From: Nitrospiraceae bacterium | GTDB taxonomy: Bacteria; Nitrospirota; Thermodesulfovibrionia; UBA6902 | NCBI GenBank assembly: GCA_020356065.1 | Contig: CP070632.1 | Span: 1,614,143 to 1,654,244, forward strand | Direction: 5' to 3' | Length of the DNA stretch: 40,102 bases | Program-made: the position numbers and the translations under genes | The notes under the pieces: generated by a model | Database searches by the model: none | Told to the model about the DNA's origin: nothing | The model's input: only the letters and a program-made list of their open reading frames with translations | Part shown: positions 1 to 40,102 of the stretch, piece after piece | How positions within the stretch are numbered: position 1 is the stretch's first letter | How the letters are laid out: each line of letters begins with the position of its first letter

Positions 1-49
1 GAGCTCGGTTTTCAGATTTAGTAATAAATTCAAAGGATTCGAGTTTCAT
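1..49 (-). CDS. possible 5' end of a gene cut by the left edge
   Basis: On the minus strand an ATG at 47-49 opens a frame that runs uninterrupted to the window edge and starts MKLESFEFITKSEN. An AGG lies a few bases upstream, and a TTGACA-like box lies further upstream within the palindrome at 51-80. Only about 16 codons are visible, so no family can be named and chance is a real alternative. Confidence 0.3.
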   Translation of the reverse strand, partial: MKLESFEFITKSENRA

Positions 50-50
50 T

Positions 51-80
51 GACACCTAAACTTAATTTTAAGTTGGTGTC
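51..80. promoter_or_regulatory. 30-bp imperfect palindrome, operator-like
   Basis: GACACC (51-56) pairs with GGTGTC (75-80), and AACTTAA (59-65) pairs with TTAAGTT (68-74). A 2-nt bulge (57-58) and a 2-nt centre separate the arms. On the minus strand the right arm contains TTGACA, usable as a -35 box for the partial gene ending at 49. The arrangement suits an operator overlapping a promoter, but a simple hairpin is equally possible. Confidence 0.4.
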
Positions 81-743
81 AAAACTTTTACAATTACCAA
101 ATTTAAAATAATTCTTTCATGAATATGCGGTAATGAAATGTATCACTCTCTCCCCCGATTTCACTCCTGAACAGTGCAGATGTCTTCAGAGAAACACATA
201 CTCGCAAACATCTCCAATATGTAAGAAGCAAATGATATGCCTGCACTCAACCGTTTTTAATACAAAGGTTTACGTATACAAAATGGTAGCAGACCATGTC
301 ATAATGACGTTAGAGGTGACATTTCTGACAATCTTGTTATTCATTATAAACATGTTAGCTCATTGGGAATCCGTTTGTGGTGAATAATGGGGATGGAGAA
401 TATGCACTCTTTCAGGCATTAATCCTGCTGTCCAAAACATAAGTGAGATACAGATGTTGATAACGAATCATCTTCGGTATTTCGTTCGTCGCATTATATG
501 AGCAATATATTTATTCCAAGAATAAATAGAGCAGATTCCGCTGAGAGATAACCCATATCTGTGAAATTTAGCACGTATCATGATTACAGCGACAAAAAAA
601 TACATGAGTAACTGTCTGTAAATATAAACAATTTATTGAATAGCTCAAAGGGGCATGATATTTGCTTGGATTAAATGGATTATTAACAAATAACTGAAAA
701 GGAGTCTTGAAAAGCAATTACTCGAAATTGATTATTAAATAGA
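81..743. other. gene-poor stretch, nothing recognised
   Basis: AT-rich sequence. The only open frame of any length (133-387, plus) would encode a Cys-rich 84-residue peptide with one hydrophobic stretch. It has no ribosome-binding site and no family resemblance, and I do not call it. I found no RNA gene or repeat here. The promoter for the riboswitch transcript probably lies near the right end of this stretch. Confidence 0.5.
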
Positions 744-749
744 CCATAG

Positions 750-839
750 ATGTCACCGAAAAGGTAAACCTCGGGGAACTGAGGGACACAAAGCTACCTA
801 TCCGGAATATGTGGGATAGAGGGGTTGTCGAAGTGACTG
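750..839 (+). promoter_or_regulatory. cyclic di-GMP class I (GEMM-I) riboswitch aptamer
   Basis: The aptamer matches the GEMM-I core as known from Vibrio Vc2. The closing helix is GUCAC (752-756) with GUGAC (833-837). Then comes AAGGUAAACC (761-770). P2 is CCUCGG with CUGAGG, capped by a GGAA GNRA tetraloop. The signature GGGACACAAAGC (783-794) follows, then P3 CUAUCC (798-803) with GGAUAG (814-819), and UAGAGGGGUUGUCG (817-830). By my hand alignment the base equivalent to Vc2 G20 is G, which favours c-di-GMP over cGAMP. It sits about 240 bases upstream of a lytic transglycosylase, with a terminator-like hairpin between them. Confidence 0.88.
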
Positions 840-901
840 TTAAAGATAACGTGTCTTATATCTGTACTGACAATGTAGTCAGTGAAAAGACATACATATC
901 A

Positions 902-928
902 GAGCCCATCTTCCCGTAGGATGGGCTC
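902..928 (+). terminator. terminator-like hairpin, likely riboswitch expression platform
   Basis: A perfect 9-bp stem, GAGCCCATC (902-910) with GATGGGCTC (920-928), closes a 9-nt loop and is followed by AATTAATTT, a weak U tract. A second hairpin, ACTGAC with GTCAGT inside GTGTCTT/AAGACAT (about 851-896), lies between it and the aptamer and could act as an alternative fold. The position suits transcriptional control of the lytic transglycosylase gene. The direction of control (on or off) cannot be read from sequence. Confidence 0.55.
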
Positions 929-1078
929 AATTAATTTAAGAAGAAGAGCACACAGAATGAATGGGGAAGTAATTATACCCTGTTGCGGTCAAGACAGCCG
1001 TACATGGAATCTACAGAATAATTGTTGCTTGAATAAACTGCGTTATAAACTTTCATGTTAAAAAGCAAGGAATATTAT

Positions 1079-1840
1079 ATGCGATATTTCAGAAAACTTG
1101 ATGAGATTTGTGATCTCTTAAAAGGCGAATATGCAAATACTGAATTATCTGACACATATAATTCTGATTGTACTGCTCATACTTTTTCAATACGTAAAAA
1201 AACTAAAACTCCCCCGGAACATGCCAGTATGGTCGGAATGTGTGTTTTACATAATATTATGCTTTCAACGATTGTGGTTATTCTGACACTTACCCTATAC
1301 GGCTTTCATATAGACATTCCGCTACCGAACTCAGGAGATACCATGAGTGCTGACAGAGCGAGTAATAACAGTGGATTCAAAATCGGGGAGTGCAGTGGCA
1401 GTTTCAGAAATAAAGAAAGCGTGACTCTTAAATCATCAAGGGAATACTACAATGAACTGGTTTATATCAAATCAAACAAATATAATGTAGAGCCATCTCT
1501 TGTACATGCAATGATACAGGTAGAATCTAACTGGAATTATAAGGTCGTTTCCCGCAGCGGGGCAATAGGTCTCATGCAGCTTATGCCATCTACGGCCAAA
1601 GCCATGGATGTAAAAGACCCACTGAATCCGGAAGAAAATATTGAAGGCGGAATAAAATATCTCAGATACCTGCTCGACAGGTTTGATGGAGACCTAATCC
1701 TCGCTATAGCAGCTTATAATGCAGGTCCTACGAAAGTCAGAAAATATAACGGCATCCCTCCGATCAGAGAAACACGGCAATACGTAAAACGAGTGCTCAC
1801 CATTTATAACGACAGTGAGCAGGACAATAACGTTTCCTGA
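1079..1840 (+). CDS. membrane-anchored lytic transglycosylase (SLT domain)
   Basis: Predicted to cleave peptidoglycan glycan strands, forming 1,6-anhydromuropeptides in the periplasm. Numbered from an upstream ATG at 1055, a hydrophobic segment at about 64-83 anchors the protein, and a Slt/MltC-type domain fills about 143-250. The catalytic Glu lies in IQVESNW (E157). GLMQLMPS, the NIEGGIKYL stretch, AAYNAGP and ETRQYV follow in the normal family order. I prefer the ATG at 1079 because AAGGA precedes it by 7 nt, whereas 1055 has no ribosome-binding site. The N-terminal cytoplasmic stretch of about 60 residues is unfamiliar. The upstream GEMM-I riboswitch suggests expression follows c-di-GMP, which would fit cell-wall opening for an envelope machine. 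The target machine is unknown. Confidence 0.9.
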   Translation: MRYFRKLDEICDLLKGEYANTELSDTYNSDCTAHTFSIRKKTKTPPEHASMVGMCVLHNIMLSTIVVILTLTLYGFHIDIPLPNSGDTMSADRASNNSGFKIGECSGSFRNKESVTLKSSREYYNELVYIKSNKYNVEPSLVHAMIQVESNWNYKVVSRSGAIGLMQLMPSTAKAMDVKDPLNPEENIEGGIKYLRYLLDRFDGDLILAIAAYNAGPTKVRKYNGIPPIRETRQYVKRVLTIYNDSEQDNNVS

Positions 1841-1883
1841 ACTGTAAAAGCTTTAAAAAAATGTGAAAGTCACGATTTGTGTT

Positions 1884-2038
1884 TAGAACCTATCTCAAAA
1901 TCAATTTAGCAGTATTTGTCATGCCCGCAGTTTGTAAGCGGGCATCCAGAACATCTTGAAAAGACTGGATTCCCGATCGAGTCGGGAATGACGATTCATG
2001 GTTTGGTACTTATAAAATCAATTTTGAGATAGATTCTA
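1884..2038. mobile_element. MITE-like element with terminal inverted repeats, TA-flanked
   Basis: A non-coding element of about 150 bp. The left end GAACCTATCTCAAAATCAA (from 1886) and the reverse complement of the right end, GAATCTATCTCAAAATTGA (from 2036), differ at three positions. Both ends are flanked by TA (1884-1885 and 2037-2038), the target duplication typical of IS630/Tc1-mariner elements. Inside, CCCGC..GCGGG and TTCCCGA..TCGGGAA form two further hairpins. There is no transposase, so it would have to be mobilised in trans. It lies between convergent genes and interrupts nothing. Confidence 0.75.
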
Positions 2039-2099
2039 CATATTTTGTAATGAGTATTCGTGACCAAAACAATAACCATTCATTTGTATAGTATTCAGA

Positions 2100-2354
2100 T
2101 TAGTCTTTAACTGAATGAACTTCTGAATGGCTATCTACTACTTTTCCCGTGGTAGTATCAATAACATAATATCCGCTATGATGACTACGGGATACGGACT
2201 GTGATGACCAGGCAGATATTTGGTACTTACCAATTGTTTCGTGTAAGGTATCAGCCATAGCTGTTTTGGATGAAAAAACTCCCTGTATGAAATTCAGTAA
2301 AAGTAGAGTAACAAATACGCTTAACATACATTTATAAAAGAGAATACTTTTCAT
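2100..2354 (-). CDS. small secreted protein of unknown function
   Basis: About 84 residues. A basic N-terminus, a hydrophobic core (LSVFVTLLLLNFIQGVF) and an AMA-type cleavage site form a convincing signal peptide. The mature part is only about 50 residues, polar, with a SQSVSRSHHSG stretch and a GYYVIDTTTGKVVDS segment that resembles a short beta hairpin. I chose the ATG at 2354, which has GAGG 8 nt upstream, over the ATG at 2369. There is no known family and no operon partner. Composition and signal peptide support a real gene, but a short orphan like this could be spurious. Confidence 0.5.
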   Translation of the reverse strand: MKSILFYKCMLSVFVTLLLLNFIQGVFSSKTAMADTLHETIGKYQISAWSSQSVSRSHHSGYYVIDTTTGKVVDSHSEVHSVKD

Positions 2355-2464
2355 TTCTTCCAACCTCATTTTACATTCATAAATGAGTTTTCATTTCTTT
2401 AAAAAAATCATGTTCACGTAAAAAGTATATCACAAGTATTGACAACCGGAGTAAGTTATTAGAA

Positions 2465-2550
2465 TGGTGCCGAAGGGGGGATTTGAACCCCCACAGGTTG
2501 CCCCACACGGCCCTCAACCGTGCGCGTCTACCAAGTTCCGCCACTTCGGC
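2465..2550 (-). tRNA. tRNA-Leu (anticodon GAG)
   Basis: Reads as a full cloverleaf on the minus strand. The acceptor GCCGAAG pairs with CTTCGGC, followed by discriminator A and an encoded CCA (2465-2467). The anticodon arm is CACGG-TTGAGGG-CCGTG with GAG at 2513-2515, there is a long class II variable arm, and the T arm is GGGGG-TTCAAAT-CCCCC. It decodes CUU and CUC. It lies just downstream of the nuo terminator on the same strand. Confidence 0.97.
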
Positions 2551-2619
2551 ATTGGATAGTCTACATCTGACAATCGACAGTAATTATAAAACACAGAGTG
2601 AAAACAAGACAAGTCCTGC

Positions 2620-2663
2620 AAAAAGCCGTTAGAGCCGCTTGAACGTTCAAGCGGTTAGAACGG
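2620..2663 (-). terminator. intrinsic terminator of the nuo operon
   Basis: Seven bases after the nuoN stop, the minus strand forms a long hairpin: CCGTT with AACGG, a 4x4 internal loop, then the perfect 20-base palindrome CCGCTTGAACGTTCAAGCGG. It ends in C followed by TTTTT. The stem, U-tract and position together support rho-independent termination of the 14-gene transcript ahead of tRNA-Leu. Confidence 0.85.
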
Positions 2664-2670
2664 TTAAATA

Positions 2671-4122
2671 TTAACTGATAATCGAGGATCTGACAAGGTT
2701 AAGCAGCACAGAGGGAAACACACCCAGGACAAGCACCATGACCGTTGTGAGGGCAAGTGCAAACGTCATGGAGGGTGACTTTGTAAGAATGACTGTTTCT
2801 TTCGGGTCATTCATGTACATATACATTACCACCCGCAAGTAGAAGAAAGCAGAGATGACACTGAACACTACTGCTGTAATTGCGAGATACATGTCACCTG
2901 CATTAATGGCTTCCATGATCACATAAAACTTGCCGATAAATCCTGCCGTCGGCGGGATGCCTGTTAAAGAGAACATAAACACGAGCATCAGAGCCGCAGC
3001 TGCCGGGTTGGTCTTTGCAAGCCCCTTATAATCCTCAAGCTCTTCTCCCTGAAATCCCTCACTTCTGAGCATAATGACAATGGCAAAGGCCCCCATGTTC
3101 ATGAACATATATATCATTAAATAATTCACACTGCTAATCAGTCCGTCCGTAGTACCTGCAATGATGCCAAGCAGAATATATCCTGCATGAGCAACCGAAC
3201 TGTACGCAAGCATTCTTTTGATATTTGTCTGTGCGAGGGCTATGATGCTTCCCACAGCCATGGTAAGAATTGACAGAGGGACCAGAATGCTGCTCCACAT
3301 TATCTGCATATCTCCGAAAGCTTCAAAGAGCACCCTGCCCAGTACGGCAAAGCCTGCTGCCTTGGGTCCTACCGACATAAAAGCGGTAATCGAGGTGGGA
3401 GCACCTTCATAGACATCAGGGGCCCACATATGAAAGGGAACAAGAGCTATCTTGAAACCGAACGCAACGATAAGGAATACTACCGCAAGATGCATGATAG
3501 CGTTATCAGCAATGCTTAACGAACTGACAAGCCCGGCAATATCCTGGATATTTGTCGTTCCTGTTAATCCGAATGTCAGAGATATGCCATAAAGCAGAAA
3601 CGCAGATGAAAATGCCCCCAGAAAAAAATACTTCAGTGCAGCCTCATTTGACTTGCGCTGCTTTCTCATCAGTCCTGCGAGAATATATGTTGAAAGGGCC
3701 ATAAGTTCAAGACCGAGGTACAGAACGATCAGGTCTGCTGCAGAGGCCATGATCATCATGCCGGTGGTGGCAAACATGAGGAGCGCATAATACTCACCGA
3801 TAGAGGCCTTCTCTATTTTCATATATCTGAAAGAAATACATATCGTCAGGATGACATTTATATAAAAGATAATCTTGAAAAAATTGGCATACCCGTCAAG
3901 AGCAAACATCTCTAAAAAAATACTCCGGGTCTCATTAAAGGCATACAGGCGGTATGTCGCAAAAATGGCCACAATCGTGCCTATTATTCCCAGGACAGCA
4001 ATTGCCTCCTTTTTCTTCACCACAAGGTCAAGAAGCAGCAGGATCAGTCCTGTACATATCATGGTTATTTCAGGTGTAAGAGGCCTGATATCAATTAAGC
4101 TGAAGCCCGCGCCAAAATCCAT
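2671..4122 (-). CDS. nuoN: NADH-quinone oxidoreductase subunit N
   Basis: Antiporter-like, proton-translocating membrane subunit of complex I, 483 residues, the usual length. It is almost entirely transmembrane helices. LYLGLELMALSTYIL carries the conserved Glu of helix 5. FKIALVPFHMWAPDVYEG carries the conserved Lys and the broken helix 7 typical of the Mrp/NuoLMN fold. Its ATG overlaps the nuoM stop by one base (TAATG) and GGAG lies 8 nt upstream, so translation is coupled. It is the last gene of the operon, directly followed by the terminator. Confidence 0.97.
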   Translation of the reverse strand: MDFGAGFSLIDIRPLTPEITMICTGLILLLLDLVVKKKEAIAVLGIIGTIVAIFATYRLYAFNETRSIFLEMFALDGYANFFKIIFYINVILTICISFRYMKIEKASIGEYYALLMFATTGMMIMASAADLIVLYLGLELMALSTYILAGLMRKQRKSNEAALKYFFLGAFSSAFLLYGISLTFGLTGTTNIQDIAGLVSSLSIADNAIMHLAVVFLIVAFGFKIALVPFHMWAPDVYEGAPTSITAFMSVGPKAAGFAVLGRVLFEAFGDMQIMWSSILVPLSILTMAVGSIIALAQTNIKRMLAYSSVAHAGYILLGIIAGTTDGLISSVNYLMIYMFMNMGAFAIVIMLRSEGFQGEELEDYKGLAKTNPAAAALMLVFMFSLTGIPPTAGFIGKFYVIMEAINAGDMYLAITAVVFSVISAFFYLRVVMYMYMNDPKETVILTKSPSMTFALALTTVMVLVLGVFPSVLLNLVRSSIIS

Positions 4123-5675
4123 TAAAATAGCTCCATAATATTTTTGACTAGCATATTTTCATATTCAGCATATGACGTAGTCATGTTTAAATTCTTTATA
4201 AGGTTTTCTACTGATGAGTGCATATAGCTTAAAAACGTGTCAGGATGCACACCGATCCAGAAGATGAACACGATGAGCGGAAGAATCGTGATCACTTCCC
4301 TGACATTGATGTCTGATACAGGATGCGCTCCTGTTGCTTCATAGTCAGTTCTGGCGTCCTGAAAAAAGATCCTCTGGTACAGCCAGAGCATGTACCCGGC
4401 TCCGAGAATAATCCCGGTTGCGGCTAGGACACCCCAGATCATTCTGGCCTTGAAGGCACCAAATATAATTAGGAACTCACCGATGAAACCATTGGTCCCG
4501 GGCAGCCCGATAGACGCGAACGTGAGAATGATAAAGAATCCCGCGTACAAGGGAACGAGTTTGGCAAAGCCGCCGTAGTCAGCAATGACACGTGTATGGG
4601 TCCGTTCATAAATTATCCCGATCATAAGGAACATCGCGCCTGTGATAATCCCGTGGTTCAGCATTTGGAGTATGCCGCCCTCAACCCCCTGTGTGTTAAG
4701 CGCAAACAGGCCGAGTGTGACAAAACCCATATGGCTCACACTTGAATAAGCGATGAGACGTTTAAAGTCCTTTTGTGCAAAGCAGACCAGCGCGCCGTAT
4801 ACGATCGCAATGATCGAGAGTATAAGAATGGGTTTGACAAAGATAAGCGTCGCGTCAGGGAGCATGGGAATCGAAAATCTCAAAAACCCGTACGCACCCA
4901 TCTTGATCAGAACACCGGCAAGAATCACACTGCCGGCGGTCGGCGCCTCTGTATGAGCGTCCGGCAGCCACGTATGTACCGGGAACATTGGCACCTTTAC
5001 TGCAAAGGCCGCAAAGAAAGCCAGAAAGAGCCAGAACTGCATCTTGACTGGATACTGGATCTCGCTGAGGGCAAGTATATCCAGTGTCCTGCCTCCATAA
5101 AAGTAGAGCACGATGATGCCGACCAGCATCAGCACACTGCCGACAAGCGTATAGAGAAAGAACTTGATCGAAGCATAGACCCTGTTCTGTCCGCCCCATA
5201 CCCCGATCAGAATAAACATCGGGATCAGCATGGCTTCCCAGAAGATGTAAAACAGGAAGAAATCCAGAGATACAAATACGCCAAGCATTCCTGCCTCCAT
5301 CGTGAGAATGGCCATGTAAAACTCTTTTGTCTTGGTCTCGATCGCCTTCCATGAGACAAGCACACACAGGATACTCAGCAGAGTCGTGAGAAACAGAAAC
5401 AGTATACTGATCCCGTCTATTCCCACAAAATATTTGATGTCCCAGGTCGGGATCCATTCATGTATCTCAACAAACTGCATCTTATGGGTGCTCTTGTCGA
5501 AGTTGTTCAGTAAAGGCAGTGATACGATAAATGTAGCAATCGTAAACAGCAGGGCCGTCCATCTGACCACATGAGCATTTCTCATAAAGAGCAGTACCAG
5601 CGCCCCTATTAATGGAAGGAACACCGACCATGTGAGGATTGGATAACTGAGCTGATTATAAATTATATCTTCCAT
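4122..5675 (-). CDS. nuoM: NADH-quinone oxidoreductase subunit M
   Basis: Second antiporter-like subunit of the membrane arm, 517 residues and about 14 transmembrane helices. FYIFWEAMLIPMFILIG holds the conserved helix-5 Glu, and AVKVPMFPVHTWLPDAHTEA holds the Lys/His proton-channel signature. RLIAYSSVSHMGF is the typical helix-8 motif. It lies 4 bp from nuoL, with TAAGG in the nuoL tail acting as ribosome-binding site. Nothing is truncated or unusual. Confidence 0.97.
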   Translation of the reverse strand: MEDIIYNQLSYPILTWSVFLPLIGALVLLFMRNAHVVRWTALLFTIATFIVSLPLLNNFDKSTHKMQFVEIHEWIPTWDIKYFVGIDGISILFLFLTTLLSILCVLVSWKAIETKTKEFYMAILTMEAGMLGVFVSLDFFLFYIFWEAMLIPMFILIGVWGGQNRVYASIKFFLYTLVGSVLMLVGIIVLYFYGGRTLDILALSEIQYPVKMQFWLFLAFFAAFAVKVPMFPVHTWLPDAHTEAPTAGSVILAGVLIKMGAYGFLRFSIPMLPDATLIFVKPILILSIIAIVYGALVCFAQKDFKRLIAYSSVSHMGFVTLGLFALNTQGVEGGILQMLNHGIITGAMFLMIGIIYERTHTRVIADYGGFAKLVPLYAGFFIILTFASIGLPGTNGFIGEFLIIFGAFKARMIWGVLAATGIILGAGYMLWLYQRIFFQDARTDYEATGAHPVSDINVREVITILPLIVFIFWIGVHPDTFLSYMHSSVENLIKNLNMTTSYAEYENMLVKNIMELF

Positions 5676-5679
5676 AGAC

Positions 5680-7611
5680 TTACCTTACAAAAATCATGTA
5701 CCCGATTATACACAACACACCAAAAGCCATGACCAGTCCGTAATTGGCCAGAAACCCGGTCTGGACAGTCCTGAATTTCCTGCTGAACAACCCGATAAGA
5801 TTTGGCAGGCCATTGACAATGCCTTCAATAACATATGTGTCAAATGCCAGGATGATTTTGTCCGATGCTTTCAGTACGGGCTGCACAATAGACCTGCTGT
5901 ACAACTCATCAATATAATATTTGTTAAATAACAGTGTATGAATGGGCTTAAACAGTGACCCGATTTTTTGCGGCAGGTCTGTCTTCTTAAGATACATGGT
6001 ATATGCAACGATCCATCCTGCAAGCGCCACAAATATTGACGCGCCCATGACAAAAAACTCCTGTACATGAGTGCCGTGACCTTCAGGATGTCCCAGCACC
6101 GGAGCAAGGAACTCCCCGATTTTATCGCCATGCTCCACAAAGAGGGGAGGAATGCCGACATACCCGGCAAAGATCGCGCCAAATGCAAGAAACATCAGGG
6201 GCACGGTAATAACCTTTGGAGATTCATGAATATGTTGTTCCTGTCCTTCCCCTCCCCTGTAAGAACCATGAAAGGTAAGATAGATAAGCCTCCATGAGTA
6301 AAACGCCGTCAGCAGGGCCGCAATCGTGCCGAGCAGCCACAGGAACCTGCCCAGTTCTCCGCCAAGGAAGGCCCTCCAGAGTATTTCGTCCTTACTGAAA
6401 AACCCGGCCAGAAACGGGATTCCTGTAATGCTTAACGTTGCGATGATAAATACCCTGTACGTAAGGGGCATATGTTTTCTCAGTCCTCCCATCTTCTGCA
6501 TGTTCTGCTCATCATCGTGTTTGGCATGATGCAGGGCGTGAATAACGCTTCCTGACCCGAGGAAGAGTAACGCCTTGAAATATGCATGCGTATACAGATG
6601 GAAGATACCTGCTGAGTAGGCTCCCACGCCAAGGGCAAGGAACATATATCCGAGCTGGCTTACTGTTGAGTAAGCGATCACACGTTTAATATCGTTCTGC
6701 ACCAGGGCAATGGTTGCGGCAAAAATTGCTGTTACCCCTCCGACTATGGCGACAGTATTCATGGCGATCTCAGACATATTAAAGAGAGGGTTGCAGCGTG
6801 CGACCATAAACACGCCGGCCGTTACCATTGTTGCAGCATGGATGAGGGCAGACACGGGGGTCGGGCCTTCCATGGCATCAGGCAGCCATACATGAAGCGG
6901 TATCTGGGCAGATTTACCGACCGCACCGCAGAAAAGGAGAAGACATATTAACGTTGCCAGGTCCACATCATATCCAAATAAATCTATTGTCTGTCCCAAG
7001 AGGCTGCCTGCCTGTCCAAACACCTGCATATAATCAAGGCTTCCAAAGGTAAGGAAAATAAGGATCACGCCAAGGCCGAAACCAAAATCACCGAACCTGT
7101 TTACGATAAAGGCCTTCTTTCCGGCATCAGCGGCAGACTTCTTGTGAAACCAGAAACCTATGAGGAAATAGGAACAGAGTCCGACCGCTTCCCATCCGAA
7201 ATACATGAGCAGAAAATTATTGGCCATCACAAGAACTAGCATGGAGAACACAAACAGGCTCAGGTATGCAAAAAACCGGTAATAGCCGCCATCACCATGC
7301 ATGTACCCGATAGAATAGATAAAGATAAGAGTGCTTATTGACGTCACAACAATCAGCATTATCGCTGATAACTGGTCTATGAGAAAACCTACCGTAACAT
7401 GAAAATCACCGGACGTTATCCAGCTGTACAAATTTATGTTTATCACATTGCCCGACAGGACATCAGTGAATGCACTAACAGCCAGTACAAAGGAACCGAA
7501 CACCGCCGGAACCGCTATCCAGTGAGCCCTGTCTTTAATATAATTGCGTCCAAATACAATATTTAAGACAAACGCTATAAAAGGCAGTAATGGGATCAGT
7601 GCATATTTCAT
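5680..7611 (-). CDS. nuoL: NADH-quinone oxidoreductase subunit L
   Basis: Largest antiporter-like subunit, 643 residues, at the distal end of the membrane arm. YFGWEAVGLCSYFLIGFW holds the key Glu, and GKSAQIPLHVWLPDAMEGPT is the strongest family signature. RVIAYSTVSQLGYM and a long C-terminal extension (about 480-643) complete it. The extension contains the region that becomes the lateral amphipathic helix HL and the final transmembrane helix. It starts 42 bp after nuoK. That spacer contains two copies of a 7-nt ATTTRTW repeat. Confidence 0.97.
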   Translation of the reverse strand: MKYALIPLLPFIAFVLNIVFGRNYIKDRAHWIAVPAVFGSFVLAVSAFTDVLSGNVININLYSWITSGDFHVTVGFLIDQLSAIMLIVVTSISTLIFIYSIGYMHGDGGYYRFFAYLSLFVFSMLVLVMANNFLLMYFGWEAVGLCSYFLIGFWFHKKSAADAGKKAFIVNRFGDFGFGLGVILIFLTFGSLDYMQVFGQAGSLLGQTIDLFGYDVDLATLICLLLFCGAVGKSAQIPLHVWLPDAMEGPTPVSALIHAATMVTAGVFMVARCNPLFNMSEIAMNTVAIVGGVTAIFAATIALVQNDIKRVIAYSTVSQLGYMFLALGVGAYSAGIFHLYTHAYFKALLFLGSGSVIHALHHAKHDDEQNMQKMGGLRKHMPLTYRVFIIATLSITGIPFLAGFFSKDEILWRAFLGGELGRFLWLLGTIAALLTAFYSWRLIYLTFHGSYRGGEGQEQHIHESPKVITVPLMFLAFGAIFAGYVGIPPLFVEHGDKIGEFLAPVLGHPEGHGTHVQEFFVMGASIFVALAGWIVAYTMYLKKTDLPQKIGSLFKPIHTLLFNKYYIDELYSRSIVQPVLKASDKIILAFDTYVIEGIVNGLPNLIGLFSRKFRTVQTGFLANYGLVMAFGVLCIIGYMIFVR

Positions 7612-7653
7612 GATTCTTGTCTCTTATTTTTAAAATTTGTAATTTATTTTCAT

Positions 7654-7959
7654 TTATCCTTTTAACAAATTAATCTCATCGACCTTAATGGTCGGGTTGT
7701 TCTTGTAATACGCTATCAATATGGCCAGGCCTATGGCTGCTTCTGCTGCAGCAACCGTAATAACAAAAAAGACCAGAATCTGCCCCCTCATGACCTGAAG
7801 ATAGTGGCTGAAGGCCGCAAGGCTGATATTAACGGAATTAAGCATGAGTTCAATAGATATAAACATGATAATGAGGTTCCGCCTGGCAAGGAAGCCAAAG
7901 ACACCTATGCTGAATATTACAGCGCTAAGAATAATGTACCAGCTTAAAGGAACCAACAT
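7654..7959 (-). CDS. nuoK: NADH-quinone oxidoreductase subunit K
   Basis: Small three-helix membrane subunit, an Mrp-type homologue in the proton path. I start it at the ATG at 7959 because AGGGAGG lies immediately upstream and it gives 101 residues, the family's normal size. A TTG 12 bases earlier falls inside that ribosome-binding region. The two membrane-embedded glutamates are visible in [13 protein letters not shown] and [13 protein letters not shown]. It is separated from nuoJ by 116 bp containing AGTAGTY heptads, the longest gap in the distal half of the operon. Confidence 0.96.
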
Positions 7960-7986
7960 AACCTCCCTCAAAGTTAATTAACAGAT

Positions 7987-8007
7987 AGTAGTCAGTAGTT
8001 AGTAGTT
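7987..8007. repeat. three tandem AGTAGTY heptamers in the nuoJ-nuoK spacer
   Basis: AGTAGTC, AGTAGTT and AGTAGTT stand head to tail at 7987-8007. They are followed by an inverted repeat AACTGT / ACAGTT flanked by GGG and CCC (8010-8039). The arrays at 37139-37159 and 37206-37233 use different 7-mers with the same period, so this looks like a genomic habit and not a single element. Confidence 0.6.
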
Positions 8008-8075
8008 AAGGGAAAAAGAACTGTCAAATACAGTTCCCTAGCTACTGAATCCTATCTACCAACTACAGTACTTAT

Positions 8076-8591
8076 TCATTCCACTCTCTGCTTTGCCAGA
8101 ACAACCGCTCCAATAATAGCGACCAGGAGCACCAGTGATGCTATCTCAAACGGAAGCAGATACCTTGTATATAAGACCTTCCCTATGGTCATCATGCTGC
8201 CCTCCGCCTTTATTGCCTCAACTGAATATTCACCGAGAGCCGGCATGACCGTAATTTTTCCTACAATCATGGTCATGAATATTGCAAACACCAGTGCAAT
8301 ACCCATGCTGATCGGCCACTGGCTCTGATACTTCTGTGCTGTTTCCTCCCTTTTCAGGTTCAGCAGCATGATAACAAACAGAAACAGCACAAGTATGGCC
8401 CCTGCATAAATAATAATCTGTATTGCTGCAAGAAACTCGGCATTCAGAAACAGGTACAGCGCTGCTATATGAATGAAAAGCACCAGCATCCAGATTACAC
8501 TGTGCACAGGGTTTTTCCTTGTCACGATCAGCAGGGACAGCACTGTCATGGACAGGGCAAAGTATGCAAAAAACAACTGGGGTAATGTCAT
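8076..8591 (-). CDS. nuoJ: NADH-quinone oxidoreductase subunit J
   Basis: Membrane subunit with five predicted helices, 171 residues, packing between NuoH/A and NuoK at the base of the membrane arm. IIIYAGAILVLFLFVIMLLN is the diagnostic helix-3 motif, the site of the pi-bulge involved in coupling. Its ATG overlaps the nuoI stop in an ATGA arrangement, so the two genes are translationally coupled. There is a normal charged loop (LKREETAQKYQSQ) after helix 3. Confidence 0.95.
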   Translation of the reverse strand: MTLPQLFFAYFALSMTVLSLLIVTRKNPVHSVIWMLVLFIHIAALYLFLNAEFLAAIQIIIYAGAILVLFLFVIMLLNLKREETAQKYQSQWPISMGIALVFAIFMTMIVGKITVMPALGEYSVEAIKAEGSMMTIGKVLYTRYLLPFEIASLVLLVAIIGAVVLAKQRVE

Positions 8592-9136
8592 TTCTCCACC
8601 TTCTCTGCAGGCTCTGATTCAACCTTCTTTGCAAAATCACCTGACCGGGGTCTCCAGAAATTCTTTATATAGTTCATCCCCTTATCACCGGACATGTATT
8701 TGTCCCAGTTCGCAAGGAGCATCTCCTTTGTATAGTAAAACTCCTCTCTTGTATAACCTGAATATTCAAAATGGTCTGTCAGCACCAGTGCCGCATAGGG
8801 ACACGCCTCGACACACAATGCACAATACACACACCTGAGCACCTCCACTTCGTATCTGTCCACTATCTTCTGATGTTCTTCCCCTTCGCTTGTATAGATA
8901 TGAATGCACTGCGAAGGACACATGGCAGCGCACAGCCCGCAGCCGACACATCTTTCTTTCCCAGTTTCCGCGTCTCTGACAAGGGCATGAAGACCTCTCG
9001 CGCCAGGGACAGGTTCCCTCTTCTCTATAGGATACTGTCTGGTTATGGAAGGGGATACAAAGTGTTTAACGGTCAGGCCAAGCCCCTTGATTATTTCTAG
9101 AAAAAATATTTTTTTAATTAATTCTGATGCCGTCAT
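8588..9136 (-). CDS. nuoI: NADH-quinone oxidoreductase subunit I, 2x[4Fe-4S]
   Basis: Peripheral-arm ferredoxin-like subunit carrying clusters N6a and N6b, which pass electrons toward N2 in NuoB. Two canonical motifs are seen, CVGCGLCAAMCPS and CVYCALCVEACPY, each followed by the expected strand. The N-terminus contains an amphipathic membrane-contacting helix. The C-terminal tail (about 40 residues, FAKKVESEPAEKVEK) is charged and variable. There is a CAGGA ribosome-binding site before the ATG and a 13-bp gap to nuoH. Confidence 0.96.
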   Translation of the reverse strand: MTASELIKKIFFLEIIKGLGLTVKHFVSPSITRQYPIEKREPVPGARGLHALVRDAETGKERCVGCGLCAAMCPSQCIHIYTSEGEEHQKIVDRYEVEVLRCVYCALCVEACPYAALVLTDHFEYSGYTREEFYYTKEMLLANWDKYMSGDKGMNYIKNFWRPRSGDFAKKVESEPAEKVEK

Positions 9137-9149
9137 ATTCCTGTAATCT

Positions 9150-10112
9150 CTATAAAACTCTTAAAAATCCTGTAACAATAACATTCAACAGTGCTAACGG
9201 AATGAAAATCTTCCAGCCCAGACTCATAAGCTGATCATACCTGTACCTGGGTAACGTGGCCCTTATCCAGAAGTAAAAAAAGATAAAACCATACACCTTC
9301 AGAACAAACCACAGGAGTCCCGAGTACTCACCGACCAGAGGCAGTTCAGGGCCGTTCCAGCCGCCCATGAAACAGACAACTGCCAGAGACGACATAATAA
9401 ACATACCCGCATACTCAGCCATAAAAAACAATGCCCATCGCATACCGCTGTACTCGGTTGCAAATCCTGCTACCAGTTCGGTCTCAGCCTCAGGCAGGTC
9501 AAAAGGCACCCTGTTTGTTTCAGCTATTGCAGATACAAGAAAAACAAAAAACGCGATAAGCTGGGGGAACAGAAACCAGCTGTTTGCCTGTGCATTGACA
9601 ATATCAGAGAGATTGGCGCTTCCGGCCATCATCATAACTCCGACAAGGCTGAGCCCCAAAGAGATTTCATAACTGATGACCTGGGCAGATGATCTCAGGC
9701 CTCCAAGAAATGAGTATTTTGAGTTTGATGCCCATCCGCCAAGTATGATGCTGAAAGACCCTATCGATGACAGAGCGAGGATATACAATATACCGATATT
9801 CAGATTAGCAATCGAAAAACTCTTCCACAGAGGAATTACGGCTATTGTAGAAACACCAGCAATCACACCGATAATAGGTGCTACAAAAAAAATTGGCCTG
9901 TCAGACTGAGACGGTATGATGTCCTCTTTGAAAAACAGTTTCAGGGCATCAGCAACCGGCTGGAGAATCCCATGCCAGCCGACCCGCATCGGACCCATCC
10001 TGGCCTGCATATGACCTATGACCTTACGCTCAAAATACTGTACATATAGCAGGTGAATCATGAATATCGTCACTACTACAAGGATCTTTACAAACATCAA
10101 TAATAATTCCAT
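9150..10112 (-). CDS. nuoH: NADH-quinone oxidoreductase subunit H
   Basis: Membrane subunit forming most of the quinone chamber, 320 residues and eight or nine helices. RMGPMRVGWHGILQPVADAL and the FKEDIIPS stretch form the first conserved loop. ETNRVPFDLPEAETELVAG is the acidic loop implicated in quinone-coupled proton transfer, and TEYSGMRWALFFMAEYA follows. It lies 9 bp from nuoG. All hallmark residues are intact. Confidence 0.97.
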   Translation of the reverse strand: MELLLMFVKILVVVTIFMIHLLYVQYFERKVIGHMQARMGPMRVGWHGILQPVADALKLFFKEDIIPSQSDRPIFFVAPIIGVIAGVSTIAVIPLWKSFSIANLNIGILYILALSSIGSFSIILGGWASNSKYSFLGGLRSSAQVISYEISLGLSLVGVMMMAGSANLSDIVNAQANSWFLFPQLIAFFVFLVSAIAETNRVPFDLPEAETELVAGFATEYSGMRWALFFMAEYAGMFIMSSLAVVCFMGGWNGPELPLVGEYSGLLWFVLKVYGFIFFYFWIRATLPRYRYDQLMSLGWKIFIPLALLNVIVTGFLRVL

Positions 10113-10121
10113 GATAGCTTC

Positions 10122-12695
10122 TCAGTGCTCCTGCATTTTCTTTATACTGACTTCACAGCCTTCGATTCCAGGGGCCTTTGTTATCCTGTCCATCTTATAA
10201 TTCAAAAGGCCATATACCCCATTGTCACGAAAATTATTGCTGAATAAAACCTTGTTGTCCCTGATCGCATAATCTATCGAAACACGCGCCTCACCGCTTC
10301 CCAGAGAGGTGCTGAAGGTAACTCTGTCACCTTCTCCCAATCCGAGTTTGTCAGCCGCCTCATCACTCATTTTTAAAGCCGGTTCAGGGCTGATCCTGTT
10401 GAGAGAAGGGGACATTCTTGAAAGTGTGCCGGAATGAAAAAGTGGTTTATCGGGAGCAAGGTAAAAGTCAGCTTCATACGTATCCTCTGATTCAGCAATG
10501 GATGGGAGTTCATTTATTTTCCCCCTTAAGGGTTCCCCATGATACGGCCACAGACAATTACCCCTGCTGATCTCTCTGTACGAAAGATCACGGTAAAGAG
10601 GAGAGACCTCTGCAATCTCATTCATTATGTCCTCTGCATCAGAATAACTCATGTGATAGCCCATTTTACAGGAAAGGTCAGAAATAATCTTCCAGTCATC
10701 CATGCCCGCAGTAACGTGTACTGCCTTCTTTTGCAGCTGTATCCTTCGCTCGAGATTTGTATACGTACCGGATGTTTCGGTCCACCCTGTCGCCGGAAAA
10801 ACAACATCTGCCATTTCAGCTGTTTCAGAGAGATACAGGTCCTGCACAACAAGAAAATCCAGGGCCTCAAGGGCTTCTGTAACCAAAGGTCTGTCAGGGA
10901 GGTTAAACACCGGATTATCTCCCATAATATACAGTGCCTTTATCTCATTCCTTTTCATACTTTCCATCATTTCCAAAAGGGTAAGGCCGTCTTCTGCAGG
11001 TACGGTGCCATTCCATAACAGATCAAACTTGCTCCTGAAATCATGAATGTCAACGGGCCTGCCTCCCGGCAGCATATCCGGAACACAGCCCATGTCGATG
11101 AGCCCCTGCTCATTTGGTCTCTCTGAAAGCAGGTACAGACGGGCTTCCAGCAAGTAGGTCAGCCCTGCGACGGCAAATATGGACCTGTGTCCGTCAGTAC
11201 GCTGAACCAGGTCCGGGCCGAACACGATAGAAACAGAAGAGCTTCCAAGAAGACTATTCTTCATCTCATTGAAGCCATTCACATCATAATAACCTGACAG
11301 CTTCTCGGAAATAATTCGAATTCCATTATCTACATCAAGCTTCTCTCCCCTGACACCCTTTGCTGTGAAAACAGATACTACAAGCTCCTCAAGAAGATCA
11401 GCCTCCTTAAAAACCGGAACATCGATCTGCAAAGCCGTAAATCGGTCGAGTCCTCGTGCATAACCCAATGTAAAGATCTTTGAGCCGTTCATCGCTGCTT
11501 CACGTATGGACAGGCCAAGCACAGGATTAATCGCTGTCGGATCACCCCCCAAAACAAAAATTACTTCGGAATTTTTCAGACCATCGATAATATTGGCTGT
11601 GATGCCCTGACCCAGCAGGTCTTCAAAATATTTCTGTGCAGCAGCAAATCCGATCCGTGATAACGAATCAATATTGTTTGAACCGCATGCCATGCGGATA
11701 AATTTCTGAAAAATATAGTTGTCCTCATTTGAGCATCGCGCGGAAGCAATGCCTCCTATTGCACTGCCGCCGTCTCTGCTTTTTATTTCTGCAAGTCTTT
11801 CTGCAACAATATGTATGGCCTCGCTCCATGTGCTCTCTTCGTGTTTCCCGTTATTCTTTACAAGAGGGACGGTCAGTCTGTCAGAACTTGCCATGTATTC
11901 ATATCCGAACCTGCCCCTTGCACACAACAGCCCCCTGTTCAGTCCGGCCCCTATCTTTGGAACTACCCTTTTTATGGAATCATCTCTCATCTGTACTGAC
12001 AGTGAACAGCCTACCCCGCAGTAGGAACATATGGTGTCTACCTCCTCATCAATCTGCCACGGTCTGAAACTGTGCATATAGAGACGGCTCAGTATGGCAC
12101 CCACAGGACATACCGTAAGACAGTTCCCGCAGTATTCACAGTTAAATGATTCAGCAGAAAAGGGCGCCATCTTTGTGCGGTTTCCTCTCCCTACCATTGA
12201 GATCGCTGAGGCCCCCTGAATGTCTCTGCACATCCTTACGCACCTTGTACATACGACACACCTCTCCATGTTGCGGGCAAGGATGACATCTTTGTGGCTC
12301 CCCGGTACTTTCCTTTTTTCTTCCTTATATCTTCCGACAGTCGGTCCGTACATATTGACGAGGTCCTGAAGTTCACATTCACCGGCCTTATCGCAGTAGG
12401 GACAGTCAAGAGGATGGTTAATAAGAAGAAACTCGAGGATACTGCGACGTACCTCTGAAATTTCTTCAGACTCGGTCGTTATGACCATCCCGTCCGCAGC
12501 CATAAGCTGACAGGCGTTTTGCAGTTTGGGCATTCTTTCAACCTCAACCACGCAGAGCCTGCACCCCCCATAGGGTTTAAGCACTTCGTGATGACACAAC
12601 GTCGGAATTTTTATTCCTGCCTGTCTGGCCGCATCAAGAACTGACATAGGTGTATCCAGATCAATCTCTTTCCCATTTATGATTAGCGATATCAT
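10122..12695 (-). CDS. nuoG: NADH-quinone oxidoreductase subunit G
   Basis: Largest peripheral-arm subunit, 857 residues. In order: a [2Fe-2S] domain with CHHEVLKPYGGCRLC and a distal Cys (N1b); HPLDCPYCDKAGEC, the His/Cys-ligated cluster (N5); CVVCTRCVRMC plus CEYCGNCLTVCPVG (N4); then a molybdopterin-oxidoreductase-like domain opening with CSYCGVGC and a fourth Cys in GLLCARGRFG (N7-type cluster). The Sec/Cys of real formate dehydrogenases is absent (SRIGFAAAQKYFED stands there), as expected for a structural NuoG. No clear ribosome-binding site is seen, and a 28-bp spacer separates it from nuoF. Confidence 0.96.
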   Translation of the reverse strand: MISLIINGKEIDLDTPMSVLDAARQAGIKIPTLCHHEVLKPYGGCRLCVVEVERMPKLQNACQLMAADGMVITTESEEISEVRRSILEFLLINHPLDCPYCDKAGECELQDLVNMYGPTVGRYKEEKRKVPGSHKDVILARNMERCVVCTRCVRMCRDIQGASAISMVGRGNRTKMAPFSAESFNCEYCGNCLTVCPVGAILSRLYMHSFRPWQIDEEVDTICSYCGVGCSLSVQMRDDSIKRVVPKIGAGLNRGLLCARGRFGYEYMASSDRLTVPLVKNNGKHEESTWSEAIHIVAERLAEIKSRDGGSAIGGIASARCSNEDNYIFQKFIRMACGSNNIDSLSRIGFAAAQKYFEDLLGQGITANIIDGLKNSEVIFVLGGDPTAINPVLGLSIREAAMNGSKIFTLGYARGLDRFTALQIDVPVFKEADLLEELVVSVFTAKGVRGEKLDVDNGIRIISEKLSGYYDVNGFNEMKNSLLGSSSVSIVFGPDLVQRTDGHRSIFAVAGLTYLLEARLYLLSERPNEQGLIDMGCVPDMLPGGRPVDIHDFRSKFDLLWNGTVPAEDGLTLLEMMESMKRNEIKALYIMGDNPVFNLPDRPLVTEALEALDFLVVQDLYLSETAEMADVVFPATGWTETSGTYTNLERRIQLQKKAVHVTAGMDDWKIISDLSCKMGYHMSYSDAEDIMNEIAEVSPLYRDLSYREISRGNCLWPYHGEPLRGKINELPSIAESEDTYEADFYLAPDKPLFHSGTLSRMSPSLNRISPEPALKMSDEAADKLGLGEGDRVTFSTSLGSGEARVSIDYAIRDNKVLFSNNFRDNGVYGLLNYKMDRITKAPGIEGCEVSIKKMQEH

Positions 12696-12723
12696 ATCAT
12701 TTAATATCCGGATGTCAAATGTA

Positions 12724-13992
12724 TCAATTAATACTTTTATATGTACACTTCTTTTCGCTGATATGTTCTTCGAATTCAGTTCTGAAGTGTTTGATCATCG
12801 CCTGTACAACTCCGGCAGCACCATCTCCCAGTGGACAAAAGGTCCGCCCCGTCATTGTTCCTGAAATATACAGCAGAAGATCCACGTCCCCTTCCCTGCC
12901 TTTTCCGTTTTCAACACGTTCAAGCACCTTTCTCAGCCAGTCTGTTCCTTCTCTGCATGGAACACATTTACCACATGATTCATGCTCAAAAAATTTCATG
13001 GCCCTGTACGTAACGCTCACCATGCAGATAGAATCGTCCATAACAATAACAGCCCCTGACCCAAGCATACTCCCCACTCCCTGCATCGATATAAAATCCA
13101 TCCTGCAGTCTATGCTTTCAGCCGGAAGCACTGGGGTAGAAAGGCCGCCGGGAATAACGGCCTTTAATGTCCTGCCGTTTTTTATACCTCCGGCATGATC
13201 ATGAATAATTTCCCTTAATGATGTTCCCATGGGTAACTCATACACTCCCGGCCGGTTGACTGAACCGCTGACACAGAAAAGTTTCGGTCCCGGACAGTCT
13301 TCACTCCCTATTCCGGAATAGGCATCACCACCGATTTCAATAATATACGGTATGTTTGCAAGCGTCTCAACATTGTTCACTATTGTCGGCATCTCCCATG
13401 CGCCCTGATTCACCGGAAAGGGGGGTTTGCTCCTTGGCTGTCCCCTCTTTCCCTCGATCGATTCTATAAGCGCTGTTTCTTCACCGCATATGTATGCTCC
13501 TGCACCCTGATGGACGTGAATATTAAACGTTAATCCTTTTCCAAGAATATCATCACCCAGATACCCCCTGTCATTCGCCTGCCTTATGGAGGCTTCAAGG
13601 ATATCTCTGGCATCAGGATATTCGCCCCTGAGGTAAATATATCCCTGTTCTGAACCCAGGGCTATTGCTGAAATGGCCATCCCCTCTAACAGGAGGTGCG
13701 GGTTTTTCTCAAGTATGGGTCTGTCCTTAAACGTTCCCGGTTCTCCTTCATCAGCGTTGCAGATAAGGTACTTTGGAAATTTCGGATCAGTAGCTGCAAA
13801 GCGCCATTTCATGGCAGTGGGAAAGCCTGCCCCTCCCCTCCCCTTGAGACCGGATTTACTTACCTCTTCAATAATATCAGCAGGCTCAAGCGTTACCGCC
13901 TTTGACAGGCCCCGATACCCGCCTGCTTTCAGATATTCATCAATGTCCGCTGATTTCGGGTTGTCAATATTTTTTAATAAAACGGTTTCCAT
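12724..13992 (-). CDS. nuoF: NADH-quinone oxidoreductase subunit F, NADH/FMN subunit
   Basis: Oxidises NADH through FMN at the tip of the peripheral arm and holds [4Fe-4S] cluster N3. GRGGAGFPTAMKWRF and CNADEGEPGTFKDR form the FMN/NADH site. GAYICGEETALIESIEG precedes the SLBB domain, and ESCGKCVPCREG with a distal Cys (RTFCPLG) ligates N3. I start at the ATG at 13992 (METVLLKNID), giving 422 residues, normal for the family. An in-frame TTG at 14040 would add 16 residues encoded inside the TTGAAC repeat spacer, which I judge non-coding. Confidence 0.96.
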   Translation of the reverse strand: METVLLKNIDNPKSADIDEYLKAGGYRGLSKAVTLEPADIIEEVSKSGLKGRGGAGFPTAMKWRFAATDPKFPKYLICNADEGEPGTFKDRPILEKNPHLLLEGMAISAIALGSEQGYIYLRGEYPDARDILEASIRQANDRGYLGDDILGKGLTFNIHVHQGAGAYICGEETALIESIEGKRGQPRSKPPFPVNQGAWEMPTIVNNVETLANIPYIIEIGGDAYSGIGSEDCPGPKLFCVSGSVNRPGVYELPMGTSLREIIHDHAGGIKNGRTLKAVIPGGLSTPVLPAESIDCRMDFISMQGVGSMLGSGAVIVMDDSICMVSVTYRAMKFFEHESCGKCVPCREGTDWLRKVLERVENGKGREGDVDLLLYISGTMTGRTFCPLGDGAAGVVQAMIKHFRTEFEEHISEKKCTYKSIN

Positions 13993-14003
13993 ATCTTTAC
14001 ATG

Positions 14004-14099
14004 GTTCAAAATTGTTCAAGGTTATACAAAGACAGTTCAATATTTATTGAGGAAAACAATGTTGAACAATATTAAACTACTTTTGAACAATTGTTGAAC
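14004..14099. repeat. mirror-symmetric array of GTTCAA/TTGAAC hexamers between nuoE and nuoF
   Basis: GTTCAA stands at 14004, 14014 and 14035. Its inverse TTGAAC stands at 14062, 14083 and 14094. The spacings are 10 and 21, then 21 and 11, so the two halves mirror each other about 14051 with helical-turn spacing. The outer arms (14004-14019 and 14083-14099) are nearly perfect inverted repeats and could also form an RNA hairpin inside the nuo transcript. The hexamer recurs upstream of asnS. Confidence 0.6.
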
Positions 14100-14101
14100 G
14101 A

Positions 14102-14566
14102 CTATTTATATGTTTCTAAAATTTCCCCGATATTCTGCTCCGTAAGATTTTCATGAAAGTCTGTGTTTACAAGCATAGCCGGTGCGGTGCCGCATGCACC
14201 AATACATTCCATAAGTATAAGTGAAAACCTGCCGTCAGGAGTTGTCTCGTCAGGTTTCATGCCATATCTTGTCTGCAAAAAATTAACAAGACCATCAGAA
14301 CCGGCAATCATACATGAAATGTTCGTACATAACTGGACAATGTTGCGTCCTGCAGGTTTATCCTTAAACATGGAGTAGAAAGATGCCGTCCCCCTGACCT
14401 TGGCCTCAGGCAGGTTCAGTACATTTGCAACATGAAGCAATGCCTCATTGCTGAGCCAGCCGAATTCGCGCTGAGCTATATACAGGGCTGGCAGAAGAGC
14501 GCTCTCTCTTTCCGGATACCTGATTTTTAATTCCTGAATTTCTTGTAACGCAGTCTCGTTTAACAT
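14102..14566 (-). CDS. nuoE: NADH-quinone oxidoreductase subunit E, [2Fe-2S]
   Basis: Thioredoxin-fold subunit carrying cluster N1a next to the NuoF flavin, 154 residues. An N-terminal helical bundle (about 1-70, ending in the VRGTASFYSMF signature) precedes the [2Fe-2S] domain. The ligands lie in CTNISC and CIGACG. The fold and spacing match family norms. Contrast with the receiver-fused NuoE homologue at 23080-23973, which carries the same cysteine pattern. Confidence 0.95.
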   Translation of the reverse strand: MLNETALQEIQELKIRYPERESALLPALYIAQREFGWLSNEALLHVANVLNLPEAKVRGTASFYSMFKDKPAGRNIVQLCTNISCMIAGSDGLVNFLQTRYGMKPDETTPDGRFSLILMECIGACGTAPAMLVNTDFHENLTEQNIGEILETYK

Positions 14567-14626
14567 AATTCCAGAGTTAAAATCAGTTAACTATTACGAA
14601 ATGTAATCATGACATTACAGAAACTG

Positions 14627-15850
14627 CTACCTGTCACATTCACCCAAAACAATATCTACGCTGCCGATATTGGCAATAACGTCTGCGACGAGACCACCCT
14701 CGCATAGTTTGGGCAGGGCTGCGACATGAACAAAGGACGGCGCCCTGATTCTCATACGGTAAGGTTTGCCCGTACCATCACTTACTATATAAAAACCGAG
14801 TTCCCCTTTCGGGACTTCAGTGGCTACATATATTTCTCCATCAGGTGCTGTCTGAGGCCCTTTTGTCACCAGTACAAACTGGTGTATGAGATGTTCCATA
14901 TCAGAAAGCACTTTGTCTTTCGGCGGCAGGGTGAATTTTGGCGCGTCAGCCATTATGGGACCTTCGGGTATCTGATCAATGCACTGACGTATTATTGAAT
15001 TGGACTGGCGGAATTCTTCCATCCGCACACGGTAACGGTCGTACACGTCCCCGTTTTTACCTGTTACCACTTCCCAGTTGACTTTGTCATAAACCCCATA
15101 GGGTCTGTACTTCCTGATATCATAGGGCACCCCTGATCCCCTGAGTGTGGGCCCGCTTAAACCCCAGTTTATTGCCTCTTCAGCAGAAATGACCCCTATG
15201 CCTTTTGTCCTGCGCAGCCAAATACGGTTTTTATCTATGAGCGTTTCATACTCTTCAACCCTGCCCGGAAACTCATTTGTAAATTCATATACGTCTTCAA
15301 GCCATTTTTTGTCTGCATCATTTTTCAGACCGCCTATTCGTGGATATGTGACGGTTAAACGGGCACCGCACAGTCTCTCAAAGAGATCCAGAATCTTTTC
15401 CCTCTCCCTGAAGCAATACAGAAATACTGTCATGGCCCCGATATCAAGGGCATGGGTCGCAAGCCACAGCAGATGGTTTACAATACGGGACATTTCCGAA
15501 ACAATGGTCCGTATATACTGGGTCCTCTCCGGCAGTTCGATACCAAAGAGCGCTTCCACTGCTTCACAGTAACCGATGTTATTTGTCATCGACGAAATAT
15601 AATCCAGACGGTCAGTGAGGGGAAGCACCTGCATATAGCTTCTATGCTCGGAAAGTTTTTCAATTCCCCGGTGCAGATATCCGACATAAGGGGTGCACTT
15701 AACTACGGTTTCCCCGTCAAGGTCAAGGACCAGCCGTAAAACACCATGCGTGGCAGGGTGCTGCGGTCCCATGTTAATCGTCAGCACCTTGGCGGACATT
15801 CCGGATTTACTCTCTGTATCTAATGATGATATCTCTTCAGTCATGTCCAT
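14627..15850 (-). CDS. nuoD: NADH-quinone oxidoreductase subunit D
   Basis: Quinone-pocket subunit homologous to the large subunit of [NiFe] hydrogenases but without the nickel-binding cysteines, 407 residues. [17 protein letters not shown] and [18 protein letters not shown] are the diagnostic N-terminal blocks, with the quinone-contacting His in the first. VHVAALPKL and [14 protein letters not shown] form the normal C-terminus. The start is uncertain: ATG at 15850 or 15844, with no clear ribosome-binding site; a later ATG at residue 18 directly precedes the conserved block. nuoC and nuoD are separate genes, not fused. Confidence 0.95.
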
Positions 15851-15900
15851 GGACGCATCTTATAATGATTAAGGCTTTATATACCGTTCGAACTTTCAAC

Positions 15901-16434
15901 TCAGGCGTTTATATTCCACTCTTTATCATGTGAATGTAAATCCTTCAGTTCTTCAAAGCCCTTATACTCCCTGTCTTTATGGCCTTTCAGAGGATAGTCT
16001 TTTCTTAAAGGGTGGCCTTCCCAGTCTTCAGGCATCAGAATACGCCTGAGATCAGGGTGTCCATTGAACACAATTCCGTACATGTCACATGCTTCCCTCT
16101 CGTGCCAGTCAGCACCGCGCCATATCGGAACAACACTGTCAATAACAGGATCAGCAGCAGATATTAATGCCTTGATAAAAAGCCTGTGATTGTGCTTAAT
16201 GGAAAACAGATTATAAACAACTTCAAACCGGTCTTCTCTGTCCGGGTAGTCAGCTCCGCATATATCCGCAAGATAGTTCATATATGTATCAGGATCGTCA
16301 AACAGAAACCGGCAGATGCTGATAATTTTTTCTTTCTTCACAGACACAAAAACCTGGTCCCTGAACTGTTTTACCTCAATAATTTCACTGAAAAATTTAT
16401 CTTTAAGCCTACTTACTATCTCCAGGGGCTCCAT
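15901..16434 (-). CDS. nuoC: NADH-quinone oxidoreductase subunit C
   Basis: Structural 30-kDa-type subunit of the peripheral arm, 177 residues. Its signature is [20 protein letters not shown] followed by RRILMPEDW and [10 protein letters not shown]. It has no cofactor of its own and supports NuoD and NuoI. It begins inside the end of nuoB (19-bp overlap) with GGAG 8 nt upstream of its ATG, so it is translated by coupling or reinitiation. Confidence 0.95.
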
Positions 16435-16958
16435 CTGAAATGCTCCTTTTTAATTTTTTCCTGAAGCTTGATGACACCCTCCATCAGGGCCTCGGGTCTG
16501 GGTGGGCAGCCGGGTATATATACATCAACCGGGAGAAAACTGTCCGCACCCTGCACAACCGCATAGGTATCAAAGATCCCTCCTGAGCACGCACAGCTAC
16601 CCATGGCAATGACATAGCGCGGTTCAGGCATCTGATCATAGACCCTCCGGACAACAGGGGCCATTTTTTTTGTTACGGTACCGGCCAGGATAATGACATC
16701 GGACTGGCGGGGAGAGGCCCTGAACACAACACCGAAACGGTCAAAGTCATAATGGCTTGAACCAGTAGCCATCATCTCAATGGCACAGCATGCAAGTCCG
16801 AACGTCATGGGCCAGACAGATGAGCTCCTGCCCCAGTTAACAAGTTTGTCAATTGACGTAATAATGGTACTGGCACCAGGGATAATTTTTGTCCCTTCCT
16901 CAACTTCTACGAGGTCAGACATGTGAGATTGGCTGCCGGTGAGTATTTTTTCGTTCAT
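16416..16958 (-). CDS. nuoB: NADH-quinone oxidoreductase subunit B, cluster N2
   Basis: Carries the terminal [4Fe-4S] cluster N2, the direct electron donor to quinone, 180 residues. The four ligands are visible: the tandem Cys in [10 protein letters not shown], the Cys in GSCACSGG and the Cys in [13 protein letters not shown]. The N-terminal 30 residues are variable and hydrophilic. Its start overlaps the nuoA stop in ATGA. Confidence 0.97.
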
Positions 16959-17326
16959 TCCCAGTTAAACGCCCCTTTCTTCCAGACATATACATAACCA
17001 ACAAGGAGAATAAAAATAAACAGCATCATCTCAACAAACCCGAACATGCCAAGCTTGTCATACGCTACTGCCCAGGGATAGAGAAATACCGCTTCAACGT
17101 CAAATACAACAAACAGCATTGCTATTATATAAAACTTGACAGAGAACTCGGTTCTCGGTTCACCAACAGGAGGATTGCCTGATTCATATGGTGAAAGTTT
17201 CTGGGTATATGGTCTTCTCGGCCGAACAACAAGACCGAGCAAAAGTGTCCCGAGACCTATCAGTGTTGCGATAAGAATGACGATGGCTACTGGAAAGTAA
17301 TCTGTAGGGATGTATGATCCGGGCAT
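16955..17326 (-). CDS. nuoA: NADH-quinone oxidoreductase subunit A
   Basis: Small membrane subunit with three helices, 123 residues. [14 protein letters not shown] is the conserved, mobile TMH1-2 loop near the quinone site, and [16 protein letters not shown] is the second signature. It is the first gene of the operon. The predicted -10 box ends only about 10 bases before the ATG and no ribosome-binding site is present, so the mRNA is probably leaderless or nearly so. Confidence 0.96.
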
Positions 17327-17336
17327 ATTATTAGTT

Positions 17337-17366
17337 TTTATACACGAAAGTTAACCCCACTGTCAA
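17337..17366 (-). promoter_or_regulatory. predicted sigma-70 promoter of the nuo operon
   Basis: On the minus strand TTGACA (17361-17366) and TATAAA (17337-17342) are separated by exactly 18 bp. Transcription would start near 17330, about four bases before the nuoA ATG at 17326. Nothing else in the 135-bp divergent spacer looks as good for this strand. Confidence 0.75.
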
Positions 17367-17447
17367 TGGATATTAATATTATTTATCCAGAGTTTTGCCT
17401 TACTTATTACGTGCGAATTTCTTCTTTTAAAAAAAACAAAAGCAACT

Positions 17448-17453
17448 TATAAT
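17448..17453 (+). promoter_or_regulatory. perfect -10 box for the signalling/flavoenzyme locus
   Basis: TATAAT at 17448-17453 lies 8 bases before the kinase ATG at 17462, so transcription should begin at or within two bases of the start codon. The -35 region is poor (T-rich, near 17422-17430). This suggests an activator-dependent or otherwise assisted promoter. No ribosome-binding site precedes the ATG, consistent with a leaderless transcript. Confidence 0.5.
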
Positions 17454-17461
17454 ACTCCTTG

Positions 17462-19060
17462 ATGAATAGAATTTTTCGTCATCCGGACAGATCCATCGCA
17501 GCCAAGCTCATGATAGCCATCGGGCTTCTCATGATTATTGTCAGCTTCATTTTCTGGTATACCACCCTTCAAAAACAGAAGAACGACCTCATGACCATAG
17601 CGGTCAAATATGGAAATTCCTTTATTGATTTCACAAGACAGAGCACCCATTACAGCATGCTGAAGTTCCAGCGTGAAGATACTCAAAAAGCCCTTGAAAA
17701 TCTCAGCACCCCGGCAGGGGTCCAGAATGTAAATATATACGACCACAGCGGAAAGATCTTTTTTTCTTCTGACGAGAGCAAGATGGGACAGTCGGTCAAC
17801 ACATCGACCCTCGCCTGCATGAGCTGCCATAAAGACCCTGAAACATCTTCAGAACTTGCAACTGAACAACATAAATGGGCCGTCTATGAAAGCGCGGAAG
17901 GCAGGTCGATCATGAAAATAATAGGCATTATTCCTAACAGCCGTGACTGCTATACGGCCGCATGTCATGTGCATAAAGAAGAACAGAAGATACTGGGATT
18001 TATAGAAGCTGACCTGTCGCTCGGGCTTATTGATGAAGCATTATTAAAGCAGCGCCTTGCCCTCACCGCGTATGTCATAGTATTTGTCCTGTTTGTCTCC
18101 CTGTTTGTAGGAATCATCATTTACAAGATCATTTCCAAACCGGTTCAGCAGCTCGTGGATGAGATGGAAAAAGTCGCCGGAGGCGACCTTGATCATCCTG
18201 TTCCCATCACGTCAAAAGACGAGATGGGAATGCTGGCCAGGGCGTTTAATTCCATGATAAAGGACCTCAGACAGGCAAGAGATCAGAGGGAAAAATGGAC
18301 CCAGCAGCTTGAAGAGGAAGTGCAGAAAAAAACAGCTGAGATCGAACGTACCCATGCCAACCTCATCCAGACTGAGAAGCTGGCATCACTGGGGAGAATG
18401 GCGGCAGGAGTAGCACATGAAATCAACAATCCTCTCACCGGTGTTGTCACGTTTTCCCATCTGCTGAAAAAACATTTTGAACCGGGCAGTGAGGCTGATA
18501 AAGATCTCAATGTCATTATTGAACAGTCTGAGCGATGCTCCAAAATTATAAATAACCTTCTGACTTTTGCCCGTGCAACACCATCGGAAAAGGGACAGGT
18601 GAATCTTAACGATGTACTCAGCCAGACTATTTTCATGATTAAAAATCAGGCCAAGTTTCATCACATCAAGTTCGATATCAACCTGGAAGACAGGCAGTTC
18701 ATAATCACGGGAGATACATCCCAGTTTCAGCAAATATTTCTGAACATGTTTATTAATGCGGCTGATGCCATGAGCGGAAGGGGCACAATAACCGCTTCTA
18801 CGCGAAGCGTAAAGGAAGAGAACAGGGACTTCGTTGAGATAGAGTTTACCGATGAGGGCTGCGGTATCAAGGAAAAGGACATGTCCAAGCTTTTCGAACC
18901 TTTTTATACGACTAAACCTGTTGGTAAGGGGACCGGACTTGGACTTTCCGTAAGTCATGGAATTGTAAAACATCTCGGAGGTCATATAAAAGTAAAAAGT
19001 ACCGTTGGCAAAGGTACAAGTTTTTTTGTTAGACTACCATTGGCTGACCGGGATTCATGA
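17462..19060 (+). CDS. sensor histidine kinase with periplasmic c-type heme motifs
   Basis: 532 residues. A first transmembrane helix (about 14-33) leads to a periplasmic sensor with CMSCH (119-123) and CYTAACH (163-169, a CX4CH variant). A second helix (about 200-222), HAMP (about 223-275) and a coiled coil follow. Then come DHp with AAGVAHEINNPL (H319) and HATPase_c with NMFINAADAM, DEGCGI and GKGTGLGLSVSHG. Covalent heme in the sensor points to redox, oxygen or NO sensing; the ligand is not readable from sequence. It is the only complete kinase in the window. Its stop overlaps the next receiver gene (ATGA), making that its likely first partner. A TTG 3 bases upstream is an alternative start. 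Confidence 0.93.
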   Translation: MNRIFRHPDRSIAAKLMIAIGLLMIIVSFIFWYTTLQKQKNDLMTIAVKYGNSFIDFTRQSTHYSMLKFQREDTQKALENLSTPAGVQNVNIYDHSGKIFFSSDESKMGQSVNTSTLACMSCHKDPETSSELATEQHKWAVYESAEGRSIMKIIGIIPNSRDCYTAACHVHKEEQKILGFIEADLSLGLIDEALLKQRLALTAYVIVFVLFVSLFVGIIIYKIISKPVQQLVDEMEKVAGGDLDHPVPITSKDEMGMLARAFNSMIKDLRQARDQREKWTQQLEEEVQKKTAEIERTHANLIQTEKLASLGRMAAGVAHEINNPLTGVVTFSHLLKKHFEPGSEADKDLNVIIEQSERCSKIINNLLTFARATPSEKGQVNLNDVLSQTIFMIKNQAKFHHIKFDINLEDRQFIITGDTSQFQQIFLNMFINAADAMSGRGTITASTRSVKEENRDFVEIEFTDEGCGIKEKDMSKLFEPFYTTKPVGKGTGLGLSVSHGIVKHLGGHIKVKSTVGKGTSFFVRLPLADRDS

Positions 19061-19422
19061 AGAACATACTAATAATCGATGATGAAGAGATTGTCAGAAT
19101 GAGCTGCGAAAGGGCTCTCCAGGTCGAAGGATTCCATACCGGGGTTGCCTCAGGCGGCAGAGAAGGCCTTGACATGCTTGAGAAAGAGCCATATGACCTT
19201 GTCCTGCTTGACCTGAAAATGCCTGATATGGATGGTATGGAAGTGCTTGGCAAAATCAGGGCATCATGGCCAGATATTAAAGTTATCATGATCAGCGGAT
19301 ACAGCACCGTAGATACCGCGGTTAAGGCCCTCAGGTCCGGTGCCGTAAATTTTATACAGAAACCGTTTGCTCCGGACACTCTTTTTTCAGCAATTAATGA
19401 AGTTTTTGATAAAAAAGATTAA
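19057..19422 (+). CDS. stand-alone response-regulator receiver (CheY-like)
   Basis: 121 residues, a receiver domain only with no output domain. The acidic pair is in IIDDEE, the phospho-acceptor is in LVLLDLKMP (D52), the switch residue is in IMISGYST, and the conserved Lys is in IQKPFAP. It is coupled by a 4-bp overlap to the kinase gene. It shares the unusual helix-1 segment (SCERAL..EGF) with the receivers at 22138 and 23080, so the three are close paralogues. It could be a phosphate shuttle or sink, or could signal by protein contact. Confidence 0.92.
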   Translation: MKNILIIDDEEIVRMSCERALQVEGFHTGVASGGREGLDMLEKEPYDLVLLDLKMPDMDGMEVLGKIRASWPDIKVIMISGYSTVDTAVKALRSGAVNFIQKPFAPDTLFSAINEVFDKKD

Positions 19423-19449
19423 CAATTAAAAAGAGACCGGGCCCGTCAA

Positions 19450-19800
19450 ATGAAACTGGAAGAACTGGAAAAATTACTTCAGGCAAAGGTAGTTGTTGAT
19501 TCGGACAATCTGGAATTCAATATTGACAGCGCATGCAGTGCTGACATGATGAGTTCCGTACTGTATTATCACACTCCAAACTCTCTGCTCATAACAAGTC
19601 TTACCCAGCCCCATGTTGTCAGGACAGCTGAGATTGCAGGGATCAAGATTATCGTTTTTGTGCTCAACAAACAGCCGGACCAGGTAACCATCGATCTGGC
19701 AAAAGAGAAACACATCCCAATTCTTGTAACACCGTACTGTATGTATACTGCGTCAGGAAAGCTTTTTGAGGCCGGGCTTCCCGGTTGCTTGAATAAATAA
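19450..19800 (+). CDS. DRTGG-domain protein
   Basis: 116 residues resembling stand-alone DRTGG-domain proteins, a Rossmann-like module also found in some phosphotransacetylases and CBS-domain proteins. Visible blocks are SLLITSLTQPHVVRTAEIAG and a beta-alpha-beta core ending in IPILVTPYCMYTASGKLF. No catalytic residues are recognisable. In Clostridia and Thermotogae such small DRTGG proteins accompany an RsbW-like ATPase and a PHP protein next to HydABC-type hydrogenase genes, and the same set follows here. The exact role is unknown, possibly nucleotide sensing. Confidence 0.75.
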   Translation: MKLEELEKLLQAKVVVDSDNLEFNIDSACSADMMSSVLYYHTPNSLLITSLTQPHVVRTAEIAGIKIIVFVLNKQPDQVTIDLAKEKHIPILVTPYCMYTASGKLFEAGLPGCLNK

Positions 19801-19802
19801 TA

Positions 19803-20240
19803 ATGCCTCTTAATACAGACAAAACTATAGAAGGCAGCTTCCAGTTAATCGGCGGTGATTTCTCAATTGCCGGAGAATCTTCCGCACGGTTAAAAAGCAT
19901 CCTCACAGACCTCGGGGTTCAGGAAGATATCATAAGAAGGGCTTCCATCGCAACCTTTGAAGCCGAGATGAATGTAATTATCTATGCTGCAGCAGGTACA
20001 CTGCATTACGAGATCTCTCCCCGGCAGATAAGGATAACGCTGGTTGATATGGGACCGGGCATCAAGGACATTGACCAGGCCATGCAGGAAGGTTATTCCA
20101 CAGCGCCTGACTGGGTTCGCGAAATGGGATGGGGGGCCGGCATGGGGCTGCCAAATATGAAGAAGAATTCTGATGAATTTAAAATAGACTCAGTGGTAGG
20201 AGAGGGAACAACAGTTGAAATGGTCATTAATTTGCCATGA
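19803..20240 (+). CDS. RsbW-like HATPase (anti-sigma/serine kinase type)
   Basis: 145 residues of the GHKL ATPase fold without a histidine-kinase dimerisation domain. EAEMNVIIYAA is the N-box, DMGPGI the G1 box and GWGAGMGLPNMKK the lid/G2 box, all as in RsbW/SpoIIAB-type anti-sigma kinases. The N-terminal strand (GSFQLIGGDFSIAGE) matches the family. No anti-anti-sigma or sigma gene lies nearby, so its partner may be one of the flanking DRTGG proteins. It starts 3 bp after the preceding gene without a clear ribosome-binding site, so translation is probably coupled. Confidence 0.85.
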   Translation: MPLNTDKTIEGSFQLIGGDFSIAGESSARLKSILTDLGVQEDIIRRASIATFEAEMNVIIYAAAGTLHYEISPRQIRITLVDMGPGIKDIDQAMQEGYSTAPDWVREMGWGAGMGLPNMKKNSDEFKIDSVVGEGTTVEMVINLP

Positions 20241-20302
20241 CGATAACCTTTATGGAGCGTTGCATTCATTAGAGAAGCCTTCCATCAAAAAGGAGATATT
20301 TT

Positions 20303-20635
20303 GTGAAACTCGGTGAGATTGTTGAGAAGTTATCATTGGACGTCAAAACTGGTCATCACGGTCTTCAGAAAGAGGTGTCCGGAGTATATGTGAGTGACCT
20401 GCTCTCTGATGTGATGGCGAACAGTAAAGAGGGTAATGTATGGATCACTCTTCAGACACATCTGAATATCGTAGCTGTCGCGGGGCTGAAAGGTCTGGCC
20501 GGAATTATCATTGTGAATAACAGACAACCGGAAAAAGAAATAAATGATAAGGCTGATTCCGAAAAAGTTACCATCATGACCACCTCCATGCCTGCATTTG
20601 AGGTGACCGGAAAATTGTATCAGATGTTGAATTAA
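20303..20635 (+). CDS. second DRTGG-domain protein
   Basis: 110 residues, GTG start at 20303 with AAGGAG 7 nt upstream. It is similar in length and plan to the protein at 19450: VWITLQTHLNIVAVAGLKG, a beta strand GIIIVNNRQPE, then VTIMTTSMPAFEVTGKLYQ. The recurring TGKL/SGKL ending supports common descent. The two probably work together with the intervening ATPase. Its catalytic function is unknown. Confidence 0.75.
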   Translation: MKLGEIVEKLSLDVKTGHHGLQKEVSGVYVSDLLSDVMANSKEGNVWITLQTHLNIVAVAGLKGLAGIIIVNNRQPEKEINDKADSEKVTIMTTSMPAFEVTGKLYQMLN

Positions 20636-20648
20636 TCGTTAAACTTAA

Positions 20649-20674
20649 GGGTCACATCCCACGGGATGTGTCCC
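20649..20674. terminator. strong hairpin between the second DRTGG gene and the PHP gene
   Basis: CACATCCC (20653-20660) and GGGATGTG (20663-20670) form a perfect 8-bp stem over a 2-nt loop. GGG (20649-20651) and CCC (20672-20674) extend it across a T-T mismatch. The following CTTCCTGTTT is only weakly U-rich. It may be a partial terminator or processing site that lowers expression of the downstream genes. A GTG inside this stem is unlikely to be a start codon. Confidence 0.45.
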
Positions 20675-20691
20675 CTTCCTGTTTAAACCAG

Positions 20692-21435
20692 ATGCCAAAA
20701 CAGTTCAGAGCTGATCTTCATATACACACCTGCCTGTCTCCCTGTGCCGATATCACGATGTCTCCTTTACGCATAGTAAATAAAGCAGTGGAAAGAGGGC
20801 TTGACATCATTGCGATAACAGACCATAACTCAGCGGAAAACACCGCTGCTGCCGTTCGGTCTGTCAGGGACATGAACCTGTTTGTTCTGACAGGAATGGA
20901 AGTAACTTCATCGGAAGAAGCGCACATTCTGGCGCTTTTTGACAATATAGAAAGCATTCTAAGGCTGCAGGACACTGTTTACCGTAATATGACGGCCGGT
21001 GAAAATGTTGAGAGATTGTTTGGAGAACAGGTAGTGGCCAATGAAAACGATGAGGTCATGGGCTTTAACAAAAGGCTTCTTATAGGTGCAACTAATATGT
21101 CTGCCAATTCAATTGTAACTGAAATACATTCACTGGGCGGCCTAGCTATAGCCTCCCACATAGACAGGGACGCTTTCAGCATACTCTCCCAACTGGGATT
21201 TATCCCTGACGATGTATCATTTGACGCGCTCGAACTGTCTTCTGCAATCAGCAGGAAAAAGGCAGAGGAATTGTATGAAACCTACGATTCATTTACCTGG
21301 ATATCATCCTCAGATGCCCATGCAATTGATGATATCGGTAAAAGGACCACCTTATTTCATATGAACGATTCATCAATTGAAGAAATGAGAATGGCTTTAA
21401 AAAGCATCAACGGCAGGAAAGTGGAGTGGGAATAA
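20692..21435 (+). CDS. PHP-domain metal-dependent phosphoesterase
   Basis: 248 residues from the ATG at 20692. Metal-binding motifs appear in family order: DLHIHTCLSPC, ITDHNSAENT, GMEVTSSEEAHILALF, ASHIDR and SSSDAHAIDDIG. These are the His/Asp sets of the PHP (polymerase and histidinol phosphatase) superfamily. The substrate is unknown; related proteins act on small phosphates or nucleotides. I rejected an upstream GTG (20668) because it lies in a hairpin. PHP, DRTGG and RsbW-like genes travel together next to hydrogenase-type NuoEFG genes in other anaerobes, suggesting a conserved regulatory or nucleotide-turnover role. Confidence 0.88.
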   Translation: MPKQFRADLHIHTCLSPCADITMSPLRIVNKAVERGLDIIAITDHNSAENTAAAVRSVRDMNLFVLTGMEVTSSEEAHILALFDNIESILRLQDTVYRNMTAGENVERLFGEQVVANENDEVMGFNKRLLIGATNMSANSIVTEIHSLGGLAIASHIDRDAFSILSQLGFIPDDVSFDALELSSAISRKKAEELYETYDSFTWISSSDAHAIDDIGKRTTLFHMNDSSIEEMRMALKSINGRKVEWE

Positions 21436-21465
21436 ATAAAGGAGCAAAGTTTAATGACTTCACCG

Positions 21466-21496
21466 TTGTGCCTCTGTGCCTTTGGCCCTTTGGCCC
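21466..21496. repeat. short GTGCCTYT / TTTGGCC quasi-tandem repeat
   Basis: TTGTGCC, TCTGTGCC, TTTGGCC and CTTTGGCC stand head to tail. They fall between a good ribosome-binding site (AAGGAG at 21439-21444) and the conserved start of the next protein at 21508. This resembles the other 7-8-nt repeats of the intergenic spacers. Confidence 0.45.
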
Positions 21497-21507
21497 AAGT
21501 TAATAAA

Positions 21508-22059
21508 ATGCAGGATCTTTCATTACATATTCTTGATATTGCTGAGAATTCTATTGCTGCACGCGCAGGAAGAATAAGCATAAAAATACATGAAAGCAAA
21601 AAAACAAACCTTCTCACAATTGAAATAAGCGATGATGGTATGGGGATGGACGATAATATGTTACAGCATGCACATGATCCTTTCTATACGACGCGGACCA
21701 CCCGTAAGGTGGGCCTGGGAATACCGCTGCTCAGCCAGGCTGCAGAACATTGTCATGGTCAGATGACAGTTGAAACAGAAAAAGGGAAAGGTTCAACAAT
21801 TAAAGCCAGTTTTCAGCATGATCATATCGACAGGAAACCCCTCGGTGACATAGCTTCCACTGCTGCTGTTCTCATAGCCGGCAACCCGGAAATAAACTTT
21901 CTGTTCGAACTCAGGAGAGAGGATGAGGATCTGATTATTGATACGGAAGAATTAAAAAATGATCTTGAAGATATTCCTGTTAATTCTCCTGATGTGATAA
22001 AAATTATTAAAGACACTATAAATGACTGGTTAAAACAGACAAATTATGTGATAGAATAA
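21508..22059 (+). CDS. HATPase-domain protein, histidine-kinase-like ATPase
   Basis: 183 residues from the ATG at 21508. LHILDIAENSI is the N-box, SDDGMGM the G1 box, FYTTRTTRKVGLGIPLL the G2/lid region and GKGSTIKASFQ the closing strand. There is no phospho-accepting His domain. A C-terminal tail of about 70 acidic residues (LRREDEDLIID..) is specific to this group. MQDLSLHILDIAENSI is how its homologues in HydABC-type loci begin, so I start there. The ATG at 21454 has a better ribosome-binding site but would add 18 residues made of repeat DNA. It may work as a kinase toward a partner protein. Confidence 0.82.
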   Translation: MQDLSLHILDIAENSIAARAGRISIKIHESKKTNLLTIEISDDGMGMDDNMLQHAHDPFYTTRTTRKVGLGIPLLSQAAEHCHGQMTVETEKGKGSTIKASFQHDHIDRKPLGDIASTAAVLIAGNPEINFLFELRREDEDLIIDTEELKNDLEDIPVNSPDVIKIIKDTINDWLKQTNYVIE

Positions 22060-22073
22060 CTTTGACAAATGGT

Positions 22074-22091
22074 CGCTATGCTTTCATAGCG
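22074..22091. repeat. perfect 7-bp hairpin ahead of the receiver-GcvH gene
   Basis: CGCTATG-CTTT-CATAGCG, without a following U tract. It lies 46 bp upstream of the ATG at 22138 and may influence mRNA stability or coupling. Confidence 0.4.
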
Positions 22092-22137
22092 TACGTCTCA
22101 CCCGTGAAAACAGCGCAATAAAGGATTGTAAAGGGCA

Positions 22138-22905
22138 ATGGAAAAGGGAAGAATTCTTGTACTTGACGATGATCCGATCGTGACTCTCAGTTGCAAAAGG
22201 ATTCTTGGTGCGGAAGGCTACAGCATTTCAACAGTTGAAAAGGGAGAGGAAGCCCTCAACAAACTTGCCAAGGAAGATTTTGACTTACTCATTTCAGATG
22301 TAAGGCTCCCGGACATTAACGGCATGGAAGTGCTGAAGGAATCACGGATAGTAAAGCCCAAAACGGACGTGGTCATTATTACCGGCTACCCCACACTGGA
22401 AGACGCGAAAGAATCAACCAGGCTCGGAGCATCTGAATACATAGAAAAACCGTTTACTCCGGACTTTATGCTGAATGTTGCGAAAAAAGTATTTGATACC
22501 AGGGGATGGATACTGAGACAGGCCTTCATCGATGAATTCAGGGATTATGTAGTGCCCGTAAAGGACAGCAAGAACCCGGTCATTTTCTATAAGGAAGGCA
22601 CATGGGCGAGACCCTACAGGGAAGGTCTTTGGGAGATAGGATGTGATCTCAGATACTGGATGCTGTCAGGAAACCTGATGTATGTCGAATTTATAAAAAA
22701 CCTTGACAGATTTGTTGCCGGCAAGACCTTTGCAAGAATATATTCCAGCAGCGGAAAGGGCAGTGAGCTGCTCTCCCCGATGAACGGGGAGTTAAAGGAA
22801 GTCAACAAAAAGGCGAATGATGTGATGTGTGCTCTCATTAAGGACCATCTTTCTGAAGGCTGGCTGTTATGGCTGGCCAGAGTGTTGCCTTTAAGTGACC
22901 AATAA
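22138..22905 (+). CDS. response-regulator receiver fused to a GcvH-like domain
   Basis: 255 residues. Receiver 1-120: DDDP, D54 in LLISDVRLP, switch Thr in IITGYPT, Lys in IEKPFTP (K104). The C-terminal part (about 155-247) follows the glycine-cleavage H-protein pattern: LWEIGCDLRYWMLSGNLMYV, FVAGKTFARIY, LLSPMNGELKEVNKK and HLSEGWLLWL. In GcvH the lipoyl-lysine lies in ESVKAAS. Here the turn reads SSSGKGSE, with K207 displaced, so lipoylation is uncertain. It is not a DNA-binding regulator. It could bind or mimic a lipoyl carrier, or act as a phospho-controlled scaffold for the oxidoreductase encoded downstream. Confidence 0.82.
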   Translation: MEKGRILVLDDDPIVTLSCKRILGAEGYSISTVEKGEEALNKLAKEDFDLLISDVRLPDINGMEVLKESRIVKPKTDVVIITGYPTLEDAKESTRLGASEYIEKPFTPDFMLNVAKKVFDTRGWILRQAFIDEFRDYVVPVKDSKNPVIFYKEGTWARPYREGLWEIGCDLRYWMLSGNLMYVEFIKNLDRFVAGKTFARIYSSSGKGSELLSPMNGELKEVNKKANDVMCALIKDHLSEGWLLWLARVLPLSDQ

Positions 22906-23079
22906 GTTTTCATTTGAACGGTGAGGGTTGCAAAGCTCAAGTCACTTTCATAAAATGGTTACTTAGTGTGCAGTGTCCTGAATGGCAGACATTATTGGGT
23001 ATCGTTACATATATTTTTTAACAATAATGATATCATTTTTCCGGAATCATACATACACGGCATCAATTAAGGAGCGTAC

Positions 23080-23973
23080 ATGACAGACAATATGAAAATA
23101 CTGGTTGTTGATGATGAACCTATCGTAATAAAGAGCTGCGAATCGGTTCTTCGGGCCGAGGGGTATAATGTTGAAGGCCTGTTAAGCGCCAGGGAAGCAA
23201 TGCTCAAAATGGAAAAACAGCCATTTGATCTCGTATTCACAGACCTTAAAATGCCGGAGGTAGACGGACTTACACTCATACGGTGGATCAGAAAAGAAAG
23301 ACCTGACACAGGCATTGTTGTCATTACCGGATATCCGTCTCAGGAGACCATAAAGGAAGCTCTTGAACTTGGCATTATTGATTACGTGCCCAAGCCGTTT
23401 ACCCCTGTAGCCCTTATCGACGTTGCAAAAAGAGCGGTAGACTGGATAAAAGGACCGCCTGCTGTTGATAAGGAGAAAGAGAAAGAAAAAGAACGGGAAG
23501 AACTGCCGCCCTCAATGCTCAATGAAATCGACAGGGTAATCGATCAGTATAAGGGCAAAGCCGGAAGTTCTATTCCGGTGCTGCAGCGGTGCCAGGAGAT
23601 CGTCGGGTATCTGCCACCTTCCGTACAAAAAATAGTTGCAAGGGGATTGGGTCTGACGCCTGCGGATATCCACAGTATAGTTTCCTTTTATTCATTCTTC
23701 ACCATGAAGCCCAGGGGAGACCACAATATCAGGATCTGTCTTGGAACAGCCTGTTATGTCAAGCGAGTTGAAGAAGTCCTGAACAAACTCATGACTGATC
23801 TGAAAATCGATGTCGGTGAAGTTACCGAGGACAAAAAATTCTCGATCGAGACGGTACGCTGTCTGGGTGCCTGTGGACTGGCGCCTGTCATGGTTATCGA
23901 TGATGAGACATATGGCGCGGTTACACCCAAGAAAGTCCCTGACATACTCAGGGAGTATGCTGTCAAAGAGTAA
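23080..23973 (+). CDS. response-regulator receiver fused to a NuoE/HydC-like [2Fe-2S] domain
   Basis: 297 residues. Receiver about 1-120: DDEP, D55 in LVFTDLKMP, ITGYPS, and K105 in VPKPFTP. A highly charged linker (131-142) leads to a complete NuoE-like part (about 145-290). That part has the helical bundle ending in HSIVSFYSFF and a thioredoxin-fold domain with ligands C220, C225, C261 and C265 (CLGTAC and CLGACG). AAGGAG precedes the ATG. NuoE-type subunits sit against the flavin subunit encoded two genes downstream, so phosphorylation could directly modulate an NAD(H)-linked enzyme. The reading frame is continuous, so the fusion is not a visible frameshift artefact. Confidence 0.93.
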   Translation: MTDNMKILVVDDEPIVIKSCESVLRAEGYNVEGLLSAREAMLKMEKQPFDLVFTDLKMPEVDGLTLIRWIRKERPDTGIVVITGYPSQETIKEALELGIIDYVPKPFTPVALIDVAKRAVDWIKGPPAVDKEKEKEKEREELPPSMLNEIDRVIDQYKGKAGSSIPVLQRCQEIVGYLPPSVQKIVARGLGLTPADIHSIVSFYSFFTMKPRGDHNIRICLGTACYVKRVEEVLNKLMTDLKIDVGEVTEDKKFSIETVRCLGACGLAPVMVIDDETYGAVTPKKVPDILREYAVKE

Positions 23974-24038
23974 TACAACCAATCAGTATCTCATTCTGCG
24001 TTTCCGGTGAATGAGACATTATAAGGGAGAATATTGTT

Positions 24039-24422
24039 ATGCCAAGATTGACCATAAATGATCTGAAGAAAATTAAAGAAAATCAGAAGTCTACATTCAA
24101 GCTGAGAGAAGGCGGATACAGGGCTAAAATCACCGTACACATGGGAACGTGCGGTATCGCGGCCGGTGCCAGAGAGGTTATGACTGCTGTTCTGGATGAA
24201 ATATCTAACTCTGGAGCAGAGGACATCATTGCCACCACATCAGGGTGCGCAGGGCTTTGTGCAAGAGAACCAATGGCCACGGTAGAAATTCTGAACAGTC
24301 CGCCCGTAAAATATGTTGATCTGACTGCAGACAAAATGAAAGAGATATTCAGGGAACACATAACAGGCGGCAATCCTGTTGAAAAATATGCCTTTGTTGT
24401 GGGCAGTGAAACTACATACTGA
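24039..24422 (+). CDS. thioredoxin-fold [2Fe-2S] ferredoxin
   Basis: 127 residues. After an N-terminal helical arm comes a thioredoxin-like [2Fe-2S] domain. Ligands lie in HMGTCGIAAGARE and TTSGCAGLCAREP, giving C-x(n)-C plus C-x3-C like the NuoE/HydB N-terminal domains. This one lacks the first pair's second Cys at the usual position, so the cluster may be ligated atypically. Comparable small proteins sit between hydC- and hydB-like genes in bifurcating hydrogenase loci, which matches its place here. GGGAG lies 9 nt before the ATG. It is probably an electron carrier or accessory subunit of the complex. Confidence 0.85.
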   Translation: MPRLTINDLKKIKENQKSTFKLREGGYRAKITVHMGTCGIAAGAREVMTAVLDEISNSGAEDIIATTSGCAGLCAREPMATVEILNSPPVKYVDLTADKMKEIFREHITGGNPVEKYAFVVGSETTY

Positions 24423-24574
24423 CTAATAAAATAACAATGATCAAATCACAGATATCGAATACATCGCAATTGCACATTTCAAACGCTGAAATTCTTGGTA
24501 ATTGGAATTTTTTGTATATTTGGTGCCTGAGATTTGTTAATTTGGAATAACACATATCGCCAATTGAGGTAAAA

Positions 24575-26428
24575 ATGGAAAATTATCGTGCTAATTTATT
24601 GCTGTGTGCCGGGACCGGCTGCGTCGCAAGCGGTACCCCCAAGGTAACAGCTGCCCTGAGGGAAGAGCTTGAAAAGAAGGGTCTGTCAGATGAAATCAAG
24701 ATAGTGCTGACAGGCTGTAACGGGTTCTGTGCCGAGGGTCCTGTCATGCTGGTATATCCTGATGAAATCTTTTATCAGAAAATTACGGTGGAAGAGGTCC
24801 CCAAACTCGTAGAAGAGCATTTCCTGAAAGGCCGGCCCTATGAAAGGCTGATGTTCAGGGAGCCTGAGAAACGGGCTGCCATTCCTTTAATGAATGAAAT
24901 CCCGTTCTTTAAACATCAGGTACTCAGAGTATTACGGAACAAGGGTCTTATTGACCCTGAAAGTCTCGAAGAATACATAGCACGAGACGGCTATCTGGCA
25001 ACCGCCAAAGCGCTTCATGAAATGACACCTGAAGATATCATTTCTGTGATAAAAGATGCAGGGATAAGGGGACGGGGCGGCGCAGGTTTCCCGACAGGCC
25101 TGAAGTGGGAATTTGCATCCAAATCACAGGCTGACCAGAAGTATATGCTCTGTAATGGTGACGAGGGTGATCCCGGCGCATTCATGGACCGGTCTGTTAT
25201 GGAGGCAGATCCGCACTCGGTAATCGAAGGTATGATCATCGGTGCACGGGCAATAGGTGCGAGTAAGGGTGTCATCTATGTTCGTGCCGAATATCCCCTT
25301 GCGGTTGAGCGTCTGCAGAGGGCCATTAACCTGTGCCGTGAATCAGGCCTTCTCGGTAATAATATCCTTGACAGCGGATTTGATTTTGACCTTGAAATAT
25401 ATCTCGGTGCCGGGGCATTTGTCTGCGGTGAAGAAACTGCCCTCATGCGCTCCATTGAAGGACAGCGCGGCATGCCCAGGCCAAGACCTCCCTTCCCTGC
25501 CCACAAGGGGTTATGGGATAAACCGTCGGTGCTGAATAACGTTGAGACCCTTGCACAGATCGCTCCTACCATTCTCAATGGTGCTGAGTGGTACCGGTCA
25601 TTGGGTACTGAGAAAAGCTCGGGCACAAAGGTATTTGCCCTGACCGGAGATATCAGAAACGTGGGACTGGTTGAGGTGCCGATGGGTATTCCCCTGAAGA
25701 CCATCATTTACGATATCGGCGGAGGTATGAAAAACAAGAAAAAGAAATTCAAGGCGGTCCAGATGGGAGGTCCCTCAGGCGGCTGCATTCCTGAAGACCT
25801 TATAAATATCCCTGTTACCTATGAAGATGTTGTCAAAACTGGCGCCATTATGGGCTCAGGCGGTATGGTTGTCATGGATGAAGACACATGCATGGTCAGC
25901 ACGGCAAAGTTTTTCCTTGAATTTACAGCTGATGAGTCCTGCGGGAAATGTACTCCCTGCAGGGTGGGCACAAGGGTTATGCTTGATATGCTGACCGACA
26001 TTACCGAAGGCCGCGGCAAGGAAGGTGATATAGAAATACTGGAAGACCTGAGCAGAGATATTATCGCAACGTCTCTTTGTGGACTCGGCCAGACAGCGCC
26101 CAATCCTGTACTGTCCACGATCAGATATTTCAGGCATGAGTATGAAGCCCATATTAAAGACCATTGGTGTCACGCGGGCATATGCAGCGACCTTGCTTCG
26201 TTCCATGTTATTGAAGAAGTCTGTAAAGGATGCGGAGCATGTCTGAGGGCATGTCCGCAGCAGGCAATAGTTGGTGAAAAGAAAAAGCCGCACAGAATCC
26301 TCCAGGAACTCTGCATCCAGTGCAGGTCCTGTTATGATGCCTGCAAATTCGCATCTATCAAAATAGAGCCTGCTCAACCAAAGGAAAAACCCGAGCCTGT
26401 TGCAGTGGATCAGGGGGGATCAGAATAA
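24575..26428 (+). CDS. HydB/NuoF-like NAD(P)H-binding flavoprotein with extra Fe-S domains
   Basis: 617 residues. An N-terminal thioredoxin-fold [2Fe-2S] domain has ligands C11, C16, C48 and C52. The NuoF core carries GRGGAGFPTGLKWEF and CNGDEGDPGAFMDR (FMN/NADH), then GAFVCGEETALMRSIEG, an SLBB domain and ESCGKCTPCRVG ([4Fe-4S]). A C-terminal ferredoxin module has CKGCGACLRACPQ and CIQCRSCYDACKF. This layout is that of HydB/HndC-type subunits of bifurcating enzymes, not of NuoF in complex I, which lacks both extensions. GAGG lies 5 nt before the ATG, and the stop overlaps the next start (TAATG). The enzyme should exchange electrons between NAD(P)H and iron-sulfur carriers. Confidence 0.93.
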   Translation: MENYRANLLLCAGTGCVASGTPKVTAALREELEKKGLSDEIKIVLTGCNGFCAEGPVMLVYPDEIFYQKITVEEVPKLVEEHFLKGRPYERLMFREPEKRAAIPLMNEIPFFKHQVLRVLRNKGLIDPESLEEYIARDGYLATAKALHEMTPEDIISVIKDAGIRGRGGAGFPTGLKWEFASKSQADQKYMLCNGDEGDPGAFMDRSVMEADPHSVIEGMIIGARAIGASKGVIYVRAEYPLAVERLQRAINLCRESGLLGNNILDSGFDFDLEIYLGAGAFVCGEETALMRSIEGQRGMPRPRPPFPAHKGLWDKPSVLNNVETLAQIAPTILNGAEWYRSLGTEKSSGTKVFALTGDIRNVGLVEVPMGIPLKTIIYDIGGGMKNKKKKFKAVQMGGPSGGCIPEDLINIPVTYEDVVKTGAIMGSGGMVVMDEDTCMVSTAKFFLEFTADESCGKCTPCRVGTRVMLDMLTDITEGRGKEGDIEILEDLSRDIIATSLCGLGQTAPNPVLSTIRYFRHEYEAHIKDHWCHAGICSDLASFHVIEEVCKGCGACLRACPQQAIVGEKKKPHRILQELCIQCRSCYDACKFASIKIEPAQPKEKPEPVAVDQGGSE

Positions 26429-28887
26429 TGAAACTCACAATAAACGGAAAAAAAGTAACCGCAAACGATGGAGATACCATCCTTGATGCTGCCCTTAGCA
26501 ACGGCATTTACATTCCCAACCTCTGTTATGATAAACGGTTAAGGCCGTATGGCGGATGCAGGCTGTGCGTGGTGGAGGTGGAAGGCCAGGCAAGGCTTTT
26601 TGCCGCCTGTTCATCTCCTGCTCAGGACGACATGGTCGTTGCTACCGACACTCCCAAATTACAAAAACTGCGTCAGACAGTTATTGAACTGCTTCTGGTT
26701 CATCATCCGCTTGATTGTCCTGAGTGTGACAAGGCAGGTGAGTGTGATCTCCAGGACCTGGCCTATCAATATGGCAAACATGATGCACGTTTTAAGCGGC
26801 TCAGAAAGGACACTGCCTCTGATGTGAGGGGACCCCTGATTGAACTGACATCCCGGCGCTGCATTCTTTGCGGTAAGTGTGTAAGAATCTGCAAGGAACA
26901 CCAGGGCAGAGGCGCGCTCGGACTTATCGGCAGGGGCTTTCCAACTGTTGTGCAACCTGCATTTGGAGAAATACTTGAATGTGATTTCTGCGGTCAGTGT
27001 CTTGATGCGTGTCCCACAGGGGCTATTATCAGTAAACCTTACAAATACACCTCGCGTTCATGGTTTCTTGAAGAAAGAGACACCATATGCCCTTTTTGCG
27101 GGGTAGGATGTACGCTTACGATCGGCCTGAGAGAAGGGAAGATCCTGAGATCCCGGGGACAGGAGGGCAAGGGGGTCAATGACGGGAACCTCTGCGGCAG
27201 AGGCAGGTTCGGGACAGACTACATATATAATGAGAAAAGACTGACCTCTCCCCTTATTAAACAGGGAGATGCATTTAACAGTGTATCCTGGGAAGATGCC
27301 CTGAAATACATTTCTGATAAATTCAGGAGCATAATTGAAAAGCATGGCCCTGAACAAATTGGAGCAATAGGTTCTCCCCGATGTACAAATGAAGACAACT
27401 ACACCCTGCAGAAATTTATACGCACTGTTATCGGGACAGGCAATATAGGATCATCTGCTGCCTTTGGCTACGCAAGAGTACAGAGGGCCTGGTCCCGTGC
27501 GTTTGGGAGAGGCAGTCATCCTATTGACCTCATGTCACCGCTTGGCAAGGACGTGATTTTCATTCTTGAATCTGATATCACTGTTACACATCCCGTCTTC
27601 GGACTCAATATACTCCAGGCCGCCAGAGAAGGCTCGCGATTGATTGTTGCTGACTCAAGAGATACGAAGCTGACCAGACATAGCACCCATAAGCTCAGGG
27701 TAAAGGACGGAACCGGCGTGGCATTATTAAACGGAATAATGAATGTTATTCTGGAAAAGGGGCTCCACAAGGATGCTTATGTGTCGAAGATCCCAAATTA
27801 CTCATCCTTTGTTGAATCTGTTCGGGAATTTACTCCTGAAAAAGTCTCAGCAATCACCGGGGTGTCAGCTGATGAAGTTACATCAATTGCAGAAATCATG
27901 GGCAGTGCTCAAAGCAGATTAATATGCTTTTCTGTCAGCTCTACGGAAAACACCAAGGGCCAGGACACCGTGTATGCAGCCTCCAATCTGATCAACCTGC
28001 TCGGCGATGATCCCGAGAGCCTTCAGATTCCGGCTGAATATTCCAATACATTCGGCATGTATCAGGTGGGAGGAAAACCGATCAATCCTCCTGAAGACAG
28101 GGGTATTCTGGATATGCTGTATAACGAAAACCTGAACATGAATGCACTGTATATCATGGGTGAGGATCCGGTAACTACGTTTCCCGAAAGTTCAACTGTC
28201 ATTAAGAGGTTGACATCACTTGATTTTCTCGTTGTGCAGGACATTTTCATGACGGAAACGGCAAAACTCGCGGACGTTGTACTCCCTGCATCAAGCTGGT
28301 CTGAAAAAGACGGGACCTTCACCAATAGCGAGGGTAAGGAGCAGGAGGTGTACAAACTGGTAGATCCTTCCGGTCAGGCCATGCCTGACTGGATGATAAT
28401 AAAGAATCTTGCCCTGACCATGGAAAGGGAAATCGGGATAAGAAACATTGATGAAATCCGTGCAGAGATGAGAAATTCAATTCCCGAGTCCGGGTCTTCT
28501 CCCCTGAACCGCTCATTCCAGCCGGTAAAATATAAGAATGGTACTGATCCAAGCCCTGATTATCCTCTCAACCTGGTTATCAGGGATGTAATGGTCCATT
28601 CTGGCAGCATGTCAACCAGCTCGGAATCTCTTGACCTTGTCCTTTCCGAAGCACTGCTTGAAATCAATGAGGAAGATGCTGAACATCTTGGCATCATGGA
28701 CAGCAGTCACGTTAAAATATCGTCACCTCAGGGATCCATATTCTTAAAAACAAAACTGTCTGATGAAGTCCCTGCCGGGACCGTATTTGTTCCTGCTCAT
28801 TTTCCGCATTCAAAAATCAATACTCTCACCAGTATAACGTCTGGCGGCGAACACAGGCGCACAATGGTAAAGGTGGAAAAGGCATAA
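26428..28887 (+). CDS. NuoG/FdhA-like iron-sulfur subunit without the catalytic Sec/Cys
   Basis: 819 residues. [2Fe-2S] domain (CYDKRLRPYGGCRLC..), HPLDCPECDKAGEC, CILCGKCVRIC, CDFCGQCLDACPTG, then a molybdopterin-oxidoreductase domain opening with CPFCGVGC and NLCGRGRFGTDY. RCTNEDNYTLQKFIRTVIGT matches formate dehydrogenase alpha subunits closely. The following segment, where those enzymes have the Mo-ligating Sec or Cys (CARV-U/C-H), reads GSSAAFGYARVQRAWSR, without either. There are no H-cluster motifs. I read it as an electron-transfer subunit whose molybdopterin domain is non-catalytic or repurposed. It is coupled to the flavoprotein gene and is last in the locus. It differs substantially from nuoG, so it is not a recent duplicate. 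Confidence 0.9.
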   Translation: MKLTINGKKVTANDGDTILDAALSNGIYIPNLCYDKRLRPYGGCRLCVVEVEGQARLFAACSSPAQDDMVVATDTPKLQKLRQTVIELLLVHHPLDCPECDKAGECDLQDLAYQYGKHDARFKRLRKDTASDVRGPLIELTSRRCILCGKCVRICKEHQGRGALGLIGRGFPTVVQPAFGEILECDFCGQCLDACPTGAIISKPYKYTSRSWFLEERDTICPFCGVGCTLTIGLREGKILRSRGQEGKGVNDGNLCGRGRFGTDYIYNEKRLTSPLIKQGDAFNSVSWEDALKYISDKFRSIIEKHGPEQIGAIGSPRCTNEDNYTLQKFIRTVIGTGNIGSSAAFGYARVQRAWSRAFGRGSHPIDLMSPLGKDVIFILESDITVTHPVFGLNILQAAREGSRLIVADSRDTKLTRHSTHKLRVKDGTGVALLNGIMNVILEKGLHKDAYVSKIPNYSSFVESVREFTPEKVSAITGVSADEVTSIAEIMGSAQSRLICFSVSSTENTKGQDTVYAASNLINLLGDDPESLQIPAEYSNTFGMYQVGGKPINPPEDRGILDMLYNENLNMNALYIMGEDPVTTFPESSTVIKRLTSLDFLVVQDIFMTETAKLADVVLPASSWSEKDGTFTNSEGKEQEVYKLVDPSGQAMPDWMIIKNLALTMEREIGIRNIDEIRAEMRNSIPESGSSPLNRSFQPVKYKNGTDPSPDYPLNLVIRDVMVHSGSMSTSSESLDLVLSEALLEINEEDAEHLGIMDSSHVKISSPQGSIFLKTKLSDEVPAGTVFVPAHFPHSKINTLTSITSGGEHRRTMVKVEKA

Positions 28888-29096
28888 ATTTATTGCAGGA
28901 GCCGAGACTTCAGGAGATATCATGTCCCGTTGTCTCCCATACTCTCTCACTGTCGCTTCATACATATGTATTTTATATCCTGCCAAGGATAAAGGTGTTA
29001 TTTCATTATCCAATGCTCAGTTGTTTTTTCTTCTTCCAATGTATTACCTTAAAGGGAATCTGTGCAATCATATGACCAATAACCAGTTACCTATAT

Positions 29097-30800
29097 ATGT
29101 ATAACGAATATTTCGGCCTGGAAGAAACCCCATTTTCTATCGCACCTGATCCCCGCTATATCTATATGAGCGATCAACACAGGGAAGCGCTGGCACATCT
29201 CATATATGGATTTAACAGTACCGGCGGTTTTGTACTGTTGACCGGTGATGTTGGAACGGGTAAGACAACTATTTGCAGATGTTTACTGGAGCAGATACCT
29301 GATAACTCGTCAATAGCTTTTATATTTAATCCAAAGCTTACTGTCGAGGAACTGCTTGCGACTGTATGTGATGAGTTCGGTATTACATATAACAAAGGCA
29401 GTTCAAGTATCAAGGAATATGTTGATCTCATAAATTATTTTTTACTCCAGACGCACTCACAAGGGGTCAAGGCCGTACTGATTATTGACGAAGCGCAGAA
29501 CCTCAGTACGGAAGTACTGGAACAACTCAGACTGCTCACCAATCTCGAAACCAACCAGCATAAGCTTCTTCACGTCATACTGCTGGGGCAGCCGGAACTG
29601 GGGCTGAAACTGTCGAAGCCGGAGCTTTCCCAGTTATCACAGCGTATCATAGCCCGTTACCACCTGGGACCTCTATCAAAAAAAGATGTGGGCGCTTATG
29701 TCAACCACCGGCTGAAAGTTGCGGGCATACATAAACAGTTGTTCTCAGCTGCTGCAATCAATAAGCTCTATCGCTTTACCGGAGGAGTTCCCCGTTTGAT
29801 TAATGTTATTTGTGACAGGGCCCTGCTGGGTACGTTTACGAAAGATCAGGAGAGAGTAACCAGATCAACATTGTCTCGAGCTGCCAACGAAGTCTTCGGT
29901 GACAGGAGGGGCCGTTTGGCAGGTACACAGAAAAGAGCAATAGCATGGGCCTTAATGACGATAGTTATTGTAGCTTTTGGAATTGCCCTGGCTTCAAATT
30001 ATATCAGCTTTGATTCAGAGACCCTGTCAAAGTACGTGGGTTTGAAACAGGAACCAGAAGTCATTGACGGGCCTGATAATGTAAAGTCGCCAGATACTGA
30101 TGCGACGATCAGAAGTGAGCGTTTCGTGACCGCCGCTGATATTACATCTGAACCCGCAGACCCGGGTGTTTCTGATGACATAAACAGGACAGCAGAGGAA
30201 ACAAAGAAGCAAAGCGAGGGTCTGTCATATACGTCTATGTTTAAATTGTGGAATATTGATCACAAACCCCGGAATTTCGCTGATGCCTGCAGCAGCGCTG
30301 AAAAGTATGGTCTCACATGTATGACAGGATTCAAAAGCATGAAGAGCCTGAAAAAAATTAACAGACCTGCGGTACTTAAACTTTTTGATACAGAAGGAAA
30401 CAGTTATTATGTAACTCTGATCGCTCTTGGCGATGATACCGCAAGAATACGTTTTGGTAACGAAGAAAAAACCGTTGATATTGAAGAAGTAGAATCACAA
30501 TGGTTTGGACATTATACCCTGTTCTGGCGACCACCTGAAGATTACAAGGGTACCTGGTCCCTGTATGACGGGTCTGCGGTAAAATGGCTGAGAAAGAATA
30601 TAGCGGTGATTAATAAGACACAGCTGGAAGAACCTGACAGTATGGTATACGACAGTGATCTTGTACGAGAGATCAAGAAATTTCAGGTTGCCGAGGGTCT
30701 TAAACCGGATGGAGTTGCGGGTCCGCTTACTATGATTCATATCAATACTGTTCTTGACAGCAGTGTACCGACACTGACAGGCCCTGGAAGGATGAACTGA
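29097..30800 (+). CDS. gspA: GspA/ExeA-type AAA ATPase with peptidoglycan-binding domain
   Basis: 567 residues. The MYNEYFGLEETPFSIAPDPR opening is diagnostic. The AAA domain has Walker A GDVGTGKTT (50-58) and Walker B AVLIIDEAQNL (D131, E132). One transmembrane helix is at about 281-300. A periplasmic region follows, including a peptidase-C39-like/BatA-type stretch and a C-terminal peptidoglycan-binding domain (FQVAEGLKPDGVAGPLT). In Aeromonas, ExeA with ExeB helps insert the type II secretin through peptidoglycan. No secretin or other gsp genes are in this window. It is followed 2 bp later by gspB. There is no clear ribosome-binding site. Confidence 0.92.
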   Translation: MYNEYFGLEETPFSIAPDPRYIYMSDQHREALAHLIYGFNSTGGFVLLTGDVGTGKTTICRCLLEQIPDNSSIAFIFNPKLTVEELLATVCDEFGITYNKGSSSIKEYVDLINYFLLQTHSQGVKAVLIIDEAQNLSTEVLEQLRLLTNLETNQHKLLHVILLGQPELGLKLSKPELSQLSQRIIARYHLGPLSKKDVGAYVNHRLKVAGIHKQLFSAAAINKLYRFTGGVPRLINVICDRALLGTFTKDQERVTRSTLSRAANEVFGDRRGRLAGTQKRAIAWALMTIVIVAFGIALASNYISFDSETLSKYVGLKQEPEVIDGPDNVKSPDTDATIRSERFVTAADITSEPADPGVSDDINRTAEETKKQSEGLSYTSMFKLWNIDHKPRNFADACSSAEKYGLTCMTGFKSMKSLKKINRPAVLKLFDTEGNSYYVTLIALGDDTARIRFGNEEKTVDIEEVESQWFGHYTLFWRPPEDYKGTWSLYDGSAVKWLRKNIAVINKTQLEEPDSMVYDSDLVREIKKFQVAEGLKPDGVAGPLTMIHINTVLDSSVPTLTGPGRMN

Positions 30801-30802
30801 TT

Positions 30803-31621
30803 ATGTCATTCATACTTGACGCATTAAAAAAACTGGAGCAAAACCGAAAGCGCGGTGAAGTCCCTGATATAACCACTGTGCATCTACACGATAAAAAGTC
30901 CCCGAAGAAGGTCGTATTATGGCCGTATCTGCTTCTTGCCGCACTGATCTTAAATGCCGGGATATTTGCGGCGTGGCTGAGACCATGGGAGGAGAACGGG
31001 GCCATGACCGCAGAGTCCGGAATTCAGGAGGGTGAAGAAACAGCCCAACCAGACCAGATAAAGGCTGATACACCTGCTCAACCCGTTACAGCGAAAGTTG
31101 AAAACATTACTGAAAACAAAGATGACGCAGTTATACCTGCAGGAGATGATAAGGGAAATAAAGAAATTCCGGACAATATCCCGGAACCGGTGGATCTGAT
31201 GGAGCAGGAACTTCCAGTAAAGAGCAGCGATGAAGGCACTATTGCTACAATCGGGCTTAATCCAACCCCTGAAGAGATTGGCATCCTTCGTGATAAAATC
31301 AAAGAGGAACAGGAATTCACAAATCAGATGCCGTTAGAAGATCTCGCTGAGTCTATTGAACCGGCAACCATGGAACCTGAAGACAGAGGCAGTCTTATTA
31401 ATTTCAGCCAGCTACCGGATGATGTCCGGAAAGAGCTTCCTGAGATAACCATTAACGGTCATATTTATTCTGATAACAGGTCAGCAAGAATAGCCAACAT
31501 AAACGGATTTATTACCCGTGAAGGTGACAAGGTATCATCAGGGCTTATACTGGAAGAGATCACTACTACCGGAGTTATTTTCAGCTTTAAAGAATATAAA
31601 TTCCGGATGAGAGCGTTTTAA
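30803..31621 (+). CDS. gspB: GspB-type general secretion protein
   Basis: 272 residues. MSFILDALKKLEQNRKRGEV is the conserved cytoplasmic start of GspB/ExeB proteins. One transmembrane helix (about 38-58) leads to an acidic, low-complexity periplasmic linker (about 65-200) rich in Glu, Asp and Pro. A C-terminal T2SSB domain (about 205-272) has LPEITINGHIYSDNRSARIA and the REGDKV stretch. It starts 2 bp after gspA and should form the inner-membrane GspAB complex with it. Confidence 0.9.
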   Translation: MSFILDALKKLEQNRKRGEVPDITTVHLHDKKSPKKVVLWPYLLLAALILNAGIFAAWLRPWEENGAMTAESGIQEGEETAQPDQIKADTPAQPVTAKVENITENKDDAVIPAGDDKGNKEIPDNIPEPVDLMEQELPVKSSDEGTIATIGLNPTPEEIGILRDKIKEEQEFTNQMPLEDLAESIEPATMEPEDRGSLINFSQLPDDVRKELPEITINGHIYSDNRSARIANINGFITREGDKVSSGLILEEITTTGVIFSFKEYKFRMRAF

Positions 31622-31670
31622 CAGTGATCAAACAGTCGCTCAACAATAGCTTAACGATGGAGCAACGGTT

Positions 31671-31769
31671 GTTCAATAAGTGTTCAACTGTTATTCAATA
31701 TGGTTTATTGGCTGATCCCTGCTCCCATATACACTGCTGTTGCAATTATACACAACAGTTGAACTGTTG
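31671..31769. repeat. phased GTTCAA hexamers and a CAACAGT hairpin upstream of asnS
   Basis: GTTCAA at 31671 and 31682 and ATTCAA at 31693 stand at exactly 11-nt steps. An inverse TTGAAC lies at 31759 inside the hairpin CAACAGT-TGA-ACTGTTG (31753-31769). The hexamer is the one found in the nuoE-nuoF spacer. This is the gspB-asnS gap, which has no gene and no obvious terminator. Confidence 0.5.
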
Positions 31770-31795
31770 TTGTACAATTAAAAAAAATTTGTCAT

Positions 31796-33187
31796 ATGAA
31801 CAGAACACGGATTATCAGCGTATTAACTGAAAATTATATTGGAAAGACCGTAACAGTATGCGGCTGGGTACGATCAAAACGCGAATCAAAGGGGGTTGCC
31901 TTTGTGGCATTGAATGATGGTACGTCACAGGACACCCTGCAGCTGGTGATCCCTGACACTGCCAGTGCCTTCAAGGAACTTCATTGCATAAATACGGGCG
32001 CTGCTATCAGGGCAGAGGGTCTTATTAAGAAGTCGCCGGGTAAAGGTCAGAGCTGCGAGCTTGAAGTAAACGGAATTACGGTATATGGAAATGCTGATGC
32101 GGAAAAATACCCTCTGCAGAAAAAAGGGCATACCCTTGAGTTTCTGCGCGAGATCGGTCATCTCAGGCCCCGAACGAATACATTTGGTGCCGTATTCAGG
32201 GTCCGCAATATCTTGTCAGACGCAGTACATGAGTTTTTTCAAAAACGTGGATTCATATGGGTGCACACACCGATAATTACAGCCAGTGACTGTGAAGGTG
32301 CAGGCGACCTGTTCACCGTGTCTTCTCTGGATTTCGAAAAGCTGCCAATGCACGAAAACGGGGACATTGATTTCAGCCATGACTTCTTTGGAAAACGTGC
32401 GTTTCTCACAGTAAGCGGCCAGCTTGAAGCAGAGTTTCTGGCTTTGTCCCTAGGTGATGTATACACATTTGGACCGACTTTCAGGGCGGAGAATTCCAAC
32501 ACCTCACGACACCTGTCAGAGTTCTGGATGATAGAACCTGAAATGGCCTTTGCAGATCTGACTGATGATATAAAACTGGCAGAAGACTTTGTTCAATACC
32601 TCTGTTCAAAAGTTCTGGAGAAATGTGAAAAAGAAATCGCCTTCTTTCAGAAATTCTATAAAAATACTTCGATAGAGGAGTTGAAGGACCTTGCGGAAAA
32701 ACCATTTACCCGTATCACTTATACACAGGCCATTGAGGAACTTGAAAAGGCAAAGAAGGCAGAATTCGAGTTCCCTGTAAAGTGGGGGCTTGATTTGCAG
32801 TCAGAACATGAGAAATATCTTACTGATAACATCTTTAAAGGTCCTGTTGTTGTAACTGATTATCCGAAAGAGATTAAGGCATTTTATATGAGGCTTAATG
32901 AAGATGGTAACACGGTAGCGGCCATGGATGTGCTGGCGCCCAAAATTGGTGAAATCATCGGCGGAAGCCAGCGCGAGGAACGACTGGATATACTGAAGAA
33001 CAGAATGACTGATGCAAGTGTACCTGTTAAGAGCATGGAGTGGTATCTTGATCTTCGCAGATACGGTTCGGCTCCGCATGCAGGATTCGGGCTTGGTTTT
33101 GAAAGGCTTGTTCAGTACATTACCGGCATGCCAAATATACGGGATGTCATCCCCTGTCCGAGAACTCCTCAGCATATCAGATTTTAG
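31796..33187 (+). CDS. asnS: asparaginyl-tRNA synthetase
   Basis: 463 residues, normal for bacterial AsnRS. An N-terminal OB-fold anticodon-binding domain (about 15-100: VTVCGWVRSKRESKGVAFV) precedes the class IIb catalytic core. Core motifs are VHTPIITASDCEGAGDLF, motif 2 with FRAENSNTSRHLSEFWM (about 229-246) and motif 3 with GFGLGFERLVQY (about 429-440). PCPRTPQHIRF is the standard C-terminus. It charges tRNA-Asn with asparagine, so direct Asn-tRNA synthesis is available. There is no clear ribosome-binding site; the start matches family alignment. Confidence 0.97.
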   Translation: MNRTRIISVLTENYIGKTVTVCGWVRSKRESKGVAFVALNDGTSQDTLQLVIPDTASAFKELHCINTGAAIRAEGLIKKSPGKGQSCELEVNGITVYGNADAEKYPLQKKGHTLEFLREIGHLRPRTNTFGAVFRVRNILSDAVHEFFQKRGFIWVHTPIITASDCEGAGDLFTVSSLDFEKLPMHENGDIDFSHDFFGKRAFLTVSGQLEAEFLALSLGDVYTFGPTFRAENSNTSRHLSEFWMIEPEMAFADLTDDIKLAEDFVQYLCSKVLEKCEKEIAFFQKFYKNTSIEELKDLAEKPFTRITYTQAIEELEKAKKAEFEFPVKWGLDLQSEHEKYLTDNIFKGPVVVTDYPKEIKAFYMRLNEDGNTVAAMDVLAPKIGEIIGGSQREERLDILKNRMTDASVPVKSMEWYLDLRRYGSAPHAGFGLGFERLVQYITGMPNIRDVIPCPRTPQHIRF

Positions 33188-33383
33188 TAATCTTGCATAA
33201 CTGGCAATATTAATTCATAATATGTTTTAAATGTTCCCGTAACGGATACTACTTTATTATCTGATGATCTCATCGCATTGAAAAATCATAAGACTATATG
33301 GGCCGGTCAATTGTCAGACAGGTTCATAATTTCTTTATGGTTCTGTTTTTGTCATCAGTAACACTTTCTAACGCACAATAATA

Positions 33384-33413
33384 TTGATAAATTAATATAC
33401 AATAGTGTAAAAT
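33384..33413 (+). promoter_or_regulatory. predicted sigma-70 promoter of the FG-GAP lipoprotein gene
   Basis: TTGATA (33384-33389), an 18-bp spacer and TAAAAT (33408-33413) lie about 25 bases upstream of the ATG at 33437, in a very AT-rich 250-bp gap after asnS. Confidence 0.5.
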
Positions 33414-33436
33414 ATATTATCACTTTTGGGATTATC

Positions 33437-35050
33437 ATGATTATACGTGTTATCGGTTTAGTAAATAATTACAAGGCCTTTCATCCTTATCATTTACTTT
33501 TCCTGAATATTTCTTTTTTAACAATAGTGACTGCCTTTCTTATATTTGGTTGTGGGGGTGGGGGCGGAGGCGGGGGCGGAGGCAGCAGCTTAACACCCGA
33601 CACCGAAGCGCCTTCAAAACCTGCAGACGTGACTGCAATTACAGTCTCTACATCCCGGATTAATATAACATGGTCAGCATCAACTGATAATACAGGGGTT
33701 TCCGGTTACCGGATCATTCAAACTGCACCTTTGCCTGAGGAAGAATTAACAACTACACCGTCAACAATTTTAAGCTATAACCATATAAATTTAAGTACCA
33801 ATGTATACTACTGCTATAATGTTTCCGCTTTTGATGCTGCTGGAAATGAGTCGGATCGAAGTTCGACAACATGTACCACCACAAAACTGGTTGCCACAGA
33901 TGCATCAGCCGGAAATCAGTTTGGTTTTTCAGTTGCAATGCATGGAGATTATGCAATTATAGGTGCTCAGGTAGGAGATGCTGATGGCACAGTTGATACA
34001 GGAGCAGCCTATATTTACCGCAGGACCGCCTCTGATACTTGGGATAACGGTATCAAGATAGTTGCAGATGATGCTGATCCTTTTGATCGTTTTGGATGGT
34101 CAGCTTCCATTTATGGAGACTTTGCAATAGTGGGTGCACAATTTGATAATGAAGGCGACAACAATGCAGGTGCCGCATATATATTTCAACGGACAGGCCC
34201 GGACAATACATGGGACAACGGAACGAAAATCATGTCACAGAACCCTGATGCGAATGATCATTTCGGCATTTCCGTAGCAATCAGCAATGAGTTTGCAGTT
34301 ATTGGCGCTACAGGTGACGATGATGCCAATACTAATTCCGGTGCCATATATATATTCCGAAATATAAACAATACATGGACGCCTGTTACCAAAATACTGT
34401 CCCCTGACGCAGCAACAGATGATTTTTTCGGTATTTCTGTTGCCATAAGTGGAAATTACGTTATTGCAGGTGCAACATTTGCAGATACAACGCAGACTGA
34501 TACAGGAGCTGCATATATCTTTGAGTGGACGGGAACCTCCTGGGGTACAGGTACGAACATAACACCTTCAAATTTAAATAATCGTGATTTCTTTGGCACC
34601 GCAGTATCAATCGATGATAATTATGCGATAGTCGGTGCAAGGAATAATAGTGATATTGAAGCTACAGCCGGTGCCGCATATATATTTCAGAATACAGGAT
34701 CTAATACATGGAGCCCCGGAGTCAAGATTACAGCCCGGACAGGAGATATAGACCCGGGAGATAACTTCGGCTCATCAGTAGCAATTAGTGAAGAGTACGC
34801 AATAGTTGGGGCTGAAAGTGATGATGATCAGATTACCAATGCAGGAGCCGCTTATGTCTTCAGGAAAACAGGTTCCGGTAATACCTGGGATTCAGGTACA
34901 AAAATCAATGCGTCTGATTTTGAAACTGATGCCTTATTCGGCAATGCTGTGGCAATAGAAGGTAGCCGAGCTATTGTCGGATCACTGCTTAAAGATGATG
35001 GAAAAAGTAACTCGGGAGCAGCCTACATATTTGATGTTCCGCCCATGTAA
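33437..35050 (+). CDS. FN3 plus seven-bladed FG-GAP beta-propeller lipoprotein
   Basis: 537 residues. The hydrophobic N-terminal segment ends in a lipobox (LIFGC) followed directly by ten glycines, so it is probably an exported lipoprotein on a flexible tether. A fibronectin type III domain (about 55-148: APSKPADVTAITVSTSRINI) precedes seven FG-GAP-type repeats. Each repeat has the pattern D..FG.SVAI.....AIVGA....G.AYIF. FG-GAP cores occur at QFGFSV, RFGWSA, HFGISV, FFGISV, FFGTAV, NFGSSV and LFGNAV. Seven repeats fit one complete beta-propeller. Related domains bind ligands or partner proteins at the surface; the target here is unknown. It probably forms an operon with the next gene. Confidence 0.88.
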   Translation: MIIRVIGLVNNYKAFHPYHLLFLNISFLTIVTAFLIFGCGGGGGGGGGGSSLTPDTEAPSKPADVTAITVSTSRINITWSASTDNTGVSGYRIIQTAPLPEEELTTTPSTILSYNHINLSTNVYYCYNVSAFDAAGNESDRSSTTCTTTKLVATDASAGNQFGFSVAMHGDYAIIGAQVGDADGTVDTGAAYIYRRTASDTWDNGIKIVADDADPFDRFGWSASIYGDFAIVGAQFDNEGDNNAGAAYIFQRTGPDNTWDNGTKIMSQNPDANDHFGISVAISNEFAVIGATGDDDANTNSGAIYIFRNINNTWTPVTKILSPDAATDDFFGISVAISGNYVIAGATFADTTQTDTGAAYIFEWTGTSWGTGTNITPSNLNNRDFFGTAVSIDDNYAIVGARNNSDIEATAGAAYIFQNTGSNTWSPGVKITARTGDIDPGDNFGSSVAISEEYAIVGAESDDDQITNAGAAYVFRKTGSGNTWDSGTKINASDFETDALFGNAVAIEGSRAIVGSLLKDDGKSNSGAAYIFDVPPM

Positions 35051-35090
35051 TATCAGGGACGTATCATATTTTCATGGAGGAGGAGTACTT

Positions 35091-36035
35091 ATGAATAATA
35101 TAACAATGAAATCTCTGATATTCATTTTATTATTATGCCTTTCCCATATTCCCGAATCAGCGGCTCAGTTACCACCGCCACCACCACCGACACCTCAAGA
35201 GCAGGAAATCAGCATTACTGACTCTGTCGAACCGATAGACGATGAAATCATTGATTTCGGGCAGGTTGAGACTGGCATGTTTTCTGATCAGGTGATCACC
35301 ATTTGGAATTTAGGACCACAAGATCTTAATTTATTTCACATAGCCGTCAGGGATCCATTATCTCCACCCTTTAGCATAGCCACTAATAACTGTCCAGGTA
35401 TTTTGTCATCGCAGGTGCGGTCTTGCACATTGACAGTGAGATTTGAACCAACATCCGCAGATGTATTTAGCGACAGTTTCGATATCGAATCTAATGATAC
35501 CGACGAAAACCCGAAATCAATTTTTGTTAGCGGGACCGGAAATAACCCTCCCTCAACGCCACAACTTATATACCCGGGGAATGAAGCTACCGGCATAAGT
35601 TTATCATCAGATTTTACATGGGAAAAGGCTACAGATCTTGATGGCGATCCCATAAGCTATAGTCTTAGTATATGTAGAGATCCTGATTTAACTTCATTTT
35701 GTATATCTCAAACAAACATCGCAGTCGTAAATAAGGAAAAAGTTTATTATGCCGGATTCAGCGCCGGTTTCATGTTCATCGGTTTTCTCTTTACCGGTAA
35801 CCTGAGAGACAGAAAGAAAATATTATGTCTTATCATACTGCTGATAACGTGTACCGTCATTATTCCCTCATGCGGAGGCGGTGGAGATGGATCAGGCACG
35901 AGCATTGGGGGAACCACTATTACCAGAACAGTATCAGGTCTGGAGCCAGGCACAATATATTTCTGGCAAGTAACTGCAAATGATGGAAGAGGAGGCCTGT
36001 CACAAAGCGAGATCCGGAGTTTTGTTACTCAGTAA
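35091..36035 (+). CDS. exported choice-of-anchor-D/FN3 protein with internal membrane-lipobox insert
   Basis: 314 residues from the ATG at 35091, which has GGAGGAGG just upstream. An earlier in-frame ATG would overlap the previous gene. Signal peptide (LIFILLLCLSHIPESAAQ), proline-rich spacer, then an ASH/choice-of-anchor-D-like domain (about 45-145: DFGQVETGMFSDQVITIWN). An FN3-like domain begins at about 150 and is interrupted. Residues 219-236 are a transmembrane helix, NLRDRKK follows, a second helix runs 244-260, and then SCGGGGDGSG (C261). FN3 sequence resumes at ITRTVSGLEPGTIYFWQV. The insert reads like the tail of one anchored protein joined to a lipoprotein signal peptide. Function unknown. 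Confidence 0.8.
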   Translation: MNNITMKSLIFILLLCLSHIPESAAQLPPPPPPTPQEQEISITDSVEPIDDEIIDFGQVETGMFSDQVITIWNLGPQDLNLFHIAVRDPLSPPFSIATNNCPGILSSQVRSCTLTVRFEPTSADVFSDSFDIESNDTDENPKSIFVSGTGNNPPSTPQLIYPGNEATGISLSSDFTWEKATDLDGDPISYSLSICRDPDLTSFCISQTNIAVVNKEKVYYAGFSAGFMFIGFLFTGNLRDRKKILCLIILLITCTVIIPSCGGGGDGSGTSIGGTTITRTVSGLEPGTIYFWQVTANDGRGGLSQSEIRSFVTQ

Positions 36036-36062
36036 TTGAAATCCTCATTTACTAATATTTAT

Positions 36063-36093
36063 AAGGAACCTGACCTTCTCTCAGGCCTTTTTT
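36063..36093 (+). terminator. intrinsic terminator after the FN3 operon
   Basis: AAGG / CCTT and CCTGA / TCAGG stems with a 2-nt bulge close a CCTTCTC loop, followed by a run of T (36088-36093). It lies 28 bp after the stop at 36035. A second perfect hairpin (ATTATCGGG 36096-36104 with CCCGATAAT 36111-36119) follows without a U tract on either strand. Confidence 0.75.
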
Positions 36094-36146
36094 ATATTAT
36101 CGGGTCGGACCCCGATAATAAGACATCGATGCACAGTAATAATGAA

Positions 36147-36470
36147 CTAAGCAGAATTTAAAAAGTCTTCGTACGCTTTTGGCGGGGACTTTATTTCCAT
36201 GCCCAAACTGAATGACACACCATGGGGAGAGGTCTTTGTCTGAAACCACTTGACTTCACAATTCATGTTCAGGGACTGACCGTCAGGGAGATTGCATTTT
36301 AATTCAACGGTCGAAGAGGGAGTAATATCTACAATACTGTTAGCGGTCGCAGTAACCATATACAATCCCGCTTCGGAAAAATTCATGATTATTCCGGGAT
36401 AGCTTATTCCACCCGCAATGATCTCTGCATCCAGATTTTCCATTATTCTCTCCGAACGTCTTTTATCCAT
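36147..36470 (-). CDS. PilZ-domain protein (c-di-GMP receptor)
   Basis: 107 residues, PilZ domain only. The RxxxR motif is RRSER (4-8) and the second motif is NFSEAGLY, matching (D/N)xSxxG; both are needed for c-di-GMP binding. GVSFSLGMEI closes the barrel. AGGGAGG lies just before the ATG. Single-domain PilZ proteins act by docking to motility, secretion or polysaccharide machinery; the partner is not evident here. Together with the GEMM-I riboswitch near the left edge it shows the organism uses c-di-GMP signalling. Confidence 0.9.
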   Translation of the reverse strand: MDKRRSERIMENLDAEIIAGGISYPGIIMNFSEAGLYMVTATANSIVDITPSSTVELKCNLPDGQSLNMNCEVKWFQTKTSPHGVSFSLGMEIKSPPKAYEDFLNSA

Positions 36471-36690
36471 AACGCCTCCCTTTATGAATATTGGAATAGT
36501 ATATCAGAAGTAGCAGAAAAGTAAATAAAAAAATATGTATTTTAAACGATTTTTCGTCTCTGATCTGCTACAATTTCAAAAATGGGACACCTTCCCATGG
36601 ATCGTGTACCCGAACAGTGAGAAGGTGATGGTTGCCGGGTAATGGTCACGGATGATTGGTTATGTGTAATAGCTGAAGGAGTGTATGTAG

Positions 36691-37101
36691 ATGAAAATAT
36701 TGATGTTTTATGCGCCCGAGTTCTGGTTTAAGACGTATCAGAAAGTTCTTGATGATGTGGAAGAGAAAGATGTTGAAGAAAAGACCGCTAATGCCATCGT
36801 GGTTTTTTATCATGTCGAGGCAGAGGATATGGAAAAAAGAACTAATGTTTTAACCAAGATGATAAAGAACATCAAATGGCTTACCGGAAAATTTAAAACA
36901 AAGAATCTTGTTTTACACTCTTTTAACCACCTGTCTTCGTCCAAGGCCCCACCTGATTTCTCCCATATCCTTATAGAAGATGCCAAAGCCAGATTGACCA
37001 GCTCAGGCTTTAAGATAACCGAGACTCCTTTTGGATACCTTAATGAATGGAAAATACATGTCGCAGGAGAATCACTGGCAAAGGTCTTCAAAGAATTTTA
37101 A
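36691..37101 (+). CDS. free-standing archaeal-type ThrRS editing domain protein
   Basis: 136 residues matching the N-terminal editing domain of archaeal threonyl-tRNA synthetases (tRNA-Thr_ED, a D-aminoacyl-tRNA-deacylase-like fold). The opening strand MKILMFYAPEFWFKTYQK, VVFYHVEAED, NLVLHSFNHLSSSKAPPD and the terminal FGYLNEWKIHVAGESLAKVF follow the family order, from memory of the archaeal proteins. In archaea this domain hydrolyses Ser-tRNA-Thr and is attached to the catalytic domain. Here it stands alone, with no synthetase beside it. AAGGAG lies 13 nt before the ATG, slightly far. It may be a trans-editing factor, possibly acquired from archaea. Confidence 0.78.
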   Translation: MKILMFYAPEFWFKTYQKVLDDVEEKDVEEKTANAIVVFYHVEAEDMEKRTNVLTKMIKNIKWLTGKFKTKNLVLHSFNHLSSSKAPPDFSHILIEDAKARLTSSGFKITETPFGYLNEWKIHVAGESLAKVFKEF

Positions 37102-37138
37102 AGACCTGAAAGCGGTGATGGGTTATTCGTAAGTCTTA

Positions 37139-37159
37139 ATTTGCAATTTGTAATTTGTT
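37139..37159. repeat. three tandem ATTTGYW heptamers
   Basis: ATTTGCA, ATTTGTA and ATTTGTT stand head to tail in the 111-bp gap between convergent genes. The unit also appears at 7635-7648. Confidence 0.55.
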
Positions 37160-37205
37160 TTTTATCTGCTGCAGTTGCCTGACTACCATCTACAAACTTC
37201 TGTTC

Positions 37206-37233
37206 TCACTTCTTACTTCTCATTTCTGACTTC
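37206..37233. repeat. four tandem TYAYTTC-type heptamers overlapping a stop codon
   Basis: TCACTTC, TTACTTC, TCATTTC and TGACTTC run without gaps. On the minus strand the second unit supplies the TAA stop (37213-37215) of the multiheme cytochrome gene, and the last two units encode its final residues. Confidence 0.6.
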
Positions 37234-38550
37234 ATGAATCCTGTCATAGGCTTTCTCCCTGTGGCATCCGGGCAGGCAGCTTCCTCCTGTTTCTGTCTGA
37301 GAGTACTCCATAGGTATTCTCACATTTCCGAAGGGGAATTCATCACGTATCCTTCCCTCATGGTTCGATGCATGAACATCATGACAGGCACGGCATGTCC
37401 TTCCCTTCTCTTGATTAACATGGAACCAGTGAAGGTTTTTTTTCCCATTTCTGAAGTTTGTAACTGTTGTTGTTTCTTTAACCGTTACCATAGCCTCTTT
37501 ATGGCAGAAAAAGCACAGGTCATATTTACCCTTTTCATAAACAGAATAAAATGTATGGGGGAATGCAAGTCTGAGTATATACGCATTGTCAGATCCATGG
37601 GGATTATGGCAGGCAGAGCAGTTGCCCTGCACTACAGGTCCATGTTTAAATCTCCGGCTGTCCCGCTCTTTACTGTCCTTATGGCAGGCGTAGCAAAGAG
37701 CATTTTGTTGATCAGAAAGAAGAAAACTGTTATCAGAGAAGTGGGGTGAATGACATGCTGTGCAGTGTCCTTTAACTGCAGGCTCATGACTGATTGCATA
37801 ATGGTCAACCTCGGTCTTTTTTTCTTTATGACACCGGAAACATATCTCTTCTGCCGGACTCTTGAGGCGAATACTGTCCTCTCCTGAATGAGGATCATGA
37901 CAATCACTGCATCCTGTTTTCAGGAGAGGTTCATGAATATGCTGTTTTGTCATACCAGTCACAAAGTTATCATGACATCCAACGCAGAGATTTGCTCCAA
38001 AAGCAGTAAGTCTGAAATTATAATCCGAGGCATGCGGGTCATGGCATAATCCACAGTTTCCGTCCTTTACAGGCTGATGTACACTCTTGCCCTTAACCAT
38101 CTTCTCCAGTTTATGGCATGTTGAACACAGTTGACTATATGGTCTTCTCAGAAAAAAAGGTTGGTCAGAATCATGGGGATCATGACAGGCCAGACAGTCG
38201 CCACTCTTCACCGGACCATGTATGAACTTACTGGTCAGGACCTCATCTTCCATTTTTTTGTGGCATTCACTGCACATATGATTACGGCTTTTTATTCCCA
38301 GCTTGTCAGGATATGAGTCTGCCCTGTGGCATGAAGAACACCGGTCCTCTGTAACAGGCTTATGCAAAAACTGTTTGTTCCTTGTCATATCTGCATGACA
38401 TGTATCAGTAAGACATGCGTCAGAGTCTTTTGTATGGGAAAGAAACTCAGCGCGAGAACTGATCGAATATGCAGTGCCGGCCGGAGAAAAACATGCCAGA
38501 ACGAAAACTGCAATAATAATATTTATTTTCAGAATGCCTTGTTTATTCAT
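37213..38550 (-). CDS. periplasmic multiheme cytochrome c, about 15 heme motifs
   Basis: 445 residues with an N-terminal signal peptide (cleaved near GTAYS). I count thirteen CXXCH motifs plus CLTDTCH (CX4CH) near the N-terminus and CLPGCH (CX3CH) near the C-terminus. The motifs alternate in pairs of the doubled-CXXCH type: a CxxCH followed by DPH/NPH/SPH, then HxPV/HEP about 30 residues later. These extra His residues are probable distal heme ligands. Such proteins conduct electrons across the periplasm. It starts within the last 8 bp of the upstream redoxin-TPR gene, so the two are co-translated. The terminal reductase or donor is not identifiable. Confidence 0.93.
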   Translation of the reverse strand: MNKQGILKINIIIAVFVLACFSPAGTAYSISSRAEFLSHTKDSDACLTDTCHADMTRNKQFLHKPVTEDRCSSCHRADSYPDKLGIKSRNHMCSECHKKMEDEVLTSKFIHGPVKSGDCLACHDPHDSDQPFFLRRPYSQLCSTCHKLEKMVKGKSVHQPVKDGNCGLCHDPHASDYNFRLTAFGANLCVGCHDNFVTGMTKQHIHEPLLKTGCSDCHDPHSGEDSIRLKSPAEEICFRCHKEKKTEVDHYAISHEPAVKGHCTACHSPHFSDNSFLLSDQQNALCYACHKDSKERDSRRFKHGPVVQGNCSACHNPHGSDNAYILRLAFPHTFYSVYEKGKYDLCFFCHKEAMVTVKETTTVTNFRNGKKNLHWFHVNQEKGRTCRACHDVHASNHEGRIRDEFPFGNVRIPMEYSQTETGGSCLPGCHREKAYDRIHEVRNEK

Positions 38551-39793
38551 AAAGCATCATGTCTTTTCGTTCATGCAGAGGTATGGTATCTGATGCGCCC
38601 TCCAGATCAAGGGACACCTGTACAGCTCTTTTCAGAAGTTCTATGGTTTTATCCTGATTGTTCTTTATGCTGTATAGTGAGGCAAGATCACGAAGCAGAT
38701 AAATCCTGTAAGAATCAGAAAACAGGACTGATCTCGATTCTTCAGATCCCAAGGTATCAAGTATATTGATTGCCTCCTCAAGTTCCTGTATCGACTCATC
38801 AATCCTGGTTGTGTTCCAGTACACCAGCCCAAGCAGGTAATGCATCCTGACCTTAAGCGGGGCATCAGCTACAGAAAGGGATTTCAGGGTATTTTCAACA
38901 TCAGCATAATGTTCCTGCTCATAGAGCAGTACACAATGATTCAGATGGGCAGCCATATTGTTTCTGTCCAGTTCAATTGCTTTTGCAAATGCCTCACGTG
39001 CCTGATCGGATTTCCCGCTTTTCCAGAGAGCAACCCCCAACAGGTTGTGAGACATCGTCATGTCAGGATCAAGCTCAAGAGATTTTTTCAGAGGAGAAAG
39101 CGATTGTTCAGCCAGGCCCTTTTTGTACATCTGAAGCGCATAATGGTATAACCTGCCTGACATTGAATCAGGCCCTTTCATTGCCTCTTCCTTTTTAGCA
39201 GGTACAGCCATCCCCATGAGCATTTTCACCTGCTCTGCCATGAGAGGATGAGCTGCCAGCGGAAAACTGGGATAAATAAACTGTACCTTCCCGGTCGTAT
39301 TAACCATCACTGTTGTTGGCAGTGCAATAACGCCAAACTCCTGAAAAAACGTAAATCCCTGGTCAATAAGAATGGGGAATGTAATGTTATTGGTCTTAAT
39401 CAGATTTCTCACTTTGCGTATCTCTTCCTCAGGTATTTCACCGTCTTCTACCGGAGTATATACCCCAAATACTTCCAGGCCGGTTTCGTCCCGGTATTTC
39501 TCATAATAATCACTGAGGAAATGAAGTGCATCCATGGAGTAATCAAGAAATGCCGTGCTCAGCGGCTGTTCCCAGAATATGATAATTACGGGCTTCTTTC
39601 CGTAAAATTCAGAAACCGTGACTCTTCTGTTTTCCAGATCATTAAGAATGATCTCCTTCGGTGCGTCTCCTTCTTTCAGGCCGATCAAAGCGCATGATAT
39701 TGAAGGCACAATCAGATTCACAGTAATAATAAAGGAAAGCAGGTGAACGCCATAAAAAAATCTCTTTGTAAACAACAATATATTATTTAGCAT
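38543..39793 (-). CDS. exported thioredoxin-fold plus TPR protein lacking redox cysteines
   Basis: 416 residues. An N-terminal membrane or signal segment (about 15-35) precedes a redoxin/AhpC-TSA-like domain (about 40-195: GDAPKEIILNDLEN, KPVIIIFWEQPLS, FGVIALPTTVMVNTTGKVQF). The cis-Pro is present, but the WCxxC position reads WEQPLS, so it cannot do thiol chemistry. The C-terminal half (about 210-405) contains TPR repeats such as AHNLLGVALWKSGKSDQAREAF-type units. It is likely a scaffold or chaperone for the cytochrome whose gene overlaps its end, perhaps in heme attachment or assembly. Confidence 0.85.
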   Translation of the reverse strand: MLNNILLFTKRFFYGVHLLSFIITVNLIVPSISCALIGLKEGDAPKEIILNDLENRRVTVSEFYGKKPVIIIFWEQPLSTAFLDYSMDALHFLSDYYEKYRDETGLEVFGVYTPVEDGEIPEEEIRKVRNLIKTNNITFPILIDQGFTFFQEFGVIALPTTVMVNTTGKVQFIYPSFPLAAHPLMAEQVKMLMGMAVPAKKEEAMKGPDSMSGRLYHYALQMYKKGLAEQSLSPLKKSLELDPDMTMSHNLLGVALWKSGKSDQAREAFAKAIELDRNNMAAHLNHCVLLYEQEHYADVENTLKSLSVADAPLKVRMHYLLGLVYWNTTRIDESIQELEEAINILDTLGSEESRSVLFSDSYRIYLLRDLASLYSIKNNQDKTIELLKRAVQVSLDLEGASDTIPLHERKDMMLYE

Positions 39794-39978
39794 GACTTTA
39801 TTGTCTCCCCTTAAATTCAGGACTGCATATCATATAAGTAATGAACATCTCATATACTATATAAAGTCAGGAATACGATGTATGATAAATCTCATATGAT
39901 GACATAACCTATTATTTTAGGATCATCTCCAAAATAGTTGCATGAAAACATAAATTAATGGACATTACTAACCCTGCT

Positions 39979-39995
39979 GGTTAATGTAATTAACC
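39979..39995. promoter_or_regulatory. 17-bp perfect-arm palindrome, operator-like
   Basis: GGTTAAT-GTA-ATTAACC (39979-39995) lies about 28 bp upstream of the gene start at 40024 and in the divergent gap from the redoxin-TPR gene. The symmetric 7-bp arms suit a dimeric regulator. Confidence 0.45.
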
Positions 39996-40023
39996 CAAAA
40001 ACATTTCCAGTGGAGGTTATGCA

Positions 40024-40102
40024 ATGTCCGATATAAACATTAAGACATTTTTTCATTTTTGTCGAATTAATGTGATTGAACAATCCGTGAACTTTCAAAA
40101 GA
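40024..40102 (+). CDS. 5' end of a gene cut by the right edge
   Basis: An ATG at 40024 with GGAGG 7 nt upstream opens a frame that continues to the window end, beginning MSDINIKTFFHFCRINVIEQ. About 26 codons are visible, without a recognisable domain. The good ribosome-binding site and the palindrome upstream favour a real gene. Confidence 0.55.
   Translation, partial: MSDINIKTFFHFCRINVIEQSVNFQK

Follow-up and report, generated by a model that had tools for sequence, protein, structure and literature searches.

The nearest described enzyme to the locus studied here is the Nuo-Bfu complex I, which corresponds to the BfuB clades 38 and 39 (Schut et al. 2022, PMC9304861). The residues H525, C531, and C536 are the ligands of the B2 cluster and mark the bifurcating BfuB proteins, and the C-terminal domain of BfuC is proposed to carry the cluster C1 between the FMN and B2, acting as a moving switch (PMC9304861). 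The main text of that paper makes no mention of response regulators or kinases. The nearest regulatory precedent is Rv3143/Msmeg_2064, an orphan response regulator which copurifies with mycobacterial complex I, binds to NuoD, and modulates complex I; phosphorylation by the tested kinases or by acetyl phosphate was reported to be absent (PMC9274095).

Receiver-NuoE and the surrounding gene cluster

We analysed a window of 40,102 nucleotides from a Nitrospiraceae bacterium, in which an earlier note, made from the sequence, had described one uninterrupted frame joining a phospho-receiver to a NuoE-like [2Fe-2S] subunit. The frame belongs to a cluster of 12 same-strand genes (17459 to 28887) with intergenic gaps of -4 to 174 bases, in the order histidine kinase, CheY-like receiver, DRTGG, HATPase, DRTGG, PHP, HATPase, receiver-GcvH, receiver-NuoE, TrxFd, NuoF, and NuoG/Fdh-like. 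The kinase which the earlier note had placed at 17462 indeed heads this cluster, with its gene starting at about 17459. The features are as follows.

2671-17326, -: complete canonical complex I operon, divergent, with a 132-base gap to the kinase gene
17459-19060, +: HAMP/HisKA histidine kinase with a periplasmic Cache-like sensor and two heme-c motifs, heading the cluster
19057-19422, +: CheY-like single-domain receiver, with a 4-base overlap with the kinase stop
19450-19800, +: DRTGG-domain protein 1 (Pfam)
19803-20240, +: anti-sigma-like HATPase
20303-20635, +: DRTGG-domain protein 2 (Pfam)
20668-21435, +: PHP-domain protein (Pfam)
21454-22059, +: second HATPase (Pfam)
22138-22905, +: fusion of a receiver with a GcvH-like domain whose lipoyl lysine lacks conservation
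23080-23973, +: receiver-NuoE (RR-BfuC) fusion of 297 aa, ATG at 23080, stop at 23973
23098-23424, +: receiver domain of the fusion, residues 7-115, with D11, D12, D55, T83, and K105 (Pfam)
23527-23958, +: NuoE/BfuC domain of the fusion, residues 150-293, with the [2Fe-2S] ligands C220, C225, C261, and C265 (Pfam)
24039-24422, +: thioredoxin-like [2Fe-2S] protein (TrxFd) in an HndB-like position
24575-26428, +: NuoF/BfuB with an FMN domain, an N-terminal [2Fe-2S] domain, a 2x[4Fe-4S] C-terminus, and the B2 signature H526/C532/C537
26428-28887, +: NuoG/BfuA with an Fdh-like pterin domain, catalytic Cys and His absent (G347, Y348)

The receiver is covalently joined to the NuoE domain. The open reading frame at 23080 to 23973 is uninterrupted from start to stop, and both domains match their Pfam families far above the cut-off, with 101 bits for Response_reg at residues 7-115 and 165 bits for 2Fe-2S_thioredx at residues 150-293. 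The PF01257-type match covers 144 of the 145 model positions and includes the N-terminal helical part and the Trx-like domain with its four cluster cysteines. The receiver has the expected acidic pair D11/D12, the acceptor D55, T83, and K105. The description in the earlier note, comprising the single frame, the residues D55, K105, C220, C225, C261, and C265, and a charged linker, is therefore borne out, with D11, D12, and T83 also in place and the linker (KEKEKEKEREE) located at about residues 125-143. AlphaFold2 predicts this linker to be disordered, with a pLDDT below 50 at residues 130-139, and folds the fusion into two confident domains (mean pLDDT 87) whose arrangement is not confident (pTM 0.46), showing no fixed receiver-NuoE interface. 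The low pTM and the disordered residues suggest that the receiver and NuoE domains are flexibly tethered. The best PDB matches of the model in Foldseek are the NuoE-type chains of the electron-bifurcating NfnABC and HydABC enzymes, which agrees with the sequence search.

The NuoF protein of the window has every ligand position for the clusters B1, B3, B4, and B5 in addition to the B2 His/Cys signature. The B2 ligands H526, C532, and C537, which correspond to H525, C531, and C536 of PMC9304861, are kept in 55 of 56 aligned NuoF proteins, the remaining one having a gap, and the B5 cysteine pair C11/C16 is found in 51 of the 56. By the criteria of PMC9304861 the B2 signature indicates a Bfu-type core in which the fused subunit is BfuC, and the sequences make it very probable that receiver-NuoE belongs to such a core. 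The cluster cysteines of NuoG are all conserved (51/51). Among solved structures, the formate dehydrogenases come nearest to its pterin domain in sequence; the formate dehydrogenase catalytic position is a glycine in 50 of 51 aligned NuoG proteins, and the Cys-His pair is G347 and Y348 in the window. An NAD-dependent formate dehydrogenase was rejected, as the catalytic Cys/Sec and His are replaced by Gly-Tyr, which makes it unlikely that the NuoG-like subunit is a formate dehydrogenase.

The N-terminal region of the kinase has a transmembrane-periplasm-HAMP layout and contains the motifs CxxCH (C120, C123, and H124) and CX4CH (C164, C169, and H170). Of 19 aligned kinases, those of the window and 18 relatives, 18 have the first motif (the window and 17 of the relatives), and none lacks the second, which reads NE-x2-CYTxxCHxH or differs from it only slightly. 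In Foldseek the predicted sensor fold resembles Cache domains, with WalK and KinD as the best hits and CitA also among the matches. The match to the Tll0287-like sCache_heme family (PF11845) is weak, with 14.1 bits against a cut-off of 24.1, and falls on the CxxCH region. The motifs suggest that the kinase may sense a redox or NO state through heme c. The kinase gene is not located beside the fusion in every genome (e.g., f11), and in G126 it lies inside the complex I operon.

Directly upstream of receiver-NuoE, the receiver-GcvH gene (22138-22905, +) represents a second conserved receiver fusion. Its phospho-Asp and Lys are invariant in 35 aligned proteins and its lipoyl lysine position is not conserved, and on this ground a lipoylated GcvH output was rejected. 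A direct transcriptional output of the window's cluster was also discarded, since its three receiver proteins have no DNA-binding domain in Pfam. In a quick tree built on few columns, the receivers of the receiver-NuoE and receiver-GcvH families are adjacent, with single-domain receivers of the same clusters close by. These neighbouring positions would fit a duplication within one signalling circuit, although as an origin of the cluster's receivers this is suggestive only.

Several related arrangements were seen elsewhere. The DRTGG-HATPase-DRTGG-PHP-HATPase cassette (19450-22059, +, in the window) is found again at many loci (L112-L186) in several phyla, where it accompanies NuoEFG genes of the Bfu type. 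At L053:7310-8179 (G101), the cluster's anti-sigma-like HATPase appears to carry a fused receiver closely related to that of receiver-NuoE. The receiver-NuoE genes of L068 and L069 (G292 and G160) have no NuoF or NuoG neighbours, and the surroundings of L069 are unrelated. The window's own genome has a paralogous cluster (L083:7318-8064, on C1 near 2601317), in which a receiver is fused to the N-terminal half of NuoE only, lacking the cluster domain; its neighbours are NfnA/NfnB-like genes, TrxFd, NuoF, and NuoG, and genes for a dCache kinase and a LuxR-type regulator lie nearby.

Outside the cluster, the window encodes an XrtA/PEP-CTERM-type ATPase, which has a peptidoglycan-binding domain and precedes a T2SSB-domain protein (29097-31621, +), and a multiheme cytochrome, in which the CXXCH motifs are doubled, next to an AhpC-TSA/TPR protein (37213-39793, -). 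A 136-aa open reading frame (36691-37101, +) matches over its full length the archaea-specific threonyl-tRNA synthetase editing domain (PF08915, 146 bits) in this bacterial genome.

Distribution and conservation of the fusion

The search for the fusion covered 296 genomes of the phylum, about 117 of which belong to the window's class, Thermodesulfovibrionia, by count of the table. Full-length matches were found at 80 loci in 76 genomes with 37-80% identity, all within the class; the rest of the phylum yielded no fusion and at best unfused NuoE proteins with 53-55% identity. In 47 genomes of other phyla, which came from a scan with NuoE-half patterns returning mostly unfused NuoE, no fusion but only unfused NuoE was found at the threshold used; rare fusions outside the phylum may exist. 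A search with only the NuoE half (E <= 1e-52) gave 95 matches, spread over 94 of the 140 class genomes. Of these, 90 are in open frames of at least 283 aa, which is long enough for the fusion, so a local sequencing error does not account for the join. One of the five shorter frames begins at a contig end, and the rest come from assemblies that are drafts or less complete.

The earlier note would have been refuted by separate halves in all close relatives or by the loss of D55 across homologues. Neither was found: the halves are fused in 10 of 11 sampled genomes of the organism's own family, and site 55 is an aspartate in 50 of 53 aligned receiver-NuoE proteins, with E, N, and Y occurring once each. 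Site 105 is a lysine in 52 of the 53, and the cluster cysteines are intact throughout, save for two paralogues which stop after the N-terminal half of NuoE. Some lineages have naturally lost the receiver function signature with NuoE intact, namely L079 (G144) with D55 changed to Y and L081 (G174) with D55 changed to N, and in L082 (G172) no receiver is detectable beside a still intact NuoE. In the maximum-likelihood tree of NuoE domains, all 53 fusion-lineage rows form one clade (100/96) far from the canonical complex I NuoE, and the group closest to it, with weak support (90/64), consists of NuoE proteins without a receiver from Nuo-Bfu complex I operons in this phylum. The fusion is old and of single origin.

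Connection to complex I and alternative explanations

On the G126 contig the gene order is nuoA-nuoB-nuoCD-kinase-receiver-[receiver-NuoE]-TrxFd-NuoF-NuoG-DRTGG-HATPase-DRTGG-PHP-HATPase-nuoH-I-J-K-L-M-N, so that the module occupies the nuoEFG slot within the complex I operon. In G162, G225, and G303 the module cluster adjoins a complex I operon which runs from nuoCD straight to nuoH without nuoEFG, and G101 has the module placed between nuoCD and a canonical nuoE. G126 thus shows the arrangement that defines Nuo-Bfu complex I, with BfuABC within or replacing nuoEFG, and G162, G225, and G303 show it by adjacency; the window has the module running divergently from a complete canonical operon. 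No NuoF of the canonical size (about 420 aa) was found in G126, G162, and G225. Class members without the fusion also have a complex I without nuoEFG (e.g., f10), so the absence of nuoEFG alone is weak evidence. Among 65 genomes in which both could be located, the fusion is within 25 kb of the complex I nuoF or nuoH in 20, compared with about 2% expected by simple arithmetic for random placement in a 2.5-Mb genome; the 45 genomes without linkage are partly explained by short contigs. A complete canonical nuoA-N operon is present in the window genome as well (nuoH-N, assigned by size and order, served as search queries), and the module is therefore not the only N-module of this genome. Taken together, an association of the module with complex I is somewhat favoured.

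The best reading, to which we assign a probability of roughly 0.45 when it is taken loosely as any direct phospho-control of the complex I input module, is that of a Bfu-type module which feeds electrons from NADH and ferredoxin into complex I under the control of a kinase. The gene would encode the NuoE/BfuC subunit of this electron-input module with the receiver attached covalently. A membrane kinase with heme c in its periplasmic Cache domain would sense redox or NO conditions on the outer side of the membrane and phosphorylate D55 of the fusion receiver, and the phosphorylated receiver would alter how mobile the NuoE cluster domain is or where it is placed, or the seating of the NuoEFG module, setting the electron flow which enters from NADH and ferredoxin. 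Phosphorylation of D55 by the co-encoded kinase is probable, and the chances that it gates electron entry directly, as the earlier note had proposed, are about even. The cell may thus control electron entry by direct phosphorylation of the enzyme. The full picture of a proton-pumping complex I whose input module is switched by aspartyl phosphorylation of a built-in receiver, driven by a heme-sensing kinase, is put forward tentatively and falls somewhat short of an even chance.

In favour of this reading are the receiver and cluster residues being intact across the class, the place of the kinase in the cluster, inside the complex I operon in G126, and the lack of DNA-binding domains in the receivers of the window's cluster. 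It also draws on the B2 His/Cys kept in NuoF, the NuoG cluster cysteines being conserved while the formate dehydrogenase catalytic residues are lost, the linkage of the module to complex I, and the NuoE of Nuo-Bfu complex I operons being the nearest group. Against this reading stand the organism's own canonical nuoA-N, the unlinked genomes (45/65), the kinase being absent beside the fusion in some genomes, the missing fixed receiver-NuoE interface, the weak sister support (90/64), and the receiver decay in G144, G174, and G172.

Several of these points would also suit a receiver controlling a free soluble Bfu enzyme with some third substrate, not complex I, with electron flow still gated but at a different reaction. 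The similarity of the NuoG pterin domain to formate dehydrogenases, the canonical complex I owned by the window organism, and the 45 unlinked genomes are in its favour, but the formate dehydrogenase catalytic Cys and His are gone, and the module fills the nuoEFG slot in G126 and lies beside a nuoEFG-less complex I in three genomes, so we consider it unlikely. More doubtful is a receiver serving as a docking or assembly tag, where phosphorylation would decide the recruitment of NuoEFG to the membrane arm or its swap with the canonical NuoEFG, leaving the intramodule electron transfer unaltered. The flexible tether without a predicted intramolecular interface, the two NuoEFG sets of the window organism, and the binding of the single-domain Rv3143 to NuoD in mycobacteria (PMC9274095) would agree with such a tag; it would, however, sit on the very subunit that is proposed to switch bifurcation by moving, and G126, G162, and G225 have no canonical-size NuoF to compete with. 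Information might also flow in reverse, with the redox state of NuoE altering the phosphatase or sink activity of the receiver, so that the kinase and the two remaining receivers would be informed of the NADH/ferredoxin state. This would make use of the three related receivers in one cluster and of a system without DNA-binding output, but the heme motifs of the kinase sensor already give a redox input, and it seems very improbable; we know of no precedent for a redox subunit reporting back to a kinase via its receiver. A fusion made by assembly error or frameshift, for which nothing speaks except the short frames of some MAG copies, is ruled out for practical purposes by the identical join in 76 genomes at 37-80% identity and the long frames of 90 of the 95 orthologues.

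The outputs of two-component systems are mostly transcription factors or signalling enzymes. If the kinase-controlled input module is true, the output here would be a subunit with a redox role in core energy metabolism, a respiratory complex would take the place of the output domain in a two-component system, and complex I-type enzymes would be controllable in real time by the periplasmic redox state. A phospho-switch on BfuC, the subunit proposed to move, would furthermore give a handle to test the bifurcation mechanism.

Comparison with known systems

The Nuo-Bfu complex I shares with the locus the Bfu-type NuoF with extra clusters and the B2 His, the NuoE/TrxFd/NuoF/NuoG order, and, in Nitrospirota operons, the DRTGG-HATPase-PHP cassette, and its NuoE is closest in sequence to the fused NuoE; however, that NuoE has no receiver, and the NuoG of the present locus is a longer Fdh-like protein (PMC9304861). 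The HydABC and Hnd bifurcating enzymes have the BfuBC core in common, and the NuoE domain is 40-43% identical to HydC/NfnC-type chains, whereas these enzymes have no receiver and their catalytic domain (hydrogenase or other) is absent here. The NAD-dependent formate dehydrogenases FdsABG share the NuoG-like N-terminus and the Fdh-like pterin domain, but the catalytic Cys/Sec and His are missing in our locus. The sCache_heme (DUF3365/Tll0287) sensors resemble the kinase in combining a periplasmic Cache fold containing CxxCH with HAMP and kinase domains, whereas the window kinase stays below the Pfam cut-off (14.1 versus 24.1 bits) and adds a second conserved motif, CX4CH (PMC12889525).

Like Rv3143, which acts by protein contact, the receiver has no DNA-binding domain and is encoded beside nuo genes; unlike the fusion, Rv3143 is a separate, stand-alone protein which binds NuoD rather than NuoE and belongs to a canonical complex I, whereas here the receiver is covalently attached to NuoE (PMC9274095). 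The earlier note had known of no described enzyme controlled in this way. This stands for the covalent case, as a literature search of open-licence papers with partial coverage found no report of a receiver joined to NuoE, but it is too broad for unfused regulators, since Rv3143 modulates complex I (PMC9274095). What would be new is the covalent control by aspartyl phosphate.
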